A stretch of DNA of 64,000 nucleotides from the NCBI GenBank assembly GCA_009711825.1, contig VEMY01000010.1, forward strand, positions 1 through 64,000. The letters are read 5' to 3'. The stretch comes from Bacillota bacterium. Its GTDB lineage: Bacteria; Bacillota; Proteinivoracia; UBA4975; VEMY01. A program made the translations under genes and the position numbers. Within the stretch, counting starts at the first letter, position 1; each line of letters opens with the position of its first letter. Shown here one piece after another: positions 1-64,000 of the stretch. The notes under the pieces were generated by a model. The model ran no database searches and was not told the origin of the DNA. It worked only from the letters and a program-made list of their open reading frames with translations.

Positions 1-81
1 CATTATACCACATTGTGCCATGTTATGCCACATAAATAAGTAAAGAAAAACAAAAAAATATACCCTTGAAGCTTTATGCCA
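1..81. repeat. Degenerate 10-bp direct repeats upstream of LysR gene
   Basis: Three adjacent 10-base units at 1-10, 11-20 and 21-30 share the pattern YRTTRTRCCA, and a fourth (CTTTATGCCA) lies at 72-81. One-helical-turn spacing is typical of binding sites for a DNA-binding protein on one face of the helix. Inference: an operator for the LysR protein or for a gene beyond the left edge. Short AT-rich matches can arise by chance. Confidence 0.35.
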
Positions 82-369
82 CAAGGGATTACGGTATCCT
101 TTTCCCAGCGGTGCTGTTAAACTAGCGATAAAAATTCTCCACACTTCAGGCAAATCGCCCGTAACCTGCAAGCAAATCAGTTTTCACCCTATAAACTGTG
201 TGTACGCCAATGAAAAATTCTTTTCAGCTGCGATTCACTTGCTCCGCAAATCATTATCCTAGCAAATGGGCATAAACATATCCTATGTTAGAATTTCGTG
301 TTATCGATGGCACAAACCACAATTTTGATATATAATCTAAATAACGGAATATTGAGGGGAGGGGTGCGG
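82..369. other. Intergenic region without a recognised gene
   Basis: I see no open frame with a ribosome binding site and no structured RNA here. It should hold the promoter of the LysR gene and possibly that of a divergent gene to the left. Confidence 0.5.
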
Positions 370-1278
370 TTGCATATCGATTATATTTCGTCTTTTTGCA
401 GGGTAGTGAAAGTGAAATCCATCACTAAAGCTGCCCGGGAGTTGCATCTCAGTCAACCGGCCCTGAGCTTGCAAATAAACTGTCTGGAAACTCGCTTTAA
501 AACAAAATTGCTGGAACGCACCAATCGGGGTGTTAACCCCACTCCGGCCGGCGAAGTTTTGTACCGCCACGGTCAAAGACTGCTTCGGGTGCTTAATTCT
601 TTGGAGACGGAGCTGGAGAAGTTGAACTCGCCAGCAACAGACAGCTTGAAAATTGCCGCATCGCCGACCTTAGGTACATACCTTCTTCCCGCTACTCTCT
701 GCAGTTATGCCTCGAAGTTTCCTAATCATAAATTTTTACTCTCAATTGACAATACCGAAACAATCATTGACAGTGTTCTCGATGGAACAACCGACATTGG
801 CATCCTGGAAGGCCCCCTCTCTGATGAAAATAATGAGCGTTTCCGCGAAGGGAATTTGGTGCTGGTGCTTCTGGGTGAAGATGAACTGATTTTGGTGAGT
901 TCTCAACCAGATTCCTGCCCGCCTCTCAATTCAATTGAAGAGTTGTGCAATCTGCCGCTAATTTTGCCGGTGTCGGGGAGCGGACTTCGGAAAACGTTGG
1001 AACAAGAGCTGTCCCGCATTGGTTACCCCCCGGACCAGCTCAATATTTTAATGGAACTTGATAATAGCAACGCGATAATTACAGCTATTTGCAGCCACAA
1101 CGGCATTGGATTGGTGCCGCGAATGGCTGTCGAAACTCAGGTTGCCAGCAATCAACTGCACGAAGTTGAACAGTGTCTGCTCCAGCTGCAAATGCCTTTC
1201 TACCTCTTTTACCAAGCAGAACTTGACAAACGCGAGATTCTGATAAACCTGATAGAATTTCTAACGCTCAGTTTTTAA
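370..1278 (+). CDS. LysR-family transcriptional regulator
   Basis: This 302-residue protein has the LysR layout: an N-terminal winged helix-turn-helix (about residues 1-60, with the typical SITKAARELHLSQPALS core) and a C-terminal periplasmic-binding-protein-like effector domain (about 90-300). I chose the TTG at 370 because a GGAGG at 358-362 sits seven bases upstream; the GTG at 364 would be too close to it, and the longer open frame from 298 has no ribosome site. LysR proteins usually control a neighbouring, often divergent, operon. The only sequence to the left is a repeat-bearing intergenic region, so the target is probably outside the window. The effector is unknown. Confidence 0.9.
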   Translation: MHIDYISSFCRVVKVKSITKAARELHLSQPALSLQINCLETRFKTKLLERTNRGVNPTPAGEVLYRHGQRLLRVLNSLETELEKLNSPATDSLKIAASPTLGTYLLPATLCSYASKFPNHKFLLSIDNTETIIDSVLDGTTDIGILEGPLSDENNERFREGNLVLVLLGEDELILVSSQPDSCPPLNSIEELCNLPLILPVSGSGLRKTLEQELSRIGYPPDQLNILMELDNSNAIITAICSHNGIGLVPRMAVETQVASNQLHEVEQCLLQLQMPFYLFYQAELDKREILINLIEFLTLSF

Positions 1279-1307
1279 CACCCGGTTTTCCCCGGGTGTT
1301 TATTTTT
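1277..1307 (+). terminator. Rho-independent terminator after LysR gene
   Basis: A 9-bp stem (AACACCCGG / CCGGGTGTT) with a short loop is followed by TATTTTT. It overlaps the stop codon of the LysR gene. Confidence 0.85.
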
Positions 1308-1334
1308 GCATACTCCATCTTGACGGGTTAATAA
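1306..1334 (+). promoter_or_regulatory. Candidate sigma-A promoter for polyprenyl synthase
   Basis: TTGCAT (1306-1311) and TAATAA (1329-1334) are separated by 17 bases, about 30 bases before the start codon. The -35 overlaps the T-tract of the preceding terminator. The match is moderate. Confidence 0.4.
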
Positions 1335-1363
1335 TAAATGAAAACATGTTGGGTGGAAAACCA

Positions 1364-2314
1364 ATGTCTTATCTAGATAAACAACATCTAAAATTATTAA
1401 AACTTCCGGAACTAACCTTAGTTGATTACAATCTCCGGCGCACAGTTGAAGACTACGGTGGCCTGATGACTGAGATAACTAAGCATATCCTATCCATGGG
1501 TGGCAAGCGGATTCGCCCGGCACTTGTGATTACTGCAGCTAATATTTTTGGCGCTCCCTTAAATGCTAAAATTCAGCTGGCAACCGTTGCCGAACTAATC
1601 CATACTGCCTCGCTTCTCCATGACGATGTGATTGATGACTCGAATTTGCGCCGCGGCCAGCCAACGGCCAACAATATTTGGGGGAACTCCAGTTCAGTCC
1701 TGGCGGGTGATTATCTTTTCGCCCAGGCATTCAATATTCTTAGCAATTTCCATGAGCGCCAAATCCTGTCTATTTTTACCGACGCAATCGCGGAAATGTG
1801 TAATGGAGAATTGCGGCAGTCAAGTGGGCGTCACAATCTTGATATCGATCTTGCCACTTATTTGCGCACCATCACCGGAAAAACAGCCAGCCTGATTGGA
1901 GCAGCATGTGAAACCGGGGCGCTTATCAGTCCCATGCCCCGGGAATTGGTCCCCCGACTTCGAAACTATGGCATCAATCTGGGATGTGCATACCAGATAA
2001 TTGACGACATCTGCGATTATACTTTGACCGAACAGCAATCCGGCAAACCCTGGGCCAATGATATCAAGCATGGCGTGATGACCTCGCCCCTGATTTTTTG
2101 GCTGGAGGATGGAAACACCATGGATAGCTTGCCAACCGACTTTTCCGGTATTTGCAATGAGCTCAAAAACTCCGGCGCTCTTAGGCGGACCAGGAACCTG
2201 GCAGACAACTACCTCAATCAGGCAATGGACCAACTGGACCCATTGCCCGAGTGCCCGGCCATTGACTATTTACGAACAATTGTCGATTTCTTTAAAACCC
2301 AATGCCAAGTTTAA
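1364..2314 (+). CDS. Polyprenyl (heptaprenyl-type) diphosphate synthase
   Basis: A trans-isoprenyl diphosphate synthase of 316 residues that adds isopentenyl diphosphate units to an allylic primer. The two Asp-rich Mg-binding motifs are visible: a first motif DDVIDD preceded by the LLHD of the family, and a second motif DDICDY. GGKRIRP near the N-terminus is the usual isopentenyl-diphosphate-binding stretch. The sequence most resembles the catalytic subunit of heptaprenyl/hexaprenyl synthases that make the menaquinone side chain. The start is the ATG at 1364, eight bases after a GGGTGG. It converges with a YtpB-like terpene synthase, overlapping it by four bases, so its product could feed menaquinone or the terpenoid made by that neighbour. 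Exact chain length cannot be read from the sequence. Confidence 0.88.
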   Translation: MSYLDKQHLKLLKLPELTLVDYNLRRTVEDYGGLMTEITKHILSMGGKRIRPALVITAANIFGAPLNAKIQLATVAELIHTASLLHDDVIDDSNLRRGQPTANNIWGNSSSVLAGDYLFAQAFNILSNFHERQILSIFTDAIAEMCNGELRQSSGRHNLDIDLATYLRTITGKTASLIGAACETGALISPMPRELVPRLRNYGINLGCAYQIIDDICDYTLTEQQSGKPWANDIKHGVMTSPLIFWLEDGNTMDSLPTDFSGICNELKNSGALRRTRNLADNYLNQAMDQLDPLPECPAIDYLRTIVDFFKTQCQV

Positions 2315-3321
2315 AGATACTTAAGCTTGCGCAGCAAGCCGGCTATACATTTGAGTCGCCTGGCGACAGCCGATGAGTTCTGCATAATCCATGCCGTCTG
2401 ATTGTTCAAGTGCCCGGCGGTTTTTGGATCGGACAAATACATGGCCAGCAACCCGTCAATTACGCGTAAGTGAAAACTTGAGTTCGCTACCCCTTTTGCG
2501 GCCTTCTGGCTTTGTAGATAGAACCAGCTAATTCGTTCCACAGCCCGGGATTCATCAGGATAACAAGCAACGAGATTTAAATCACCATATTGTTTATCCT
2601 CCTCCTGATCAATGAAATAGTCCAGGAGAATATGCAGGCCGCTGATCCAGGGAAGGTAGGCAGAGTAAACGGACTGGGGGTCTCGGTTCTCGGCCAGCAG
2701 CGAGAAAATTCCTAGGGTTGAACCACAAACAGCGGCAAACTCCCACCAATATAGGCCAGGGACTGCCAGCCGCCACAAGTCATAAAGCCGCTCTAAGTCT
2801 CGCACGGCCAGATCTCTTTGCTGGTGCTTCCGGGCCTGCAATTCGATGTAGAGTTGCGCCAAAGTCAAAACCCTGGACTCTATATTGCGATAATGGGGCA
2901 CCTTGACAATTGCCTGGCGACAGTGGCTAACCAACATCTGCAAATAGCCGCCATCATCTTGCCAGGGAAAATCACTGTAATAATTGTGTTGGGGCAGTGA
3001 ATCAAGCTGCACTGCGTCCAGCATCGCCAAATGCAGGCTACGGAAAATATGTTGATCTGTGATACCGCAACGGTCACATAAATTATCCAGGTAATCGCTG
3101 ATGGTTTGATAAGCGACAATGAAATCAAGAACATCATTCCGGTGTTTGGGCAACGCCGCTTGCGCAAATACAGCACCGCCCAGGCAATGGAATTCTTTGT
3201 CCCGAATGCTGTTTTTGGCCTCGGTGGCTAGCGGTCCAGTGTGGGGTACTAGAAAACTTTGATACCGCCGCAAACGTCGGCGGACAGCCGGAAATGTTTG
3301 TAACATCAGTTGAAGTATCAT
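2311..3321 (-). CDS. ytpB: YtpB/DUF2600-family terpene synthase-like protein
   Basis: A 336-residue, mostly helical protein of the DUF2600 family. The Bacillus subtilis member YtpB is tetraprenyl-beta-curcumene synthase, which cyclises a C35 prenyl diphosphate to a spore-associated sesquarterpene. The Asp-rich region ISDYLDNLCDRCG (about residue 80) and LDYFIDQEEDK (about 240) are the probable metal/diphosphate-binding segments. I prefer the ATG at 3321 because GGTGG lies six bases upstream; the longer start at 3348 has no ribosome site and overlaps the leuS promoter. Convergence with a long-chain prenyl synthase supports a shared isoprenoid role. The chemical product is inferred from the family only. 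Confidence 0.82.
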   Translation of the reverse strand: MILQLMLQTFPAVRRRLRRYQSFLVPHTGPLATEAKNSIRDKEFHCLGGAVFAQAALPKHRNDVLDFIVAYQTISDYLDNLCDRCGITDQHIFRSLHLAMLDAVQLDSLPQHNYYSDFPWQDDGGYLQMLVSHCRQAIVKVPHYRNIESRVLTLAQLYIELQARKHQQRDLAVRDLERLYDLWRLAVPGLYWWEFAAVCGSTLGIFSLLAENRDPQSVYSAYLPWISGLHILLDYFIDQEEDKQYGDLNLVACYPDESRAVERISWFYLQSQKAAKGVANSSFHLRVIDGLLAMYLSDPKTAGHLNNQTAWIMQNSSAVARRLKCIAGLLRKLKYL

Positions 3322-3341
3322 CTTTTTCCACCGTCCAATTC

Positions 3342-3370
3342 TTGACATCAGCTTGATTTTTAATTATTAT
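3342..3370 (+). promoter_or_regulatory. Sigma-A promoter of the leuS T-box transcript
   Basis: TTGACA (3342-3347) and TATTAT (3365-3370) are separated by exactly 17 bases. Transcription would begin near 3377, just before the T-box leader. Confidence 0.8.
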
Positions 3371-3377
3371 TAACAAC

Positions 3378-3600
3378 AACCATATAATAAATCGCTAAGA
3401 TGGGAAATAGTAACGGCCACTTCATTGCCCAGAGAACCGATTCCAGGCTGCAAGATCGGTCCTTGAAACCCGTGAACTCATCCCGGAGCTGACAGGGTCA
3501 AAACCCTGTCCGGTTAACGCCGTTACAGTTTGAGCAGGCATTGGTCAATGCAATTAGGGTGGTACCGCGGAAACTCCGTCCCTTAGGGAAGGAGTTTTTT
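3378..3600 (+). promoter_or_regulatory. T-box leader (leucine), with terminator
   Basis: The leader carries the AGAGA motif of stem I (3431-3435), the specifier loop GAACTC with the leucine codon CTC at 3477-3479, an internal hairpin at 3491-3510, the conserved T-box AGGGTGGTACCGCGG at 3556-3570, and a terminator helix (AAACTCC ... GGAGTTT followed by T's) at 3571-3600. Uncharged tRNA-Leu with a GAG anticodon would pair with the specifier and the T-box bulge to form the antiterminator and allow leuS transcription. Confidence 0.95.
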
Positions 3601-3623
3601 ATTATTTTAGCGAGGTGAAGACA

Positions 3624-6059
3624 ATGAGCTATGATTTCAGTGCAATCGAAGAAAAATGGCAACAATACTGGAAGGAACAAGGTTTTCATCGACAAACAAA
3701 GTCCCCAGACAAAGAAAAGTTCTATGCCCTGACCATGTTCCCGTATCCAAGCGGTGATCTGCACATCGGTCACTGGTATGCGATGGTGCCCTCCGATACC
3801 CGGGCCCGTTACAAACGCATGCGTGGATATAACGTCCTCTTCCCCATGGGATTTGACGCCTTTGGCCTGCCTGCGGAAAACGCCGCCATCAAGCACAACA
3901 TCCACCCGTATAATTGGACCATCGAAAACATCAAGCGCATGCGTGGCCAGCTGCGCTCAATGGGAGCAATGTTTGACTGGGAACGGGAAATTATCACCTG
4001 CGATCCGGAATACTACAAATGGAACCAATGGTTGTTTATCAAACTATATGAGCATGGGCTGGCGTACAAAAAAAATTCCCCTGTGGATTGGTGCCCAACA
4101 TGTAACACAACCCTTGCCCGCGAACAGGTCGTAGGGGAAGAGAAACTTTGTGAACGCTGTGACACTCCGGTCACCAAACGGGAACTGAACCAGTGGTTTT
4201 TGAAAATTACAGACTATGCCGAAGAATTGCTGGACTTCTCAGAACTAAATTGGCCGGAAAGAATTAAGGTCATGCAGACCAACTGGATTGGCCGCAGTGA
4301 GGGCGTCGAGTTCGGAATTGAAATCAAAGGAACCGGCGACAAAATCGCTGTGTTTACGACCCGTATCGATACAGTATTTGGTGTTTCATTTGTAGTTTTG
4401 GCGCCGGAACATCCTTTGGTGCCCAAAATAACCAGCGATCAACAAAAGGACGTGGTCACAGATTATATCGCCAAGAGCGCCCGCCAAACAGAAATTGAAC
4501 GCCTAAGCACCAAAACAGAAAAAGACGGCGTATTTACCGGCGCCTGGGCCATTCATCCTTTCACCGGCGCCGAGCTCCCGATTTACATTGCTGACTATGT
4601 GTTGTTAAGCTATGGCACCGGTTCGGTTATGGCTGTGCCAGGGCATGATCAGCGAGATTATGATTTCGCAAAACGCTACAACCTGCCGATACCCACCGTA
4701 ATTAAACCCTTCGACGGCGAGCCGCCGGCTGGCGAAGCTTATACCGGACCGGGCGTGTTAATCAATTCCGGGGAATACACCGGCCTCGACAACAAGGTTG
4801 CAGCCGAAAGACTGACCCATTTTTTAGAAACGCAGGGTTTGGGCGGAGTCAAAATCAATTATCGCCTGCGGGACTGGCTGGTCAGCCGTCAACGTTATTG
4901 GGGGACACCGATTCCCTTCGTCAATTGTGAACACTGCGGTTTGGTGCCGGTGCCGGAGTCTGAACTGCCGGTTTTGCTGCCCGAGGACGCTGAATTTCGG
5001 CCCACGGGCGAATCCCCGCTGCGTTTCAACGAAAATTTCCTGAAGACTTCTTGTCCCCAATGCAACCAACCGGCTGAGCGGGAAACAGATACGATGGACA
5101 CCTTCTTTGATTCATCATGGTATCAGTACAGATATGTCAGCCCCAAGGAAAAAACGGCTCTATTTAATCAATCTGACGCGGAGTACTGGCTACCAGTTGA
5201 CCAGTACACTGGCGGCGTTGAGCACGCGACCATGCACCTTTTATATACCCGTTTCTTTACAAAAGCGATGCGGGACATGGGTTTACTCAACTTTTCGGAA
5301 CCGATGCGCTCCCTCTTTAACCAGGGAATTATTCTGGGGGAGGACTCTGAAAAAATGAGCAAATCTCGGGGCAATGTTGTCGCCCCCGATGACCTGGTGG
5401 CTGAGCACGGCGCTGATACTGTCCGTGCCTACCTGATGTTCATGGCCCCATGGGAATTGGGCGGTCCCTGGAACAGCGAGGGTATAGGTGGTATCTCCCG
5501 CTTTTTGAACAAAGTCTGGCGCTTGGCAATGGGAGAACAAATTTCCACCCAGAAACCCCAGCAAACCACTGAGGAAGAGCTAAACAGGTTAATCAATTCC
5601 ACTATTAAACGTGTTACTGAAGATATGGAAAACTTTAAATTCAATACAATGCTGTCTGCACTAATGGAGTATACAAATCAATTGGTGCGATGGCAGGGAT
5701 CAAAGCTGGCTACTTCTCCCCTGTGGCAACAGGGAATTGAGACACTGATCTTACTTTTGGCACCGGTTGCACCACACCTGTGCGAAGAATTGTGGCAGCA
5801 AACAGGCCATCAAAACAGTGTTCACCTTCAGAAATGGCCGGTATATGACCCCAATGCCCTGGTTAAAAATACCATTGAGATTCCAGTCCAAGTTAATGGC
5901 AAGCTGCGGGGCACAATCACAATTAGCCCGGATATCAATCAGGAACAAGCTGTGGAGATCGCCCAAAAAAATTCTAAGATTAACAGCCATTTGCAACAAA
6001 AAACAATCGTTAAAATAATTTATGTCCCGAAAAAACTGTTAAATCTGGTGGTAAAATAA
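3624..6059 (+). CDS. leuS: Leucyl-tRNA synthetase
   Basis: A class I aminoacyl-tRNA synthetase of 811 residues, the usual bacterial length, that attaches leucine to tRNA-Leu in the cytoplasm. HIGH is at residues 47-50 after the PYPSGDL signature and KMSKS is at 577-581. The zinc-binding cysteine pairs (WCPTCNTTL, CERCD), the CP1 editing domain (about 220-410) and the leucine-specific C-terminal region are present. The ATG at 3624 lies six bases after GAGGTG; an in-frame GTG at 3615 falls inside that ribosome site. Expression is set by the T-box leader directly upstream. Confidence 0.98.
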   Translation: MSYDFSAIEEKWQQYWKEQGFHRQTKSPDKEKFYALTMFPYPSGDLHIGHWYAMVPSDTRARYKRMRGYNVLFPMGFDAFGLPAENAAIKHNIHPYNWTIENIKRMRGQLRSMGAMFDWEREIITCDPEYYKWNQWLFIKLYEHGLAYKKNSPVDWCPTCNTTLAREQVVGEEKLCERCDTPVTKRELNQWFLKITDYAEELLDFSELNWPERIKVMQTNWIGRSEGVEFGIEIKGTGDKIAVFTTRIDTVFGVSFVVLAPEHPLVPKITSDQQKDVVTDYIAKSARQTEIERLSTKTEKDGVFTGAWAIHPFTGAELPIYIADYVLLSYGTGSVMAVPGHDQRDYDFAKRYNLPIPTVIKPFDGEPPAGEAYTGPGVLINSGEYTGLDNKVAAERLTHFLETQGLGGVKINYRLRDWLVSRQRYWGTPIPFVNCEHCGLVPVPESELPVLLPEDAEFRPTGESPLRFNENFLKTSCPQCNQPAERETDTMDTFFDSSWYQYRYVSPKEKTALFNQSDAEYWLPVDQYTGGVEHATMHLLYTRFFTKAMRDMGLLNFSEPMRSLFNQGIILGEDSEKMSKSRGNVVAPDDLVAEHGADTVRAYLMFMAPWELGGPWNSEGIGGISRFLNKVWRLAMGEQISTQKPQQTTEEELNRLINSTIKRVTEDMENFKFNTMLSALMEYTNQLVRWQGSKLATSPLWQQGIETLILLLAPVAPHLCEELWQQTGHQNSVHLQKWPVYDPNALVKNTIEIPVQVNGKLRGTITISPDINQEQAVEIAQKNSKINSHLQQKTIVKIIYVPKKLLNLVVK

Positions 6060-6113
6060 CAGGAATATGTCCTACTCATCTTCTCAATACTATGATTGTG
6101 AGGAGGTGAGAGT

Positions 6114-6284
6114 ATGCGGGTAGATAAAACTGGAAACCCTATTTCCCGAGTCAAGTGTGTAGTCAACACCTGTCGCTATTACGGTAATGGCAACTATTGT
6201 ACTGCCTCCGAAATTGAAATTCAGCCCCCCAATGCCCACGATACTCAAGAAACTGATTGTGCAACATTCAGCCCCGAACGCTAA
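6114..6284 (+). CDS. DUF1540 small Cys-rich protein
   Basis: A 56-residue protein read from an ATG at 6114 preceded by GAGGAGGTGAG. It has the DUF1540 pattern: a V-x-C-x-V-x-x-C-x-Y block, a C-x-A-x-x-I block, and the closing DTQETDC-x-TF. Four cysteines suggest a small metal-binding or disulfide fold. The family is common in spore-forming Firmicutes and has no assigned function that I know of. It follows leuS by 54 bases and ends at a strong terminator, so it may be read from the leuS transcript. Confidence 0.85.
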   Translation: MRVDKTGNPISRVKCVVNTCRYYGNGNYCTASEIEIQPPNAHDTQETDCATFSPER

Positions 6285-6295
6285 ATTAATTTAAA

Positions 6296-6323
6296 AAACA
6301 GGGATGTAGGCATCCCTGTTTTT
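6296..6323. terminator. Bidirectional terminator
   Basis: The hairpin AACAGGGATG / CATCCCTGTT is flanked by A's on the left and T's on the right. It serves the DUF1540 gene (plus) and the convergent GTPase gene (minus). Confidence 0.85.
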
Positions 6324-7304
6324 TTAATCGTTTAATTCAACTATGTCTTTGTCGTAAAGGACGTAATCATGATTTACCTGTTGTCCGTCAAACTTGGCTG
6401 AGCCCCATACCTTTGCCGATTTTAAATTGGCTGCAATGTCTTTATGAATATATTCGGCCAGTTCGCTGACGGTGCTGCCAACCGGCAGCACAAAGGGACG
6501 ATCTAAATCAGGTTTTTTGCCGGGTTTTTTAGTATAGACACGTATAACCGCAAGCGCTTGATAAAGATGTTCCCGCAATAACTCCAAATTGGTTCCTTCG
6601 GTGGTTGAAATTGGAATTATTTCCGGGCAATCGGGCACCAGTTCCTTAAGCAAATTCAATCGTTCCATCGCATCGGGACTGTCAGTCTTGTTGCCAACAA
6701 CAACCAGTTGTTTCCAGGTGAGGAATTGCACACCTTTCTGTTCCTCATCTCGAAGAATACGTTTTTCCTGGAGAAAGTCCAACATTGCCGTCAGGTGATC
6801 AGCACAATCATCATCAGAAAGGTCTAGCATCATCAAGAGCAAATCGCAATTACGCAGGGCGGTGGTAAAATTCCCAGGGATTCCTTCTGCCACAAAGGGC
6901 GGCGCATCAATAAGCTGTACGCTGGTATCTTCATAGGCCATCATGCCCGGAACTGGCAGCGGCGTAGAAAATGGATATTCGGCGACAACGGTTTTTGCGT
7001 TGGTCAGGGCCTGGACCAAAGAGGATTTTCCACAGTTGGGAAAGCCAAGAATGAACACCTGTCCGGCGCCCTGGGATTCAATAAGGAACGGATCCTCCTG
7101 ACGACTGCCTCCCTTTGATTTGGATTCTTCTTTTTTAAATTTTGAGATACGCTTTTTTATCTCTGCCTGGAGCTTCTCAGTGCCCTTATGTTTAGGGATA
7201 GTCGCCAACATTTCTTCAAGGGCAGCCAGCTTGTCTTCAGGAGTAGATGCTCTTTTATATGCTTCTTCGGCTTCATAATATTGTGGTGTTAAATTGGCAG
7301 GCAT
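6324..7304 (-). CDS. Obg/DRG-type GTPase with TGS domain
   Basis: A 326-residue GTP-binding protein. After an acidic/basic helical N-terminus (1-75) come G1 GFPNCGKSS (about residue 87), a G3-like DAPP in place of the usual DxPG, and G4 NKTD. A C-terminal TGS domain (about 260-326) ends in the typical DYVLYDKDIVEL. TGS-domain GTPases such as DRG and Obg relatives associate with ribosomes or RNA. The start is the ATG at 7304 after AAGGAGTG. It stands alone between a terminator and an intergenic gap. Its specific role is unknown. Confidence 0.85.
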   Translation of the reverse strand: MPANLTPQYYEAEEAYKRASTPEDKLAALEEMLATIPKHKGTEKLQAEIKKRISKFKKEESKSKGGSRQEDPFLIESQGAGQVFILGFPNCGKSSLVQALTNAKTVVAEYPFSTPLPVPGMMAYEDTSVQLIDAPPFVAEGIPGNFTTALRNCDLLLMMLDLSDDDCADHLTAMLDFLQEKRILRDEEQKGVQFLTWKQLVVVGNKTDSPDAMERLNLLKELVPDCPEIIPISTTEGTNLELLREHLYQALAVIRVYTKKPGKKPDLDRPFVLPVGSTVSELAEYIHKDIAANLKSAKVWGSAKFDGQQVNHDYVLYDKDIVELND

Positions 7305-7438
7305 GAAAAATCACACTCCTTATTCCAAGGCTATCACCGGAAATACGGTGCTGTCTGACAGAAACTGTTTAATATAAAATATACCATACTAGTTGGATAA
7401 TGCACAAAGGCTTGTGCTGAGTCCACCCAAAACAGCTG

Positions 7439-7975
7439 TTAATTTTCTCCCAAAACCGTCTGGGCCAAATTAGTGGAATGATCGCCAATTCGTTCCAAGT
7501 TGGCAAGAATATCAAGATAAATTACTCCGGAGGGCGGGAAACAATCACCGACATTTACCCGGGCAATATGATTATCTCTCAAGCGTTTTTCCATGCGATC
7601 GATTTCGTTGTCGTCAACCATTACTTCCCGGGCCAGCGTTAGGTCTTTCTCCTGAAAAGCGTTGATTGCCTTAGCGTTGATTGCACGGGTTTTATGATAC
7701 ATTTGATCGACTTCCTGGACAGCGGCCTTAGAAAATGGGTAATTATCTTCTATTTTTTCTTCACACAATTGGGCAATATTCTGAGCATGATCCCCAATTC
7801 TCTCGATATCATTTATGGCGTGAAAGTAACCAGCCAATTGTAAACCCTGGGACTTGGTGATATTTTGCTGCGCCATCTCGGCAAGATAAACGGCTATTTC
7901 AGATTCCAAATCATCGACAATATCTTCTTTGCGCTCTACAGAGGCAATCATGCTAGGGTCATTGTTCAGCAACAC
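7439..7975 (-). CDS. PhoU-like C-terminal fragment of Na/Pi cotransporter gene
   Basis: These 178 residues are a PhoU-type helical domain: two repeats with the family hallmarks (NDIERIGDHAQNIAQL and LANLERIGDHSTNLAQ). Such domains normally form the C-terminus of bacterial Na/Pi cotransporter-family proteins of about 550 residues. Here it is out of frame with the membrane part encoded immediately upstream, overlapping it by 17 bases, and would start at a GTG with no clear ribosome site. Together the two frames look like one gene that lost its second transmembrane repeat and reading frame. It may be a decayed gene, a real split gene or an assembly error. Confidence 0.75.
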   Translation of the reverse strand: MLLNNDPSMIASVERKEDIVDDLESEIAVYLAEMAQQNITKSQGLQLAGYFHAINDIERIGDHAQNIAQLCEEKIEDNYPFSKAAVQEVDQMYHKTRAINAKAINAFQEKDLTLAREVMVDDNEIDRMEKRLRDNHIARVNVGDCFPPSGVIYLDILANLERIGDHSTNLAQTVLGEN

Positions 7976-8561
7976 CGGTACTGGCGCTGCTGCTCTGAAT
8001 CACCGCAGTAAATAAAGCGCCAGCCAGCACACCCCAAACCCTGTATTGGCCAAAATTAGCCAGCATATCAATAAAAGCAGGATTAGTGCGCAACTCACTT
8101 AATCTGTCGCCCATGACACTCATGCCAAAAAAAAGCAGACCAAAACCCAGCACAGCCTGTCCCAAATGACGATATATTTTTTTCTTTACAAAGAATGACA
8201 TAATGACACCGACACCAATTAGAGGTAAGGCAGCATCATAAATGTTGAAAGCAATCATTTGTGCAGTCACTGTTGTGCCAATTCTGGCGCCCAAAATCGT
8301 TCCCATTGCCTGGGCCAGACTCATTAACCCGGCATTGGCAAAGCCGACCACCATTACAGTCGTTGTGCTGCTGCTTTGCACCAGCATGGTGACAATAATC
8401 CCGGTTATTAAGGCGATATAACGGTTGAAAGTGAGCAGTTCTATCATTTGTCGCAGGCGGTCACCGGCCGCCTTCTGCAAACCTTCGCTCATTAATTTCA
8501 TGCCAAAAATAAATAAACCCAAACCACCAAACACACCAAGAAAGATATTAGACGCGGACAT
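7959..8561 (-). CDS. Na/Pi cotransporter-family membrane fragment (truncated)
   Basis: Two hundred residues match the N-terminal membrane half of Na/Pi cotransporter-family (NptA/YjbB-like) proteins: GLFIFGMKLM at the start, the first QSSSTTT motif about residue 62 and the second QSSSAST about residue 190. The frame then stops (GVAEQ-stop) at the point where the second repeat should continue for roughly 120 more residues before the PhoU domain. The PhoU part follows in another frame. The ATG at 8561 has a GGGGACGA ribosome site, so the 5' end is intact. The truncated protein is unlikely to transport phosphate. Confidence 0.75.
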   Translation of the reverse strand: MSASNIFLGVFGGLGLFIFGMKLMSEGLQKAAGDRLRQMIELLTFNRYIALITGIIVTMLVQSSSTTTVMVVGFANAGLMSLAQAMGTILGARIGTTVTAQMIAFNIYDAALPLIGVGVIMSFFVKKKIYRHLGQAVLGFGLLFFGMSVMGDRLSELRTNPAFIDMLANFGQYRVWGVLAGALFTAVIQSSSASTGVAEQ

Positions 8562-8648
8562 ATTCGTCCCCTAGCAGATGCAATAACTAAGTACCATGTT
8601 ACAAGATGAACAAGGGACTGTCAACGATACAAACCCTGTTAATGGCAT

Positions 8649-8670
8649 AAAAAAAGCTGCACGGGGCAGC
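8649..8670 (-). terminator. Terminator of rnpB
   Basis: Read on the minus strand, GCTGC-CCCGT-GCAGC is followed by seven T's, directly after the RNase P RNA 3' end. Confidence 0.85.
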
Positions 8671-8682
8671 GAATTATTATGT

Positions 8683-9023
8683 ATGAGCAAGCGTATAAGC
8701 CGGGTTCTGTACCCCTTTTGGGGTAGCAGTCATCTATCTGGGACATCAGTTGCCTGATGCCTCAAGCGACCATACCCGAGGGCCGGACGGGCCGCCCTTA
8801 TCCCTCCTATTCGGTCTTGCTCCGGGTGGGGTTTACCAAGCCAACCAGTCACCTGGCTGCTGGTGCGCTCTTACCGCACCGTTTCATCCTTACCCCAAAA
8901 GGGGCGGTTTAATTTCTGTGGCACTATCCTTGGGGTCACCCCCACTGGACGTTATCCAGCACCCTTGCCCTGTGGAGCCCGGACTTTCCTCAGCAAAAAG
9001 CCGCGACTGCCCAGCTTGCTCAT
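8683..9023 (-). ncRNA. rnpB: RNase P RNA
   Basis: The catalytic RNA of RNase P, which removes 5' leaders from pre-tRNAs. On the minus strand the 5' end has GAGCAAGC (complement of 9014-9021), followed by the universally conserved GAGGAAAGTCCGGGCTCC (complement of 8975-8992). The 3' end carries ACAGAACCCGGCTTATA followed by GCTTGCTC (complement of 8685-8692), which closes helix P1. Length of about 340 nt is normal. Exact ends are estimated from P1. Small open frames on the opposite strand here are spurious. Confidence 0.93.
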
Positions 9024-9028
9024 CAATA

Positions 9029-9057
9029 ACCTTAACACAGAAAAAAAAACAGGTCAA
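9029..9057 (-). promoter_or_regulatory. Sigma-A promoter of rnpB
   Basis: On the minus strand TTGACC (complement of 9052-9057) and TAAGGT (complement of 9029-9034) are separated by 17 bases. This places the transcription start at about 9022, matching the start of helix P1. Confidence 0.75.
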
Positions 9058-9079
9058 TTTCAATTTTTAACATAAGAAA

Positions 9080-10204
9080 TTATTTATTCGCCAATTCCAG
9101 CACTAGCTTGGCGATTCTTTGACCGGCGCCTGGCTTACCAAGCTTTTTACTGTTGGCAGCCATTGATTCCAGACGCGAGTCATCTGTCAGCAGCGATGAA
9201 ACTTCAGAATAAAGGATATCCGCATTCAGTTGTTTCTCCTCAATTAGGATGGCGGCTCCAGCATCGGCCATCGAACGGGCGTTGTGTAATTGGTGGTCAT
9301 CAGTAACGTTTGGCGACGGTATGTACAAAGCCGGCCTGCCGACAGCGGCAACTTCATGAATCATCCCGCCGGAGCGGGAAATTACCAAATCACTTGCGGC
9401 CATCGCAAAGGGAATGTCATGGAGAAAATCAACCAGTTGGTAACGTTCTGCTGTTTCCGTCGGTAAACCGAGTTTTGCCAATTCTGCGCAAGCCCACTGG
9501 TAATAGCGCTTGCCGGTTACGTGAATAATTCGCACCTGAGGATTGGCCAGGAGGCGTTCAGCAGCGCTTAAGATTACCTGGTTTAGTTTTTCGGCGCCGC
9601 CACTGCCGCCCACGACTAATACCAACCTTTGCTTGGATTTAATTTGCAAGTTTTCCCTGCCTTCCCGCCTGGAGACATTGAAAAACTGTCCCCGCACCGG
9701 ATGACCAGTTATAACCACGGTCGCATTTTTGGCGATGCGTTTCACTGCATCTTTGTGACTGACCGCCACCTTGTCAACCCGGGCGGCCAATAAACGGGTT
9801 GTTAGACCGGGAAAAGCATTTTGTTCTTGAATTAATGTGGGAATCTTCGCTTTGGTGGCAGCAAGGACAACTGGCCCCGATACATACCCGCCTGTGCCGA
9901 CAACCACTGCCGGCTGGAACCTACGGATAATTTTTTTTGCCTTGAGATAGGCCCTGGCCGCAATCAACACAGTCCGCAGATTTTGCATTGATAATTTGCG
10001 AACAAAGTACCTTACATCGACAAATTCTATGGGAAACCCTTCTCGGGGCACAACTTTTTGTTCTATGCCCCGGGGACTGCCCACAAACAAGATTTCCGCA
10101 TCGGGACGCAGAGCTTTAATCTCTTTTGCGATTGCCAGCCCGGGATAGACATGGCCCCCGGTTCCGCCGCCGGTAATTAAAATTTTCAACTTTGACGCTG
10201 GCAT
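9080..10204 (-). CDS. murG: MurG, lipid II-forming GlcNAc transferase
   Basis: A GT-B fold glycosyltransferase of 374 residues that adds N-acetylglucosamine to undecaprenyl-diphospho-MurNAc-pentapeptide on the cytoplasmic membrane face, making lipid II. The N-terminal glycine loop GGGTGGHVYPGLAIA (about residues 11-25), the second G-loop VVGGSGGAEKLN and the UDP-GlcNAc-binding ISRSGGMIHEVAAVGRPALYIP region are all present. The start at 10204 follows AGGAGAG. It lies outside the usual mur/fts cluster, one base after a zinc-ribbon protein gene, so it is probably in the same transcript. Confidence 0.95.
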   Translation of the reverse strand: MPASKLKILITGGGTGGHVYPGLAIAKEIKALRPDAEILFVGSPRGIEQKVVPREGFPIEFVDVRYFVRKLSMQNLRTVLIAARAYLKAKKIIRRFQPAVVVGTGGYVSGPVVLAATKAKIPTLIQEQNAFPGLTTRLLAARVDKVAVSHKDAVKRIAKNATVVITGHPVRGQFFNVSRREGRENLQIKSKQRLVLVVGGSGGAEKLNQVILSAAERLLANPQVRIIHVTGKRYYQWACAELAKLGLPTETAERYQLVDFLHDIPFAMAASDLVISRSGGMIHEVAAVGRPALYIPSPNVTDDHQLHNARSMADAGAAILIEEKQLNADILYSEVSSLLTDDSRLESMAANSKKLGKPGAGQRIAKLVLELANK

Positions 10205-10205
10205 A

Positions 10206-10940
10206 TTACTCTCCTGTTCCTTCTGGAATATTGCAAGCAGACTCTGGTATCAAAATACGACCACAGCTGCTGCACCGCATATACTGCCCACCCTTGTTCA
10301 CAGAATTCACCGTTAGTATAGATTGCACCATACCGCAGGCGGCACAACTGTCCAGTTTGAGAAGTGACAAAGGACGCTTTTTCTTGCTCACAAGATCGTT
10401 ATAGATTACCAGCATGTGGGCAGGAATCTTTTCACGCAGGTTCTCTCGCTGCTGCTTAAGGGACGTATAAGATTCTTTAATTTCTTGCTGGCGTTGTCGC
10501 AATCTAGCTGTTCGGGAGCGGGATTGTTCTTCCAACCTTTGCAAACGACAAGTTTCGTTGGCGATTTTTTGCTCAAGCCGATCCAGCTTTTCAATATATG
10601 TCATTTGCTGTTCCTCTAAGTGCGACTTGCGCTTTTCAAGCTCCTGAATTTTTTGCTGAATCGCTACCAATTCTTTGCTTTGACTGCCGTCGCCGTAGAG
10701 TGCCGTGTTCTGCTGCTCCAGTTGCCTGACAATAGATTCAGTATCATCGACCAGTTTCTGGTAATCTTTTTTCGCACTCTGCCATTGTTCCCGGGCAGTT
10801 TCGATACAATTGCGAATAGTCTCCAGGTCGTTGCGCTCTTCGCGCGTCAGCAGCTCCTTTATCTGCTCCCATTCCTTACGCATCCTAACCATATTAATCT
10901 CCACTACCTGAAGCTGCCATAAATCACACAGCACTTCCAT
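10206..10940 (-). CDS. Coiled-coil protein with C4-type zinc ribbon
   Basis: The first about 190 of 244 residues form a long, charged coiled coil. The last 50 contain a C-x2-C (SCAACG) and a second C-x2-C (RCSSCG), i.e. a zinc ribbon. This family regularly sits beside nif3 and trmK in Firmicutes, as it does here, and has been proposed to bind nucleic acid, but no firm function is known. The start ATG at 10940 follows GAGAGGGG, 19 bases after the nif3 stop. Confidence 0.85.
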   Translation of the reverse strand: MEVLCDLWQLQVVEINMVRMRKEWEQIKELLTREERNDLETIRNCIETAREQWQSAKKDYQKLVDDTESIVRQLEQQNTALYGDGSQSKELVAIQQKIQELEKRKSHLEEQQMTYIEKLDRLEQKIANETCRLQRLEEQSRSRTARLRQRQQEIKESYTSLKQQRENLREKIPAHMLVIYNDLVSKKKRPLSLLKLDSCAACGMVQSILTVNSVNKGGQYMRCSSCGRILIPESACNIPEGTGE

Positions 10941-10959
10941 AATTCAACCCCTCTCCTCT

Positions 10960-12066
10960 TTATCTGGCCACTATCTTAAAGGGATCTGTATCAACAGGAT
11001 AACAATCGCAGACGAGGTTTTCTGGGTATTCCTGGAGCAAGTGATTCTGGAGAAAATCCAGAATCAAACGTTCTGACTGGTAATGGCCGACATCAATTAT
11101 CGCCATTCCAGCTGCAGCAGCGTCCAAGGCCTCATGATGGGAAATATCACCTGATACATAAACATCTGCACCTAGCGCCAGGGCTTGCCGCCAGAAGTCT
11201 CCGCCACTGCCTCCACAAACTGCTGCCCGGCGAAGTTCTTTATCTAAGCTTCCGGCGACTCGTATACCGGAGCAATTAAGCCTTGCTATGCATTCCTTGG
11301 CAAAGGTTGACAATGTCCGCGGTACGCTTAAGTCGCCAATACGCCCGAACCCGACAACACCTCGGTTTTCAAGGGGATAAACATCATGGGCAACTTCTTC
11401 ATACGGGTGGGCGTCAATCATCGCAGCCAGCACCGAATGGAGCCGGTGACTGGTAACCACTGCTTCCAGTCGCTGTTCGCGCACCGTTTCCAATTTACCC
11501 ACCGCCCCGATAAACGGTGAGCTGCCAGAGTGGGGCATAAATGTACCCGTTCCGGGAGATGTGAACGTGCAATGAGAGTAATTGCCGATGTGACCAGCAC
11601 CTGCTGCTCCCAAGGCCTCCCGGACTTGTTCCAGGTAGTCTTCGGGTACAAAAACAGCAAGCTTATACAGTTTTCCGGTCGGTTCCAAAACCCCGGTTAC
11701 TGAAACATCCAATTCCCGCGCCAACTGCTCAGAAACTCCATCAGTTACAACATCAAGATTGGTATGAAGCGAGTAAATACCTATTTTTTCGGACAAAGCC
11801 AAGCTTATACATTTTCCCAGGGCAGTCTCCGGGTCAATGTGCTTAGGCGCCTTAAACATTAAAGGATGATGGCTGATAACAAGATTGTAGTCTTTGGCCA
11901 GCGCGTAATCCAACACCGAGGGGGTTATATCCAAAGCGAGTAAAACTCGATTTGCACACCAAGTTTTGCTGCCCACCTGCAGACCGCTATTATCCCACGG
12001 AGCTTGCAACTCCCTGGGCGCCAGGCGCTCGAGGGTTTTGGCAACTGTTTCTAATCGGATAGCCAT
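10960..12066 (-). CDS. Nif3-like dinuclear metal centre protein (YqfO family)
   Basis: A 368-residue Nif3/YqfO protein with metal-binding histidines (SHHPLMFK, SLHTNLD) in the N-terminal half and GGSGGDF and GDISHHEALDAAAAG in the C-terminal half. The central insert (about 130-230) is the PII-like domain of the long bacterial form. Family members assemble as hexamers with a two-metal site; the substrate is uncertain. The start is the ATG at 12066 with AAAGGGTG upstream, rather than the in-frame GTG at 12090. It overlaps the 3' end of trmK by 16 bases, showing translational coupling. Confidence 0.92.
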   Translation of the reverse strand: MAIRLETVAKTLERLAPRELQAPWDNSGLQVGSKTWCANRVLLALDITPSVLDYALAKDYNLVISHHPLMFKAPKHIDPETALGKCISLALSEKIGIYSLHTNLDVVTDGVSEQLARELDVSVTGVLEPTGKLYKLAVFVPEDYLEQVREALGAAGAGHIGNYSHCTFTSPGTGTFMPHSGSSPFIGAVGKLETVREQRLEAVVTSHRLHSVLAAMIDAHPYEEVAHDVYPLENRGVVGFGRIGDLSVPRTLSTFAKECIARLNCSGIRVAGSLDKELRRAAVCGGSGGDFWRQALALGADVYVSGDISHHEALDAAAAGMAIIDVGHYQSERLILDFLQNHLLQEYPENLVCDCYPVDTDPFKIVAR

Positions 12067-12752
12067 TTTAACACCCTTTCTAAGCGGCACAGTTCTTGCT
12101 CCAATTCCTCAACCCGCTTGCGGGCTCGGTAGCTATCGGCCCGGGAAGCGGCCTGAATGTTTTTCTGCAGTTTGCCGATCTTTTCCTGCAGCAACGGTGT
12201 CAGTAACGGATGTTTCTGTTGTACCAGCAGTGGGCCAATAGCAAGTTGCAGGAGTTCATAATCTTCCTGTTTACCAGAAAAGCGTGCGCCGATAATCTCA
12301 TAAATATGCTTTTCCTCGCGAACCAGTTCTTCCTGAACGAAGTGGAAACCATTTTCCGCCAGCCAGACTCTAACATCCTGACTATTCGTCATTGGCTGGA
12401 TAATAAGATATACATGCTCTGTCAGCAGCTGCCGTCCGGAAGCTAGAATTGAACAAATAGTCTCGCCACCCATACCCGCAATGATTACAGTCGATACCGC
12501 GTCAGATGGTTCAAGGGGCGCCAGCCCTTCGCCTAAACGCAAGTCTATAATCTTTTCCAGGTTAAATAGTGCCAGTGTATTGCGGGCCGCGGCCAATGGT
12601 CCGGGCTTATTATCAGTGGCAATGAGGCGGGATGTTATTTTTTGTTTGTGAAGATAAATTGGTATATAACAATGATCAGTACCTATGTCGGCCACAATTG
12701 ATTGGGCGGGCACCATATCGGCAACGGCCTGAAGTCTCGGCGTAAGTTGCAT
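12051..12752 (-). CDS. trmK: tRNA (adenine-N1)-methyltransferase TrmK
   Basis: A 233-residue SAM-dependent methyltransferase that makes m1A22 in tRNA. The SAM motif is VADIGTDHCYIP (about residues 20-31). IIAGMGGETI and IIQPMTNSQDVRVWL are characteristic of the YqfN/TrmK family, and the C-terminus is a coiled coil. The ATG at 12752 follows GGGGGTGA; a GTG nine bases earlier lies in that ribosome site. The trmK-nif3 pair is a standard Firmicute arrangement, usually next to sigA as here. Confidence 0.93.
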   Translation of the reverse strand: MQLTPRLQAVADMVPAQSIVADIGTDHCYIPIYLHKQKITSRLIATDNKPGPLAAARNTLALFNLEKIIDLRLGEGLAPLEPSDAVSTVIIAGMGGETICSILASGRQLLTEHVYLIIQPMTNSQDVRVWLAENGFHFVQEELVREEKHIYEIIGARFSGKQEDYELLQLAIGPLLVQQKHPLLTPLLQEKIGKLQKNIQAASRADSYRARKRVEELEQELCRLERVLKWLSD

Positions 12753-12861
12753 ACTACTCACCCCCGGCTATCTATATATTGTACCCGTCTTTAACTAGTA
12801 TATTTCCATGCATGCTGCGTAAATTCCTTCATTACAAATTGCACTAATCGCAAAAAACAAA

Positions 12862-12888
12862 GCAAAAAACACTGCCATTGGCAGTGTC
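12862..12888 (-). terminator. Terminator of the tRNA cluster
   Basis: Minus-strand hairpin ACACTGCC-AAT-GGCAGTGT followed by TTTTTTG, 12 bases after the 3' end of tRNA-Glu. Confidence 0.85.
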
Positions 12889-12899
12889 TTGTGGACATA

Positions 12900-12976
12900 T
12901 GGTGACCCCTAGGGGATTCGAACCCCTGAATGCCAGCGTGAAAGGCTGGTGAGTTAAGCCGCTTCTCCAAGGGGCC
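12900..12976 (-). tRNA. tRNA-Glu (TTC)
   Basis: A 77-nt cloverleaf with a GGCCCCT/AGGGGTC acceptor, anticodon arm CCAGC-CTTTCAC-GCTGG giving TTC, T-arm GGGGTTCGAATCCCC and an encoded CCA. Third gene of the Asn-Met-Glu cluster. Confidence 0.95.
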
Positions 12977-12997
12977 ATTCATAAAACAACTGATAGG

Positions 12998-13073
12998 TGG
13001 TGGGCCCACCTGGACTCGAACCAGGGACCGACCGGTTATGAGCCGGTTGCTCTACCGACTGAGCTATAGGCCC
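12998..13073 (-). tRNA. tRNA-Met (CAT), probably elongator
   Basis: A 76-nt cloverleaf with a GGGCCTA acceptor, anticodon arm ACCGG-CTCATAA-CCGGT giving CAT, T-arm CCTGGTTCGAGTCCAGG and an encoded CCA. It lacks the initiator features. A CAT anticodon can also belong to tRNA-Ile2, but the body matches clostridial elongator Met better as far as I can judge. Confidence 0.85.
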
Positions 13074-13078
13074 AAAAA

Positions 13079-13153
13079 TGGCTCCCCAGGTAGGATTCGA
13101 ACCTACAGCCTACCGGTTAACAGCCGGTTGCTCTACCATTGAGCTACTGAGGA
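13079..13153 (-). tRNA. tRNA-Asn (GTT)
   Basis: A 75-nt cloverleaf beginning TCCTCAGTAGCTCAATGG, anticodon arm ACCGG-CTGTTAA-CCGGT giving GTT, T-arm GTAGGTTCGAATCCTAC, discriminator G and encoded CCA. First gene of the cluster. Confidence 0.95.
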
Positions 13154-13171
13154 ACACAGTTGACATTGACC

Positions 13172-13200
13172 ATTATAAAATACCGGTGAATACAAGTCAA
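13172..13200 (-). promoter_or_regulatory. Near-consensus sigma-A promoter of the tRNA cluster
   Basis: On the minus strand TTGACT (complement of 13195-13200) and TATAAT (complement of 13172-13177) are 17 bases apart, starting four bases after the sigA stop codon. This drives Asn-Met-Glu tRNAs separately from sigA. Confidence 0.88.
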
Positions 13201-13203
13201 TAC

Positions 13204-14307
13204 CTATTCAAGATAATCTTTTAAGCGCTTGCTGCGACTGGGATGACGCAGTTTACGCAGAGCCTTTGCCTCTATTTGACGTATACGTTCGCGGGTGACA
13301 CTAAATTTCTTGCCAACTTCTTCCAATGTACGGGGTTTTCCGTCATCCAGTCCAAAACGAAGCCGCAACACCTTTTCCTCACGCTCAGTCAACGTATGCA
13401 AAACATCTTCTAATTGTTCCTTTAGCAATTCAAACGCCGCTGCGTCAGAAGGTGCCAAAGCGTCTTGATCTTCGATAAAATCGCCCAAATGACTGTCGTC
13501 TTCTTCGCCAATCGGTGTTTCCAATGAAACAGGATCCTGGGCAATCTTGAGGATTTCGCGGACCTTTTCGGGACTCATTTCCATGTGCTCGGCTATTTCT
13601 TCCGCTGATGGTTCGCGCCCTAATTCCTGCACCAACTGCCGGGAAATCCTAATCAGTTTGTTAATTGTCTCCACCATGTGTACAGGTATCCTGATTGTGC
13701 GTGCCTGATCAGCTATGGCCCGGGTAATTGCCTGGCGGATCCACCAAGTTGCATAGGTGCTGAATTTAAAACCACGCTGATAATCAAATTTTTCTACAGC
13801 TTTGATAAGACCAAGATTTCCTTCCTGGATTAAATCTAAGAAAAGCATGCCGCGCCCGACATAACGCTTGGCAATACTGACAACCAGACGTAAATTGGCT
13901 TCCACCAGTTTGCGTTTCGCTTCCTGATCACCTTCAGCCATTGCCTGGGCAAGAGAAATCTCTTCATCTGCTGACAAGAGCGGGACCCGTCCGATTTCTT
14001 TTAGGTACATGCGAACCGGATCGTTTACGCTTATTCCTTCAGGCAAAGACAGGTCAATTTCTTCGTTTTCCTCGTCTTTGCTGTCATCGGCTTCAATCAC
14101 CGGCAAATCCGGCTCTTCGCCTTCACCGTCGACAACGTCAATTCCCATTGCAATTAACTGCTCATAATAATCATCAATCTGTTCACTTGTCAAATCAAAT
14201 TCTTGCAGAAAATCCATAATTTCTTTATAGGTTAAAATACCCCTCTTTTTGCCGCGGGATATGAGTTCCTGTTTTCTTTCTGCCAATTTGGTTTGCTGTT
14301 GATCCAT
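13204..14307 (-). CDS. sigA: Primary sigma factor SigA (RpoD)
   Basis: The housekeeping sigma-70 of 367 residues. It shows region 1.1 (short, acidic, 1-85), region 1.2 ([16 protein letters not shown]), region 2 with [27 protein letters not shown] and [13 protein letters not shown], region 3, and region 4.2 with [30 protein letters not shown] at the C-terminus. Length fits the short Firmicute SigA. The start ATG follows GGGGGGAC. In most Firmicutes dnaG lies immediately upstream; here 215 non-coding bases and then dgt are found instead. Confidence 0.97.
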
Positions 14308-14522
14308 GTCTGTCCCCCCTTTGCGGAGAGTGTCACTCCCTACACATTCGGTAAAAATTGCTTATTCAACATTCTTGCTTTAAAAAAAAATAGCAAGCTA
14401 TTCAAGTAGGCTTCAATAGATAATTCGCTCTATGCTGTTATATTTCCTTCATTTATTGCAAAAAATTTACCCCCTGAATCAAATTTATTATAGACAGAAT
14501 TTAGCAAAATATACTGTTAGGA

Positions 14523-15494
14523 TTACCCTTGCCAGGGAGTCGGTAAATACAAGCCTTTAAACAGGGAAATCGCGTATCTATCGGTCATTCCAGCGATATA
14601 ATCACAGATACGCTGGGGCGACGAGTCGACGGAATCATTAGTCGGCAACGCATGAGGATTGGCAGTAAAGTGTTTGTAAAGCATGGTAATTACATACCGT
14701 GCTTTGACTTCCTCTTCTTTTGGCCGTGAGCCAATATATACGTTTTCAAACATAAACTCACGCAGACGCTCAATCGCTTCTAACATTTTGTCATCGAAAC
14801 TGACAGACTCTTGATCGCGGCTGTTTGTAATCAATGCCCGGACACAATGATTAATCCGTGCTGAAGTGGAATCTCCCAACAAAGCAACACAATCGGCAGG
14901 CAGCTGACTAGATTCCAATATCCCGGCTCGGATTGCATCGTCAATATCATGATTTAAATAGGCAATTCGGTCGCAGATACGAACGATTTGGCCCTCCAGG
15001 GTTTGGGGCAACTTGTCTCCGGTATGGTTTAGAATCCCATCCCTAACTTCCCAGGTAAGATTTAAATCTTCGATAATATCCACTACCCGCAGACTCTGAT
15101 GATTGTGGCGAAAACCGCCGGGATGGATTTCATTTAGAGCAGCTTCGCCTGCATGACCAAAAGCGGTATGTCCCAAATCATGACCCAAGGCAATTGCTTC
15201 TGTCAGATCCTCGTTAAGCCGCAATGCCCTGGCGACGGTGCGGGATATTTGAGCGACCTCCAGAGTGTGGGTTAAGCGCGTCCGGTAATGATCGCCTTCG
15301 GGAGCGATAAATACTTGTGTCTTATGCTTAAGGCGCCGAAAGGCTTTGCTGTGGAGCAAGCGGTCACGGTCCCGCTGCATATCGGTTCTAATACTGCAAG
15401 GAGTCTCATATCGTTTACGACCCTTGCTCTGGGAGCTTAAAACGGCAAAGGGAGATAAGGTTTCTGCTTCCAGTTTTTCAAGGCATGGACGCAT
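14523..15494 (-). CDS. dgt: dGTP triphosphohydrolase-like HD protein
   Basis: A 323-residue HD-superfamily phosphohydrolase of the Dgt type 2 subfamily, which releases tripolyphosphate from deoxynucleoside triphosphates. Metal ligands are visible in HSKAFRRLKHKTQVF, RTRLTHTLEV and the central GHDLGHTAFGHAGE. I start at the ATG at 15494, eight bases after AGGGAGGTGATA; the longer frame to 15557 has no ribosome site. Together with dnaG and sigA it usually forms a macromolecular-synthesis operon, but dnaG is missing here. Confidence 0.9.
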   Translation of the reverse strand: MRPCLEKLEAETLSPFAVLSSQSKGRKRYETPCSIRTDMQRDRDRLLHSKAFRRLKHKTQVFIAPEGDHYRTRLTHTLEVAQISRTVARALRLNEDLTEAIALGHDLGHTAFGHAGEAALNEIHPGGFRHNHQSLRVVDIIEDLNLTWEVRDGILNHTGDKLPQTLEGQIVRICDRIAYLNHDIDDAIRAGILESSQLPADCVALLGDSTSARINHCVRALITNSRDQESVSFDDKMLEAIERLREFMFENVYIGSRPKEEEVKARYVITMLYKHFTANPHALPTNDSVDSSPQRICDYIAGMTDRYAISLFKGLYLPTPWQG

Positions 15495-15661
15495 TGATAT
15501 CACCTCCCTGAAATAATAGTTCAACAGGACAGCAAAAATACCTGCTGTATTTGCCAACTATATGATATTGAATAATCTTGTCAATCTGTTTATACTTTAC
15601 CCATACGCCAATTCAAACTAAAAACATTTATAGTACGTCACACCAGAGGAGGGAGAAAGCA

Positions 15662-16861
15662 TTGAAGAAAATATTAATTTTTGCCATCACAGCATTGTTA
15701 ATGCTTGGGGCCGTAATCCCAGCACATGCTGGGCTGCAACCGTTTGAGGTTGAAGCCAAAGCTGCTCTGGTTATGGATTACGATACCGGACAGATTCTCT
15801 ATGCGCATAATATTGACGAAGCCTTGCCTCCGGCAAGCATCACCAAATTAATGAGCATGTATCTAATTTTTGAGGCATTGGAATCCGGTCAAATCAGCCT
15901 GGATGAGAAGGTAACAGCCTCCAGCAACGTCTTGATGTCTGCGGATTCCTCACAAATATTCCTTGCACCAGGCGAAGAATTAACTGTGAAAGAATTACTG
16001 CTTTCAATCGCAATCATCTCGGCCAATGACGCAGGCGTTGCCATGGCGGAACACATTGCCGGCAGTGAAGGCGCCTTTATCACATTGATGAATGACAAGG
16101 CCCGAGAATTGGGCATGACCCAAACCAATTTCGCGAATGTCCACGGCCTAGATGCGGCAAACCACCATATGTCTGCCCGGGACATAGCTATCCTTTCCCG
16201 CGCCATTCTACGGGATTTTCCCGATGTCCTTGACTACTCTTCCATTCGCCATTTGCGCCTGGACAGGGAAACCCGCTATGTCCGGGAGGGCCATTTTGAT
16301 CTCAACTCTACATTCACGTCTTTGATTGGCTGGCGCAACGTTGACGGCCTGAAAACGGGCTGGACCCCCCAAGCCGGCCGCGGTATAACCGCCACTTCGC
16401 TCCATAATGACCGGCGGGTTATTGCTGTGGTTCTGGGAACAGAAACCATCGCCATTCGGGATGCCGAAACCAAAAAGTTAATTGATTATGGACATGATCA
16501 ATTTGAGCCGCGCACCGTCCTAGAGACAGAGGTGGTTGTTGAGACCCTAAACATCGCCAATGCCCGGGAACGGGAAGTAAATGTGGTATTGCAATCTGAT
16601 GCCACTGTTTTGTTGAAGCCTGAGATGTCTGTTGCAGACTTACATGTTGAGAAAGAATTTATGGATGATATCGCTGCCCCGCTGGCTGAAGGGGAACAAG
16701 TCGGCACCTACCGGTTGCTCTGGGACGAGGAAACAGTGCTGGAAATACCGCTGACTGTCAATGAGGATGTTACCCAGGCAAATTTCTTTGTCCGGACCCT
16801 TCGCTATCTCAGTGACGCCCTTACCCAATTGGGTGGCTGGATTATGGACAAGATATCCTAA
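15662..16861 (+). CDS. D-alanyl-D-alanine carboxypeptidase (DacA/PBP5 family)
   Basis: A 399-residue serine peptidase S11 that trims the terminal D-Ala from peptidoglycan pentapeptides. It has a signal peptide (residues 1-23, KKILIFAIT...AHA), the SxxK motif SITK at 59-62, the SxN motif SAND at 120, the KTG motif in GLKTGWT, and the C-terminal PBP5 beta domain followed by an amphipathic membrane anchor. The TTG at 15662 is the start, with GAGGAGGGAG upstream. It is monocistronic, ending in a shared terminator. It is the vegetative-looking member of three such enzymes in this window. Confidence 0.92.
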   Translation: MKKILIFAITALLMLGAVIPAHAGLQPFEVEAKAALVMDYDTGQILYAHNIDEALPPASITKLMSMYLIFEALESGQISLDEKVTASSNVLMSADSSQIFLAPGEELTVKELLLSIAIISANDAGVAMAEHIAGSEGAFITLMNDKARELGMTQTNFANVHGLDAANHHMSARDIAILSRAILRDFPDVLDYSSIRHLRLDRETRYVREGHFDLNSTFTSLIGWRNVDGLKTGWTPQAGRGITATSLHNDRRVIAVVLGTETIAIRDAETKKLIDYGHDQFEPRTVLETEVVVETLNIANAREREVNVVLQSDATVLLKPEMSVADLHVEKEFMDDIAAPLAEGEQVGTYRLLWDEETVLEIPLTVNEDVTQANFFVRTLRYLSDALTQLGGWIMDKIS

Positions 16862-16895
16862 AAGAAGTGCGACCCAGCGGTCGCACTTCTTTTTT
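16861..16895. terminator. Bidirectional terminator (dac / ppdK)
   Basis: A 13-bp stem AAGAAGTGCGACC / GGTCGCACTTCTT with a CAGC loop, followed by T's on the plus strand and preceded by A's. It serves the convergent carboxypeptidase and ppdK genes. Confidence 0.92.
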
Positions 16896-19533
16896 AGTTG
16901 TTTTTCAACTTTGCCTGGGCAGCTGCCAGGCGGGCCACCGGCACCCGATACGGGGAGCAGCTTACATAGTTCATATTCAGCAAGTGACAAAACTCTATTG
17001 AATTTGGCTCGCCACCATGTTCACCACAAATTCCCAGTTTGATGTCAGGCCGCTTTTCCCGTCCCCGTTCGACTGCGATTTTCATCAGGCTGCCGACACC
17101 CTCGCGGTCAAGGACAGCGAACGGATTTTCTGCAAGTATTTTATCCGCCAGATAGCCGGGCAGAAACTTACCCTCAGCATCATCCCGACTAAATCCAAAG
17201 GTCGTCTGGGTCAAATCATTGGTACCAAAGGAGAAGAAGTCGGCGTGGGCAGCAATGGCATCGGCTGTCATGCAGGCGCGGGGGAGCTCGATCATCGTAC
17301 CGATCAGGATATCCGGTTTGCGTTCGTCACGTTTTTCAACCTCTGCCAGGACATCTTCAACCAACGCCCGCATTTTTTCTAGTTCCTTTTGCTCACAAAC
17401 CAGAGGGATCATTATCTCTGCCTTTACGTCTAATCCCTCAGACTGTAACTGGTTGGCGGCATTGAGAATTGCTTCAATCTGCATGGCGTAAATCTCCGGA
17501 TAGAGCAGCCCAAGACGGCAACCACGGTTGCCAAGCATCGGGTTAAATTCTTCCAGATTCCTGACCTGGCGTAATAGATGCTTTTTGGTCTCGAGATCTT
17601 TCTTGATACCCTGATGCTCCAAGAGCGCTATTTCCACCGCAAGCCGCTCAGCGCTTGGCAAAAACTCATGGAGCGGCGGGTCCAGAAGGCGGACGGTAAC
17701 CGGTAGTCCATCCATGGCCCGGAAAATGCCTGCAAAATCTTGCTGCTGTACCGGCAGCAGCTTTTGGAGGGCATCCTCCCGCTCGTTCTTTGTCTCAGCC
17801 AAGATCATCTTTTGTACCAAAGGCAGGCGGTCGGGCCCCATAAACATATGCTCAGTCCGACAAAGTCCGATACCCTGGGCACCAAACTCACGAGCTTTGG
17901 CCGCATCTTCAGGGTTGTCGGCATTTGCCCGGATCCCAAGCTTGCGCACCTCATCGGCCCAATCCAGCAGCTCTGAGAACTCACTGCTGATCTCCGGCTC
18001 CACCAACGGTACCTCACCGAGGATTACCCTGCCTGTGCCGCCGTCAATGGACAGTTTATCTCCTTTCGACAAGGTCTTTCCTTCAACAGTCACAGTTTCC
18101 ATTTCCATATCGATTTTTAACGCTTCACAACCGCAGACACACGGTTTTCCCATGCCACGGGCCACAACGGCAGCATGGCTGGTCATACCGCCCCGGGATG
18201 TAAGGATGCCCTGGGCAGCGACGATTCCGTGAATATCATCCGGAGTTGTTTCTGGCCGCACCAAGATCACAACTTCCCCGTTCTGCCCCAGCTTTTCTGC
18301 TTCATCGGAATCAAAGACGATGGTGCCGCTGGCCGCGCCGGGTGAAGCTGGCAAACCCCGGGCAATTACGTCAAGTTTTGCATCCGGCGAGACCTGTCGA
18401 TGTAACAGATTGCCAACCTGGTTGGCATCTACCCGCAGAAGGGCAGTCCCTTTGTCAATCAGGCCTTCCCGCACCATATCGACGGCAATCTTCACCGCCG
18501 CGCGGGCTGTGCGTTTACCGGTCCTGGTTTGCAGCATATAGAGTTTGCCCCGCTCGATGGTAAATTCCACATCCTGCATCTCTAGATAATGCGTCTCCAA
18601 ACGCTCACATACCGCTTGCAGTTCTGTCCATACTTCGGGCATTAGCTCCTGTAATTTTGCCAGCGGCAGGGGGGTACGGATTCCGGCTACGACATCTTCA
18701 CCTTGGGCGTTAATCAGAAATTCACCATAAAGGCCATTTTCGCCGGTGGAGGGGTCGCGGGTAAACAATACCCCGGTGCCAGAGTCGTTGCCCATATTGC
18801 CAAACACCATTTCCTGAACATTGACAGCAGTACCGTAATGCTCTGGAATCTTGTGAATTTTCCTGTAGACAATCGCCCGGTTGTTGTTCCATGAAGCAAA
18901 TACTGCCTTTACCGCCAGCATCAACTGCTCCAGTGGCTCCTTGGGAAATTCGATACGGACTATTTTGTATATATGTTCTTTATAAAGTTTGATTAATTTC
19001 TGCAGGTGCTGGACTTCCAACTCATTATCATGCTCAACACCGGCTTCTGACCGGATTCGAGTTAAGATTGCCTCAAAATCATGATGAGGGACGTTTAAGA
19101 CAACATCTCCATACATCTGGATAAACCGCCGATAACAGTCAAAAGCAAAGCGGGGATTATCGGTAACCTTGGCCAGAGCCTCAACGGTAACATCGTTAAG
19201 ACCTAGGTTAAGTACGGTATCCATCATTCCGGGCATCGAAATCGGCGCTCCCGAACGGACAGAAACCAAAAGTGGATTGTCAACATCGCCAAACTTTTTC
19301 CCTGTCAGCGCTTCCAGACGCCGTACCCCTTCGGTGATTTCCACTTCCAGTTCCGAAGACAAATTACGCCCCTGCCGATAAAAATCCTTGCATGCCTCAG
19401 TGGTAACAGTGAAACCATTGGGCACAGGCAGGCCCATGTTTTTCATTTCGGCCAGGTTTGCCCCCTTTCCACCCAACAATTCACGCTGGGTGGCATTGCC
19501 TTCGCCAAAAACCAATACCATTTTACTCATCAT
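16894..19533 (-). CDS. ppdK: Pyruvate, phosphate dikinase
   Basis: An 879-residue enzyme interconverting pyruvate + ATP + Pi and PEP + AMP + PPi. The ATP-grasp domain (GGKGANLAEMKNMGLPVPNG at the start), the swivelling phosphohistidine domain (GGMTSHAAVVARGMG, about residue 455) and the PEP/pyruvate TIM barrel with the catalytic Cys (GICGEHGG, about 833) are all present. Length is typical. It starts at 19533 after AAGGAGGCG and overlaps the stop of its regulatory protein, so the two are translationally coupled. In anaerobes it can work in glycolysis or gluconeogenesis. Confidence 0.97.
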   Translation of the reverse strand: MMSKMVLVFGEGNATQRELLGGKGANLAEMKNMGLPVPNGFTVTTEACKDFYRQGRNLSSELEVEITEGVRRLEALTGKKFGDVDNPLLVSVRSGAPISMPGMMDTVLNLGLNDVTVEALAKVTDNPRFAFDCYRRFIQMYGDVVLNVPHHDFEAILTRIRSEAGVEHDNELEVQHLQKLIKLYKEHIYKIVRIEFPKEPLEQLMLAVKAVFASWNNNRAIVYRKIHKIPEHYGTAVNVQEMVFGNMGNDSGTGVLFTRDPSTGENGLYGEFLINAQGEDVVAGIRTPLPLAKLQELMPEVWTELQAVCERLETHYLEMQDVEFTIERGKLYMLQTRTGKRTARAAVKIAVDMVREGLIDKGTALLRVDANQVGNLLHRQVSPDAKLDVIARGLPASPGAASGTIVFDSDEAEKLGQNGEVVILVRPETTPDDIHGIVAAQGILTSRGGMTSHAAVVARGMGKPCVCGCEALKIDMEMETVTVEGKTLSKGDKLSIDGGTGRVILGEVPLVEPEISSEFSELLDWADEVRKLGIRANADNPEDAAKAREFGAQGIGLCRTEHMFMGPDRLPLVQKMILAETKNEREDALQKLLPVQQQDFAGIFRAMDGLPVTVRLLDPPLHEFLPSAERLAVEIALLEHQGIKKDLETKKHLLRQVRNLEEFNPMLGNRGCRLGLLYPEIYAMQIEAILNAANQLQSEGLDVKAEIMIPLVCEQKELEKMRALVEDVLAEVEKRDERKPDILIGTMIELPRACMTADAIAAHADFFSFGTNDLTQTTFGFSRDDAEGKFLPGYLADKILAENPFAVLDREGVGSLMKIAVERGREKRPDIKLGICGEHGGEPNSIEFCHLLNMNYVSCSPYRVPVARLAAAQAKLKNN

Positions 19534-20344
19534 GACGCCTCCTTATAAGATCTAGTAATTTACCAGCTGTTTCCTCAACGGCCTTATTGGTAACATCAAA
19601 TATCGGACAGCCAATCCGCTTCATCACCCCTTGAGCAAACTCCAGCTCCGTAAATATGCGTTCCAAGGTGGCATAGTTTGACTGGTGACGCAACCCCATG
19701 GTAGCCAGGCGTTCGCGACGAATTTCATTTAATTGCTCAGGGGAGATTGTCAGCCCGACAATTTTATCCCGGGAAATGTTGTATAACTCCTCCGGCGGTT
19801 GAACTTCGGGCACCAGCGGCACATTGGCCACTTTAATTTGCTTATGAGCCAGATACATGCTCAAAGGCGTTTTTGAGGTCCTGGATACACCTATCAAAAC
19901 CAAGTCTGCCAGTCCCAGCCCCCGGGGATCTTTGCCATCATCGTATTTTACGGCAAATTCGATTGCCTCAACCCGTTTAAAATAATGCTCATCTAATTTT
20001 CGCACCAGACCTGGCTGTAACCGGGGCTGATTGGGCATAACCTGCTCCATCGCATCCATCATCGGCCCCATAACATCAACAAAGGGCAACTGGGCCGCCT
20101 CCGCATATTCGCGGGCCAATTTCCGGAGCTGGGGAATAACCATTGTATATACCACAACGCCGCCAGTTTCCTTGGCCTCGTTGACTGCTTCGCGGAGGGC
20201 TTCTTCGTCGGCGATAAACGGTATGCGCCGAACCTCCACCAATTCACCATTGAACTGACTGGCCGCAGCTTTTGCAACAAATTCACCAGTTTCGCCAATT
20301 GAATCGGACAACACATATACCACTGCCCGTTCCGAGTTAGTCAT
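19523..20344 (-). CDS. PPDK regulatory protein (ADP-dependent kinase/Pi-dependent phosphorylase)
   Basis: A 273-residue DUF299/PpsR-family bifunctional enzyme. It inactivates PPDK by phosphorylating a threonine next to the catalytic histidine, using ADP, and reverses this with phosphate. The family P-loop-like segment GVSRTSKTPLSMYLA is at about residue 145, and VLSDSIGETGE marks the N-terminus. The ATG at 20344 has GAGGAGGG eight bases upstream. It is coupled to ppdK downstream and overlaps the CBS-domain repressor gene upstream by eight bases. Confidence 0.93.
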   Translation of the reverse strand: MTNSERAVVYVLSDSIGETGEFVAKAAASQFNGELVEVRRIPFIADEEALREAVNEAKETGGVVVYTMVIPQLRKLAREYAEAAQLPFVDVMGPMMDAMEQVMPNQPRLQPGLVRKLDEHYFKRVEAIEFAVKYDDGKDPRGLGLADLVLIGVSRTSKTPLSMYLAHKQIKVANVPLVPEVQPPEELYNISRDKIVGLTISPEQLNEIRRERLATMGLRHQSNYATLERIFTELEFAQGVMKRIGCPIFDVTNKAVEETAGKLLDLIRRRHDE

Positions 20345-20960
20345 TGTATAAACCCTCCTCAAATTTGCCCTCAACCATTTCAGCCAAGATTTTCAGAACT
20401 ATATCTAAATCGAATCGTCCGGTGGGAATTTTAGAATCCAAGCTCTTGAGCACGGGCAAACAATTGACATGGCTCGCTTGCAGCTTGTTAATACCCGCCA
20501 ACAGGGTATCCCCTTCTTCAACCCATACAGTCTGGGCAAAACGGGTCATAACCATTTCCACCGGTACCGATTGTAAGTCATTACTCCCCAAAGAAACCTT
20601 CAACAAATCTTTCCGTGAGACAACCCCGCCCAGTTCTCCTGAACTATTGACTACAAACAACGTCCCCTGATCCTCAAGAAAAAGAGTCACAATTGCCTCA
20701 TAGACCGATTGCCCGGCCTCAATTACCACTGGATGTGCCTTTAGTTGCTTTATAGGTATTGAATCCAACTGGTCAGCTAGAAAACTCCGGCCCTTGCTGC
20801 CTGAATAAAAATACCCCACCCGAGGCCTGGCATCCAACAATCCTGCCATGGTCAGGATTGTCAAATCGGGCCGCAAGGTGGCACGGGTTAAATTAAAATG
20901 AGCAGCTATCTCTTCGCCAGTAATCGGTCCCTCATCCCGGACTAGGCGGAGGATCTCCAA
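20337..20960 (-). CDS. CcpN-like repressor (HTH plus two CBS domains)
   Basis: About 207 residues: an N-terminal winged helix (GPITGEEIAAHFNLTRATLRPDLTIL, closely CcpN-like), then two CBS domains that in CcpN sense nucleotides. CcpN controls gluconeogenic genes in Bacillus, and its gene sits before the PPDK regulator there too, which fits this context. The start is unclear. The TTG at 20960 is poorly placed because homology seems to continue upstream (NLSKRHLEIL in the same frame). No ATG, GTG or TTG precedes that stretch, but a GGCGGTGA lies just before possible ATT/ATC codons near 20978-20984. Confidence 0.85.
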   Translation of the reverse strand: MEILRLVRDEGPITGEEIAAHFNLTRATLRPDLTILTMAGLLDARPRVGYFYSGSKGRSFLADQLDSIPIKQLKAHPVVIEAGQSVYEAIVTLFLEDQGTLFVVNSSGELGGVVSRKDLLKVSLGSNDLQSVPVEMVMTRFAQTVWVEEGDTLLAGINKLQASHVNCLPVLKSLDSKIPTGRFDLDIVLKILAEMVEGKFEEGLYND

Positions 20961-21050
20961 ATGTCTTTTGCTAAGGTTGATAATATCACCGCCAATGTGA
21001 CATACTAATTGACTTATCTACCAGCAATTATACTATACTATTTTTTGTTT

Positions 21051-21755
21051 TCAAAGGTTTTTTTTCTTTAGTAGACATAATTTAGTCACTTCTTCTTTGG
21101 TCAACTGCCTGTATCCGCCTTTTGGGACTCCCTGCAAATCTAAAAAACCAAACCGGATTCGTTCCAGCTTTATAACTTTATAGCCTAGGGCTGCAAACAT
21201 CCTGCGGACCTGACGCTTTTTCCCTTCGTGAATAATCAATTCCACTGTTTTCGGACCCGCTATTTTAACCTTGGCAGGCGCGGTCATTCCATCCTCCAAC
21301 CGAACTCCGGCAGTCAATCTAGCCAAAACACCGGCCTCTGGTTCTCTGTCCAGCACCGCCCTGTAGGTTTTTTTTACGCCAAACCGGGGATGCAATAGTG
21401 TGTTGGTTAGTTCACCGTCATTAGTCAATAACAACAAACCTTCTGTATCCAGATCTAATCTGCCCACAGGATAAACCCGAGGACGGGTAGGCACCAAGCT
21501 CACAACAGTTGGACGTCCGTGGGTATCCCGGACTGTTGTCACATAACCCTTGGGTTTGTTGAGCAAATAGTAGACATGGGTATTCCGGTGAACAGGTCTT
21601 CCATCCACTTTGATTTCAGCATCAGCTGCAACCTTCGTTCCCAACTTGGTGATAACCTGGCCGTTCACTTCCACGCGCCCGGCCCGAATGATTTCTTCAC
21701 ATTTCCTTCGGGATGCAATACCGGCTGCCGCCAAGACTTTTTGTAACCGCTCCAT
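21051..21755 (-). CDS. Pseudouridine synthase, RsuA/RluB family
   Basis: A 234-residue enzyme isomerising a uridine in rRNA. An S4 RNA-binding domain (1-60) precedes the catalytic domain with the family motif GRLDLDTEGLLLLTNDGEL containing the catalytic Asp, and the C-terminal motif KRQVRRMFAALGY. It is most like RluB, acting on 23S rRNA, but RsuA-type specificity cannot be excluded. The ATG at 21755 follows GGAGGTG; the earlier in-frame start at 21782 lacks a site. Confidence 0.92.
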   Translation of the reverse strand: MERLQKVLAAAGIASRRKCEEIIRAGRVEVNGQVITKLGTKVAADAEIKVDGRPVHRNTHVYYLLNKPKGYVTTVRDTHGRPTVVSLVPTRPRVYPVGRLDLDTEGLLLLTNDGELTNTLLHPRFGVKKTYRAVLDREPEAGVLARLTAGVRLEDGMTAPAKVKIAGPKTVELIIHEGKKRQVRRMFAALGYKVIKLERIRFGFLDLQGVPKGGYRQLTKEEVTKLCLLKKKNL

Positions 21756-21792
21756 AAATTCACCTCCCGTTTTATAAGCCATGAATCCAATG

Positions 21793-21820
21793 AAAAAGTC
21801 CGCGATGCTACATCGCGGAC
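21793..21820 (-). terminator. Terminator of degV
   Basis: Minus-strand hairpin GTCCGCGATG-TAG-CATCGCGGAC followed by TTTTTC, immediately after the degV stop. Confidence 0.82.
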
Positions 21821-21823
21821 AGT

Positions 21824-22651
21824 CTAAACTGACACCAGGAGACCGCCCCGGCCGACGTATGCGCCGATGGTGCTCCCCATTTCCCTAACCACAATTCGGG
21901 CTGGATGATAATTTTCTTCTATCGCCCGGCGCAGGCTTTCAACTTCAGGGTGGCTGGCCACATGGGAGATACCAACCACCGTTTGCGACCAATCTTGACG
22001 GTCTGCCACTAATTGAACGAGACGCTCAAGGGCGCCCCGGCGCCCACGGACCCGCTCTAAAATCTCCAGTTGACCAAGATCATTATTGGTGAAGATAAGT
22101 TTGATGCCCGGGTTACTAGCGGCCCTGGCCTTAAACAGACTGAGTCGGCCGCCACGCACGATATTCTCCACGCTTTCCATGGTCAAAAATACCCGGATGT
22201 TCCTTCTCTCAGCCTCGATGTAGGTTTGGAGCTGCTGTCTGTCGGCCCCTTGCGCTGCCAGTTTTGCGGCCTTTATTGCCAACAGTCCCAATCCCATTGA
22301 GCCCAACAATGAATCGATAACTGTCACTCCCGGGATCGTTCCGGCCGCCAATTGGGCATTTGTGTATGTACCGCTTAACGCCGATGACAAAGTGATTACC
22401 ACAACTTCCATGCCGGAAGCGACGAGCGGCTTTAGAACCGCGTGAAATTGCTGGGGCGCAGGCGGCGATGTAGTAGGCATTGTATTGCTGGATAATAGCT
22501 TGCGTTGAAAATCGTCAGGCGTCAGGTCCACGCAATCGGCATAAGTTTCGGCGCCGAAATTTACCCGCAGCGGCACCTGAACGATATCAAACTCCTCTAA
22601 AATATCTGCAGGTAAATCACAGGATGAATCGGTGACAATTCTCACTGGCAT
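21824..22651 (-). CDS. DegV family fatty-acid-binding protein
   Basis: A 275-residue DegV-fold protein. DegV/FakB proteins bind one fatty acid and present it to a FakA-type kinase for phospholipid synthesis. The N-terminal VTDSSCDLP, the TSPPAPQQF segment and LSSALSGTYTNA are typical; the C-terminus ends in the usual GSTIGAYVGRGGLL. The ATG follows GGAGGTGGA. It sits 50 bases downstream of the P-loop gene, but the hairpin after it shows the transcript ends here. Whether it belongs functionally to the mutase genes upstream is unknown. Confidence 0.92.
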   Translation of the reverse strand: MPVRIVTDSSCDLPADILEEFDIVQVPLRVNFGAETYADCVDLTPDDFQRKLLSSNTMPTTSPPAPQQFHAVLKPLVASGMEVVVITLSSALSGTYTNAQLAAGTIPGVTVIDSLLGSMGLGLLAIKAAKLAAQGADRQQLQTYIEAERRNIRVFLTMESVENIVRGGRLSLFKARAASNPGIKLIFTNNDLGQLEILERVRGRRGALERLVQLVADRQDWSQTVVGISHVASHPEVESLRRAIEENYHPARIVVREMGSTIGAYVGRGGLLVSV

Positions 22652-22701
22652 ACAAATCCACCTCCGCCTTTCCTGTTCTCCGGAACTAGCTAAAAATCCT
22701 G

Positions 22702-23676
22702 CTAAACAGTTGCCACCAATGCGCCTTGTTGACGAACTACATCAATTACAGGTACCTGTAACTTGTCACGCACCAAATCCAAAAGCAATTGATGATCGAC
22801 AAAGTCAGGCGAGTATTGACCATTGGCCTCATTATATCGAGGAAAAAAGGGGTTTACAGTCACAGCACGCAGCTGCACAGATTTACGCACCTGAAAAACA
22901 CCCTGATAATTTGTGACCAGGGCAGCAGTGTCTATCAGATCGCCGCTTAATAGCAATTTTATCGAATCATTGAGCACGATAGCCGGTTCCCCGGGGAGCT
23001 TGGCCAACAGTTTTCGCAGCGGCTTGCTGTCCACAATTCCGCTAAATTCCACCAGCGGCTGTGAATCAATTTGTCGCAGAACATCGGGCACCTGCTGGTC
23101 CACCAACAAAGAGCCTAACTTCAGCGTCGGTCGGGGGTTCTCGCACTGAGGCAAAGTCATCAGAGTTTCAATCGCCTCTGCCTCTGCCGCCAGTGCTTGC
23201 AAATCCCTGTTTCGGGCTGCACCGGTGCTAATAACAAGACTGTCGGCTGCCGCCATTGGCGCCAGCCGATTCAAAGCCCCGTCCACAATCAGCATTTCCA
23301 AATCACGGGACCGCAGGTACTCAATAAACCACTTCAGCGCTCGTTCACTATTGGGACCGGCAAGCACCACCAGTCCCGGTGTTTGCACGCGGACCACCAC
23401 CAGCCTGCCTAAAGGTGTGCGTTGTTGGGTAAACTCAATGACCGCCAGGCCGGCGCTGCCCGCACTCAGGCATTTCTCCGCCGTCACCACCCAAACCCCG
23501 GCTGGCAAATGCAGGCGGGGTTTGGGCAAGCCGGTGACATTGTCCTTGCTCTCGCCATCATAACCGATGCTGGTAACCGCCAACCGGGAATAGTTCTGCC
23601 AGTTATTAATTAGACTGACTGTGGCAGTAGTCTTGCCGGTATTTTTGGCGGTTCCGGCAATTCCAAGAACACGCAT
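22702..23676 (-). CDS. P-loop NTPase-like protein beside cobalamin mutase
   Basis: A 324-residue protein I do not recognise by name. Its N-terminus has GTAKNTGKTT (residues 8-17), a P-loop of the G-x5-GKT kind seen in BioD/CobQ-type and MobB proteins, and further on LIVDGALNRLAPM, a Walker-B-like strand. It starts at the ATG at 23676, overlapping the mutase stop region, with GGCGG upstream, so the two are translated together. Inference: a chaperone or reactivase for the cobalamin enzyme, or a ligand-handling protein. Adenosylcobalamin mutases often have a P-loop partner, but this one is not a MeaB-type G protein by eye. Confidence 0.6.
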   Translation of the reverse strand: MRVLGIAGTAKNTGKTTATVSLINNWQNYSRLAVTSIGYDGESKDNVTGLPKPRLHLPAGVWVVTAEKCLSAGSAGLAVIEFTQQRTPLGRLVVVRVQTPGLVVLAGPNSERALKWFIEYLRSRDLEMLIVDGALNRLAPMAAADSLVISTGAARNRDLQALAAEAEAIETLMTLPQCENPRPTLKLGSLLVDQQVPDVLRQIDSQPLVEFSGIVDSKPLRKLLAKLPGEPAIVLNDSIKLLLSGDLIDTAALVTNYQGVFQVRKSVQLRAVTVNPFFPRYNEANGQYSPDFVDHQLLLDLVRDKLQVPVIDVVRQQGALVATV

Positions 23677-23677
23677 T

Positions 23678-25489
23678 TCAACCGCCGGTAACCGTGTCCT
23701 TACCAGAACGCCCGGGGTAGGCGCCCTCATCCCGGTTACCTAGCACGCCTTCGTGGAGGGCGGCGACAAAATCTCCCACCTGAACAGTTTCCCGCAGCGC
23801 TGTTTCAATGCCTGCAAGTAGTTCGCCGGCCATATCCTCGGCTTGCCGGGTCGGTTCAATTTTGGCCTGGCCCATAAACCGGAATGTTTCTCGCACGGAC
23901 TGGAGTGTATCAACTCTTGATGCCCCGGCAATCGGTCCCCCGGAATATGCTTCATCTGCCGATGCAATTGAGATGGCATCCACTCCCAATGAAGCGGCGA
24001 GGCCTGCGTGCAGACCGGTGCTCACCGAAGACTGGACCCGATCTTCATTTTGAGTCAAAAAGCCAATTGGCGCCCCTGGCCAAATCGGAGCATCAACAAT
24101 CTGCCGAAGGGCAATTAACTTCGCGGCATTAAAATCGATATAGTTATCTTCCATCGCTTTATTTATCATCACTTCCGGTGAATAGCAAAACAAAGGCTGC
24201 AAAATCGGTTTTGCGCCCAGTGCAAGGGCAAGATTAGCGACAATCAACATCCCGGCGAAGGCTTTATGGGCTGGCACTCCACATAGTTCTTCATTAGTAA
24301 CCACGTCAAAGGGCAGATTGTAGCGCGCGGCATACTTAATTGCAGCCACAGCGTCCACAGTCAGCCGAGACGGATCGGTGCCAGCGCCCAACGCGCCATA
24401 AACAATATTGATCTTTGTCAGATCAGCCCCGCACTCACCGGCCAGCACAACCGTCTCCGGTGTATTTAATCCCCTATGGGCGCGCACCTGCCAGAGACTG
24501 GATTCCTCCAAGGCAGAACGGATGCAACGGAGGTTTTCGGGAGTAATCACCGAGCCATCCTGCTGATGGGTGAGGTAGCCTTCCAAAAATCCTTCGGTTC
24601 TGGCGCCCCAGGACGGATCAAAATGCACCACCCCGTCAGCCCCCCATCCCTCAGCGATCTTGATATGGGCGATATCCATGAACGGGCAGCCGGTTCCATA
24701 TTGAACAAACACAGCAGGTTTTTTTCGGGTATGGCGAATATCCAGCGGTCGCATCCTGGCCCGGGTCCGCTCCACATACTGTTCCAGTGAATCCAGTTCT
24801 GCTTGTTCTAAACCTCTGGTTTGTGCATGCAAGCTTCCCTTGGTGTAGTAATCAGCAATCACGTCATCGCATAGTTTGGCATACTCTTTTCGCAATGACG
24901 CCGTATCCCTGCCCAGACCCTCCTGTTTTAGAATTTCCTCCCGAAGCTGAGCCCGCTCAACACCGGGACTGGAGCGTTTGGCGGACCACTCTATAATCTG
25001 GTTTGTTATGTTATCCAACATTGCCTTAATCGAGGCGTTATTAAAACTGTAATCATAGGTGCCAACCATGTCGATTTTTTTCTTTTCTGTGCCTTCCCGT
25101 GAGGGCTTAAACTCTCGCCCCTCCACAAAGGCAACCGCGGCTTCAACTGGCGTACCGGGGCCAAAACCGGCGTCAAACCCCAGTTCAGCCGCCAGTTCGG
25201 CACGGATCGCCATGCCGCCAACACCAAGCTTGACCTTTTCACGAACCCCGGCAGCATCGACAAGATCAACAAACCGGGCCAGTATTTCTTCGACTCCATA
25301 GCCCAAAGTCCTAGAGATCAGGACCACATCAGCTTTGTGCTCGATGATTCCATTGACAATTTCCTGGGGTGAATAGTCGGGAGGGAACAACCAAGTCTGA
25401 TGTCCGGCCTGTTCAAGGCCACGCCGGATCATCTTGAGCCCAATGTCGTGAACAGGATCCAAGGGTGCGAGCACAACTTTTTTTCCCAT
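23678..25489 (-). CDS. Fused cobalamin-dependent (glutamate-mutase-like) mutase
   Basis: A 603-residue protein. Residues 1-125 form a B12-binding Rossmann domain with the His-x-x-Gly of base-off cobalamin binding, but written D-P-V-H-D-I-G, i.e. DxxHxxG with one extra residue compared with the usual DxHxxG. It also has ISRTLGYG and GVGGM, as in the family. After a helical linker (126-240) comes a large alpha/beta domain (about 250-560) resembling the barrel subunit of glutamate-mutase-type enzymes (AHRGLNTPETVVLAGECGADLTK, SVSTGLHAGLAASLGVDA). I infer a carbon-skeleton or amino-group mutase with S- and E-like parts fused in one chain. The substrate is not known. Its ribosome site GGAGG lies in the tail of the 76-residue gene upstream. 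Confidence 0.68.
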   Translation of the reverse strand: MGKKVVLAPLDPVHDIGLKMIRRGLEQAGHQTWLFPPDYSPQEIVNGIIEHKADVVLISRTLGYGVEEILARFVDLVDAAGVREKVKLGVGGMAIRAELAAELGFDAGFGPGTPVEAAVAFVEGREFKPSREGTEKKKIDMVGTYDYSFNNASIKAMLDNITNQIIEWSAKRSSPGVERAQLREEILKQEGLGRDTASLRKEYAKLCDDVIADYYTKGSLHAQTRGLEQAELDSLEQYVERTRARMRPLDIRHTRKKPAVFVQYGTGCPFMDIAHIKIAEGWGADGVVHFDPSWGARTEGFLEGYLTHQQDGSVITPENLRCIRSALEESSLWQVRAHRGLNTPETVVLAGECGADLTKINIVYGALGAGTDPSRLTVDAVAAIKYAARYNLPFDVVTNEELCGVPAHKAFAGMLIVANLALALGAKPILQPLFCYSPEVMINKAMEDNYIDFNAAKLIALRQIVDAPIWPGAPIGFLTQNEDRVQSSVSTGLHAGLAASLGVDAISIASADEAYSGGPIAGASRVDTLQSVRETFRFMGQAKIEPTRQAEDMAGELLAGIETALRETVQVGDFVAALHEGVLGNRDEGAYPGRSGKDTVTGG

Positions 25490-25490
25490 T

Positions 25491-25721
25491 CTACTCAGCC
25501 TCCTTCAGCCAGCCATAATGATCTCCTGACCGGAAGATATATCCCCTGGCTCTAATACGGGCACCGGGTCCCCGATGTTGGCAAAAAACAATGTCAACAT
25601 CCTTCAACCCCATTTCACCCATCATTTTCCGGATGATATCCATACCTTCATCTTCATCGCGACAAATTACAAATGTCTCAATATCCAGCGCGTCCACAAT
25701 CCGTTCAAGATATTTATTCAC
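25491..25721 (-). CDS. Unknown 76-residue protein of the mutase operon
   Basis: A small acidic protein starting at a GTG at 25721 with GAGGAGGATG upstream. It is directly coupled to the mutase gene, which begins two bases after its stop. It has no signal peptide or membrane segment. The central DEDEGMDIIRKMMGEMGLKDVDIVFCQHRGPGARIRARGY may form a small alpha/beta fold. I do not recognise the family. Its fixed position before the mutase suggests a subunit or accessory protein, by analogy with the small subunits of aminomutases, but that is inference only. Confidence 0.6.
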   Translation of the reverse strand: MNKYLERIVDALDIETFVICRDEDEGMDIIRKMMGEMGLKDVDIVFCQHRGPGARIRARGYIFRSGDHYGWLKEAE

Positions 25722-25778
25722 TACTGCTTCATCCTCCTCTTACCTTGTCCCTAGTAGCATAAATAGAAAGCAAGATAT

Positions 25779-26498
25779 TTATTCCTGCCCTGCCCGGGAC
25801 CAATATTTATGGACATCAGCAATCAAACTTTCTATATGATTTACCATCGCCAACTCAGCTGCCTCCGGGTTTCGCGCTTTCACGGCCTCAAAGATTTTCC
25901 GGTGATCGGCAAATACACGGCTATGCACCTCAGTACGGATAAAGCCCAGGACAGGGGACAATTGGCCGTCCTGACGAATCAGGTTAAGGGCAGCCCGCAG
26001 CACCTTGTTGCCGGCTGCTTCAGCCAACAATTCATGAAATGCCACATCCCCTTCCGCCACTGCATCGGTAGATGCAGTTTCATAGGTTTCAATCAGTGAG
26101 GACATTTGCAGAATCTGTTGATCACTGCTGTTGGCGGCTGCCAAGCGGGCAATTTCCCGTTCAATCGCTCGTCTGGCCACCAGGATTTCAATCAAATCAT
26201 CTTTGTTCCGGGAGCGAACCTGGCGGGCCAGCGCAATCGAATGACGCCGACGCATTTCCTCCCCCAACAGCTGCTTGATAAAGTTTATTCCTTGCTCAGT
26301 CAGTAACCGGCCACGATATCCCTGCCTGTCTGTATATCCTTTTATGTCCAGTTGCCGCAACAACCGGCCAACTGTTGCCTCGCTAACCTGGTAGCCGGCT
26401 GCTTCGATTACCTGGCTGGCCTTCCCGGATCCAATAGGCTCATCCGGATTGTTAAGCATGTATTGCATCAGGCAAATCACTTCCGCACGTTCTTCCAT
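25779..26498 (-). CDS. FCD-domain transcriptional regulator
   Basis: About 239 residues. The C-terminal half (about 90-235) is an all-helical FCD domain as in FadR/GntR regulators (LVARRAIEREIARLAA, GDVAFHELLAEAAGNKVL, DHRKIFEAVKARNPEAAELAMVNHIESL). These domains bind an organic acid ligand through a metal. The N-terminus is a winged helix that differs from ordinary GntR (ASQVIEAAGYQVSEATVGRLLRQLDIKGYTDRQGYRGRLLT). The ATG at 26498 follows AAAGGACTGG. It precedes the mutase operon on the same strand and diverges from a 144-residue gene, so it probably controls one or both. Confidence 0.8.
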   Translation of the reverse strand: MEERAEVICLMQYMLNNPDEPIGSGKASQVIEAAGYQVSEATVGRLLRQLDIKGYTDRQGYRGRLLTEQGINFIKQLLGEEMRRRHSIALARQVRSRNKDDLIEILVARRAIEREIARLAAANSSDQQILQMSSLIETYETASTDAVAEGDVAFHELLAEAAGNKVLRAALNLIRQDGQLSPVLGFIRTEVHSRVFADHRKIFEAVKARNPEAAELAMVNHIESLIADVHKYWSRAGQE

Positions 26499-26594
26499 TT
26501 TCGCACCAGTCCTTTCTCGCTTGCGAACTGAAAATATTATACCATAATTATCTAGCACAGCGGTCCCAGCACACCCTGCCAGGTTCTGAATATG

Positions 26595-26604
26595 CTGATA
26601 TCAG
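26595..26604. promoter_or_regulatory. Palindrome in the FCD-regulator/144-aa intergenic region
   Basis: CTGATATCAG is a perfect 10-bp palindrome between the divergent genes, 16 bases before the start of the plus-strand gene. Possible operator for the FCD regulator; it may be coincidental. Confidence 0.35.
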
Positions 26605-26619
26605 ACAGGGGGGAAATGT

Positions 26620-27054
26620 ATGACCGCTGGCGCAGAACTGATTGCCGTCGATGCCCTGCCAGTTAAATTGGGACACTTTGTGGAGATTTGTCTTTTCCAC
26701 AAAGAGTATGCAATCTCTCACTCGGCCGGTAGGGACGAGTATCATGTATTCACCACAATTCCCGCGGGCAACCGCTTCGCGGGCAGCGGCAGATTGTGCA
26801 TCTGCCAGGTTGAACTGACCAAACTGGGCGTGGGGCCTATGGAAGTACGGCCGGCGAAGCCAGTTTACGTTTCTGAATCACTGAGTGACTACGATTTGCA
26901 TGTTCGCACCAATATTTTTTTGTCCGCTGAAGATTTCCAGCGGTCCACACTAATCCGTATTATTGAGAACAATAAATCAATGGTACTCCGTCCCGGCTCC
27001 AGCACCGGCTTGTATTGTCCACGACCGGGTCAGTTTATCATAAACATAGGATAA
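26620..27054 (+). CDS. Unknown 144-residue protein, divergent from FCD regulator
   Basis: A 144-residue soluble protein starting at an ATG after AGGGGGGAAA. It is predicted mostly beta, with no signal peptide and no membrane segment. I do not recognise it. Its size and position suggest kinship with the ~145-residue proteins that begin the two cassettes to the right, but I see no convincing shared motif. Being divergent from the FCD regulator, it is likely to be under its control. It is the only plus-strand gene between 17 and 60 kb. Confidence 0.6.
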   Translation: MTAGAELIAVDALPVKLGHFVEICLFHKEYAISHSAGRDEYHVFTTIPAGNRFAGSGRLCICQVELTKLGVGPMEVRPAKPVYVSESLSDYDLHVRTNIFLSAEDFQRSTLIRIIENNKSMVLRPGSSTGLYCPRPGQFIINIG

Positions 27055-27080
27055 AAAACCGCCAGCAAAAAGCTGGCGGT
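27052..27080. terminator. Terminator of cassette A (and of the 144-aa gene)
   Basis: Stem ACCGCCAGC / GCTGGCGGT with an A5 loop. On the minus strand it is followed by a run of T's, placing it after the cassette A transporter. Confidence 0.75.
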
Positions 27081-27125
27081 TCGCTTACTCCCGGGGAAAC
27101 TAGATTATTTAGCAGATTGCTGAGC

Positions 27126-28535
27126 TTACATCAGGAATACCGCAACAACAGCGGCAACAGCCAATCCGCAGATTACGGGAATGAAGTTTTTCCGCGCCAG
27201 ATCCATCGGGCTTACGCCAGCGATGCCGGCAGTTGCCACCAAACCAAATGCCCAGGCAGTCAGGGTTCCGCCACCGGCCCAGACAGCACCCATTTGGCCA
27301 ATCGCTGCCACAGCCTCGACACTGGCGTTTGCTGCCGGCGCCAAGGACTGGGCGAGACTTGCAGTCAGTGGCAGACCGGAGAAACCGGAGCCGTCTAGCC
27401 CGGTGATAATCCCGACAAACAGGTTGCCAAAGGACATAGCCAATCGATTGACCGGCAACGAGTTCGCAACCGCCGAACCCAAGTCAAAGAGGAGTTGCGG
27501 CGCGCCTTCGCCCAAAATAGCCACGGCATCGCCACCGCCAAGGAAGAAGAAGCCGGCGATTGGAATAACAGGTGCGAATATCTTGATTGCAAAGAGCATG
27601 CCTTCGCGCAAATGAACGACCACAGATTCCAGGGCTTTGTCCCCATCATTGGCAAAGCTCATGATAATCAAGAGCGCCGCGGCGGCTCCACCCAACAACG
27701 CGGTTGCGTCTCCACCCATAATTGGTGCAAGGGCAGTAGCTTCAAATGAAGCGTAAATCATGGTGCCAATTATCAGCATAAATGTTACCGGCACAATTAT
27801 CGCAAAAGCAATATTCTTGTTGGTCTTCTCAATCGGAGCATCATCGGCTGTCGCCGCAACCAAACCACTCTCTACATTCAGCCCCTGCTGGGTCTTGATT
27901 TCCTTGCGCATCATCAAATATGCGATGACACTGGCGACAAGACCAACCACCAACGACAAAATTGCCACTTCGTTGAGCATAGCGCCCGGTTCCAATCCGA
28001 TGGTCCGTTCACTGAGCCCTGGCGCTCCCTGAATGATTAAGTCGCCAGACAATGCCATACCATGACCAAGGATGTTTACCGACATGGCCGCAGCCATTGC
28101 CGGCAGTCCCGCTTTGATCGCTACAGGAAGGAGCATTACGCCAACCAGCGCGGTGGCCGGGGTGGGCCAGAAGAACAGTGCGCAGATGTACATCACACCA
28201 CCCAGAGCGAAGAAAGCAACATGGGGATTGACCATCAGGCGACGGGCAGGAGCCACCATCAATGTATCGGCGCCCAGCTTTGCCATCGACTTGAGCATTG
28301 CTACCATCAGTGCAATAACCAGCATGATGTCAAACAAGTCGCTGCCGGCTACCAATAGTGCACGGAACATTGCCTGCACGGCAGGAATAATACTGCCCTC
28401 GTTATACACCAGACCGATGACAAAGATTCCTACTATACAGGGTAAAACAACATCTCGTTTCAATACCATTGCCAAAACCACAGTCAGAACAACTAGCAAA
28501 TAAATCCAATGAGACAGGGTTAAAGTGACTTCCAT
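27126..28535 (-). CDS. Cassette A: multi-TM organic anion transporter
   Basis: A 469-residue integral membrane protein with about 12 hydrophobic segments. It begins with a strand-helix start like ion-transporter superfamily carriers (GntP, DcuC, CitMHS type). Two similar halves each have a loop with conserved small residues: FFWPTPATALVGV...SVNILGHGMALSGDLIIQGAPGL in the first and NLFVGIITGLDGSGFSGLPLTASLAQSL in the second. It probably moves a carboxylate or amino acid with Na+ or H+. It is closely similar to the 471-residue transporter of cassette B. Last gene of cassette A, ending at a terminator. The substrate is unknown. Confidence 0.78.
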   Translation of the reverse strand: MEVTLTLSHWIYLLVVLTVVLAMVLKRDVVLPCIVGIFVIGLVYNEGSIIPAVQAMFRALLVAGSDLFDIMLVIALMVAMLKSMAKLGADTLMVAPARRLMVNPHVAFFALGGVMYICALFFWPTPATALVGVMLLPVAIKAGLPAMAAAMSVNILGHGMALSGDLIIQGAPGLSERTIGLEPGAMLNEVAILSLVVGLVASVIAYLMMRKEIKTQQGLNVESGLVAATADDAPIEKTNKNIAFAIIVPVTFMLIIGTMIYASFEATALAPIMGGDATALLGGAAAALLIIMSFANDGDKALESVVVHLREGMLFAIKIFAPVIPIAGFFFLGGGDAVAILGEGAPQLLFDLGSAVANSLPVNRLAMSFGNLFVGIITGLDGSGFSGLPLTASLAQSLAPAANASVEAVAAIGQMGAVWAGGGTLTAWAFGLVATAGIAGVSPMDLARKNFIPVICGLAVAAVVAVFLM

Positions 28536-28583
28536 TAATTTTGGCCCCCAATATTTTATGGTTGATTTTCCCCGGGAAGGGAA

Positions 28584-29870
28584 TTACTTGGCCAATTGCT
28601 GGTTAAAAACGCCTGTCAAGTTAACGGTATCGACCCGGGCTGCCACCTCCTCTTTATCGGTGGTATACATACCCAGCTCTTTCAAGTGGTTGAACAATAC
28701 CGAGCCGGAGAAAGTGAACTTCTGTCCCATACCCTCAGGGGTTTCCATCCGTTCCCTGACATAGGCAATTGCCTCGCCAATCATCAGAGTCCGGGGCAGT
28801 TCCAGCAAGTCAAGGTTTAGGGCCTGACGAACGGCATTGTGCCCCGCAAGTGTACCGGTGATAATTGCCTCGGTATGACCGACCAACAGGCCAGCTTTCT
28901 CGCCACCGCAGAACAAGTTATCGACACCCTGTACCTGCAGCTTATCATCCCGAGGGGCCAGCGCCAGATAACGCATAGAGTTGCCAAGGCCGCCAGAATA
29001 GGGGTCTTCGTAACGGGCTTCTTCAAAGCCAGGAATCTGTCTCAGGGTTTCTAAGGGAAAATATGGCGCCATTAATTTTGCATGGCCGGTATCCAGCAAT
29101 ATTACATTGGCGGCAAACTCAGGCAGCGCATACTGCTGACACGCTTTTGATGAAAGTGCCTCTTCACCCTTTTGCAGTGCCTCGGGAATCGGCACAACGG
29201 CAACACCGGTCTCATCCAATTGCTTTACAATCTCCGGCGCCAGGGACTCTTTGAGAAGCTTGCAGGAGCCGCTCATTGCACCAATGGAGCCATCGGCTTT
29301 TTGGCCCATTTTTTCCTCTACACCTGCCTTGGCGGCAATACTTACGCGGCCGCCAAAGGTCGGACAGCGCAGCACGCACATGGCGCAACCATTGCCGTAT
29401 TTGCCACAGTTGGCCATTCCGCCTGCAGAACCGGTGGCTTCAACGACAACATCTGCATCCACGCTGCTGCCGTCGCTGAGTTTGACGGCGACAATCCTGG
29501 AGCCGTCTTTGATAACGTCTTTAGCTGTAGTTTCGAGGCGAATCTCAATCCTTCGGGCCAGCAACTCTATTTTTACAGCCGGTTCAATTTTCCCGATGTC
29601 ATACAGAGAAGCATGCTTGTGACCAGGAAACTCGATATCGCGGTGTCGGGAGACTGAGTCGGCGATTTGGAACAATTCACCGCCACCTAAAGCAATTGCT
29701 TCTTCTGTTGCAGTCCAACGGCCGTTGTTGCGCATGATTCCACCAACTAGACCTGTTCCTAAAAGCATATCTGTCCGTTCAACTAAGGTTACATCGGCGC
29801 CGGCCTTGGCGGCAGCAAGTGCTGCCGCCGTTCCGGACCAACCGCCACCAACAACCAGAACTTTCACCAT
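28584..29870 (-). CDS. Cassette A: FAD-dependent oxidoreductase with Cys cluster
   Basis: A 428-residue flavoprotein. The dinucleotide-binding GGGWSGTAAALAAAKAGA is at residues 8-25; the second FAD contact is VVEATGSAGG (142-151); a C-terminal FAD segment FCGGEKAGLLVGHTEAIITG is typical of the MnmG/TrmFO/GidA group. Unusually, four cysteines lie in C-x6-C-x2-C-x3-C at 155, 162, 165 and 169, conserved in the cassette B copy. They could hold an Fe-S cluster or be redox-active. The start follows AAGGAGG. It probably oxidises or reduces the cassette substrate; the reaction is unknown. Confidence 0.8.
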   Translation of the reverse strand: MVKVLVVGGGWSGTAAALAAAKAGADVTLVERTDMLLGTGLVGGIMRNNGRWTATEEAIALGGGELFQIADSVSRHRDIEFPGHKHASLYDIGKIEPAVKIELLARRIEIRLETTAKDVIKDGSRIVAVKLSDGSSVDADVVVEATGSAGGMANCGKYGNGCAMCVLRCPTFGGRVSIAAKAGVEEKMGQKADGSIGAMSGSCKLLKESLAPEIVKQLDETGVAVVPIPEALQKGEEALSSKACQQYALPEFAANVILLDTGHAKLMAPYFPLETLRQIPGFEEARYEDPYSGGLGNSMRYLALAPRDDKLQVQGVDNLFCGGEKAGLLVGHTEAIITGTLAGHNAVRQALNLDLLELPRTLMIGEAIAYVRERMETPEGMGQKFTFSGSVLFNHLKELGMYTTDKEEVAARVDTVNLTGVFNQQLAK

Positions 29871-29900
29871 TGAGTTATGCCTCCTTGTTGTTGAATAATC

Positions 29901-31343
29901 TTATTCGTGCGCATATTTGCAAACGATTTGAATCAGCCGCACCAGGGCTCTTACAGCCAGACGGGCCTTCTCTTCAATCAGCTGACCATTGTCATCAGTT
30001 GTGCCGAGACCAGGGGAAATGTAGATATTGGCATCATAGGCAACGGTGGGAATTACGCCCATCTGAGACAAGCCAGTTTGGAGCATATGGGAACCAGCAT
30101 ACATGTCTTCGATGGAGAAAATGGGGATGCCGGCGCCATTTGCCCATGTTCCTTCATAGTTTACTTCCACAGCTGTGGAGTTGTAGCTCTTGCTGATGAT
30201 AATACCTTTGAGCAATTCGGGGTCAAGTGCTGAAAATTCTTCTTTGACAATCTCGTAAAGCTCATCAACCGGCTGCTTCAGCACTTCAGGCTTATCTCTA
30301 AGAACCCGCAGAGCGGCAATTTGGCCGAGAAGAGCTTCTTTGCCCGGATCCTGGGTTACATAAGCAGCTTTCCCGTAGGAAGCAGTGGTGCCCCAGCGAT
30401 CGCCATGCATACCGAGAGCGCGACGGATTGGAACCATATACTCTTCTTTACCAATGACCAGACCGCTGGTCATCGAACCAGTCGCTTTGTCCATACTGTA
30501 GACGAAGACATCAGCGCCGGTCTTGCGGATATCGGTGCCGACAAACGGCAAGCCCCAGGCATTGTCAATTACATAAGGCACATCATAAGAATGGGCCACT
30601 TCAGCTAGGCCTTTCAGCAAACGGGGCACACCTTCACTATCCTTGTCGGCATAGCCGTAGCCAGGAGTTTCATAGCCAAGGGATGTGATTCCAGTTAGAT
30701 AATCGGCATGGCGTTCTGCTGTTTTAGCGATTTTCGCCAGCGTCTTGTCCACATCCACTTTGCTCAAAAGCGGCACCGGCCAATATTTGATGCCATGCAC
30801 TGGATACTCTGCGCCCACCATCGGCACAATCACTGCATCGGTATTGTTTTGACGCTTGCCGTAGAAACCCAGCTCCCCAGGAGTGCTGCCTCTGTCAGCG
30901 AACACGTCTTTGAACCGAGGCGGGAACGGACGACCATAAGCACCATGATGATGAAGATGCTTTTCGTAAGGCGCCAAATAACGGGCGCGGTAATTGTCTC
31001 CCCGTCCAAGATTGGGGGGAGTAAACAAAGCATCAAAGCTCACCCACAGTCCAGCTTCGCAGGTGTTAACAGGCGCGGCATCGTATTCATCGCCATAGAC
31101 GCTCTTGACCAGTTCACGAATTTCATCTACCAAGGTAGCCAGCGGCGTAACTTCTTTGGCACCTTTTTCAGCGAACTCGAGTATGTCGTCGCGCAAAGGC
31201 GCCGGACATCCGGATATAGCACCAGTAAGACCAAATTTGCCACGCCACTCCGCAGGGATACCAATCTCATCAGCAGCCTGTTTAGCTTCCTGATAAATGG
31301 CAGCCGTATTGGCTTGTAACTTTTTGTACATTTTGAACTTCAC
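29901..31343 (-). CDS. Cassette A: fold-type I PLP-dependent enzyme
   Basis: About 480 residues with a fold-type I aminotransferase-like core. The Asp that binds the pyridine nitrogen is in VIDNAWGLPF (about residue 260). The Schiff-base lysine is in YSMDKATGS (about 286), an S-x-D-K context like SelA-type and some lyase enzymes. TGAISGCPAPLRDDI and HGDRWGTTASYGKAAYVTQDPGKEAL are near-identical in cassette B. The long Gly/Pro/His-rich stretch around 110-165 is unusual. I start at the GTG at 31343, eight bases after AAGGAG. Candidate reactions are elimination, C-C or C-S lysis or transamination. Confidence 0.8.
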   Translation of the reverse strand: MKFKMYKKLQANTAAIYQEAKQAADEIGIPAEWRGKFGLTGAISGCPAPLRDDILEFAEKGAKEVTPLATLVDEIRELVKSVYGDEYDAAPVNTCEAGLWVSFDALFTPPNLGRGDNYRARYLAPYEKHLHHHGAYGRPFPPRFKDVFADRGSTPGELGFYGKRQNNTDAVIVPMVGAEYPVHGIKYWPVPLLSKVDVDKTLAKIAKTAERHADYLTGITSLGYETPGYGYADKDSEGVPRLLKGLAEVAHSYDVPYVIDNAWGLPFVGTDIRKTGADVFVYSMDKATGSMTSGLVIGKEEYMVPIRRALGMHGDRWGTTASYGKAAYVTQDPGKEALLGQIAALRVLRDKPEVLKQPVDELYEIVKEEFSALDPELLKGIIISKSYNSTAVEVNYEGTWANGAGIPIFSIEDMYAGSHMLQTGLSQMGVIPTVAYDANIYISPGLGTTDDNGQLIEEKARLAVRALVRLIQIVCKYAHE

Positions 31344-31401
31344 AACAAACACTCCTTAAAATTTTATATTTTGAGATTGAACTTATCGGGTCAATATGTA
31401 G

Positions 31402-31833
31402 CTACGTAGGTGGCTTAACGAATTTCAATTGTTGACCCAACTCCAAACCACGTTGTTTTCCACAAATGCGCTGCCCATGGAGAACAATATTGAGGTGATT
31501 GGGCATGTGAGTTTCATCAAACCCCACAATCGTTCCAATCACTTCACCGTCAACCTTCAGTTGATCACCGGCAACTAAAACACCGCTGTTGGTAAACTCC
31601 ACAAATCCTAGATACGCAATCGGGTTTACAATATCGCCCGGTTTTGCATGTTGATCAGTTACAATCAACTCATGAACCTGGTAGCGACTAACAGCTCGGG
31701 AAGGCTGGCCTATCAACTTTAAGTTGCGATTCTCATACTGACCAGTCAGCACAACCACCAAATCAGCCGTTACGTTAACTTTTGCAAAATAAGGATCTGA
31801 CTTGAACATTCGCTGCTTATACGGATCCGTCAC
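31402..31833 (-). CDS. Cassette A: unknown small beta-rich protein
   Basis: A 143-residue protein starting at GTG 31833 with GAGGAGGTG five bases upstream. Conserved blocks shared with the cassette B protein are SRAV...VHELIVTD, GDIVNPIAYLGF, and GFDETHMPNHLNIV. It has no transmembrane or signal sequence. I do not recognise a family. It is the first gene of the cassette in both copies, so it may bind the substrate or assist the PLP enzyme. A 6-bp inverted repeat (CTCATC...GATGAG, 31846-31860) overlaps the ribosome site and could affect translation. Confidence 0.72.
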   Translation of the reverse strand: MTDPYKQRMFKSDPYFAKVNVTADLVVVLTGQYENRNLKLIGQPSRAVSRYQVHELIVTDQHAKPGDIVNPIAYLGFVEFTNSGVLVAGDQLKVDGEVIGTIVGFDETHMPNHLNIVLHGQRICGKQRGLELGQQLKFVKPPT

Positions 31834-31906
31834 ATCTTCACCTCCTCATCATTGATGAGCAGCTACAGTAAGTTTCGCCATTAGTTCCGGAATTCCTGCT
31901 TAAACA

Positions 31907-31933
31907 TAAAAAAAAAACTGAGAAATTTCTCAG
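31907..31933 (-). terminator. Terminator before cassette A
   Basis: Minus-strand palindrome CTGAGAAATTTCTCAG followed by a run of T's. It overlaps the stop of the 38-residue gene and separates the small-gene transcript from cassette A. Confidence 0.8.
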
Positions 31934-32046
31934 TTAAACAATGGAATTCCTCCGACCCAGCTTGCCAGCAAAAATAATAAAGTAATCCAAATGGTCCCCA
32001 AAACCAAAACAACCAAAGTTTCTTTAAGTTCTTTCCGGTTTCCCAT
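31930..32046 (-). CDS. 38-residue single-TM peptide
   Basis: This short open frame starts at the ATG at 32046 (or at 32052 with two more residues), 12 bases after the stop of the 77-residue gene, with an AGGTG about eight bases upstream. The peptide has a short charged start (MGNRKELKE) and then one hydrophobic segment of about 20 residues ending in ASWVGG. Small single-TM peptides of this length often accompany membrane transporters as accessory subunits. It could serve the transporters next door. It is read from the small-gene transcript and is not known to be expressed. Confidence 0.55.
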   Translation of the reverse strand: MGNRKELKETLVVLVLGTIWITLLFLLASWVGGIPLFN

Positions 32047-32058
32047 TGTCATCAACAC

Positions 32059-32292
32059 CTAATGCCCGAGGACAAACAGATTGTATTCCAGGTCTTCCCA
32101 GGAAAAGCGAAGTCCCGGGCAATCGGTGTTATGTGGCTCGACATTGTAGAAGGGTATATTGTACTTTTCCATTAGAGCAAATATCCGGGCGGCCAAAACA
32201 TCCATATCATTGACCCAAATATTGATTGCCTGATCGCTGCGTGCATAGTCATGACAGTGGGTCCCGTGGACAATAATTTTTTTCACATTCAT
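32059..32292 (-). CDS. Unknown 77-residue protein
   Basis: A small soluble protein starting after GGGGGGATG. It contains HGTHCHDYARSD near the N-terminus, EPHNTDCPG in the second half and a final LEYNLFVLGH. Clustered His and Cys suggest metal binding or a thiol active site. I do not recognise the family. It is followed directly by the 38-residue peptide gene and preceded by a terminator, so the two form a short transcript between the cassettes. Confidence 0.6.
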   Translation of the reverse strand: MNVKKIIVHGTHCHDYARSDQAINIWVNDMDVLAARIFALMEKYNIPFYNVEPHNTDCPGLRFSWEDLEYNLFVLGH

Positions 32293-32341
32293 CCCCCCGT
32301 GTTTCAGATTATGGCGCTTAGGGAATAAATGTGCACACCAA

Positions 32342-32365
32342 AATAAAGACCCCTATCGGGTCTTT
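32342..32365 (-). terminator. Terminator after YqhV-like gene
   Basis: Stem AAAGACCC / GGGTCTTT with a CTAT loop, overlapping the stop codon at 32364. On the minus strand it is followed by ATTTTGG, a modest T-tract. Confidence 0.65.
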
Positions 32366-32621
32366 ATCTGGTGGCAAGCATAATCAACGTTATTCCCATA
32401 AGCAGCAAACCTAATTTGCGTAGATCAATCTGTCCTGCCAGGCCAGCAACGCCAATGGCGCTTACGAACAGAAACACAAATGGTCCGACACTGCCGATAA
32501 TACCGTTGATTTTAACGGCTGACTGCAAGTCCTTATAATATAACATCAGCAAGCCGCCGCTAAGACTGACAACGCCGTAGAGCATTCTGATTGCGGCCAT
32601 TGTAATGAGATTGATGTTCAT
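32364..32621 (-). CDS. YqhV-family (DUF2619) membrane protein
   Basis: An 85-residue protein with three hydrophobic segments. The pattern RMLYGVVSLSGGLLMLYYKDLQSAVKINGIIGSVGPFVFL matches the DUF2619/YqhV family found near sporulation and lipid genes in Firmicutes. Its function is unknown. The ATG at 32621 follows GGGGGAATGA. It lies between cassettes A and B and is probably transcribed on its own or from cassette B read-through. Confidence 0.75.
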   Translation of the reverse strand: MNINLITMAAIRMLYGVVSLSGGLLMLYYKDLQSAVKINGIIGSVGPFVFLFVSAIGVAGLAGQIDLRKLGLLLMGITLIMLATR

Positions 32622-32676
32622 CGTTCATTCCCCCTTATATTGGGCCATTATAACCTTTTCCAGGGGATTTGTCTTG

Positions 32677-34092
32677 TCACATCATAAACAATATCGCTAC
32701 CAATGTCGACACAACCAGCCCTGCTACGACCGGGATAAAGTTTCTCCTGGCGAGCTCAATTGGATTAATCCCAGCGACACCGGCAGTGGCCACCAAACCA
32801 AATGACCAGGCCGCCAAAGTACCGCCGCCAATCCAGACAGCGCCCATTTGCCCAACGGCCGCCAAGGCTTCCACATTAACTCCAGCCGGTCCGCCCAGGG
32901 CCTGGGCCAATCCACCCACCAAAGGCAGGCCGCTAAACCCGGAGCCATCGAGACCGGTCAGGATGCCAATCAGCAGGTTGCCAAAGGCCAGCGAAAAAGC
33001 ATTCAAAGGTAGACTGTCGGCTATCATGTTTCCAATATCGAACAAGTATTGGGGAGCACCTTCCCCCAAAATATCGGCAACCGAGCCGGAACCCATTAAA
33101 AAGAATCCGGCGATAGGAATTACAGGCGCGAAGATCTTGGCAGCAAACAGCAGACCCTCCCGCAAAAAGCCGACTATTTCCTCCAGGGCTTTATTGCCAT
33201 AGCGTCCAAAACCGGCAATCAACATCAATAGAGTTGCCGTTCCACCCAAAAGCGCCTCCGACAAACCGCCACGTATCCTAACAACCGCGTCGGCTGATGA
33301 AGACGGGTCTGGTACGAATACCATTACCACGATAATCAACAGCAGCACTGCGGGCACAAACACGGCGAAGAATTTTGATACCCCGGTAATTGGAACCTTT
33401 TTTGCGTTGTCTTCATCGATGGCCTGGGTGTTAAAATCTTGGGTAGGCTTCTTGCCATAATCCCGCAACGTGAGGAGGTAGGCAACAGCGCCTGCCACCA
33501 AACCGGTGATCAACGACAAAATCGCAATTTCAGAGAGAAGCGCTTCTGTCGGTATCCCTGCCGCCCGGGCAGTTATCCCTGGTGCACCCTGGATTACAAG
33601 GTCACCGGATAACGCCATGCCGTGTCCGAAGATATTTACCGACATGGCAGCAGCAATCGGAGGCAGGCCTGCCCGCACTGCAATTGGCAGCAGAATCACT
33701 GCCACCAGAGCAGTGGCTGGCGTTGGCCAAAAGAACAGTGCTGCAGCATACATTGCTGCCCCCAGCACCCAGTAGGCCACCTTGGGGTTTTTCATTAGCG
33801 GTCTGACAGGTGAAACCATCAGCACATCAGCGCCCATGGTCTGAAGCGCTTTCAGCATCGCCACCATTAAGGCGATTATCAACATGATGTTGAAGAGCGA
33901 TGTCCCTGCTGTGAGCAAACCTTGGAACACAGTCTGGACCGCGGCAATCAGCGACCCATGATGTGACCAGCCCAGGAGCAGTATCCCCAAAATACAGGGC
34001 ACGACGACATCGCGTTTGAGAATCATGGCCAAGAGAACCACAACCAACGTGATTATATAGATCCAATGACCAATAGTCAGAGACCCTTCCAT
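32677..34092 (-). CDS. Cassette B: multi-TM organic anion transporter
   Basis: A 471-residue membrane carrier, paralogue of the cassette A transporter along its whole length. Shared segments include GHWIYIIT...VVVPCILGI, ALFFWPTPATALVAVILLP, SVNIFGHGMALSGDLVIQGAPG, and ILTGLDGSGFSGLPLVGGLAQAL. Differences cluster in the central loop (about 215-260), which in this copy is rich in Asp/Lys. It starts after AGGAGGGAA. Last gene of cassette B. Transport of an organic acid or amino acid coupled to cations is inferred. Confidence 0.78.
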   Translation of the reverse strand: MEGSLTIGHWIYIITLVVVLLAMILKRDVVVPCILGILLLGWSHHGSLIAAVQTVFQGLLTAGTSLFNIMLIIALMVAMLKALQTMGADVLMVSPVRPLMKNPKVAYWVLGAAMYAAALFFWPTPATALVAVILLPIAVRAGLPPIAAAMSVNIFGHGMALSGDLVIQGAPGITARAAGIPTEALLSEIAILSLITGLVAGAVAYLLTLRDYGKKPTQDFNTQAIDEDNAKKVPITGVSKFFAVFVPAVLLLIIVVMVFVPDPSSSADAVVRIRGGLSEALLGGTATLLMLIAGFGRYGNKALEEIVGFLREGLLFAAKIFAPVIPIAGFFLMGSGSVADILGEGAPQYLFDIGNMIADSLPLNAFSLAFGNLLIGILTGLDGSGFSGLPLVGGLAQALGGPAGVNVEALAAVGQMGAVWIGGGTLAAWSFGLVATAGVAGINPIELARRNFIPVVAGLVVSTLVAILFMM

Positions 34093-34110
34093 GTTATTCC
34101 CTCCTGCCTG

Positions 34111-35388
34111 TTAGGGCTTCTGCGCAAAAATATCCTCCACGCCAGCCTGGCGAACCCGGCGGGCAACTTCCGCGCGGTCTGTGATATACATATCCTTCTC
34201 CTGAAGGTGTTTAAACATTACAGCGCCGGAGAAAGTATATTTTTTTGTCATGCCTTCTTCGGTCTGCATTTGTTCGTTTACCCAGGCAATTGCTTCACCA
34301 ATCGCCAGGTCTCTGGGCACTTCAACCAGGTCTTTACCCATTACCTGACGCACGGCATTATGCCCGGCAATTGTTCCGGTGATTATCGCCTCAGTATGAC
34401 CAACCAACAGGCCGGCCTTTTCCCCGCCACAAAACAGGTTAGCTACCCCCTCAACCTGCATTGTATTTTTGCGAGGCGAAAGAGCCAAGTAACGCATCGA
34501 ATTGCCAACGCCACCTGAGTACGGATCTTCAAAACGTGCGTCCTCAAACCCAGGAATTTTCCGCAGCACTTCCAAAGGATAAAATGGACTCATCAATTTA
34601 GCGTGGCCCGTATCCAAAAGGATGATATTCTCTGCAAACTCAGATAACGCATATTGTTGACAGGCCTTAATCCCCAGCGAGCCCTCTTTACGCAATTCGG
34701 GGGGGATTGGTATTATTGCCACACCGGTGGAGTCCAAGCGGTCTACGATATCGGGAGCTAGGGAATCTTTATGCAGCTTGCAGGAACCGCTCATGGCGCC
34801 AATGCTGCCGTCCCCTTTCTTGCCCATCTTTTCTTTGACTCCGGCCTTGGCCGAAATCGATACCCGGCTGCCAAAGGTTGGACAGCGGTAGACGCACATT
34901 ACGCAGCCATTGCCGTATTTGGTGCAATTGGCCATGCCGCCGGCAGATCCCGTGGCTTCAATGTATATATCCGCTTCCATCTTACTGCCATCGTCTAATT
35001 GCACATGTTTAATTGTATCTCCGCTCATTTCCACATCTTTACCGCGGTTTACAAAATGCATCTTGACGCCGTACTCTTCCAAAAGACGACGGATCGCCGG
35101 CTCAATTTTTGAGACATCATAAAGCGACGCATGTTTGTGACCGGGGAATTCTATCTCCCGATGCCTAGATACCTGATCAGAGAGTTTGAACAAATCGCCG
35201 CCACCCATTGCAATTGACTCTTCGGTAGCAGTCCAACGACCGTTGTTGCGCATTATTCCGCCAACAAGGCCGGTTCCCAATAACATGTCGGTACGCTCAG
35301 CTAATTCAACTTCCGCGCCCAACTTAGCGGCAGCGATGGCAGCGGCTGTACCAGCCCAGCCACCACCGATTATGCCAACCTTAACCAT
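34111..35388 (-). CDS. Cassette B: FAD-dependent oxidoreductase with Cys cluster
   Basis: A 425-residue paralogue of the cassette A flavoprotein. It has the same GGGWAGTAAAIAAAKLGA dinucleotide fold, GTGLVGGIMRNNGRWTATEE segment, Cys cluster (CTKYGNGCVMCVYRC) and C-terminal FCGGEKAGLLVGHTEAI. I start at the second ATG (35388), seven bases after AGGAGG. That the cysteine spacing survives in both copies while surface loops diverge argues for a functional role such as a cluster or a redox pair. It is translated 12 bases after the PLP enzyme. Confidence 0.8.
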   Translation of the reverse strand: MVKVGIIGGGWAGTAAAIAAAKLGAEVELAERTDMLLGTGLVGGIMRNNGRWTATEESIAMGGGDLFKLSDQVSRHREIEFPGHKHASLYDVSKIEPAIRRLLEEYGVKMHFVNRGKDVEMSGDTIKHVQLDDGSKMEADIYIEATGSAGGMANCTKYGNGCVMCVYRCPTFGSRVSISAKAGVKEKMGKKGDGSIGAMSGSCKLHKDSLAPDIVDRLDSTGVAIIPIPPELRKEGSLGIKACQQYALSEFAENIILLDTGHAKLMSPFYPLEVLRKIPGFEDARFEDPYSGGVGNSMRYLALSPRKNTMQVEGVANLFCGGEKAGLLVGHTEAIITGTIAGHNAVRQVMGKDLVEVPRDLAIGEAIAWVNEQMQTEEGMTKKYTFSGAVMFKHLQEKDMYITDRAEVARRVRQAGVEDIFAQKP

Positions 35389-35400
35389 CATCCAACCTCC

Positions 35401-36858
35401 TTAGATTATGCCCGCATGCCGGGCGACAATTTCCATCAACCTGACCATGCCCCTAACGGCATAGCGGGCCCGTTCTTCTATCAACTGGCCATCGTCATCG
35501 GTGGTGCCCAGCCCCGGGGAAATATAGATATTGGCGTCATAGGCGATTGTTGGAATAATCCCCATTTGCGCCATACCGGTTTGCAGCAGGTGGGATCCGC
35601 CATACATATCCTCAATTGAGAATATTGGCATACCAAGCCCTTCCTTCCAAGTCTTTTCGTAATTAATCTCGACAGCGGTGGAATTGTAAGTCTTGGAAAT
35701 AATCAGACCCTTACCGATACGGGAATCAATTTGATCAAACTCCTCTTTAACGACTTTGTACAGGTCGTCAACAGGCTTGGTCAGAACTTCCGGACGCTCC
35801 TTGAGAGCCCGCAGTGCGGCAATTTGACCCAACAGTGCCTCTTTACCAGGATCCTGGGTCACATATGCTGCCTTACCGTAAGAGGCTGTGGTGCCCCACC
35901 GATCGCCATGCATACCAAGAGCGCGACGAATGGGAACCATATATTCTTCTTTGCCGATGATCAAGCCGCTGGTTGCTGATCCTGTTGCCTTATCCATGCT
36001 GTAAATGATTACATGGGAACCGGTTTTACGAATATCTGTGCCAACAAACGGCAACCCCCAGGCATTATCTGTGATATATGGCACATCAAACTCTTCCGCA
36101 ATCTGAGCAAGGTACTTCTGCAACAGTGGTATTCCTTCCTCATCATGCTCGCCATAACCATAGCCGGGCGTTTCATAGCCAAGGGATGTAAAGCCGGTGA
36201 GACAATGCGCATGCCGTTCCGCGACCATGGCAATTTTCTCAGCGGAAGCTTCAGCATCAACTTCTGTCAATAGTGGCACCGGCCAGTATTTTATACCGTG
36301 AACATCATATCTAGCACCTTCCAGCGGCACGATAATTGTGTCGGTATTGTTCTGGCGCTTGCCATAAAAACCAAGTTCGCCCGGTGTTGACCCCCGATCA
36401 GCAAGAATGTCTTTAAACCGACCCGGGAACGGACGGCCATATGAACCCTGGTGATGCAAATGTTTTTCATACGGGGCGATATAGCGAGCGCGGTAGTTGT
36501 CACCTCGCCCCTGCATTGGCGGCGTGAACAGAGTATCAAATGAAACCCAAATTCCCGCCTCACACGTATTTACCGGGCAGGCATCGTATTCGTCACCATA
36601 AACGGACTTCACCAAGTCTCTGATGTCGTCAACGAGCTTGGCCAGGGGGATAACTTCGGTGACTCCTTCTTCGATAAAATTTCGGATATCGTTGCGCAAA
36701 GGCGCCGGGCATCCGGAGATGGCGCCAGTCAAGCCAAACTTGCCCCTTAATTCCGATGGAACACCGATTTCATCTGCCGCCTTGCGCGCCTCTTCATAAA
36801 TTTTGGGGATGCTTTGCTGTAAATGTTTGTACATTTGAAACTTAAACTTATCCGCCAT
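35401..36858 (-). CDS. Cassette B: fold-type I PLP-dependent enzyme
   Basis: A 485-residue paralogue of the cassette A PLP enzyme. The TDNAWGLPF Asp and the YSMDKATGS lysine (about residue 290) are kept, as are TGAISGCPAPLRND, RGDNYRARYIAPYEKHLHHQGSYGRPFP and HGDRWGTTASYGKAAYVTQDPGKEAL. Near-complete conservation of the active-site segments suggests the same chemistry on the same or a very similar substrate. Start is the ATG at 36858 behind GAGGAGG. Second gene of cassette B. Confidence 0.8.
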   Translation of the reverse strand: MADKFKFQMYKHLQQSIPKIYEEARKAADEIGVPSELRGKFGLTGAISGCPAPLRNDIRNFIEEGVTEVIPLAKLVDDIRDLVKSVYGDEYDACPVNTCEAGIWVSFDTLFTPPMQGRGDNYRARYIAPYEKHLHHQGSYGRPFPGRFKDILADRGSTPGELGFYGKRQNNTDTIIVPLEGARYDVHGIKYWPVPLLTEVDAEASAEKIAMVAERHAHCLTGFTSLGYETPGYGYGEHDEEGIPLLQKYLAQIAEEFDVPYITDNAWGLPFVGTDIRKTGSHVIIYSMDKATGSATSGLIIGKEEYMVPIRRALGMHGDRWGTTASYGKAAYVTQDPGKEALLGQIAALRALKERPEVLTKPVDDLYKVVKEEFDQIDSRIGKGLIISKTYNSTAVEINYEKTWKEGLGMPIFSIEDMYGGSHLLQTGMAQMGIIPTIAYDANIYISPGLGTTDDDGQLIEERARYAVRGMVRLMEIVARHAGII

Positions 36859-36924
36859 TAACTTGGTAGCCTCCTCAGGAATAATTTTTCAAAGCCTACA
36901 GGTAGTATGCGTAACTCGAATTGC

Positions 36925-37353
36925 CTAATATTCACCCTGCTGAAAAACAACATCTGCTCCCAGCTCTAGTCCCAGTTCTTCGCCACTGATTCGCTCTCCA
37001 GAGACAATAATATTCAAGTGATTGGGCATATGCGTCTCATCGAAGCCGGATAACATTCCCACCTCTTTACCTGCAACCTTCAGGCGATCGCCAGTCACCA
37101 GAATCCCCGGCGCCGTAATCGCAAAAAAACCAAGATAAGCAATTGGATCAACCTTGTCTCCAGGCTGCGCTTGCTGGTCGGTAATAATTAATTCATGAAC
37201 TTCTCCAAGATTAACCGCCCTGGATTTTGGTTTAATTAACTGCAGCCCTCGTTGCGGATACTTTCCGCGCAGCACCACAACCAATTCGCCTTTCACATCT
37301 GTTTTCTCAGCATATGGATTCGCCTTAAACATTCCGCTTGCATAGGGATCCAT
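36925..37353 (-). CDS. Cassette B: unknown small beta-rich protein
   Basis: A 142-residue paralogue of the first protein of cassette A: VVVLRGKYPQRGLQLI, SRAV...VHELIITD, DPIAYLGF and GFDETHMPNHLNII are shared. I start at the ATG at 37353 with GGAGGTG upstream; an upstream in-frame start at 37398 lies in the terminator of spmB. First gene of cassette B. Only 29 bases separate it from that terminator's T-tract, leaving little space for a separate promoter. Confidence 0.72.
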   Translation of the reverse strand: MDPYASGMFKANPYAEKTDVKGELVVVLRGKYPQRGLQLIKPKSRAVNLGEVHELIITDQQAQPGDKVDPIAYLGFFAITAPGILVTGDRLKVAGKEVGMLSGFDETHMPNHLNIIVSGERISGEELGLELGADVVFQQGEY

Positions 37354-37382
37354 GCCAACACCTCCATGTTTAACTTTCCCAA

Positions 37383-37414
37383 CAAAAAAACCAGACATTC
37401 GTTAAAATGTCTGG
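37383..37414 (-). terminator. Terminator after spmB, just before cassette B
   Basis: Minus-strand hairpin CCAGACATT ... AATGTCTGG followed by seven T's. It ends the dacB-spmA-spmB transcript 29 bases before the cassette B start codon. Confidence 0.85.
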
Positions 37415-37462
37415 CGACCTGAATAGTTCGGATGGCCGGGGGTAAGGAAATTATTAATACCA

Positions 37463-37993
37463 TTATGCGAACATCAATTTACAAATGATTACGGCAGTTA
37501 TAAATCCTGCTAAATCTGATAACAAGCCCACAGTCAGGGCATACCTGGCCCTGCGAATACCTACCGAGCCAAAATAAACTGTTAAAATGTAAAAAGTTGT
37601 GTCGGTGCTACCCTGCATGGTGGAGGCGATCAGGCCCTGAAGCGAGTCGGGGCCGAATCTCTGCATTAACTCCGCTGTCATTCCCAGAGCGCCGCTGCCA
37701 GAAATCGGCCGCATTATTGCCAAGGGCAGCACATCTGAGGGGATACCAACGGTTTCGGTTGCAGGCCTTATTATGCCCACCAGAAGGTCGAAGGCCCCTG
37801 ATTCCCGGAATATTGCCAGAGCTACCAGCATCGCGACCAAAATCGGAATTAACTGCACAGCGATGGTGAACCCCTCTTTGCCACCTTCCACAAAAGTATC
37901 GAAGACATTTATTCTCCGCCAGGCGGCAAAGACCAAGACGATAAAAATAAACACCGGAATCGCCCATTGAGAGACCGCATTCAGGATCGCCAT
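37463..37993 (-). CDS. spmB: Spore maturation protein B
   Basis: A 176-residue membrane protein of the SpmB/nucleoside-transporter-gate family (GESG-like FRESGAFDLLVG, ISGSGALGMTAE, MQGSTDTTFYIL). With SpmA it is needed for full dehydration of the spore core in Bacillus. It has five or six hydrophobic segments. It follows spmA with a one-base overlap and ends the dacB-spmA-spmB operon. Start after AGGAGGAAA. Confidence 0.93.
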   Translation of the reverse strand: MAILNAVSQWAIPVFIFIVLVFAAWRRINVFDTFVEGGKEGFTIAVQLIPILVAMLVALAIFRESGAFDLLVGIIRPATETVGIPSDVLPLAIMRPISGSGALGMTAELMQRFGPDSLQGLIASTMQGSTDTTFYILTVYFGSVGIRRARYALTVGLLSDLAGFITAVIICKLMFA

Positions 37994-38580
37994 TACTGTT
38001 TCCTCCTGCTGATGGTACGGAAAATCTTATCAAAGGTAATTGCCACGAGCGTTGAACAGCCCGTAGCGATAATTGTCGTCACCACAATCCGTGTGGGTTC
38101 CACTGAGCCGGCGGCGGCCCGAAGCGCAATCACTGTCGTTGGAATTAAGGTTATGCTGGAGGTATTGAGCGCCAAAAAAGTGCACATTGCCGGCGACGCT
38201 GTATCTTTGTCCTGATTAAGCTCTTGGAGATGCTTCATCGCCTGAAGTCCCATTGGCGTAGCAGCGCTTCCCATTCCAAGAATATCCGCACTCATCGTCA
38301 TTAAGATTGAGCTCATTGCGGGATGTTCAGGCGGAACATCGGGAAACAAAAAGCGGGCAAAGGGCTTCATAATCCGGACCATTATCCTTAGGAGTCCCGA
38401 GCGCTCAATCACCTTCATAATCCCCAGCCAAAATGTCATTACGGCAATCAAGCCGATGGCCAGACTGACAGCTTTGTCGGCGGTATCGAGAATTACAGGC
38501 GTGATATCGCCTATATTGCCACTGATGGCGGCAACCAGAATTCCCGACAAGATAAAAAACAGCCAAAAGCGGTTAATCAT
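37993..38580 (-). CDS. spmA: Spore maturation protein A
   Basis: A 195-residue SpmA protein, membrane-embedded, with the gate-type pattern MTMSADILGMGSAATPMGLQAMKHL and FLALNTSSITLIPTTVIALR. It acts with SpmB in spore core dehydration. Overlaps the dacB stop by eight bases and spmB by one, so the three are co-translated. Confidence 0.93.
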   Translation of the reverse strand: MINRFWLFFILSGILVAAISGNIGDITPVILDTADKAVSLAIGLIAVMTFWLGIMKVIERSGLLRIMVRIMKPFARFLFPDVPPEHPAMSSILMTMSADILGMGSAATPMGLQAMKHLQELNQDKDTASPAMCTFLALNTSSITLIPTTVIALRAAAGSVEPTRIVVTTIIATGCSTLVAITFDKIFRTISRRKQ

Positions 38581-39715
38581 TTTGCCACCATCCCCGCAAC
38601 CAATTGGCTATACGGGCAAATAAGCCACTTCTGGCGTCAACATCTGCCGCCACCTGTAAATCTGCGCTCAACTCCCATTGGTTATCGATCAAAATATGTG
38701 CAGTCCCCACAACCTCGCCGACTGTTAGCGGGGCTTCTAGTCTCGCCGGCAGGTCTGGAATTACTTCATAATTAATCATTTCATTGGCGTAAACTGGAAA
38801 CGACACCTGCCGCGCCAGCTGCACCGGCACGCGGCGCTCAACGCCGCCCCTCACAGGCAGTACTGTCACAGTTTTGCCTGCGTCAATCACAGTCTTCATA
38901 TCAACTTTGTCAAATCCATAATTAAAAAGTTTCATTACGTCGGAATAAAGCGCCTGGGTGTCCATTACCACCGCAATTAATTCCATACCATCCTCTGCGG
39001 CAGCAGCCACCAGACACGCCCCGGCGGCTTCAGTCCAGCCGGTCTTTAAACCCAACGCCCGAGGATCCCGCTCCAACAATTTGTTGCTGTTATACATTAC
39101 CCGCGGCCGGCCAGTGGTCAGTTCGCGACTGACATAAGTTTCGGTGGCGCATATTTCCCGCAACACCGGATGTCTTAAGACCTCCCGGGCAAGAATCGCC
39201 AGATCATGGGCGCAGGAATAATGTTCCTCTGCGTCCAGTCCGTGGGGATTGGCGAAACTAGTGTCCTTCATTCCCAGTTCCCACGCTTTTCTGTTCATCA
39301 GCGCAGCGAACTGTCGCTCATCGCCCCCCACATGCCTGGCAATCGCCATAGCCGCATCATTTCCTGAACGCAGAATCAGTCCGTATAGTAGATCCTGCAT
39401 TGTCAGCTGTTCACCTGGCTCAAGATAGATTGAGCATCCCTCGATGCCCGTACTTTCGGGTTCAATCGTCACAATTTCATCCAATTCACTAAGCTCAAGC
39501 GCAACTATGGCTGTCATCAATTTGGTGGTGCTGGCTATCAAACTTTGTTCTCGGGAGTTTTTTTCGTATAGAACCCGTCCACTGGAGGCTTCCAACAAGA
39601 TAAAAGATTCAGAAACAATCGTATCAACACCGTCATCTGACTGCTCTGCCACTGCCACACCAGCGATTAATATTAATAGCAGGCTGATTAACAAGAGCTT
39701 GCCAATGGTTTTCAA
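38573..39715 (-). CDS. dacB: D-alanyl-D-alanine carboxypeptidase, sporulation type (DacB)
   Basis: A 380-residue serine peptidase S11 with a signal peptide (1-23), STTK at 62-65, SGND as the second motif and KTGWTEA as the third, and a C-terminal amphipathic anchor (ARIANWLRGWW). Its place at the head of spmA-spmB matches B. subtilis dacB, which loosens spore cortex crosslinks in the mother cell. The TTG at 39715 is preferred (GGGGGTGG upstream). CATACA just before the gene resembles a sigma-E -10, but I see no matching -35. Confidence 0.88.
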   Translation of the reverse strand: MKTIGKLLLISLLLILIAGVAVAEQSDDGVDTIVSESFILLEASSGRVLYEKNSREQSLIASTTKLMTAIVALELSELDEIVTIEPESTGIEGCSIYLEPGEQLTMQDLLYGLILRSGNDAAMAIARHVGGDERQFAALMNRKAWELGMKDTSFANPHGLDAEEHYSCAHDLAILAREVLRHPVLREICATETYVSRELTTGRPRVMYNSNKLLERDPRALGLKTGWTEAAGACLVAAAAEDGMELIAVVMDTQALYSDVMKLFNYGFDKVDMKTVIDAGKTVTVLPVRGGVERRVPVQLARQVSFPVYANEMINYEVIPDLPARLEAPLTVGEVVGTAHILIDNQWELSADLQVAADVDARSGLFARIANWLRGWWQND

Positions 39716-39770
39716 TCGTCCCACCCCCATCTGTATGTATATTCAAGGCGGGGAGTTGTTTATGAGGGCA

Positions 39771-39795
39771 ACAAAAAAACCCCCTAGGAAGGGGG
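39771..39795 (-). terminator. Terminator of gerW
   Basis: Minus-strand hairpin CCCCC-TTCCTA-GGGGG followed by seven T's, overlapping the gerW stop codon. Confidence 0.78.
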
Positions 39796-40260
39796 CATTG
39801 TCCGTTGCTGTAATTCGTTCCGCAGCTCTTCAATCTGCTTCTCTAATTTTTGCTGTTGAGCGCGCATCTGCTGCATGCCGCCCGAACTATCACCGCCATT
39901 GGCAACAGCGGACTGAACTTTTTCCATAACCTGGGGAACTAAATCAATCAGACGATCATAAAGCGCGCTATTGCTCACCGGCAAAAGACGCACTCCATTG
40001 CTTCCGACCACCAAAAACCCCACCGGCTGTACAGAAACGCCACCACCGCTGCCACCTCCAAATGGGAGATGGTGATTGTCACCAGCTTTATCAAACTCGC
40101 TGCCGCCGGCGGCGAACCCCAGACCCAACTTTGAAACAGGAATGATTACACTGCCCTCAGGTGTTTCTACGGCATCACCGATGACGGTGTTTACATCAAC
40201 CATTTCCTTGATACTTTCCATGGCAGTCTTCATCAATCCCTGAATTGGATGTTCTGACAT
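39784..40260 (-). CDS. ytfJ: GerW family sporulation protein (YtfJ)
   Basis: A 158-residue protein of the GerW/YtfJ family: IKEMVDVNTVIGDAVETPEGSVIIPVSKLGLGFAAGGSEF, a Gly-rich GGGSGGGVSVQPVGFLVV segment, and a coiled-coil C-terminus. GerW is a spore protein needed for normal germination in Bacillus. The ATG at 40260 follows GAAGGGGTG. Its 5' end overlaps the 3' end of the DUF2953 gene by 65 bases, a strong sign of coupling and a regular gene pair in spore formers. Confidence 0.92.
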   Translation of the reverse strand: MSEHPIQGLMKTAMESIKEMVDVNTVIGDAVETPEGSVIIPVSKLGLGFAAGGSEFDKAGDNHHLPFGGGSGGGVSVQPVGFLVVGSNGVRLLPVSNSALYDRLIDLVPQVMEKVQSAVANGGDSSGGMQQMRAQQQKLEKQIEELRNELQQRTMPPS

Positions 40261-40897
40261 CAGCTTCACCCCTTCGTTTTGTCAATAGTTTAACCTTTAC
40301 CACCATATAAATGCCAAATATCGCGGCAATTATAATATAGCCCACTGGAAAAACTAATATACAACTGACCACCGTTCGAAAGCGACTGGTGTTGAACATT
40401 GGCAGGACGCGGAGAACAGGGGTTTTTTTGAATTTGAGATATCTGCCAAGCATTCCAGATATCATACCTTTGGCTGACCAGACCACGCCAATTAGCTGCC
40501 CCAGTCGGGCGCTATCCCAGATGCCCAACTCTGTATGCCAGACAAAGCGCTCAATTTTTAAGAACACTCGGGAAAAACGTAAGTATTTGTCCAAAGGCGA
40601 TTTAAGATACTTAAAGTTGGCCGACATAAATAAGATATCACGGAGCGATAGTTTAAATGGAAACTTAATATTCTTTTTGCGGGCGCCTGCCTCCGCCTTG
40701 ACGGCAACACCGGATTTTTCAGTATGTATCACCGGCACCTGAAAACTGAAACTTCCCAGCCCCCACAGCCAGCTGATTCGCAGGGATAAAGAGTCTTCTG
40801 TCTTCCCCCGATGCCGGTAATCCAGCCAAACGTGCACCGGCGATACCAAAATCACTGGTATTATTATTGCCCACCAAACAACAAGGTACTGTTCCAT
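40196..40897 (-). CDS. DUF2953 protein (YtfI-like)
   Basis: A 233-residue membrane-associated protein with an N-terminal hydrophobic segment (about 1-24) and one near the C-terminus (about 175-200). DUF2953 proteins precede gerW/ytfJ in many spore formers. Function unknown; they may position or export GerW. Start is the ATG at 40897 after GGTGAGAG. Confidence 0.85.
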   Translation of the reverse strand: MEQYLVVWWAIIIPVILVSPVHVWLDYRHRGKTEDSLSLRISWLWGLGSFSFQVPVIHTEKSGVAVKAEAGARKKNIKFPFKLSLRDILFMSANFKYLKSPLDKYLRFSRVFLKIERFVWHTELGIWDSARLGQLIGVVWSAKGMISGMLGRYLKFKKTPVLRVLPMFNTSRFRTVVSCILVFPVGYIIIAAIFGIYMVVKVKLLTKRRGEADVRTSNSGIDEDCHGKYQGNG

Positions 40898-40943
40898 CAG
40901 CTCTCACCACCGGTTTAGTATGCCCCGGTGTGAAACTAAAATG

Positions 40944-40970
40944 CAAAAAATGGCAGACTTTGCTGCCATC
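40944..40970 (-). terminator. Terminator of scpB
   Basis: Minus-strand hairpin TGGCAG-CAAAGT-CTGCCA followed by TTTTTT, at the scpB stop. Confidence 0.82.
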
Positions 40971-41478
40971 AAGACTTCTCGCTTTTTGGTTCTGGTAAAT
41001 CAGCTAGATCAGTGATCCCAAAATGTCTGAGGAACTGATCGGTGGTGCCGTATAGAATCGGCCGGCCCGGTGTCTCCCTACGGCCAACCTCAGTGATTAA
41101 ATCATAGGATAAAAGGGTATGCAGCGCCTTCTCAACCTTGACACCACGGATCTCTTCAATCTCCGGGCGTGTAATCGGCTGGCGGTAGGCGATAATTGCT
41201 AAAGTCTCCAAGGTCGGGGACGACAGGCGCGACGGTCGCTGCCGGTCTAACAAACGTTCGATGTAGACATTATACAACGGACGTGTTACCAGCTGCACCT
41301 CGTCCTCCAAGCGCCGTAGTTCTATCCCCCGCTGGTCCAGTTCAGCCTCAAGCTGCTCCAGCCACTGATTTAGCTGCAGCGGTGTCGCCTCAAATACTTC
41401 ACAAAGTTTGTCTATACCTATGGGATCGCCACAACAAAAGAGCACAGCCTCCAAGGCGGCAACCATCTGTTTATCCAT
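40969..41478 (-). CDS. scpB: Segregation and condensation protein B
   Basis: A 169-residue winged-helix protein that, with ScpA and SMC, forms the chromosome-condensing complex. TLETLAIIAYRQPITRPEIEEIRGV is the family signature. The ATG at 41478 has AGAGGG six bases upstream and overlaps the scpA stop by eight bases. Confidence 0.95.
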   Translation of the reverse strand: MDKQMVAALEAVLFCCGDPIGIDKLCEVFEATPLQLNQWLEQLEAELDQRGIELRRLEDEVQLVTRPLYNVYIERLLDRQRPSRLSSPTLETLAIIAYRQPITRPEIEEIRGVKVEKALHTLLSYDLITEVGRRETPGRPILYGTTDQFLRHFGITDLADLPEPKSEKS

Positions 41479-42217
41479 TTGCATCCCTCTTCATCTCCAA
41501 AAGTATCGGTCCGAATAGTTTCTGCTGGCTAACAACAATTTCACCCATTCGCACCAGCTCCAGCATCGCTAAAAAAGTAACGATCCTGTCTTTAACCGCC
41601 ATACCCTTTGTAAGTTCCGCGTAATGAGCAGGTCCATGAGCCAGTTGCGCACGCAACGCCTCAATGCGTTCCGCCACTGGCATCCCCCGGGCGGGGAGTT
41701 CCCTTACTTCCTTCTTACCCTTTGTCAAGGCGCGGTTGTAGGCGGAAAACAGATTATCCAAAGAATGGGGTGCGAGCTGAGGGACTATAACCGCTACATC
41801 CGGCATCCCGGGTGGCCGGGCATGAACGCGGTAGCCACCACTAGCTTTTGCCTCCAGCACGACAGCCAGTTCTTTGAACCGCTTATACTCCATCAACCTG
41901 ACAATTAATTCTTCCCGGGGGTCGTCCTGCTGCTGCAGAGCCAGCTGCTCCCGCTCAACTCGGGGCAGAAGCGACCGAGATTTTAACTCCAATAGCCAGG
42001 CGGCAGTGTATATAAAATCACTGGCCAAATCAGGATCAAACTGCTGCAAAACTTTTAGGCTTTCCATGTATTTCTGGGTAATATCAGAGAGAACGATGTC
42101 TTTAATGTCAAGCTTGTCCCGTTCCAGCAGATGAATAAGCAACTCAAACGGCCCCTCAAAAGCAGCCTGTTGAACTTGAAAGCCACTGGCTGCGGGTTGC
42201 AAATTGAATGCTTTCAC
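41471..42217 (-). CDS. scpA: Segregation and condensation protein A
   Basis: A 248-residue kleisin bridging the SMC heads. The N-terminal FEGPFELLIHLLERDKLDIKDI and LELKSRSLLPR mark the family; the C-terminal winged helix ends the protein. I choose the GTG at 42217 (GGGGTG six bases upstream) over the GTG at 42226. The site-2 protease gene ends seven bases before it. Confidence 0.95.
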   Translation of the reverse strand: MKAFNLQPAASGFQVQQAAFEGPFELLIHLLERDKLDIKDIVLSDITQKYMESLKVLQQFDPDLASDFIYTAAWLLELKSRSLLPRVEREQLALQQQDDPREELIVRLMEYKRFKELAVVLEAKASGGYRVHARPPGMPDVAVIVPQLAPHSLDNLFSAYNRALTKGKKEVRELPARGMPVAERIEALRAQLAHGPAHYAELTKGMAVKDRIVTFLAMLELVRMGEIVVSQQKLFGPILLEMKRDANG

Positions 42218-42222
42218 AGCCC

Positions 42223-42885
42223 TCACCCCAAAAACGGTAGAACAAGATATTGGGAAAATGTGAAAACCAGGCTCATTAAAAAGTTAGCCGCTGGAATCAG
42301 GAAAAATGTGTGGGCCCGGGTGATCAGCACCAACATCAGAATTAAAAATCCATACTGTTCCAACTGGGCAAACTGGTACGCATACCGCGGGGGCAGCACA
42401 CTGGCAAGTATCTTCGACCCGTCAAGGGGAGGAATTGGCAAAAGATTAAATAAACCCAAGAAAACATTATATATCAGGAAATAGTCAAAAAAGCGCCACA
42501 AGTGGAAACTGGCCGGCCCAAATAAGTTGAAAAGTGGATGGGCAAGGGTCCAGCCGACACCGGCCACAAAGGCAAAAAAGAAATTGGTCAGCGGTCCGGC
42601 CACGGCCACCAACAGCATTCCCCGCCGGCGGTCACCCCGGAAGTACATGGGGTTCACGGGCACCGGCTTTGCCCAGCCAAAACGAACCAAGATTAACATT
42701 ATCAGCCCAAGTGGGTCGATATGGGTAATAGGGTTTAAAGTCAGGCGGCCGTTTGCCCGGGGCGTAGGGTCCCCCAGCATATCCGCTACCTTGCCATGGG
42801 CATATTCATGAAATGTAATTGTCAATAACAATGCCGGCGCCAGGTAAATCGCGTCGTTCAGCAGACTAGTCAAATTGTTGAACAT
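42223..42885 (-). CDS. Site-2 protease family protein (M50)
   Basis: A 220-residue zinc metalloprotease with five or six membrane segments. HEYAH (about residues 26-30) supplies two zinc ligands and NLLPIPPLDG the third. It lacks a PDZ domain, like the YwhC type common in Firmicutes next to scpAB. Substrate unknown. Starts after AGGGGGAGT. Confidence 0.92.
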   Translation of the reverse strand: MFNNLTSLLNDAIYLAPALLLTITFHEYAHGKVADMLGDPTPRANGRLTLNPITHIDPLGLIMLILVRFGWAKPVPVNPMYFRGDRRRGMLLVAVAGPLTNFFFAFVAGVGWTLAHPLFNLFGPASFHLWRFFDYFLIYNVFLGLFNLLPIPPLDGSKILASVLPPRYAYQFAQLEQYGFLILMLVLITRAHTFFLIPAANFLMSLVFTFSQYLVLPFLG

Positions 42886-42886
42886 T

Positions 42887-45517
42887 TTACTCCCCCTCTT
42901 GCCATGTCAATAGTTCCCGTGCCAAGGACAGTTGCTGCTCCCGGGAGTTAATCTCGCCATCCAGCAGAGCCCGCTTCAGTGCCTGCAGCACCCTGCCGAT
43001 TACCGGTCCTGGTTTGAACCCAAGGTTTAGCAAGTCATGGCCGTTGATATCCAGCTCCACATCAGCCAGTTCTTCTAAGTAAAACACAACCCGGGAACGC
43101 AAGCGCTGTTGGTCGTGAAAAATCGCCATAAGCGCCAGCAATCCGACCACCGGCCAGCCCTGCAACAACTGATAAATCGTACTGTCCCTCAAATCTCTGA
43201 CGCTGAGTTGACTACCGATGGTATCCGCCTGTTCCAAGACTAATAACACATCCTTGAGCTCAGCGGCCGTAAGTCCCATGCGTTCGCTGTGTTCTTTCCG
43301 CTTCTGGGTATCGACCTGCCGAAGCAAAAGCAGTGGATAAATCAGCCATGCTGGGTGAACTGGGTCGCCCAGTTGCTCATTCCAGTCAAGTACCTGTCCG
43401 GCAGCAAGAACTTGTTCAGATAAAGATTCCGACAACTCCAAATCGGGAAATATACCCTTGATAATCCCTAACTCATGAGCAGTCTCCAGCAAGGCAGGAA
43501 CATTGGGTTCTTGAAATAACAGGCGCAATTCATGTCCGATACGGGCGGCAGGCGCCCGGGTCAGTATGCGGTCACGTATCGCGTTCTCCAATAACACGCC
43601 GGTTTGAGCTTCAATCGAAAAGCCATAGCGCCCGGCAAAACGCACAGCCCGCAAAATCCGGGTTGGATCCTCGACAAAACTGAGATTGTAAAGCACCCGA
43701 ATCAACCCGGCCTCCAAATCCTCATAGCCGCCAAAGAAGTCCAAGAACTTTCCAAAGCTGCTGCTGTTAAGGCAAATCGCCATCGTGTTGATGGTAAAAT
43801 CTCGACGGTACAAGTCATGTTTAATTGATGTCTGTTCAACTTCCGGCTGAGCGGCAGGGAATTGGTAAAATTCCATGCGAGCAGTAGCAAAATCAATTTG
43901 AAAGCCGTCGGGCAGTGTCAGGCACGCGGTGCCAAACTCCTCATGGACATGGAGTTTGCCCCCTAAAAGCGGCGGTAGCAGACTGGCGAATTTGATTGCG
44001 TTATCCTCAACAACAAGGTCCAAATCGTAATTGGGCAGACCGAGGATTAAATCCCGGACAAAGCCGCCGATGGCATATACTTTAAATCCCTCTTTATCTG
44101 CCTTTTGGCCCAGGAGTAACAACAGCCCCTGTAGCCGTTTGGGCAGGCGATTATTAATTAGCTGGGTAACATTATTTACCTTGTCGGCAATCCGGAAATC
44201 GACCTCGCTGTAGAGAGCGCGATGCCAGCGGGGCGCAGATTCGCCGTGAATCTGGCGCAAAATATCCGTGCGGGTAATGATACCCACCAGCTGATTTTTT
44301 TCCAGCACCGGCAGGCGCCCAATATCATTGTGGATTATCAAATGGGTTACAGATTCCAAAGGCGTATCCGGTTTGACGGTAACCACATTGCGCGACATAT
44401 AGCCCTTGACCGGAGCATGGCCAAGGCCGTGACGCATCGCTTTATCGACATCCCGGCGTGAGATGACCCCGACCAATTGTTTAAAATCGTTGATCACCGG
44501 CATGCCTGTATGTCCGTATCGCAGAAGCAGCCGGTTGGCATCAGCAATCGGTTTATTTTCATCGATGGTTTTTACAGGCGCCGACATCACATCGCTGGCA
44601 ATTTTACCGATTTCAAGTTTTTCCCGGAGAATAGAGAGTACGCGCTCCCGGATATCGCCCGGAGACTGTCCCTGAATCGTAAGCGCCACCGCACCGGGAT
44701 GCCCGGCTACATTCATCGGCGCCAATAGCTCCAGCAAATTCAGACCGGGATTCAGGCTCCGGCCAACTAAATGCACCCGGTCCTCCATTTGGACAATGCT
44801 AATCGCCAAGTCACAAGCTTCCAGTTCGCTGAGGCGCTGGGTGAGCCGTCCCAAACCACCGACATATTCGGGGACATTGGCCACGGTGACCAAAACACTG
44901 CGATTATTAATCGCTTCAATGCTGCTGGCTGCAAGCATTTCTTCAAATAACTCTCGTTCTCCCTCGCTAAGGGGCCTGTTGACATACTTATCAACTTCAT
45001 TGAGGTTAGCGCCCTGGGCCAGCAACCAGGCAGCGGCCTGCAGATCTCTTACAGTGGTGGTGTCCAGGATCAGACAGTTGGTATCCTCGTAGATTCCCAA
45101 CATAAACAATGTGGCATCCAGCTGGCTGAGGGCAACCCCCTGCTCCCGCAACTTCTCCACCAGAATCGTCGTTGCGGCTCCCAATGGTTCTCGAACGCCG
45201 GTTTGACCGGGGCTGAGCGGGCCGGGATGGTGATCATATACGACAATTTTCTCTGCCCGTTCACAGAGTCCAGCCGCAGCGCCAAGGCGAACACAGTCAG
45301 CGGTGTCCACCATATATAAAACCGAACAAGCATCCAGATTTAATTGCGAAGGACGATAAAACTGATATGAGTCACGATGCAGGGCCACAAATTCACGGAC
45401 ATTGGTGCGCATTGACCCAGGGAGGACCATCTTTGCGTCCCTATGTAAGCGCGTACAGGCAACCATGGCCGCCAGAGCGTCAAAATCAGTTCCTGCATGG
45501 GTGCTAACAATCTCCAC
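42887..45517 (-). CDS. DHH phosphoesterase-CBS-CCA nucleotidyltransferase fusion
   Basis: A large protein of 876 residues. Residues 1-310 are a DHH/DHHA1 phosphoesterase (THAGTDFDALAAM, DTADCVRL, VVYDHHPG, GHPGAVALTI). Residues about 315-435 are two CBS domains (VMSAPVKTI..., YMSRNVVTVKP...). From about 465 there is a polyA-polymerase/CCA-type nucleotidyltransferase: GGFVRDLILGLPNYDLDLVVE with the two catalytic Asp, and RDFTINTMAI. This architecture is known in Firmicutes and other anaerobes; related proteins add the terminal A of tRNA CCA ends. The start is a GTG after GGGAGGTGAGG. Confidence 0.9.
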   Translation of the reverse strand: MEIVSTHAGTDFDALAAMVACTRLHRDAKMVLPGSMRTNVREFVALHRDSYQFYRPSQLNLDACSVLYMVDTADCVRLGAAAGLCERAEKIVVYDHHPGPLSPGQTGVREPLGAATTILVEKLREQGVALSQLDATLFMLGIYEDTNCLILDTTTVRDLQAAAWLLAQGANLNEVDKYVNRPLSEGERELFEEMLAASSIEAINNRSVLVTVANVPEYVGGLGRLTQRLSELEACDLAISIVQMEDRVHLVGRSLNPGLNLLELLAPMNVAGHPGAVALTIQGQSPGDIRERVLSILREKLEIGKIASDVMSAPVKTIDENKPIADANRLLLRYGHTGMPVINDFKQLVGVISRRDVDKAMRHGLGHAPVKGYMSRNVVTVKPDTPLESVTHLIIHNDIGRLPVLEKNQLVGIITRTDILRQIHGESAPRWHRALYSEVDFRIADKVNNVTQLINNRLPKRLQGLLLLLGQKADKEGFKVYAIGGFVRDLILGLPNYDLDLVVEDNAIKFASLLPPLLGGKLHVHEEFGTACLTLPDGFQIDFATARMEFYQFPAAQPEVEQTSIKHDLYRRDFTINTMAICLNSSSFGKFLDFFGGYEDLEAGLIRVLYNLSFVEDPTRILRAVRFAGRYGFSIEAQTGVLLENAIRDRILTRAPAARIGHELRLLFQEPNVPALLETAHELGIIKGIFPDLELSESLSEQVLAAGQVLDWNEQLGDPVHPAWLIYPLLLLRQVDTQKRKEHSERMGLTAAELKDVLLVLEQADTIGSQLSVRDLRDSTIYQLLQGWPVVGLLALMAIFHDQQRLRSRVVFYLEELADVELDINGHDLLNLGFKPGPVIGRVLQALKRALLDGEINSREQQLSLARELLTWQEGE

Positions 45518-45597
45518 GGCCCCTCACCTCCCAAATGCGGTCTACCGGATATTATACCATAATCAGGGCAACAAAAAAGGTAGAATAATAGAATATA

Positions 45598-45624
45598 GGC
45601 GGAGCTGCTGGAATTAGCTCCGCC
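45598..45624 (-). terminator. Hairpin after the activase genes
   Basis: A 9-bp stem GGCGGAGCT / AGCTCCGCC with a 9-base loop lies just beyond the activase stop. The following minus-strand sequence is T-rich but interrupted, so termination strength is uncertain. Confidence 0.4.
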
Positions 45625-45632
45625 CCCAGACA

Positions 45633-46601
45633 TCAACCGGTGCGGGCACTGGTCTCACTGGACCATTTGCCGCATTTGTCACCCCAACGCGCCACCACTT
45701 CCTGATCGCATGTCAATTCAACAACCTCGCAGTTATTTGGGCAGTCAGCGCACTCAAAACTGCGACTGGCATACTCCAGCTCGCTGATGCCAAATCCGAG
45801 AAACCGGCTGGGCTTATCCGCCACATGGGCCCGGGCCAGCAAGGCGCTGCCTACAGCGCCCATTACACCATGATGCTGGGGTACCATCACTTCCACACCA
45901 AGTGCATCTTCAAATGCTTTTTTTATCCCCTTGTTAGCAGCGACGCCGCCCTGAAACACAACCGGTGCCTTAAGGATTTTACCCTTGCCCAGATTGTTCA
46001 GGTAATTTCTCACCAGCGCTGCGCAGAGCCCGGCGACAATATCGGCAATATCGTTTCCCATCTGTTGTTTATGAATCATATCCGATTCTGCAAACACAGA
46101 ACAGCGGCCGGCTATACGTACCGGATTTTGAGACTGCTCGGCCAAGTCGCCAAATTCTTCAATTGGTATCCCCAACCGTGCAGCTTGCTGGTCAAGAAAT
46201 GAACCGGTGCCGGCGGCACAGACAGAGTTCATCGCGAAATCCGTTACAACGCCATGCTGCAAGATAATTAACTTTGAGTCCTGACCACCGATTTCCAATA
46301 CGGTATTGACCCCGGGGCAGATATGTCCAGCTGCCACCGCGTGGGCTGTAATCTCGTTTTTAACAAGGTCGGCGCCCAGCATCACTGCCGCCAGCGAGCG
46401 ACCGCTGCCAGTGCTTCCAACCCCGGCAATCTTCGCTTCACCAAACTCCGTCGCCACTTCTTTTAGGGCGGCTTTAATAGTGCGAATCGGCGCCCCCTGT
46501 GTGCGCTTATACAGTGTGTAGACCACTTCTCCAGTTTGGTCAACCAGCGCAACATTGGTGCTGACAGACCCGACATCAAATCCCATGTAGAGCTTGCTCA
46601 T
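45633..46601 (-). CDS. Acyl-CoA dehydratase activase (BadF/HgdC family)
   Basis: A 322-residue ASKHA ATPase. GFDVGSVSTNVALVD is the phosphate-1 loop; CAAGTGSFLDQQA and GRCSVFAESDM each supply a cysteine for the bridging [4Fe-4S] cluster of HgdC-type archerases. A C-terminal FECADCPNNCE adds further cysteines. HgdC proteins use ATP to push an electron into 2-hydroxyacyl-CoA dehydratases or benzoyl-CoA reductases, but no dehydratase subunits are encoded nearby. It overlaps the next gene upstream by 26 bases. Confidence 0.88.
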   Translation of the reverse strand: MSKLYMGFDVGSVSTNVALVDQTGEVVYTLYKRTQGAPIRTIKAALKEVATEFGEAKIAGVGSTGSGRSLAAVMLGADLVKNEITAHAVAAGHICPGVNTVLEIGGQDSKLIILQHGVVTDFAMNSVCAAGTGSFLDQQAARLGIPIEEFGDLAEQSQNPVRIAGRCSVFAESDMIHKQQMGNDIADIVAGLCAALVRNYLNNLGKGKILKAPVVFQGGVAANKGIKKAFEDALGVEVMVPQHHGVMGAVGSALLARAHVADKPSRFLGFGISELEYASRSFECADCPNNCEVVELTCDQEVVARWGDKCGKWSSETSARTG

Positions 46602-47688
46602 CAGTCAACTCCCCTTGTCCGTTCTTGCGTTGCATTACATCAACAAAAGCTTCAAGGCGTGTATTAAAGCCCGCCTCGGCGGAGTGCTCATCCAATGAAA
46701 AACAAATCAGGGGCATATTTTTTTCGGCGGCGTAGGTTCGCATTATTCCCCTGGCGACAATTTCCGGAGTGCATGTAAAGGGATAGACATGAACAACTCC
46801 GTCCAGGCCGTCCCGTACTGCCTGAATAGTTTCTCCTACAGAATGTTGACCGTGGCCACCGACAAAACAGTTTAAATATGGACGTGCCGCCTGCTCTGCG
46901 CTCTCTTTGCGCCTTAGACGCAAAAAGTCCAGCAAAATATTTACCTTCAACCAGCTTGAAATATAAACATGGCGAATTACTTCAACGCCCAGATTCCCCA
47001 ATTTCTCTTCAATTGCCAAATTTGCTGCCGGTTCGGCCAGCAGATATACTTCCCCCACCAGGGCCACTTTCAAGGGCTCTACCCTGGTCTGGGGCAAAGC
47101 TTTTATGTTTTCCTGGAAGCGGTTCGCCACAGTTTTTAATGTTCGGTGGCTGTCGGCAGCATCGATTGCCGTCAGGGCGCGATTGTAGAGATTTGCCAGA
47201 ACCGCTTTGTTCTCTACCCGGGGCCGGATTTTCAAGCTCAATTGATGCAAATCATCACAGGCCCGAAGTTTTGCCAGGGCAAAGCTGGCTGCCTGGGCCA
47301 GTTGCATCCAACTATTTTTTTGTTTTAAACGGCCAGCGGCAGCCACCACCTGTCGGAAATGTCCCAAAGGTGGTTCTATCACAATCATTTCAAATTCATA
47401 ACCCAGGGAGCGGAGGATGTCTTGTTGGACCTGGGCGTAATAACCAAACCGACAGGGGCCAATCCCGCCCCCCATAATCAATGTATCGGCGCCTGCCTCC
47501 AAGGCCTCGATAAAGTTGCCTAGACCTAGTTTCAATGGGTAGCATGCAAATTCCGGCCCATGCAATGTTCCCAGGCTTATCGTCTTCTGGCTGATGGGCG
47601 GAGGCACAATCACTGTGTGCCCCAACTCAGCAAATAATGTCCGCAATGGAATTGAGCAATAACCGAGATGGGGAAAGGTAATCTTCAA
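46576..47688 (-). CDS. Acyl-CoA dehydratase activase-related protein (HgdB-like)
   Basis: A 370-residue protein of the DUF2229/HgdB-like group commonly encoded with HgdC-type activases. Cysteines stand in EFACYPLKLG and GGGIGPCRFG, reminiscent of HgdB cluster ligands, and FSLDEHSAEAGFNTRLEAFVD closes the protein. It starts at a TTG at 47688 after GGAGGGATG and overlaps its neighbours on both sides. Probably a cluster-bearing redox partner; the reaction is unknown. Confidence 0.8.
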   Translation of the reverse strand: MKITFPHLGYCSIPLRTLFAELGHTVIVPPPISQKTISLGTLHGPEFACYPLKLGLGNFIEALEAGADTLIMGGGIGPCRFGYYAQVQQDILRSLGYEFEMIVIEPPLGHFRQVVAAAGRLKQKNSWMQLAQAASFALAKLRACDDLHQLSLKIRPRVENKAVLANLYNRALTAIDAADSHRTLKTVANRFQENIKALPQTRVEPLKVALVGEVYLLAEPAANLAIEEKLGNLGVEVIRHVYISSWLKVNILLDFLRLRRKESAEQAARPYLNCFVGGHGQHSVGETIQAVRDGLDGVVHVYPFTCTPEIVARGIMRTYAAEKNMPLICFSLDEHSAEAGFNTRLEAFVDVMQRKNGQGELTDEQALHGI

Positions 47689-48608
47689 TTGGCATCCCTC
47701 CAGTGCAGCATGTCAGTAAATGCCTCAAGCCGGGTAATCAAGCCGGTGCCTGACGAGTGTTCATCGAGAACAATTGACATCAAAGGGATGCCGGCCTGGG
47801 AAAATCGCCGTTCGATAATCTCAGTAATCAGTGAATCTGGTCCGCATCCAAATGAAGCGACAATAATCACCCCATCCACTGCACGGCGCCGGAGGCAATA
47901 GAAAGCGGCGCCGACAATATCCCGGCCATAGCTCCAGAATAGGTCTTTGGACAGATCCCGGGCGCCTTCTTCAATGGCTGCCCGGGAGAAATTTTCCACT
48001 GTCAGCGTCTCAACTCCCATGGTTTGCAGGTTCTTCAAAAGGTCGTAATTTATATAACCATCAAAAATATTATAGGCATGGCCCAGCACTGCCACCCGCT
48101 TGCTTGTGCCTTGGGGCTGGGCAAAGGCCGCTGCCAACTGCTGTTGATGGGCAAGCTGTTCCGACTCCGCAGCCCGAAAACTGCGCCACAAGGCCAGCGG
48201 GTGCCTGAGCCATGGCCCGGCTGACTTCAAGCCCTCCCGAAACATACGCAGCTTGCCCCAGCTGAGATTGACGGTGGGACTTAACACCTGAATATCTTTA
48301 CCAAGGCTGGAACGCACCATGTCTGGCAATCCGAGGAATTTAGGGCAGATGTAACGGCTCCTTTCCAAACTAATCATTCGTGGCATAAATAATCCATCCA
48401 CATTTTGTTCAGCGAGGGTCATAACATGGCCCATGAGCACCTTCACCGGCAGACAGACTTCATCTTCGCACAGGGTCAGACCCTGTTCCAGTTTTTGTTT
48501 GTTAGTTTCCGAACTGATAACAATTTCTGCCTTGGTCGCTTCCAGCAATCTGCTCAGCGCCGGATAAAAATTGTAATACAGTAACGCCCGGGGAATGCCG
48601 ATGCGCAT
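47685..48608 (-). CDS. Acyl-CoA dehydratase activase-related protein
   Basis: A 307-residue relative of the preceding protein. Shared features are the early LCEDEVCLPVKVLMGH cysteine block, SRYICPKFLGLP, GCGPDSLITE, and the final VLDEHSSGTGLITRLEAFTDML. It starts after GGAGGTGA at 48608 and is the first gene of the three. In many Firmicutes such triads are annotated as CoA-enzyme activases without a known substrate. Confidence 0.8.
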   Translation of the reverse strand: MRIGIPRALLYYNFYPALSRLLEATKAEIVISSETNKQKLEQGLTLCEDEVCLPVKVLMGHVMTLAEQNVDGLFMPRMISLERSRYICPKFLGLPDMVRSSLGKDIQVLSPTVNLSWGKLRMFREGLKSAGPWLRHPLALWRSFRAAESEQLAHQQQLAAAFAQPQGTSKRVAVLGHAYNIFDGYINYDLLKNLQTMGVETLTVENFSRAAIEEGARDLSKDLFWSYGRDIVGAAFYCLRRRAVDGVIIVASFGCGPDSLITEIIERRFSQAGIPLMSIVLDEHSSGTGLITRLEAFTDMLHWRDAN

Positions 48609-48614
48609 AAAAGC

Positions 48615-50084
48615 TCACCTCCGATTGTCAATCCTATCCTGATCTTGGGGTTTGATCACGCTCGGTCGGGATTTGCTGACCGGGACCGGCTTTCTGAGAA
48701 TAATTGCCTTCAATGCTTGACCGTTAAAGGGGAGCAGCGGCCAGAGGTAGGGAACGCCAAAAGATTTTGTGGCGGCCGTCCAGATGAACAATAACACTAT
48801 GCCGGCAACTACTCCGGCGACTTGAAACACAGCCGCCAGACCCAATAACAAAAGCCGGAAAATCCTGATGGTGTTGCCCAATTCCATGCTGGGAGTAGCA
48901 AAGGTGCCGATCGCTGCGGCGGCCAGGTACAAAATAACCTCCGGCACCAACAGGCCGACACTGATGGCTATATCGCCAATCAAAAACGCAGCGATAATCC
49001 CCAAGGCAGTAGCTAACGGCGATGGTGTGTGTATCGTTGCCATGCGAATCATATCCAGCCCTATTTCAGCGATGAAAAACTGCAAGTAAAGCGGTATCGG
49101 CCCCACATCTTCGGCTCCGATGAACGCTAGGGGCGCCGGCAGCAGTTCCGATTGGTAGGCAAAGGCCAGCCAAAGCGGTGTCGCTATCAAGGACAAGAGG
49201 ATGGCAAAGGAACGAACCCAACGAATATATGTCCCATAAAGCGGTATCTGCCGGTATTCTTCGGCATGCTGCAGGTGATGAAACGCCGTTGTCGGCGCAA
49301 TCATAACACTGGGTGATGCGTCGACTACAATTACCGCATGGCCTTCCAACACGTGCACCGCCGCGACATCAGGACGCTCAGTATACCGGACCCGGGGGAA
49401 GGGACTGTAGCCGGTACGGGAGATAAATTCCTCCAAGGATTTCTCGGCCATTGGCAGACCGTCAACATCGATTTTTTCAATTCGCTCCCGAATTGTATCC
49501 ACCAAATCCGGATTGGCCACATCCTGTAAATAGACCAGCGCCACATCAGTGGCAGAACGACGTCCCACCTCCAAATGTTCCACCCGCAAGCGGGGATCAC
49601 GAATGCGTCGCCGAATCAAGGCGGTGTTGAAAACCATCGTTTCGACAAACCCGTCCCGGGACCCGCGGGTTACCCGCTCAACATCCGGTTCTTCCGGCGA
49701 ACGGGCAGGGTACTCACGGGCGTCGATTTCGATCGCCCGGTCTTCGCCGTCGATAAATAAGACAAGCGCTCCCGAGAGAATTTTGGTGATTGCCTCATCG
49801 ATAGCCTCCAATTCATCCACTTCGATATAAGGGATATGGCTGTTAATCAGCTTGTCAATCGGTTTTACGGCAACTTGTTCCCTGAGCACCCGGAACAGGT
49901 TGTTCATAATGAACAAGGACATATCGTCTTTCGCAAACCCGTCAACAAAAAACAGGGCAGCTTTTTTCCCGCCAATCAAAAACTCTCGGACAATAACGTC
50001 AAAGCTGACCCCGATGCCCAGTTCCGATTTTAGGTGCGATACATTGGTTTCCAAATCCTTCGCAATCGGACGTTTATCCCCCAT
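48615..50084 (-). CDS. spoVAF: Stage V sporulation protein AF (GerA family)
   Basis: A 489-residue GerA-type membrane protein. A soluble N-terminal part (about 1-290, with EPDVERVTRGSRDGFVETMVFNTALIRRRIRDPRL) is followed by five or six membrane helices and a polar tail. In B. subtilis SpoVAF ends the spoVA operon and acts with germinant receptors in dipicolinate release. Starts at the ATG at 50084, 12 bases after the unknown membrane gene. Likely made in the forespore. Confidence 0.92.
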   Translation of the reverse strand: MGDKRPIAKDLETNVSHLKSELGIGVSFDVIVREFLIGGKKAALFFVDGFAKDDMSLFIMNNLFRVLREQVAVKPIDKLINSHIPYIEVDELEAIDEAITKILSGALVLFIDGEDRAIEIDAREYPARSPEEPDVERVTRGSRDGFVETMVFNTALIRRRIRDPRLRVEHLEVGRRSATDVALVYLQDVANPDLVDTIRERIEKIDVDGLPMAEKSLEEFISRTGYSPFPRVRYTERPDVAAVHVLEGHAVIVVDASPSVMIAPTTAFHHLQHAEEYRQIPLYGTYIRWVRSFAILLSLIATPLWLAFAYQSELLPAPLAFIGAEDVGPIPLYLQFFIAEIGLDMIRMATIHTPSPLATALGIIAAFLIGDIAISVGLLVPEVILYLAAAAIGTFATPSMELGNTIRIFRLLLLGLAAVFQVAGVVAGIVLLFIWTAATKSFGVPYLWPLLPFNGQALKAIILRKPVPVSKSRPSVIKPQDQDRIDNRR

Positions 50085-50096
50085 GGCTCAACCACC

Positions 50097-50489
50097 CTAA
50101 ACAAAGTATGAAACTATGTTGAACAGCGCTGAAAATAGCGCATACTTCACAACTGTGACACGAAGCGGGTTTTCCAGCTCGCTCCAGGGGAGAAGCTGGG
50201 CAAACAAATTTTTATCCCCAAAGGGACGGGAAGTCTGAAAACGCACAAAGCTGTAACAGGCGACAGGACCGGCAAAAATCAGCAGTATCGCCTTGACCAG
50301 CTGCCCATCAAGTTCCAACTGATTAAACATTCCCCCCATGGTATAAGCAATAACCGGGGCTTGCCCAAACACCAAAAGCAACAATGTCGCTCCTTTGGCA
50401 ATTGCCATCGCCAACAGCGACCAGCGCCAATTTGCCGGCCCCAGCAGAAACACGGTCAGGAGAATGCCCAGAACGTCCAGTCTGACCAT
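50097..50489 (-). CDS. Unknown membrane protein within the spoVA operon
   Basis: A 130-residue protein with about four hydrophobic segments. It lies between spoVAE and spoVAF with spacing of two and twelve bases, so it belongs to the operon. It does not look like the soluble SpoVAEA nor clearly like SpoVAA or SpoVAB of Bacillus. I do not recognise it. By position it is expected to be in the forespore membrane, perhaps with the dipicolinate channel. Confidence 0.72.
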   Translation of the reverse strand: MVRLDVLGILLTVFLLGPANWRWSLLAMAIAKGATLLLLVFGQAPVIAYTMGGMFNQLELDGQLVKAILLIFAGPVACYSFVRFQTSRPFGDKNLFAQLLPWSELENPLRVTVVKYALFSALFNIVSYFV

Positions 50490-50491
50490 AT

Positions 50492-50845
50492 TCAGCCCTT
50501 GGGATTAAAGACCAAGGCAAACAGAAATGCGAAAATTATCGAAGCGGTTATGCCGGAACTGGTCAGCTCAAATATTCCAGTTAAAACTCCTATCGGTCCC
50601 GTACGGGCCGCTTCCGCCATCGCACCTTTAACAAGCGAGTTGCCAAAGCTTGAGATGGGGATCGTCGCCCCTGCGCCAGCAAACTCAATCAACGGTTGGT
50701 AGAGACCCAAGCCGCCAAGTATCGCCCCGACGACAACGAATAGGACGAGCACATGCGCCGGTGTCAGCTTAGTGAGGTCAAACAATAGCTGACCAATCAT
50801 ACAAATAGCGCCGCCGACCAAAAACGCTGTCAGATATGTGCCCAT
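50492..50845 (-). CDS. spoVAE: Stage V sporulation protein AE (SpoVAEB type)
   Basis: A 117-residue membrane protein with three to four helices, homologous to the second half of SpoVAC ([70 protein letters not shown]). Part of the dipicolinic acid channel that loads the spore. Starts right behind spoVAD. Confidence 0.93.
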
Positions 50846-51853
50846 TTAATTTCCTCCTCCAGCAAAGTTTATCGAAACCGCATGCGCCACTGTTGGAATG
50901 TTTTCTTGCTGTTGATAAGTTGTCGGACTATGCAGGGCGCCAGTGGCCACCACCAAAATCCGCTTGTAATTCTGATTAAACAACAATCCCAGCGTGACCA
51001 GCGCCGAACATGCGCAACCACTACCGCCTGCATTCATCTGCTGTTCTTTGCTATAAATGAGTTCGCCGCAATCCCGGTAATTCTGGCTTAAATCCACCCC
51101 TTGACGCTGGGCAATCTCCAATACCATCTCCCGGCCTACCTTCCCCAGATCGCCGGTGACAATCAAGTCGTAATCACCGGGCTGACGACCGGTTTCCTCC
51201 AGATGCTTAAAAATGGTATCGGCGGCCGCCGGCGCCATTGCTCCGCCCATGTTGAACGGATCCTTAACGCCTAGGTCTTGGACCTTGCCGATGGTAGCCA
51301 TCTCCAAGGTGTTGCCGGCGCCGGTGGCGGAGACAACACAGGCGGCAGCGCCGGTAACTGTATGCTGAGACCAGGGTGGCAGTTGGGCGCCGTACTCCGT
51401 CGGGTAGCGATACTGCCGTTCAGCACTGCAGTTATGACTGGAAGTTGCAGTAACCACATTCTGGGCGCCACCTGAATCCACGAACAGGCCCCCCAAAAGC
51501 AAACCCTGGGCAAAGCTCGAACAGGCGCCGTAAATACCCATAAACGGCGCGCCCAGGCGCAGGGCGCTGAAATTAGCAGTGATGATCTGGTTCAATAGAT
51601 CCCCGGCTATAAATAAATCTATCTGCTCATTGGTCAGGGCCGCTTTTTCCACCGCCAGTTCCACTGCGGTACCCATCAGCTTTCGCTCTGCCTTCTCAAA
51701 ACTTTTCTCCCCCAAAATCATGTCGGGGAAAACCTTGTCAAAGTACGAACCAACCGGTCCCTGCCCCTCCTTCGGCCCGGCTACTGTGCCATATCCAGTG
51801 ATTGTCGGCTTGCCAGTAAACATCAACGTTTGTTTGCCTAGTTTGGATACCAT
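50846..51853 (-). CDS. spoVAD: Stage V sporulation protein AD
   Basis: A 335-residue protein with a thiolase-like fold and no catalytic role. It binds dipicolinic acid and delivers it to the SpoVAC/AE channel. Markers are GACSSFAQGLLLGGLFVDSGGAQNVV, NMGGAMAPAAADTI and NAGGSGCACSALVTLG. Starts after GGAGACGG. Confidence 0.95.
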   Translation of the reverse strand: MVSKLGKQTLMFTGKPTITGYGTVAGPKEGQGPVGSYFDKVFPDMILGEKSFEKAERKLMGTAVELAVEKAALTNEQIDLFIAGDLLNQIITANFSALRLGAPFMGIYGACSSFAQGLLLGGLFVDSGGAQNVVTATSSHNCSAERQYRYPTEYGAQLPPWSQHTVTGAAACVVSATGAGNTLEMATIGKVQDLGVKDPFNMGGAMAPAAADTIFKHLEETGRQPGDYDLIVTGDLGKVGREMVLEIAQRQGVDLSQNYRDCGELIYSKEQQMNAGGSGCACSALVTLGLLFNQNYKRILVVATGALHSPTTYQQQENIPTVAHAVSINFAGGGN

Positions 51854-51865
51854 TAAACCGTCTCC

Positions 51866-52312
51866 CTAAATTAACGCTGAAATCAAGCCGATGATAAACG
51901 CAGCAACAACACCGAAGACAATCACCGAACCTGCCAGGATAAACATCTTACTGCCGACACCCAGGACATACCCCTCCCGTTTAAACTCCAGGGCCGCGCT
52001 GACCATGGAGTTGGCAAAGCCGGTGACCGGCACCGCAGTCCCTGCGCCTGCAAAGCGAGCTATCCTGTCAAACACGCCAAGCGCGGTCAATAGGCCGCCG
52101 AGAAAAATCATCGTTGTAATTGTCGGGTCGCCCGCCCGGTCCGGGGAAAAGTTAAAGTAATTAATATAAATATTCTGTATGAACTGTCCCAAAACACAGA
52201 TCCCCCCGCCAACGACAAAGGATAGCGCTAAATTTCGGGGCAAATTCGGTTTCGGCATCTTCTGATTCAATACATTCTGATAGGAGTTTTGGTCAGATAA
52301 TAACTTGTTCAT
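51866..52312 (-). CDS. spoVAC: Stage V sporulation protein AC
   Basis: A 148-residue membrane protein with four helices, the mechanosensitive-like channel component for dipicolinate. Signature FVVGGGICVLGQFIQNIYINYF and FAGAGTAVPVTGFANSMVSAALEFKREGYVLGVGSKMF. First gene of a spoVA operon that lacks spoVAA and spoVAB, as in many clostridia. Start ATG at 52312 after GAGGTGAG. Confidence 0.95.
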   Translation of the reverse strand: MNKLLSDQNSYQNVLNQKMPKPNLPRNLALSFVVGGGICVLGQFIQNIYINYFNFSPDRAGDPTITTMIFLGGLLTALGVFDRIARFAGAGTAVPVTGFANSMVSAALEFKREGYVLGVGSKMFILAGSVIVFGVVAAFIIGLISALI

Positions 52313-52329
52313 CGGCTCACCTCAAAAAA

Positions 52330-52359
52330 TAGTTTTCACCCGCGCAAACAAAATATTCA
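52330..52359 (-). promoter_or_regulatory. Sigma-G-like promoter of spoVAC operon
   Basis: On the minus strand TGAATA (complement of 52354-52359) and AAAACTA (complement of 52330-52336) are 17 bases apart. This partly fits the sigma-G pattern (GnATR ... cAtnnTA) and the position is right for spoVA, which sigma-G controls in Bacillus. The leader would be very short. Confidence 0.4.
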
Positions 52360-52378
52360 CCCCCCCACAAAGGGGGGG
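52360..52378 (-). terminator. Hairpin after dodecin gene
   Basis: Seven C's and seven G's flank a five-base loop just beyond the dodecin stop. The T-tract that follows on the minus strand is weak (TGAATATTTTG). It separates dodecin from the spoVAC promoter. Confidence 0.5.
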
Positions 52379-52383
52379 AATGA

Positions 52384-52587
52384 TTAATTCTTGACCTCAA
52401 AAGCAGCCTTAACATTAGCCTTATAACTGAGAATCCGGCCATTTTCCACTTTGGCAGTCAGGTTTACCAACTCAACTCCGCTAATCCCGTCAATCGTGGC
52501 TGATGCCTTGTGCACTGCATCATCCACAGCATCCTGCCAACTACTGCCAGACTCCCCCACCAGCTCAATAACCTTAAACACTGTCAA
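52384..52587 (-). CDS. Dodecin
   Basis: A 67-residue dodecin that assembles into a 12-mer binding flavin or CoA. KVIELVGESGSSWQDAVDDAVHKASATIDGISGVELVNLTAKVENGRI follows the family closely, including the Trp at the flavin site (W in SSWQDAV). The TTG at 52587 is seven bases after AAGGAGGGA; the longer open frame to 52659 runs into the sigF terminator. Its place between sigF and spoVAC is unusual. Confidence 0.92.
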   Translation of the reverse strand: MTVFKVIELVGESGSSWQDAVDDAVHKASATIDGISGVELVNLTAKVENGRILSYKANVKAAFEVKN

Positions 52588-52635
52588 TAGCGATTCCCTC
52601 CTTTTTTTGGTCAGGTTTAGTATTTCCCCAACCAA

Positions 52636-52669
52636 AAATAAAAAACACCCTGGAATCATCCCCAGGATG
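52636..52669 (-). terminator. Terminator of the spoIIA operon
   Basis: Minus-strand hairpin CATCCTGG-GGATGATT-CCAGGGTG followed by TTTTTTATTTTT, at the sigF stop. Confidence 0.85.
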
Positions 52670-53354
52670 CTTTGATTTTAGATAAAACCTGGCGTTCAAT
52701 ACGGGAAACATGTCCTTGCGATATACCTAGTTTTTGGGCAACCTGTGCCTGGGATAATTCGGAGAAATAACGCAGAGTGATAACCTGCCGTTCCCGCGTC
52801 TCCAACCTGCTAATTGCGTCCTTGAGGGCAATCCGGAAGTCATCCATGGAAACTGTGGCTGTAACCGCATCCAAAGAGGCAGGAGATTCGACAGCGGTTT
52901 CGGCGGCTGCCACCTCCTCAGTGCTCAAACGCAGTTCCCGTGCAACTTCGGCAACGGTGGGTTCACGTCCCAAATCTTGCTCCAATTGTCGGCGGCACTT
53001 TTTCACCTGTCCGGAAATTCGCAGCAAATCCCGGCTAACCTTAACCGGATTATTCGCCCGCAAATACATTTTGATTTCGCCAATGATTTTCGGCACCGCA
53101 TATGTTGAAAACATTAAATTCCGGTCTAAATCAAAATCGTCGATTGCCTTCAAAAGCCCGATTGCGCCAACCTGAAACAGGTCTTCCTGTAACTCAGCAC
53201 CGGCAAATCTAGGCAGTATGTTTTTCACCAACAATAAGTTATGGCGCAGCACCTGCTCCCGCGCGACTGAATCGCCTGCCTGGGCCCGGGACAAGAGCTG
53301 GCGCAGCTCGTTCTGCTCCAAGTGCGGCAGCAGCTCGCCATCAAGTTTTCTCAT
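52656..53354 (-). CDS. sigF: Forespore sigma factor SigF
   Basis: A 232-residue sigma-70 member lacking region 1. Region 2 contains [41 protein letters not shown]; region 4 ends with [28 protein letters not shown]. SigF and SigG are similar; placement after spoIIAA-spoIIAB decides for SigF. Overlaps the spoIIAB end by 14 bases. It is held inactive by SpoIIAB until asymmetric division. Confidence 0.95.
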
Positions 53355-53796
53355 GTCCTCCTGACCCCTTAAGAGAAAACTTCTTGGTCATGGTCACAGC
53401 CGTCCCTTTACCAGGGGCGGAATCAACTTCCACCCGATCCATGAAGTTTTCAATAATCGTAAAGCCCATTCCGGAACGCTCCAAATCGGGACGCGTGGTG
53501 AATAACGGCTCCCGGGCCTGCTCCAAGTCGGCAATCCCAACTCCTTCGTCCTTAACCATCACCGTCAGCGAACCGTCATTACCCAGACTGCCGGTCAGCG
53601 TTATCTCGCCCTGACCTTCATTGTAGCCGTGGATAATGGCGTTGGTAACCGCTTCCGAAACCGCGGTCTTTACATCGGTCAGTTCTTCCAGGGTAGGATC
53701 AAGTTGGGCCGCAAAAGAGGCGACAACGACTCTAGCAAAAGACTCATTGCTTGAGTTGGCCGGAAAATTCAAGGTAAAGTAATTTTTAACGCTCAT
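53341..53796 (-). CDS. spoIIAB: Anti-sigma-F factor / kinase SpoIIAB
   Basis: A 151-residue GHKL-family serine kinase that binds SigF and phosphorylates SpoIIAA. N box [14 protein letters not shown]1 box DEGVGIADL and G2 [14 protein letters not shown] are present. Starts after GGGGGGTGAG, four bases after spoIIAA. Confidence 0.96.
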
Positions 53797-53800
53797 AATC

Positions 53801-54142
53801 TCACCCCCCCAGGGAATCCAAACAAGTATCCAAATCGGGATGAACTGGTATCAATTTGGGCAAGCCAGACAATTTATAGACCTTTTCCACTGCTGGCTGC
53901 AGACCAAAAGCTACCATGCGCCCCTGCCAACGGGCCAATTGTTTATAACGCCCCAGCACCACACCCAAACCGGAACTGTCCATAAAACTTAAATGACGCA
54001 AATCCAAAACTATATCACGGGCAATTCCCTTTGCCAACTCGGTTTCCATGGCCGACTTCAGTTCAGCGGCTGTATGGTGATCAAGTTCACCGGCCGGAGC
54101 AACTACCAAAACCGAATTATAGTACTTGGTTTTCACTTTCAT
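53801..54142 (-). CDS. spoIIAA: Anti-anti-sigma factor SpoIIAA
   Basis: A 113-residue STAS-domain protein. Ser in [15 protein letters not shown] (residue 56 or 57) is the phosphorylation site of SpoIIAB. The unphosphorylated form frees SigF. The ATG at 54142 follows GGGGAGGGGTG; longer in-frame starts read into the sigma-H promoter region. Confidence 0.96.
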
Positions 54143-54164
54143 GACAATCACCCCTCCCCAGGTT

Positions 54165-54193
54165 TGATTCGCCAGAAAGCCGGAAATTCCTGC
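54165..54193 (-). promoter_or_regulatory. Sigma-H promoter of spoIIAA-spoIIAB-sigF
   Basis: On the minus strand GCAGGAATT (complement of 54185-54193) matches the -35 RnAGGAwWW. Eleven bases later GGCGAATCA (complement of 54165-54173) matches the -10 RnnGAATww except for one w. The spacing is the one sigma-H requires, and sigma-H transcribes spoIIA in Bacillus. It lies wholly in the dacF-spoIIAA gap, giving the operon its own promoter. Confidence 0.68.
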
Positions 54194-54206
54194 AACCAAT
54201 GCGCAA

Positions 54207-55367
54207 TCAGCGAATAGTTTCCAACAGGCTGCGCATGATTTTGCCAATCATCTGAAACCAGTTTGCTTTCGCCACCGCTTCCGCGGCAATCAAATCTACT
54301 GTTTCGACAACTTCATCGTTTAAGAGGACCTCTACTGTGCCCACCACTTCACCTTGTGACACCGGAGCTTGAACATGACCCGGCAGATTCAACTTAACTT
54401 CCGGCTCACCGTCAGCAGTCTTGTCAATCAGCATGGTGACATCATTCGCCGTTATCAGGTCCAGCACTTCTTGACGTCCTTTGTCCACCGGAACAGTGCC
54501 AAGGACTTCACCCCGTTGATGCAGCACTTCCGAACGCCAATGGCCAAAGCCGTAATTCAGCAGGTTAATTGCGTCCTGGGTGCGCAATGTGTAAGTGGGG
54601 GCATCCATGACCACAGCAATCATGCGCGTACTGTCACGGAGTGCGGTCGCTGCCAAACAATATCCTGCTTCTTCTGTCCAACCGGTCTTTAATCCATCGC
54701 CACCTGGATAGGTCCGCAGAAAGCTGAGATTCTTATTTGCAATATATACCCTGCCCATGAACTGGGTGTCCCAGGGAATTGTTGTCCACTGGGTAATCTG
54801 TGGATGCTTAAGCAGCTCGCGGGCCATGAGCGCCACGTCATAGGCGGTGGTCATGCTCCCCTCGCCGCCGTTCTCCGGCAAACCGGTGGGGTTGACAAAA
54901 TGGGTGTTTTCCATTCCCAACTCCCGGGCCCGCCGATTCATCATCTCCACGAAGCCTTCCACAGATCCCCCCAGATGTTCAGCCACAACCACCGCTGCAT
55001 CATTTGCCGACTCAACAGCCATGCCGATCATAGCTTCTTCAACTGTGATTTCATCATCAGTTTCCAAAAAAATCTGGGTACCGCCCATGCCTTTGGCCCG
55101 GGAACTGGTGATCATCACTTCATCTAGCGAAATCTCTTGCCGCTCCAATGCCTCCATTACCAAAAGCATGGTCATAATTTTAGTGATGCTGGCAGGTGCG
55201 AGCTGAAGGTGCGGATCCTTTTCAAACAGTACCTGTCCGGTAGCGGCGTCCAGCAATACAGCGCTGCTCGATGCCAGCTCTCCTTCATAATCCGGAACTT
55301 CCGCCTGAACAGGCAGAGCGTTAAAGAGCAAAAACGCAGTTAACGTTGCTACAATCAGTCTTCGCAT
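54207..55367 (-). CDS. dacF: D-alanyl-D-alanine carboxypeptidase DacF
   Basis: A 386-residue S11 serine peptidase with a signal peptide (1-22), SITK at 60-63, SAND as the second motif and KTGWTEE as the third. The C-terminus is an amphipathic anchor. Position directly before spoIIAA identifies it as DacF, the forespore carboxypeptidase. The ATG at 55367 follows AGGAGGAAT; an earlier in-frame ATG at 55427 has no site. Confidence 0.93.
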   Translation of the reverse strand: MRRLIVATLTAFLLFNALPVQAEVPDYEGELASSSAVLLDAATGQVLFEKDPHLQLAPASITKIMTMLLVMEALERQEISLDEVMITSSRAKGMGGTQIFLETDDEITVEEAMIGMAVESANDAAVVVAEHLGGSVEGFVEMMNRRARELGMENTHFVNPTGLPENGGEGSMTTAYDVALMARELLKHPQITQWTTIPWDTQFMGRVYIANKNLSFLRTYPGGDGLKTGWTEEAGYCLAATALRDSTRMIAVVMDAPTYTLRTQDAINLLNYGFGHWRSEVLHQRGEVLGTVPVDKGRQEVLDLITANDVTMLIDKTADGEPEVKLNLPGHVQAPVSQGEVVGTVEVLLNDEVVETVDLIAAEAVAKANWFQMIGKIMRSLLETIR

Positions 55368-55450
55368 GCATATTCCTCCTATATTGTGCTGTTCTAATGT
55401 TTCCCAGCATAAGGAATAAACATTCAAATTCCGGCGGTCTTCCTGAAAAA

Positions 55451-55480
55451 CATAAAAAAGGTCCGAAAACGGACCTTAAA
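55451..55480 (-). terminator. Terminator of the nucleoside operon
   Basis: Minus-strand hairpin AAGGTCCG-TTTT-CGGACCTT followed by T's, overlapping the pdp stop. It separates the phosphorylase operon from dacF. Confidence 0.85.
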
Positions 55481-56801
55481 ATCGTTTTTCGCCGTCTATG
55501 CTTACCTCACCGCAAATCAACGGCAGTGGCGTTATTCGTTCAGGACCAATGGTGTAACAGTCCTGCACTTGGGTTTGGGCTTCAGCGAGAGTACGTTCAT
55601 CACGACCATGAAGCACCGCCAAGACCTGCCCTAGTTCGACCTGTTGTCCCGGCTTAGCCAAGACTTCAATACCAACAGCTAAGTCAATTGGTTCGTCCTT
55701 GCGGACACGGCCAGCCCCCAAACCAAGGGCTGCGGCGCCAATCCCCCTGGTGTCAAGCTCACTGACCCAGCCCTTTTGCCTGGCTCTGACCTCCCGCTTC
55801 AACGGCGCCCGGGGAAGGTTCTGCGGGTTGTCTATCAATCCCGCGTCGCCACCCTGAACGCTAATCAGCTCCCGGAATTTTGCCAGCGCTGCGCCTGATG
55901 CCAACAATTCCTGAAGCCAAAATCTCGCTTCAGCCGCCTCGGTCCCGGCGCCGGCCGCCACCAGCATCCTGCTTCCAAGTTCCAGGCAAAGTTCCTTCAG
56001 ATCTTCTGGACCAGCCCCGGAGAGGACTGCGATTGCCTCTTTTACTTCCAGGGCGTTACCCACTGCCTGACCCAGGGGCCGATCCATAGCAGTAATCAGG
56101 GCAATTGTTCGCCGTCCCAGCTTTTCACCGATTTCAACCATCATGCCCGCCAGCGCAAATGCATCGTCAAGGGATTGCATAAAGGCGCCATTGCCCACTT
56201 TCACGTCCAAAACCAACGCATCGGCGCCGGCGGCAAGTTTCTTACTCATAACAGAACTGGCGATCAGGGGCAGACTGTCAACCGTTGCAGTTACATCCCG
56301 TAAGCCATAGAGCTTTCCATCCGCCGGCGCCAGTCTGGCGGATTGACCGACAACGGCCAGCTTGTATCTATTGACATTATCGATAAATTGCTTTGGTTCC
56401 AACTCCACCTGAAATCCGGGAAATGATTCCAGTTTATCCAGGGTGCCGCCGGTATGGCCGAGACCGCGCCCGGACATTTTGGCAAACGGCACACCCGCCG
56501 CCGCCACCAACGGGGCGAGCACCAAAGTGGTTGTATCACCAACGCCGCCAGTGCTGTGCTTATCTACCTTAATCCCGTCAATTGCCGAGAGATCTACCGT
56601 ATCCCCCGAAGCCACCATCGCCTGGGTCAGCCAGGCCACCTCCCGGGCAGACATTCCCCGAAACCAAACAGCCATTGCCCAGGCAGCCATTTGATAGTCA
56701 GCAACGGCGCCAGAAACATACCCAGAAATGAGAAATTGAATCTCCTGTTCTGTCAATTCGCCGCCCATTCGTTTTTTCAGTATCAAGTCATAGGCGCGCA
56801 T
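55476..56801 (-). CDS. pdp: Pyrimidine-nucleoside phosphorylase
   Basis: A 441-residue enzyme cleaving uridine/thymidine/deoxyuridine with phosphate. KVDKHSTGGVGDTTTLVLAPLVAAAGVPFAKMSGRGLGHTGGTLDKLE is the thymidine phosphorylase signature, followed by the C-terminal domain. Overlaps the preceding purine phosphorylase stop by one base. Last gene of the operon. Confidence 0.96.
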   Translation of the reverse strand: MRAYDLILKKRMGGELTEQEIQFLISGYVSGAVADYQMAAWAMAVWFRGMSAREVAWLTQAMVASGDTVDLSAIDGIKVDKHSTGGVGDTTTLVLAPLVAAAGVPFAKMSGRGLGHTGGTLDKLESFPGFQVELEPKQFIDNVNRYKLAVVGQSARLAPADGKLYGLRDVTATVDSLPLIASSVMSKKLAAGADALVLDVKVGNGAFMQSLDDAFALAGMMVEIGEKLGRRTIALITAMDRPLGQAVGNALEVKEAIAVLSGAGPEDLKELCLELGSRMLVAAGAGTEAAEARFWLQELLASGAALAKFRELISVQGGDAGLIDNPQNLPRAPLKREVRARQKGWVSELDTRGIGAAALGLGAGRVRKDEPIDLAVGIEVLAKPGQQVELGQVLAVLHGRDERTLAEAQTQVQDCYTIGPERITPLPLICGEVSIDGEKRF

Positions 56802-57622
56802 CAGGATTCAGCTCGCTTTAGCCAGCCCCTCACCAGATTGATAAACTTCGGCCTGGTTTGGTTGGCGATTTTCACAACCTGCTGGTGGGTCAGGGGCTCC
56901 AACTGATCAGGGAGCGCCATGTCTGTGATACAGGAAATCCCCAACACCCGCATCCCCAGATAGTTGGCGACAATTACTTCCGGAATTGTCGACATGCCCA
57001 CGGTATCCGACCCCAAAGCGATTAGCATTTTAAGTTCTGCCGGCGTACTGTAGGAGGGACCACTGATTGCCAGGTAGACACCTTCCTGCAGCGATATTCC
57101 CTGGTCAGCAGCCACAGAGCGGGCCAGCTCCCGGTACTCCGGGTCATAGGCCTGAGACATATCCGGGAACCGTGGACCAAGTTCCTCATAATTCGGCCCA
57201 ATTAACGGATTGGGTAAAATATTTATATGATCGGAGATTAGCATCAAGTCGCCGGCAGAAAATTTGGGATTCAGCCCTCCGCAGGCATTGGTAACCACCA
57301 GCGCTTTGCACCCCAGGGCATTAAGCACATATACTGGGAAGGTTACATCCTGCATACTGTACCCCTCGTAGTAGTGGAAACGACCCTGCATTGCTGCCAC
57401 GGACTTTCCAGCCAGTTTTCCCAAGACCAACCGCCCCGCATGTCCAGGAACCGTTGAAGCTGGGAAATGAGGGATTTCACTGTACTCAATGATCACCGGT
57501 TGCTCAATCTCTTCGGCCAACGTACCCAAACCGGACCCCAGGATCAGAGCAAAATCCGGGCGAAAATCGATTTGTGCGCGAATAAACTCAGCTGAATCGT
57601 GAATTCGTTCCAATAGATTCAT
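56801..57622 (-). CDS. punA: Purine-nucleoside phosphorylase (copy 1)
   Basis: A 273-residue trimeric PNP that splits purine nucleosides with phosphate. PVVGLTA-type signatures appear as LGSGLGTLAEEI, GHAGRLVLG, MQGRFHYYEGYSMQ, TNACGGLNPKFSAGDLMLISDHIN. The ATG at 57622 follows GAGGAGTGG in the tail of the previous PNP gene. With its neighbour it forms a tandem pair whose N-terminal halves differ. Confidence 0.94.
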   Translation of the reverse strand: MNLLERIHDSAEFIRAQIDFRPDFALILGSGLGTLAEEIEQPVIIEYSEIPHFPASTVPGHAGRLVLGKLAGKSVAAMQGRFHYYEGYSMQDVTFPVYVLNALGCKALVVTNACGGLNPKFSAGDLMLISDHINILPNPLIGPNYEELGPRFPDMSQAYDPEYRELARSVAADQGISLQEGVYLAISGPSYSTPAELKMLIALGSDTVGMSTIPEVIVANYLGMRVLGISCITDMALPDQLEPLTHQQVVKIANQTRPKFINLVRGWLKRAES

Positions 57623-57624
57623 AG

Positions 57625-58443
57625 CTACCACTCCTCAGATTTAATCAGTTCCATAACCAAATTCTGAAACTGGTCCCGCACCCGCACGGTAACCTCAATT
57701 ACTTCATCATGGGCCAGCTTTTCTGCCCCCAGGCCTGCGGCCATGTTGGTTATACAAGAAATGCCCAGCACCTGCATGCCGCAATGCACCGCAGCGATTA
57801 CCTCAGGAACCGTCGACATTCCCACCGCGTCTGCGCCCAAGCGAGCAAAGGTTTTTATTTCCGCAGGCGTTTCGTAACTAGGCCCCGAGACTGCCAGGTA
57901 CACTCCTTGTTGCAAGGGTATTCCCAGCCGGGAAGCAACATCATTTGCCTGGCTACGCATTTTTTGGTCATAGGCGTGGGATAAGTCAGGGAAACGCGGA
58001 CCTAAACTATCATCGTTTAGTCCCAGAAGGGGATTGCCTCCGGTATAATTTATGTGATCGCGAATCAGCATCAAATCGCCTACAGAAAAACCGGGATTCA
58101 GTCCCCCGGCAGCATTGGTAACAATCAGCTTTGAAGCGCCCAGAGCATGCATTGTCCTGACCGCAAAGGCAATTTGCTGTTGGGAGTGTCCTTCATAATA
58201 GTGAAAACGCCCTTGCATAGCCACCACCGGTAACGATTCTATGTAGCCGAAGACCAAACGTCCGGCGTGACCGGCCACTGTCGAGGGCGCAAAACCCGGG
58301 ATTTGCTCATAGGGCGCGTGAGCCGCGCCGGTCAGCTGGTCAGCGAGACCGCCAAGACCGGAGCCAAGGATTATGGCCAGGGCCGGGCGACCAAAACCCT
58401 GTTCCTGCAAATACTTCACAGTCGCTTGTACTTGCGTTGTCAT
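57625..58443 (-). CDS. Purine-nucleoside phosphorylase (copy 2)
   Basis: A 272-residue PNP paralogous to the next gene, with ILGSGLGGLADQL, GHAGRLVFG, MQGRFHYYEGHSQQ and TNAAGGLNPGFSVGDLMLIRDHIN. Starts after GGGAGGTTAGAG and overlaps deoB by four bases (ATGA). Two PNPs of the same class may differ in preference, e.g. guanosine/inosine versus deoxynucleosides; this cannot be read from the sequence. Confidence 0.93.
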   Translation of the reverse strand: MTTQVQATVKYLQEQGFGRPALAIILGSGLGGLADQLTGAAHAPYEQIPGFAPSTVAGHAGRLVFGYIESLPVVAMQGRFHYYEGHSQQQIAFAVRTMHALGASKLIVTNAAGGLNPGFSVGDLMLIRDHINYTGGNPLLGLNDDSLGPRFPDLSHAYDQKMRSQANDVASRLGIPLQQGVYLAVSGPSYETPAEIKTFARLGADAVGMSTVPEVIAAVHCGMQVLGISCITNMAAGLGAEKLAHDEVIEVTVRVRDQFQNLVMELIKSEEW

Positions 58444-59615
58444 TCTCTAACCTCCCTGAGAATTTGTCCAGCAAAGCTATTCCCATCCCCTTGATATTCT
58501 ACGGCCAGCAAATCTGCGACTGTGGCGGCAACATCGGCAAAACTTGGCCTGGTTCCCAAATCGATGCCGGATTTCAGCGTGGCGCCATAGACCAAAAGTG
58601 GCACATATTCACGGGTATGATCAGAGCCGGGGAAAGTTGGGTCACAACCGTGGTCGGCAGTAATAATCAAAATATCGTCAGCTGTGAGCAAGGGAATAAT
58701 TTCCCCAAGCCCCCGGTCAGCTTCGATAAGCGCCCGGGCATAGCCCTGAACATCATTGCGGTGGCCAAAGGCAGAATCAAAATCCACCAGATTGGCAAAT
58801 ATAAAGTCCCCGTCGCCGCGGGCGACCAACTTTTCGATGGTCTCCAGGCCATGGGCGTTGTCCCGGGTTTTAAAGTTCTCCGTTATCCCCTGACCGGCAA
58901 AAATATCTTTGATTTTACCAACGCCCAGAACTTCACGACCCGAGGCGACTAATTGCTCGAGAACAGTGGGGCGGGGCGGTCTCAAAGAAAAGTCTCTTCG
59001 GTTGGCAGTACGGCTAAAACTACCCGGCTGTCCTACAAACGGCCGGGCGATGATGCGTGCGACATTATACTCTCCGGTACATAATTCCCGGGCGACGGCA
59101 CACATCCCATACAAATCGGCAAGGGGGATCACATCTTCATGGGCGGCAATTTGAAACACACTATCGGCTGAGGTATAAACTATTGGATAACCGGTTTCGA
59201 AATGCTTCTCTCCCAGTTCATTTATTATCTCGGTCCCTGAGGCAGCAAAATTGCCAAGAACTTTCCGCCCAATCCGACGTGTAAACTCCGCGATCAACGG
59301 TTCAGGGAACCCGTGGGGATATGTATGAAAAGGTGTATCAATGATTACACCGGCCATTTCCCAGTGGCCGGTTATTGTATCCTTGCCGGGGGCAGCTTCT
59401 GCCATGCGACCGAAATTGGCCTGTGGCCGTTCCACCGGGGGAACGCCGGAAATTTCCGTGATATTCCCCAGGCCCAATTTAGCGAGATGTGGCAGCTCCA
59501 AATCCACCTGTTCTGCAATATTCCCCAGTGTATTGCTGCCCTCATCGCCATACAGATGCGCATCAGGCAAAGCGCCAATGCCGACACTATCTAAAACCAC
59601 CAGAAATATCCGCAC
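58440..59615 (-). CDS. deoB: Phosphopentomutase
   Basis: A 391-residue metal-dependent mutase of the alkaline-phosphatase superfamily that interconverts (deoxy)ribose 1- and 5-phosphate, joining the phosphorylases to the pentose pathway. VVLDSVGIGALPDA at the N-terminus, GHWEMAG, DSVFQIAAHED, and the C-terminal ITADHGCDPTFPGSDHTREYVPLL hold the Mn ligands. The GTG at 59615 follows AAGGAGGATA; the longer frame overlaps xerD and is rejected. Confidence 0.96.
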   Translation of the reverse strand: MRIFLVVLDSVGIGALPDAHLYGDEGSNTLGNIAEQVDLELPHLAKLGLGNITEISGVPPVERPQANFGRMAEAAPGKDTITGHWEMAGVIIDTPFHTYPHGFPEPLIAEFTRRIGRKVLGNFAASGTEIINELGEKHFETGYPIVYTSADSVFQIAAHEDVIPLADLYGMCAVARELCTGEYNVARIIARPFVGQPGSFSRTANRRDFSLRPPRPTVLEQLVASGREVLGVGKIKDIFAGQGITENFKTRDNAHGLETIEKLVARGDGDFIFANLVDFDSAFGHRNDVQGYARALIEADRGLGEIIPLLTADDILIITADHGCDPTFPGSDHTREYVPLLVYGATLKSGIDLGTRPSFADVAATVADLLAVEYQGDGNSFAGQILREVRE

Positions 59616-59628
59616 TTTGTTATCCTCC

Positions 59629-60519
59629 TTAGCGTGCCCGGGGATGAAACCGGCGATAGACTTCCCGCAAGTGATTGCCTGTAACTTGCGTGTAAATCTG
59701 GGTAGTGGAAATATCCGCATGTCCCAGCATTTCCTGGACAGAACGCAGATCGGCGCCATTCTCCAATAGATGGGTGGCAAAAGAATGTCGCAACGTATGT
59801 GGTGTTATCTCCCCGCGGATGCCGGCCGCAGTTACATACTTTTTCAGCAGCTTCCAGAACCCCTGCCGGGTTAGGCGACGCCCGTGGATGTTAACAAAGA
59901 CTGCCTCCTCCTGGGCAGAACGCACCATATGTCCCCGTCCTGAAGTCAGCCATTTATCCAGGCACTCCACCGCCGTCTGCCCCAGGGGCACAATCCGCTC
60001 CCGGGACCCTTTGCCTGTGCAACGGAGAAACCCCATTTTCAGGTTCAAGTCATCTACATTCAAATCCACAAGCTCAGATACCCTGATACCGGTGGCATAC
60101 AACAATTCCAACATCGCTTTATCCCGAAGGCCAGCTGCAGAAGTAGTGCAGGGTTGTTCCAGCAATTTGCCAACCTGTTCGATTGTCAACACCTCGGGTA
60201 AACGTTTGGGAATCCGAGGCGAATCCAGCTCCCGGGAGGGGTTGGTTTCCACCAAATTCTCAGCGGTCAAAAAGCCATAGAATGAACGGATGGCGGCAAG
60301 ATTACGGGATATAGTGGCGGCAGCCCGTCCCTGTTTATGTAAATCGTCCATATAGGCAATTATCTGGCGCCTGTCCACATCAGCGATGCGTTTCAAGCCC
60401 CGTTGACGGAGATAACGCACGAACTTGCCCAAATCCCGCCGGTAGCTGTCCAGGGTATTAGTTGCCAGCCCCCTTTCAACCTTTAAATGCGATAAATAAT
60501 TTTCCACCAGTTGTTCCAT
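59629..60519 (-). CDS. xerD: Tyrosine recombinase XerD
   Basis: A 296-residue site-specific recombinase resolving chromosome dimers at dif with XerC. The N-terminal SAM-like core-binding domain (1-85) and catalytic domain with ATGIRVSEL (Arg), HTLRHSFATHLLENGADLRSVQEMLGH (His-x-x-Arg and His) and the Tyr in TTQIYTQV are complete. Located before deoB, as in B. subtilis (ripX-drm), so identified by synteny as XerD. Confidence 0.94.
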   Translation of the reverse strand: MEQLVENYLSHLKVERGLATNTLDSYRRDLGKFVRYLRQRGLKRIADVDRRQIIAYMDDLHKQGRAAATISRNLAAIRSFYGFLTAENLVETNPSRELDSPRIPKRLPEVLTIEQVGKLLEQPCTTSAAGLRDKAMLELLYATGIRVSELVDLNVDDLNLKMGFLRCTGKGSRERIVPLGQTAVECLDKWLTSGRGHMVRSAQEEAVFVNIHGRRLTRQGFWKLLKKYVTAAGIRGEITPHTLRHSFATHLLENGADLRSVQEMLGHADISTTQIYTQVTGNHLREVYRRFHPRAR

Positions 60520-60591
60520 GGCCAGACTCCTTTGCTGCGCTGATTTATATATAACAACTTACCATAATTCCTACGGTCAGGTCAAAGAGAA

Positions 60592-60786
60592 TCAAAGTCC
60601 AAAATGGACAAAATCCAGTAAATCCAGCAACATTTGACCCAAGCGACTGATTTTCGCTCCCGACTGCACAGTTATCGCCGGTGACAGTTGCCCGCCGAGA
60701 CTAAGTACCAGTCCCAGCGCCGCAAAAACAAGAATCAAACTCAAGCCCAGTCCTTCAGGAATCCGCAGCCAAATTACCCGTTTCAT
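60592..60786 (-). CDS. Small membrane protein before xerD
   Basis: A 64-residue protein with one hydrophobic segment (about residues 13-33) after a basic start, from the ATG at 60786 with GGGAGGGATG upstream. It sits where B. subtilis has the small YqzK between fur and xerD, but sequence similarity is not evident to me. Function unknown. Confidence 0.62.
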   Translation of the reverse strand: MKRVIWLRIPEGLGLSLILVFAALGLVLSLGGQLSPAITVQSGAKISRLGQMLLDLLDFVHFGL

Positions 60787-60879
60787 CACATCCCTCCCTA
60801 TGATAAATCTATGCAAAAACGCCGGAAAAAAGCAAAAACAATACGATTTCCGGCCATACTAAGTGCGGAGGTGTTAGCT

Positions 60880-61167
60880 ATGCAACGGGTTTCTGTGTTG
60901 ATTATTGGTGAAGACACCGATGATCCCGACAACGACTGGCACAAAGTGGCGCATTTTGCCAAGGAACAATTGGAGAACCAGTACCCCAACAAGGTTGATT
61001 TTGCGTACATGCCGATGGAGACAGCGCTAAACAACATGAAGGCAACGCCTGCAATTAATTCAACCGCCAAGGTGCCGGTGGTGATGATTGACGGCGAAGT
61101 TTTCAGCCAGGGACGCAAAATATCTATCCCGGATATCAGTCGGGAAGTTGGCGCACGCTTGCACTGA
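60880..61167 (+). CDS. Thioredoxin-like small protein without CXXC
   Basis: A 95-residue protein from the ATG at 60880 with GGAGGTGTTAG upstream. Pattern QRVSVLIIGEDTDDPDND at the N-terminus and the strand-turn AKVPVVMIDGEVFSQGRKISIPDISREV resemble small thioredoxin-fold proteins (YuzD-like), but cysteines are absent, so it is not a standard oxidoreductase. Monocistronic, opposite in direction to xerD and convergent with ald. Confidence 0.7.
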   Translation: MQRVSVLIIGEDTDDPDNDWHKVAHFAKEQLENQYPNKVDFAYMPMETALNNMKATPAINSTAKVPVVMIDGEVFSQGRKISIPDISREVGARLH

Positions 61168-61172
61168 GAATA

Positions 61173-61211
61173 ATTAAAAGGCGACGCATCAGGCGTCGCC
61201 TTTTAATTTTG
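61173..61211. terminator. Bidirectional terminator (thioredoxin-like gene / ald)
   Basis: Stem AAAAGGCGACGC / GCGTCGCCTTTT with an ATCAG-type loop, flanked by A/T-rich runs on both sides. Confidence 0.9.
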
Positions 61212-61217
61212 CTTGGT

Positions 61218-62336
61218 TTAGAGTAAATCTTTAAGCGGCACGTATTTGTGGCCCAGATCATTGGCCACAGCTTCGTAGACCACCTGACCGGCGTAGGTGT
61301 TGACACCCAGTGCCAAAGCAGGGTCATCTTTGATTGCCTGGGCATAGCCCTTGTTAGCGATATCGAGAGCATACTTAAGTGTTACATTGGTCAGGGCGAT
61401 GGTGGAAGTCCGGGGAACAGCGCCGGGCATGTTGGCAACTGAATAGTGAACAACGCCGTGACGAACATAAGTCGGCTCTGCGTGGGTGGTAACCCGGTCG
61501 ATGGTTTCAATCGAGCCGCCTTGATCGATAGCCACATCAACAATCACAGCGCCTTCTCTCATTTGCTTAACCATGTCTTCAGTGACCAACCGCGGGGCAC
61601 GGGCGCCGGGGATAAGGACTGCGCCAATCAGCAAATCGGCCTTGCGACAGCATTCTTCGATATTGTAGGGGTTAGACATCAGTGTGGTAATATTGCCTTC
61701 AAAAATATCGTCCAGATAGCGCATTCTGGCGGGGCTGACATCGAGGATGGTCACGCGGGCGCCTAAACCATAAGCCATTTTGGCTGCGTTTGTACCAACA
61801 ACGCCACCGCCGATAACCACGACTTCAGCCGGAGGAGTTCCCGGCACGCCGCCCAGAAGAACGCCGCGACCGCCATGGGTTTTTTCCAGGAAGTGAATAC
61901 CCACCTGGGTGGCCATCCGACCGGCAACCTCGCTCATGGGAGTCAACAGAGGAAGTTCACCATTTTCGAACTGAACGGTTTCGTACGCAATGGCAACAAC
62001 TTTCTTTTCCATCAAAACCTTGGTGAGTTCGGGATCCACACCTGACAGATGCAGGTATGTATAGAGAATCTGTCCTTCTTTAAACAGTGGGTACTCGCTG
62101 GGAAGCGGTTCCTTAACTTTCATGATCATGTCTGCTTTGGCGAAAACATCCTGGGGAGTGGGGAGAATTTCAGCGCCGGAATTGATGTACTCCTGATCAG
62201 AAAATCCGCTGCCTTCCCCGGCCTTAGTTTCAATAAACACCTGATGTCCTGCACCCGTAAGGGCATTTGCTCCCGCTGGGGTGAGCGCAATCCTGTTTTC
62301 ATTGGGCTTAATTTCCTTTGGGACTCCAATAATCAT
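61218..62336 (-). CDS. ald: Alanine dehydrogenase
   Basis: A 372-residue NAD-dependent enzyme interconverting L-alanine and pyruvate + ammonia. [14 protein letters not shown] at the N-terminus, [12 protein letters not shown] with the catalytic His, [26 protein letters not shown] as the NAD-binding fold and [15 protein letters not shown] near the C-terminus are all present. The start follows GGAGGAGGC. It stands alone between terminator and a palindrome-rich upstream region, so it is likely individually regulated, for instance by alanine or in sporulation. Confidence 0.97.
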
Positions 62337-62432
62337 TAAAACGCCTCCTCCAAGATTAATATCACCCTATACAAATGCAAAAAATATGCCATAAATATCA
62401 TCCAACCTTGTCCACAAGTGGTCCTGCATAAA

Positions 62433-62448
62433 ATTGCATTTTTGCAAT
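62433..62448. promoter_or_regulatory. Inverted repeat upstream of ald
   Basis: ATTGCA-TTTT-TGCAAT is a perfect inverted repeat. It is followed by TTGCATGCA (62452-62460) and ATGCAAT (62466-62472), further TGCA-type half sites. The cluster lies about 97-136 bases upstream of the ald start. Candidate binding site for an alanine-responsive regulator. Confidence 0.45.
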
Positions 62449-62463
62449 GTTTTGCATGCACAA

Positions 62464-63102
62464 TTATGCAATGACCCAGGGTAACAGGCGTTCCAACAGC
62501 CACGGGACAATCGCTGCCTCCAGCATTGCCAAAATAAACATGCCGACAAATGCTGTGAACTGAACAAAAATATACCCCAGTATTGGGGGCGGAGTGCGGT
62601 CTCCTCCGCCAAACACTTTTGTAATCATTAACCAGCTGAATGCAACCGAATGTGCGCCAGAAAAGATAGTCACCGGAATCAACAAGGCGGCGAAGGGAAA
62701 CAAGGTTGCCAGACAAAATACCAAGCCCCGCCAGGCCAGTCTCTGCACCAAATAGCCGACGGTGAATCCCAATACAACTCCCCTGATAAATACCAAACCC
62801 CAGACAAAGGGCAATCCCACAACCGCTAAGCCGCATATTGTCGTGTAGAACACGAACATGCCGTTGGTATTCAGGGAGTTGGTGGCTATTTTTGCCTTGG
62901 ATATGCTACCGCCCTCATCACTGATTTGAAGATAATAGTTCAGCCCCTCTTCAAGTTCCTGCTGTTGATAGAAATCCAGGTGATTGACCATAGTTGCGCC
63001 AAAAACCATGCCGATAACAAGCGCAATAACCATGGCCAGGGCAGCATTCCGCAAGTACCTTTCGTAACCCTTGGGAGCCTTGAGCAATTGGGAAATTCCC
63101 AC
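62464..63102 (-). CDS. spoIIM: Stage II sporulation protein M
   Basis: A 212-residue membrane protein with five or six helices of the SpoIIM family (GMVFGATMVNHLDFYQQQELEEGLNYYL and FPFAALLIPVTIFSGAHSVAFSWLM). In Bacillus SpoIIM is part of the DMP complex (SpoIID, M, P) that drives engulfment. The GTG at 63102 follows GGGAGGGGAGG. It lies near xerD as in Bacillus, with ald inserted in between. Confidence 0.92.
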   Translation of the reverse strand: MGISQLLKAPKGYERYLRNAALAMVIALVIGMVFGATMVNHLDFYQQQELEEGLNYYLQISDEGGSISKAKIATNSLNTNGMFVFYTTICGLAVVGLPFVWGLVFIRGVVLGFTVGYLVQRLAWRGLVFCLATLFPFAALLIPVTIFSGAHSVAFSWLMITKVFGGGDRTPPPILGYIFVQFTAFVGMFILAMLEAAIVPWLLERLLPWVIA

Positions 63103-63147
63103 ATCCTCCCCTCCCCTTACAAGCTACTTAAATGCTATGCGCCTGTC

Positions 63148-64000
63148 TCAGCGTTTAGACCTGTTCAATTCTACCGCTGCCTTTGCCGCGGCCCCCAGAG
63201 AATCAAAAAAAGCTGGATCCTGCTCGTAACCCCGCCCCATTGTCCTAAACAGCTTCGGATATCTGGCGGCAAGTACGCGCATCTGACGCTGTCGCCAGAT
63301 AAACCGATACCGCTGGGGAAGTTTGCGGATTGCAGACGCCAGTACCCGCCGCTGGGGCTGGCGGAGCAGTGGCAAGGGTATAACCGCCGAACCGGAATAC
63401 GCCTTGCGGAGTACGGTCAGGCTGTGGTGACTAATCCCATGGTGTCGACTGCGGGAATCGGCAAAACTTATCCGGGGCACAAAAATCGCCTGTCCCCCCA
63501 GGGCCTGGACCGCTTGCAAACTAAATCCCTGTTCCAAGCCGGAAAACCCATAGACTGTGCCTGTGCCGGCAATCCCCGGGCCAATGGAGACAATGATATA
63601 ATCAGCGTTTAACACCAGCTTAGCCGCCTGCAAACCGGTAAAGATATTGATTGCCTCTAAATCTCCGCCATAACAGTGGCCGCAGGAAATTGTCCCCTGT
63701 ACCAAGTGCTGCTTACGCAACCAAGCTAAATTTGTGCTAAACGCCACAGGCAAGGCCCCTCCATCCATCGACACAAAAACAATTCTTGCCCCGGGATCTT
63801 CTTGCCTGATTGCCAGCACCAAAGGGGGAAGCATACTGTGCAACTCCGCCACCAAAACCGGGGTCTGTTCCAATCCATCGGAGCACTGAAATTTATCGTG
63901 CCAGGGGCTGTTCTGCTCTTCAACGCAGTCTACCTGTACCTGGAGCGGAGTGTAGCGCAGTTTAACCTGATGGCCCCAACCGTAAGTGCGCTTCCCGGTA
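63148..64000 (-). CDS. DUF3866 family protein (5' end outside the window)
   Basis: The frame stays open to the right edge, so about 284 C-terminal residues are seen. Upstream of an internal TTG at 63873 the frame continues with a conserved block including GHQVKLRYTPLQVQVDCVEE. The protein ends in a basic tail. DUF3866 proteins occur beside sporulation and nucleoside genes in Firmicutes; the function is unknown. It has hydrophobic stretches (LVLNADYIIVSIGPGIAG) but no clear transmembrane helix. Downstream neighbour is spoIIM, 45 bases away. Confidence 0.85.
   Translation of the reverse strand, partial: TGKRTYGWGHQVKLRYTPLQVQVDCVEEQNSPWHDKFQCSDGLEQTPVLVAELHSMLPPLVLAIRQEDPGARIVFVSMDGGALPVAFSTNLAWLRKQHLVQGTISCGHCYGGDLEAINIFTGLQAAKLVLNADYIIVSIGPGIAGTGTVYGFSGLEQGFSLQAVQALGGQAIFVPRISFADSRSRHHGISHHSLTVLRKAYSGSAVIPLPLLRQPQRRVLASAIRKLPQRYRFIWRQRQMRVLAARYPKLFRTMGRGYEQDPAFFDSLGAAAKAAVELNRSKR

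Follow-up and report, generated by a model that had tools for sequence, protein, structure and literature searches.

What enzyme is encoded by an open reading frame that joins a B12-binding domain with an unusual cobalamin motif to a mutase-type barrel, and what might it do beside the gene cassettes that lie next to it? In the window (the whole stretch of 64,000 nucleotides analyzed here), this 603-residue frame is read from 25489 to 23678 on the minus strand. Its predicted product is an uncharacterized B12 enzyme of anaerobic bacteria, akin to the B12-and-B6 aminomutases and with its modules in a new order. No paper on the mutase family was found in the open-licence literature. An initial annotation of this DNA had proposed a fused cobalamin mutase; it gave no strand and did not include the small dimerisation subunit, the KamB-like reactivase or the apparent loss of the pyridoxal phosphate (PLP) site described below.

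Homologues were collected by a pattern scan of contigs, with one genome per species, which reaches close relatives only and returned 35 loci with Bacillota-type titles, and their homologues are 56–73% identical to the window mutase. These loci belong to Tepidanaerobacter, Thermosediminibacter, Fervidicola, Thermovorax, Heliobacterium, Heliorestis, Halobacteroidaceae and several metagenome-assembled genomes (MAGs), and the carriers include the cultured species Heliobacterium mobile, Thermosediminibacter litoriperuensis and Fervidicola ferrireducens. Of 398 genomes sampled from the phylum of the window, 38 carried the mutase in a profile search. Over all loci, the family set comprises 92 open reading frames, 63 of them non-identical.

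Architecture and nearest relatives

The large subunit (23678..25489, minus strand) consists of a B12-binding (Rossmann) domain (residues 1–126; 25112..25489, minus), a helical region (residues 148–230; 24800..25048, minus) and a barrel (residues 255–545; 23855..24727, minus). That a B12 domain and a barrel are fused in one 603-residue chain, as first proposed, was confirmed: Pfam places PF02310 on residues 5–119 (E 6.3e-14) and, weakly, PF09043 (Lys-AminoMut_A) on residues 225–380 (E 0.0068), these being the only matches at E ≤ 0.1, and fold searches with the AlphaFold model (mean pLDDT 82.6) also back both domains. At the same threshold the barrel has no match to the MM-CoA mutase Pfam family, and the mutase has no match to the GlmE family in Pfam or NCBIfam scans.

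The nearest relative by profile alignment is the alpha subunit of lysine 5,6-aminomutase (LAM), onto which residues 156–603, including the helical region, align end to end. The LAM alpha (KamD) profile matched at E 4.1e-6 over 420 columns and GlmE at E 0.039 over 119 columns (hhalign), and the KamE B12-domain profile matched at E 1.6e-19; these are one-to-one comparisons of shallow profiles, to be read against seven unrelated control families, whose best E was 0.036 against the whole mutase and 0.008 against the B12 part alone. GlmE is ruled out as the closest sequence family by its E of 0.039, and the earlier label of a glutamate-mutase-like barrel has to be revised, since by sequence LAM alpha is nearest and GlmE comes second by fold only. 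In the predicted fold of residues 148–603, LAM alpha is the best match (VIA Z 28.3–28.6, rmsd 3.4–4.2, 379–397 residues aligned), and GlmE scores Z 24.2–24.3 and OraE Z 22.4–22.6. The B12 domain resembles corrinoid and mutase B12 domains by fold (1y80, VIA Z 19.3 over 122 residues with rmsd 2.0; 4jgi, Z 18.9). Membership in a characterized mutase family was not found: NCBIfam models NF052385 (50.7 bits, cut-off 280) and NF040743 (40.2 bits, cut-off 800) score far below their cut-offs, the PLP lysine is absent, and the GlmE profile match is as given above. The genome also encodes KamDE, OraSE and GlmE elsewhere, and the mutase is therefore an additional system.

A gene for a 76-residue protein (25491..25721, minus), with a GTG start, ends one nucleotide before the mutase start. 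Of 53 non-redundant loci (56 were given and duplicates dropped), 50 have this gene; two of the misses (L033 and L050) have no upstream sequence, and L105 is a real absence beside a mutase. OAM_dimer was the commonest Pfam match, hitting 10 of 16 members at E ≤ 1 (best E 3e-4; the next family hit 3 of 16), and the window's own small protein matched no Pfam family. Compared with the KamE profile it gave E 8.7e-6, the next best of ten targets being GlmE at 0.0013. With its predicted fold (mean pLDDT 88.6), the top seven Foldseek rows are LAM or OAM (D-ornithine 4,5-aminomutase) chains (E 0.006–0.016), as are the top six VIA rows (Z 6.4–7.8, 51–72 residues, rmsd 1.5–4.9; the next row scores 5.8); comparison of the small protein with solved structures gave chance-level matches. 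The window protein's own scores (those Foldseek E-values and VIA Z below 8) would be weak if taken alone, and because several modest lines of evidence combine with constant adjacency, we read it as a predicted LAM/OAM-type dimerisation domain encoded as a separate chain.

By profile and fold, homologues of the barrel, helical, dimerisation and B12 modules of LAM and OAM are all present. Pfam on the genome's own KamD and KamE gives the LAM order as helical–barrel on one chain and dimerisation–B12 on the other; its own OraE reads barrel–dimerisation–B12, with the helical part of OAM on a separate chain that we take to be OraS. The predicted order in the mutase family is dimerisation on one chain and B12–helical–barrel on the other, a third arrangement of these modules that, read along the genes, is a circular rearrangement of the LAM/OAM order.

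The B12 motif and the PLP site

Proteins that bind adenosylcobalamin (AdoCbl) base-off/His-on carry the signature DxHxxG-x(41-42)-SxL/T-x(26-29)-GG. The initial annotation had read the motif of the window protein as D-P-V-H-D-I-G and asked whether this DxxHxxG spacing is family-wide. The frame indeed reads L10-D11-P12-V13-H14-D15-I16-G17 (D11 to G17 at 25439..25459, minus), and DPVHD[IVM]G occurs in 62 of the 62 non-identical homologues that reach the N-terminal end, with DxHxxG there in none; the 63rd homologue (L050) is cut by a contig end. Fifty-eight of these motifs came from the first pattern and four more from inspection (Phe before the Asp, or Met within the motif). A sequencing error is ruled out because the motif is present in every homologue reaching that end. 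KamE/OraE-like proteins of the same loci carry DxHxxG in 15 of 15 cases (14 DAHTVG and one DEHSVG). Relative to the canonical signature, His, Gly, S-[RK]-T (SRT) and GG are normally spaced in 58 of 63 homologues (the other five, including L050, lie outside the pattern) and the Asp comes one residue early in 62 of 62. The proposed Asp shift stands, and the bulge suggested with it is only partly borne out: in alignment with 1y80 the loop ahead of the His is shorter by one residue, which puts Pro where Asp normally sits and moves Asp one position toward the N-terminus. Model residues 11–20, which cover this region, have a mean pLDDT of 69.

The PLP contacts listed for LAM are Lys144, Arg184, Gly187-Gln188-Ser189, Tyr236, Ser238, Tyr263, Arg268 and Asn299 (PMC3958899), and the genome's KamD and KamE were matched to this numbering with offsets of +3 and +14. 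Mapping by profile alignments, with conservation over 38 sequences, retains one of these ten listed contacts, Tyr263, in one profile alignment at ~24% identity with an uncertain nine-residue gap at the phosphate loop. Lys144 corresponds to Leu25 (36 Leu and one Met in 37 sequences), Arg184 to Asp291 (38/38), Tyr236 to Ala337 (37/38), Ser238 to Arg339 (38/38), Arg268 to Gly/Ala369 and Asn299 to Leu402 (38/38), Gly187-Gln188-Ser189 falls in the gap, and Tyr263 is kept as Tyr364 (38/38). The Rossmann-domain PLP lysine of LAM and OAM (Lys144 and Lys629) is absent from the mutase family; the KamE segment that bears it is missing, and the KamE stretch there carries an eight-residue insertion. The PLP pocket is apparently gone.

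An alternative is that the protein is a B12/PLP aminomutase for a new substrate, in which another barrel lysine (K277 or K359) holds PLP beside a reshaped phosphate site. Its nearest relatives are PLP aminomutases, the stacking tyrosine is invariant as Tyr364, and neither K277 nor K359 varies across the 38 sequences, so that these residues could in principle bind PLP differently, which counts against a PLP-free enzyme. On the alignment, however, both phosphate arginines, the phosphate loop, Ser238, Asn299 and the Rossmann lysine are replaced or missing, with an invariant Asp in place of Arg184 and an invariant Arg in place of Ser238, and we consider this alternative unlikely.

The strand equivalent to that of Ser238 carries W[QS]VRAHRG[LV]N in 62 of 63 homologues (L007 lies outside the pattern). 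The corresponding GlmE strand reads QVRHGTPD in 11 of 11 sequences, resembling the WQVRAHRG of the mutase. Glutamate mutase holds its substrate carboxylates with Arg66, Arg100 and Arg149, and the arginine of QVRHGTPD is residue 149, one of these substrate-carboxylate ligands. The shared QVR strand motif suggests that an anionic substrate may be held directly by the protein.

The conserved gene set

On the minus strand, the window's gene set runs in the order cassette b, cassette a, regulator, small subunit, mutase and KamB-like reactivase. The reactivase is a P-loop ATPase (22702..23730, minus) that scores 193.5 bits against NF052386 (cut-off 210). Relatives begin at a Met equivalent to the ATG at 23676, which lies one nucleotide after the mutase stop and is probably where the reactivase truly starts; the 53-nucleotide overlap of mutase and reactivase in the list of open reading frames is probably an annotation artefact. 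If the reactivase begins at 23676, the small subunit, mutase and reactivase genes are packed with one-nucleotide spacers (22702–25721, minus). An FCD-domain transcriptional regulator lies at 25779..26558 (minus; PF07729).

Cassette a (all minus) encodes a membrane protein, probably a transporter (27126..28535; read from sequence, no Pfam family), an FAD-dependent (GidA/TrmFO-like) enzyme (28584..29870; PF01134), a PLP enzyme distantly related to DgaE/SelA (29901..31352) and DUF6917 (31402..31833; PF21891, 153 bits). Cassette b (all minus) encodes the same four proteins: a membrane protein, probably a transporter (32677..34092; 58% identical to the cassette a copy), the FAD enzyme (34111..35391; 69% identical), the PLP enzyme (35401..36858; 75% identical) and DUF6917 (36925..37398; PF21891, 153.4 bits). 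The four-gene cassette is thus present twice (27126–31833 and 32677–37398, minus), yet the mutase, small subunit and reactivase are single. Just downstream of the set, pyruvate phosphate dikinase, its regulator and a CcpN-like regulator (16894–20960, minus) belong to ordinary central metabolism. The window also holds a T-box leader, an RNase P RNA and three tRNAs (3388–3586, plus; 8680–9022, minus; 12903–13153, minus).

Within 9 kb and on the same strand in the 53 non-redundant loci, we found the small gene in 50, the reactivase in 46, the PLP enzyme in 45, the regulator in 39, DUF6917 in 38, the FAD enzyme in 35, RidA in 29 and the transporter in 13. When the count is restricted to the 38 loci whose flanks extend 6 kb or more upstream and 4 kb or more downstream, it becomes 38 (small), 35 (PLP enzyme), 33 (reactivase), 31 (DUF6917), 29 (regulator), 25 (FAD enzyme), 24 (RidA) and 10 (transporter). 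The window's set contains no RidA gene. Genes missing near the mutase are often elsewhere in the same genome, and in G030 the PLP enzyme, RidA, DUF6917 and FAD genes lie together on a different contig from the mutase. Among the 398 genomes, the PLP enzyme occurs in 39 (all 38 mutase genomes and G061), as does DUF6917 (all 38 and G386). A link between the mutase and the neighbouring cassettes, suggested in the initial annotation, is upheld by this co-occurrence.

RidA-family proteins dispose of the enamines and imines that PLP enzymes generate, and the DgaE reaction is an elimination of the kind that yields them; for these reasons we read the PLP enzyme as a putative neighbouring step. Its proposed function draws on a distant DgaE/SelA resemblance (TIGR01437, 36 bits against a cut-off of 385), and comparison with solved structures gave only short matches to PLP enzymes (best E 9e-6). 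The mutase could instead act on a PLP adduct that this neighbouring enzyme makes or shares with it, so that B12 and PLP would come from two proteins. Both proteins co-occur in 38 of 38 genomes, and regulator, small subunit, mutase and PLP enzyme form a minimal unit in L035, L037, L038, L039 and L092, but consecutive steps explain the co-occurrence equally well and an ordinary fold-type I PLP enzyme keeps its cofactor in its own site, which makes an adduct shared between proteins quite improbable.

Several further observations concern the other members of the set. In L023, L025, L026, L027, L041 and L052, the reactivase is followed by a PyrK-like electron-transfer protein and then a second FAD enzyme, and the PyrK-like neighbour suggests that the FAD enzyme may pass electrons to NAD. 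DUF6917 is absent from 14 control genomes, and its comparison with solved structures gave chance-level matches. It was also considered as an OrtA-like thiolase partner and rejected, with 0 of 15 members matching PF22010 at E ≤ 10. The transporter-like family (~465 residues) had no convincing Pfam match in eight members. No riboswitch pointing to a substrate was found beside the set in the window or in 14 of the 35 pattern-scan loci, and a SAM riboswitch in L037 belongs at another gene.

Loci with the PLP enzyme or DUF6917 apart from the mutase have mixed contexts and point to no common substrate. In L117 (G284:C9, 8423–14923), a second DUF6917 lies beside genes resembling a TctA-type tripartite tricarboxylate transporter, a ThDP enzyme and a regulator of the same type, names that are a reading of sequence starts. 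Diverged PLP-enzyme paralogues (29–53% identical) lie away from the mutase in L113, L114, L116 and L118, the one in L113 together with RidA, short-chain dehydrogenases and branched-chain-type ABC genes (named likewise).

Proposed mechanism and comparison with known systems

We assign a probability of roughly 0.55 to a PLP-independent AdoCbl radical mutase that is maintained by the KamB-like reactivase and linked to the DgaE/SelA-like PLP enzyme. Architecture, conservation, missing PLP residues (in one profile alignment) and gene linkage are computed; for subunit assembly, cofactor use, reaction type and order of steps we infer the following. The large and small proteins would form an AdoCbl-dependent radical mutase from the modules of lysine 5,6- and ornithine 4,5-aminomutase, with His14 holding AdoCbl base-off. 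Co–C homolysis would deliver a 5'-deoxyadenosyl radical to the barrel, where it would abstract a hydrogen from the substrate, a small carboxylated compound (probably an amino acid), and so set off a 1,2-rearrangement. Lacking the PLP lysine and almost the entire PLP pocket, the enzyme would run without PLP, an aminomutase relative with glutamate-mutase-like chemistry. The KamB-like ATPase would swap out damaged cofactor, and the product would go to, or the substrate come from, the DgaE/SelA-like PLP enzyme. Pathway partners would be DUF6917, in most cases the FAD enzyme and often RidA, which would clear enamine or imine products. The whole set may represent an undescribed breakdown pathway of anaerobic Bacillota.

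The predicted mutase is related to LAM and OAM but fails their defining PLP features, and it most likely works like glutamate mutase, yet outside that family. Points against a PLP-independent radical mutase are that the reactivase scores below the KamB cut-off, that 7 of 53 loci have no reactivase within 9 kb, and that no small gene was found in L105; the altered Asp spacing, which leaves an Asp11–His14 contact putative, also counts against it.

A role in corrinoid-based methyl transfer or in corrinoid sensing, in place of mutase activity, would account for the good fold scores of the B12 domain against methyltransferase corrinoid proteins (1y80 and 4jgi), but we think it very improbable, with the barrel and helical region aligning with LAM alpha end to end, a dimerisation module present and a reactivase of the type that serves AdoCbl aminomutases. 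A plain diverged lysine 5,6- or ornithine 4,5-aminomutase, for which the homology across all modules speaks, is scarcely credible in a genome that holds complete KamDE and OraSE elsewhere and for a protein with such low NCBIfam scores and no PLP lysine.

More tentatively, and at somewhat short of even odds, the PLP-independent mutase family would be a third, PLP-free branch of the B12/B6 aminomutases, with a new chain order, glutamate-mutase-type chemistry, an undescribed pathway (mutase, DgaE-like PLP enzyme, DUF6917, FAD enzyme and RidA) in anaerobic Bacillota and an intermediate place in evolution, with glutamate mutase on one side and the PLP aminomutases on the other. There are few AdoCbl mutases, and the discovery of another has tended to bring a new metabolic route to light. 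If PLP-free, the family would separate features that are coupled in the known LAM and OAM enzymes, and the way in which radical B12 catalysis acquired (or lost) PLP would become testable. The family also gives a context to DUF6917 and the unnamed PLP enzyme, each present in all 38 mutase genomes and in just one other of 398.

Among known systems, the MCM family (MCM, IcmF, HCM) shares the B12-domain and barrel folds (4r3u, Z 18.5; 1req, Z 17.5), and IcmF also has an N-terminal B12 domain; the mutase differs in having neither an MM-CoA mutase Pfam match in its barrel nor a G-protein domain. Glutamate mutase (GlmE/GlmS; 1CB7, 1I9C, 6H9E) is closer in barrel fold, shares the QVR...HG...TP[DE] motif on one barrel strand and, as the mutase probably is too, is PLP-free. 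However, the GlmE profile match is not significant, glutamate mutase has no dimerisation module and keeps GlmS separate, and the window genome carries its own GlmE. OAM (OraS/OraE; 3KOW, 3KP0, 3KP1) has the same modules, a related barrel and, like the mutase, pairs a small free-standing subunit with a large one that holds the B12 domain and the barrel. Its separate chain, presumably OraS, is the helical region, whereas that of the mutase family is the predicted dimerisation domain; OraE carries its B12 domain at the C-terminus and the mutase at the N-terminus, and the mutase family lacks the PLP lysine. LAM (KamD/KamE; 1XRS, 8T0V, 9Q1A) is the most similar system in its helical region and barrel, B12 domain, dimerisation domain and KamB-type reactivase. 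The mutase departs from it in having DxxHxxG rather than DxHxxG, in lacking the PLP lysine and nine of the ten listed PLP contacts, and in pairing a free dimerisation chain with B12–helical–barrel where LAM pairs helical–barrel with dimerisation–B12.

Follow-up and report, generated by a model that had tools for sequence, protein, structure and literature searches.

A putative AdoCbl mutase with altered PLP contacts and duplicated DUF6917-PLP cassettes in a Bacillota bacterium: a candidate amino-acid catabolic module

B12-dependent ornithine and lysine aminomutases are textbook examples of PLP-assisted radical chemistry. Their domains are arranged in different ways: in OraE of D-ornithine 4,5-aminomutase (OraE/OraS) the order is barrel, dimerisation domain, Rossmann domain, and in lysine 5,6-aminomutase the domains are split over two subunits, KamD and KamE. 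The PLP contacts of known structures are Lys144, Arg184, Ser189, Ser238, Tyr263 and Arg268 (PMC3958899).

A gene cluster in a 64,000-nucleotide stretch of a Bacillota bacterium genome (GCA_009711825.1, VEMY01000010.1:1-64000; "the window" below) recalls both systems and differs from both. Its B12 protein has a Rossmann domain followed by, and fused to, the barrel, with the dimerisation domain apparently in a separate ORF. The cluster resembles lysine 5,6-aminomutase in its best structural match, its KamE-type Rossmann domain and its KamB-like reactivase, but its remaining genes are not those of the lysine pathway; with the ornithine pathway it shares Rossmann and barrel domains, probably a dimerisation domain, and an adjacent dehydrogenase and PLP enzyme. 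OraE and KamD/KamE keep the PLP lysine and pocket, whereas the B12 protein appears to have neither.

The locus and its duplicated cassettes

The original prediction described two four-gene cassettes on the minus strand, and the ORFs lie where it placed them, in the same order in both (27126-31833, copy a; 32677-37353, copy b): DUF6917, a fold-type-I PLP enzyme, a GidA-like FAD enzyme and a transporter-like protein. Identity between the copies is 56 % for DUF6917, 76 % for the PLP enzyme, 69 % for the FAD enzyme and 59 % for the transporter. The view that active sites are nearly identical and that both copies look functional also held: long identical blocks surround the PLP lysine, the FAD motifs and the Cys cluster, and every family-invariant residue is present in both copies, each a row of the family alignments.

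The small protein is the only cassette product with a specific family name. DUF6917a (31402-31833, 143 aa; PF21891, E 4.4e-45) and DUF6917b (36925-37353, 142 aa; E 2.4e-45) give 153 and 153.9 bits in the two copies, above the Pfam gathering score of 27 bits. An AlphaFold2 model of DUF6917a (pLDDT 94.8) is all-beta; searches of the PDB returned no sequence match and no fold match at E<=0.001, an initially suspected resemblance to the PTS GutA IIA protein gained no support from Pfam or the fold search, and a literature search on DUF6917 found no paper.

In PLPa (29901-31352) Lys289 of the SMDKA motif is the family-invariant lysine; the active-site motif of PLPb (35401-36858) is YSMDKATGSATSGLIIG, and its profile matches, which are weak, are DgaE/SelA-like. 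The likeness to DgaE (D-glucosaminate-6-phosphate ammonia lyase) and SelA is local, at the PLP lysine (SxxKAxxxxTSGxIxG), but only about 60 residues align significantly, the score is 36.3 bits against a family cut-off of 385, and DUF6917 is a near-obligate neighbour. FADa (28584-29870; PF01134, E 1.6e-31) and FADb (34111-35391; E 3.2e-32) share the GIDA Pfam domain (E ~1e-31) with the MnmG/TrmFO flavoproteins, but are set apart by a family-specific Cys cluster (CX6CX2CX3C; C155, C162, C165, C169, C203, C244 and C321 invariant in copy-a numbering), by their place in this cluster and sometimes by a PyrK-like partner. Assignment as tRNA-modifying TrmFO or MnmG was rejected, the scores (39.7 against 262 bits and 33 against 525 bits) lying far under the equivalog cut-offs. 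For the membrane proteins TRa (27126-28535) and TRb (32677-34092), nothing credible was found in Pfam, NCBIfam or the PDB.

Directly downstream of the cassettes, and also on the minus strand, are a FadR/FCD-type regulator (25779-26558; HTH_12 plus FCD; PF07729, E 2e-24; PF08461, E 6.9e-11), a 76-aa ORF (25491-25721), the B12 protein (23678-25489) and a KamB-like P-loop protein (22702-23730). The two cassettes form the duplicated front of a larger cluster, found in anaerobic bacteria, with only one mutase gene, common to both. In Desulfosporosinus most of the unit is duplicated, not just the front end.

This is an old duplication with both copies conserved. In trees, copy a groups with Dethiobacter-class orthologues (support 98/95 for FAD, 96/98 for the transporter and 99/97 for PLP) and copy b branches outside that clade, so that duplication, or acquisition of copy b, predates their divergence; the position of copy b in all three trees rules out a recent tandem amplification. 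As read from the sequence, the spacer between the cassettes (31908-32365, minus strand) contains short ORFs and two terminator-like hairpins (~32365-32341 and ~31934-31908), which are compatible with separate transcription of the cassettes. Searches for a riboswitch as a substrate clue found no Rfam family in window positions 20000-42000, nor in the spacer; a T-box at another locus (L006) was discarded as a clue, since it sits outside the cluster.

The B12 protein and its PLP contacts

Over residues 1-125 the B12 protein matches the Rossmann domain of KamE, the beta subunit of lysine 5,6-aminomutase (E 6e-19; PF02310, E 6e-14), with an invariant D11-P-V-H14-D-x-G17 (DPVHDIG in the window), the B12 histidine ligand motif. 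The C-terminal part is a KamD-like barrel. Foldseek comparison of an AlphaFold2 model (pLDDT 88) with the PDB gave lysine 5,6-aminomutase alpha as best match (1xrs/8t0v; 1xrs_A, E 5.3e-16), ornithine 4,5-aminomutase as second (3kow, E 5e-11), and, after these, acyl-CoA mutases (methylmalonyl-CoA mutase among them); the model thus places the predicted TIM barrel with those of the class III AdoCbl aminomutases (KamDE, OraE). In sequence the barrel is remote from KamD (hhalign E 1.9e-4).

In most loci in which it is found, the 76-aa ORF immediately precedes the B12 gene, and it is likely to be the missing dimerisation domain of the aminomutase in free-standing form (OAM_dimer). Five of 22 family members match PF16554 (best E 4.9e-4), most members outscore all but 1 of 4400 shuffles against a KamE-domain profile, and hhalign places the ORF on one equivalent region of KamE and OraE, single scores being weak. 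The KamB-like protein gives 193.5 bits (E 4.4e-57) against NF052386, below its cut-off of 210 bits; homologues score 205.8 and, at locus L021, 236.5 bits. Because it adjoins the B12 gene, we infer that the B12 protein works as an AdoCbl radical enzyme and not as a methyl carrier. The same genome also carries genuine KamD/KamE/KamB and OraE loci, which makes the B12 protein a third, distinct member.

PLP ligands were mapped through the KamD and OraE sequences of the same genome onto 27 members of the new family, with ten KamD sequences and two MAFFT modes. The barrel contacts are conserved in the ten KamD sequences and in OraE. In the 27 members, the site of the Schiff-base lysine (Lys144 beta/Lys629; His+11) is an invariant leucine, Leu25; R184 is replaced by D291 (Asn in one), S189 by Ala or a gap, S238 by R339 and R268 by A/G369. 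Y236 corresponds to A337 in the B12 protein, and the sole PLP contact kept is Y263, as Y364. The two modes agree on these positions save Ser189, and the hhalign register is compatible, though with so remote an alignment to KamD (E ~2e-4) single-residue correspondences, that of S189 above all, can shift. These alignments lead us to conclude that the known mode of PLP binding has probably been lost. There is also an invariant K19 close to the B12 histidine, which could play an unforeseen role.

Distribution of the gene set

Scanning an alignment of the PLP enzyme against bacterial and archaeal genomes gave 54 loci. In nearly all loci compared, DUF6917 adjoins the PLP gene, and the further recurrent neighbours are the FAD gene, a FadR-type regulator (found in many homologous clusters), the ORF of about 80 aa, the B12 protein, a KamB-like gene and often RidA. 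The window (22702-26558 plus the cassettes) has all of these except RidA; in another lineage a single run holds RidA together with FadR, the small ORF and the B12 and KamB-like genes. The set is conserved across deep lineages, and the cassette, recurring in dozens of genomes, is not a chance arrangement.

Among 399 Bacillota genomes, where the numbers are presence counts and not phylogenetically independent, 39 are positive for DUF6917, 38 for the B12 protein and 40 for the PLP enzyme. All 39 DUF6917-positive genomes have the PLP enzyme; the B12 protein and DUF6917 occur together in 38, which are all of the B12-positive genomes, and the B12 protein is found in none of the 360 DUF6917-negative ones (Fisher p ~2e-52, a descriptive value that ignores the kinship of the genomes). 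Physical linkage (<=12 kb) was seen for DUF6917-PLP in 37/39 and for PLP-B12 in 36/39. The expected linkage of the four cassette families was borne out for DUF6917-PLP and for PLP-FAD (32/39), and more weakly for PLP-transporter (19/39). The FAD enzyme is present in 37/39 module-positive against 12/39 module-negative genomes, the transporter in 34/39 against 4/39. The FAD family extends beyond the module; the transporter, too, occurs elsewhere, and in module-positive genomes it is often unlinked.

Treating the four genes as the whole unit proved too narrow, since the B12 mutase, the putative dimerisation-domain ORF and the KamB-like reactivase also belong. Literature searches found no description of a matching pathway or system, in line with the original prediction, which knew of no described pathway with this set. 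The module is real, widespread and apparently undescribed.

Proposed function and alternatives

Our favored reading, which we consider somewhat probable, is that of an anaerobic module for amino-acid catabolism, with a PLP-free, domain-permuted AdoCbl mutase at its core, PLP chemistry in another enzyme paired with DUF6917, and the cassettes as front ends. The 76-aa ORF and the B12 protein would together form an AdoCbl radical mutase that does not bind PLP, kept active by the KamB-like reactivase and belonging to the lysine 5,6-/ornithine 4,5-aminomutases as a branch with permuted domains. PLP chemistry would have moved to the fold-type-I enzyme and DUF6917, probably as lyase- or thiolase-type bond cleavage. 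The membrane protein may import the substrate and the FadR-type protein sense it; the flavin/Cys-cluster enzyme would oxidise the amino acid or an acid derived from it (in the redox step an amine or 2-hydroxy acid is probably oxidised), and RidA, where present, could clear imine or enamine products. Both paralogous cassettes would feed one mutase, serving two related substrates or two conditions. Catabolic direction, step order, the class of the PLP reaction and the pairing of DUF6917 and the PLP enzyme are what we infer.

Uptake, PLP-dependent conversion and flavin redox chemistry of an amino acid or related acid had been suggested from the cassettes; this is supported in part, and it fits the companion genes: in other phyla the FAD gene is joined or replaced by genes for amino-acid oxidoreductases, and RidA is often inserted in the cluster. 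Ignavibacteria clusters have no GidA-like gene and carry instead a diaminopimelate dehydrogenase (TIGR01921; 297 and 313 bits, cut-off 181), which the window cluster lacks, and an LhgO-like oxidase; a Rhodospirillales locus has a ThiO-like oxidase, the GidA-like gene lying elsewhere in that genome. In some Dethiobacter-class genomes, genes for a pyruvate-type 2-oxoacid:ferredoxin oxidoreductase follow the cluster, which is compatible with a 2-oxo-acid product.

How far does the likeness to ornithine fermentation extend? An analogue of that pathway, in which a beta/gamma-amino acid is the product of the mutase, 2,4-diaminopentanoate dehydrogenase has its counterpart in the FAD enzyme (or a DAP-dehydrogenase-like one), and the OrtB/OrtA PLP thiolase in the PLP enzyme plus DUF6917, would account for the shared list of parts (mutase, dimerisation domain, reactivase, dehydrogenase, PLP enzyme with small partner) and for the DAP-dehydrogenase-like genes within the Ignavibacteria cluster. 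The same genome also has a true OraE cluster, in which proteins of 104 and 470 aa are presumably OrtA and OrtB. The PLP enzyme of the cassettes is of SelA/DgaE-like fold type I, however, and the apparent loss of PLP contacts speaks against a PLP-assisted 1,2-amino shift, so that this analogy is possible but doubtful. That loss also bears on whether the mutase is an ordinary aminomutase with an unusual, still PLP-dependent binding site: the ring-stacking Y263 is kept as Y364 and Lys19 lies near the B12 histidine, yet in 27/27 members other conserved residues stand in place of the Schiff-base lysine and of the residues that bind the phosphate and the ring, and we regard such a site as quite improbable. 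Very unlikely, in our estimate, is that the cassettes are PLP/FAD operons of amino-acid catabolism in their own right, with the B12 genes as unrelated neighbours. The DUF6917-PLP pair is not tied to the mutase, since it occurs without the B12 protein at loci L051, L028 and L034, outside the core set, and in Alphaproteobacteria it is found with other redox enzymes; the near-complete co-occurrence in Bacillota (38/39 against 0/360) and the close PLP-B12 spacing argue the other way.

The substrate can only be guessed at: a D-, diamino- or dicarboxylic amino acid is favored, for example one derived from peptidoglycan, but the hints from neighbouring genes disagree on a single compound. A specific identification as meso-diaminopimelate or another peptidoglycan-derived amino acid is suggested by the DAP dehydrogenase adjoining DUF6917 in Ignavibacteria, and in Fermentithermobacillaceae by the D-aminopeptidase DppA (by profile) beside DUF6917-PLP, by D-aminoacylase-like genes and by neighbours that, by eye, we take to be NagZ, AnmK and MurQ. 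Each of these hints comes from one or two lineages, while the Alphaproteobacterial DUF6917 neighbours (aspartate dehydrogenase, MmgE/PrpD, an M81 peptidase and a D-serine-dehydratase-type protein) point to aspartate-type compounds. The dacF-spmA-spmB genes were set aside as functional partners because in a Sporomusa region a different gene pair, one member of the FAD family and the other PyrK-like, lies between spmAB and rluB, pointing to a backbone site. We consider the peptidoglycan assignment unlikely.

Returning to the PLP-free mutase module, its more specific form is that the B12 protein belongs to a widespread third branch of the lysine/ornithine aminomutase family, which lost PLP, took on a new radical reaction and, with DUF6917 and the PLP enzyme, would carry out an undescribed fermentation of D-, diamino- or dicarboxylic amino acids in deep-branching anaerobic Bacillota and Ignavibacteria; we give this an even chance. 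A relative with the fold, B12 site and KamB-type reactivase but a replaced PLP pocket would show how aminomutase chemistry is re-used, and would make the contribution of PLP concretely testable. For DUF6917 the module supplies a partner and a role open to experiment, and isolates such as Sporomusa, Fervidicola and Desulfovirgula bring the module within reach of testing. With roughly one in ten of the Bacillota genomes sampled module-positive, an as yet unassigned route of amino-acid breakdown in anaerobic sediments and the subsurface is likely.

Chromosomal site of the module and the spacer between its cassettes

The module adjoins spmB-spmA-dacF (window 37463-39730) and is followed by rluB (window 21051-21782), and in several other genomes this same backbone site (spmB-spmA-dacF / rluB) carries either the module or a PyrK-like/FAD pair. 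Short ORFs lie on the minus strand between the two cassettes (window 32059-32621), one of them reading KKIIVHGTHCHDYARSDQAINIW...

Relatives of the module genes at other loci

Matches to the GidA-like FAD family number 16 in G019, a Bacillota sample genome that is 78% complete, far above every other genome. Away from the module, in two distant lineages, a NIF3-like protein that has no Pfam match (L126:5718-6803 and L127:4807-5913) is encoded near a GidA-like FAD gene. At locus L110 (genome G368), FadR and the B12 gene adjoin a divergent paralogue of the PLP enzyme (SLDKASASSICGM). Alphaproteobacterial DUF6917 genes (loci L144-L149), of which one genome has four copies, are found in the neighborhood of FAD amino-acid oxidases, BKACE, M81 peptidase, aspartate dehydrogenase, and MmgE/PrpD.

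Aminomutase-family enzymes in the same genome

Genuine KamD/KamE/KamB and OraE clusters are also present in the window's own genome (loci L107 and L108, contigs C1 and C3); since these occur besides the module, three aminomutase-family enzymes coexist in this organism.
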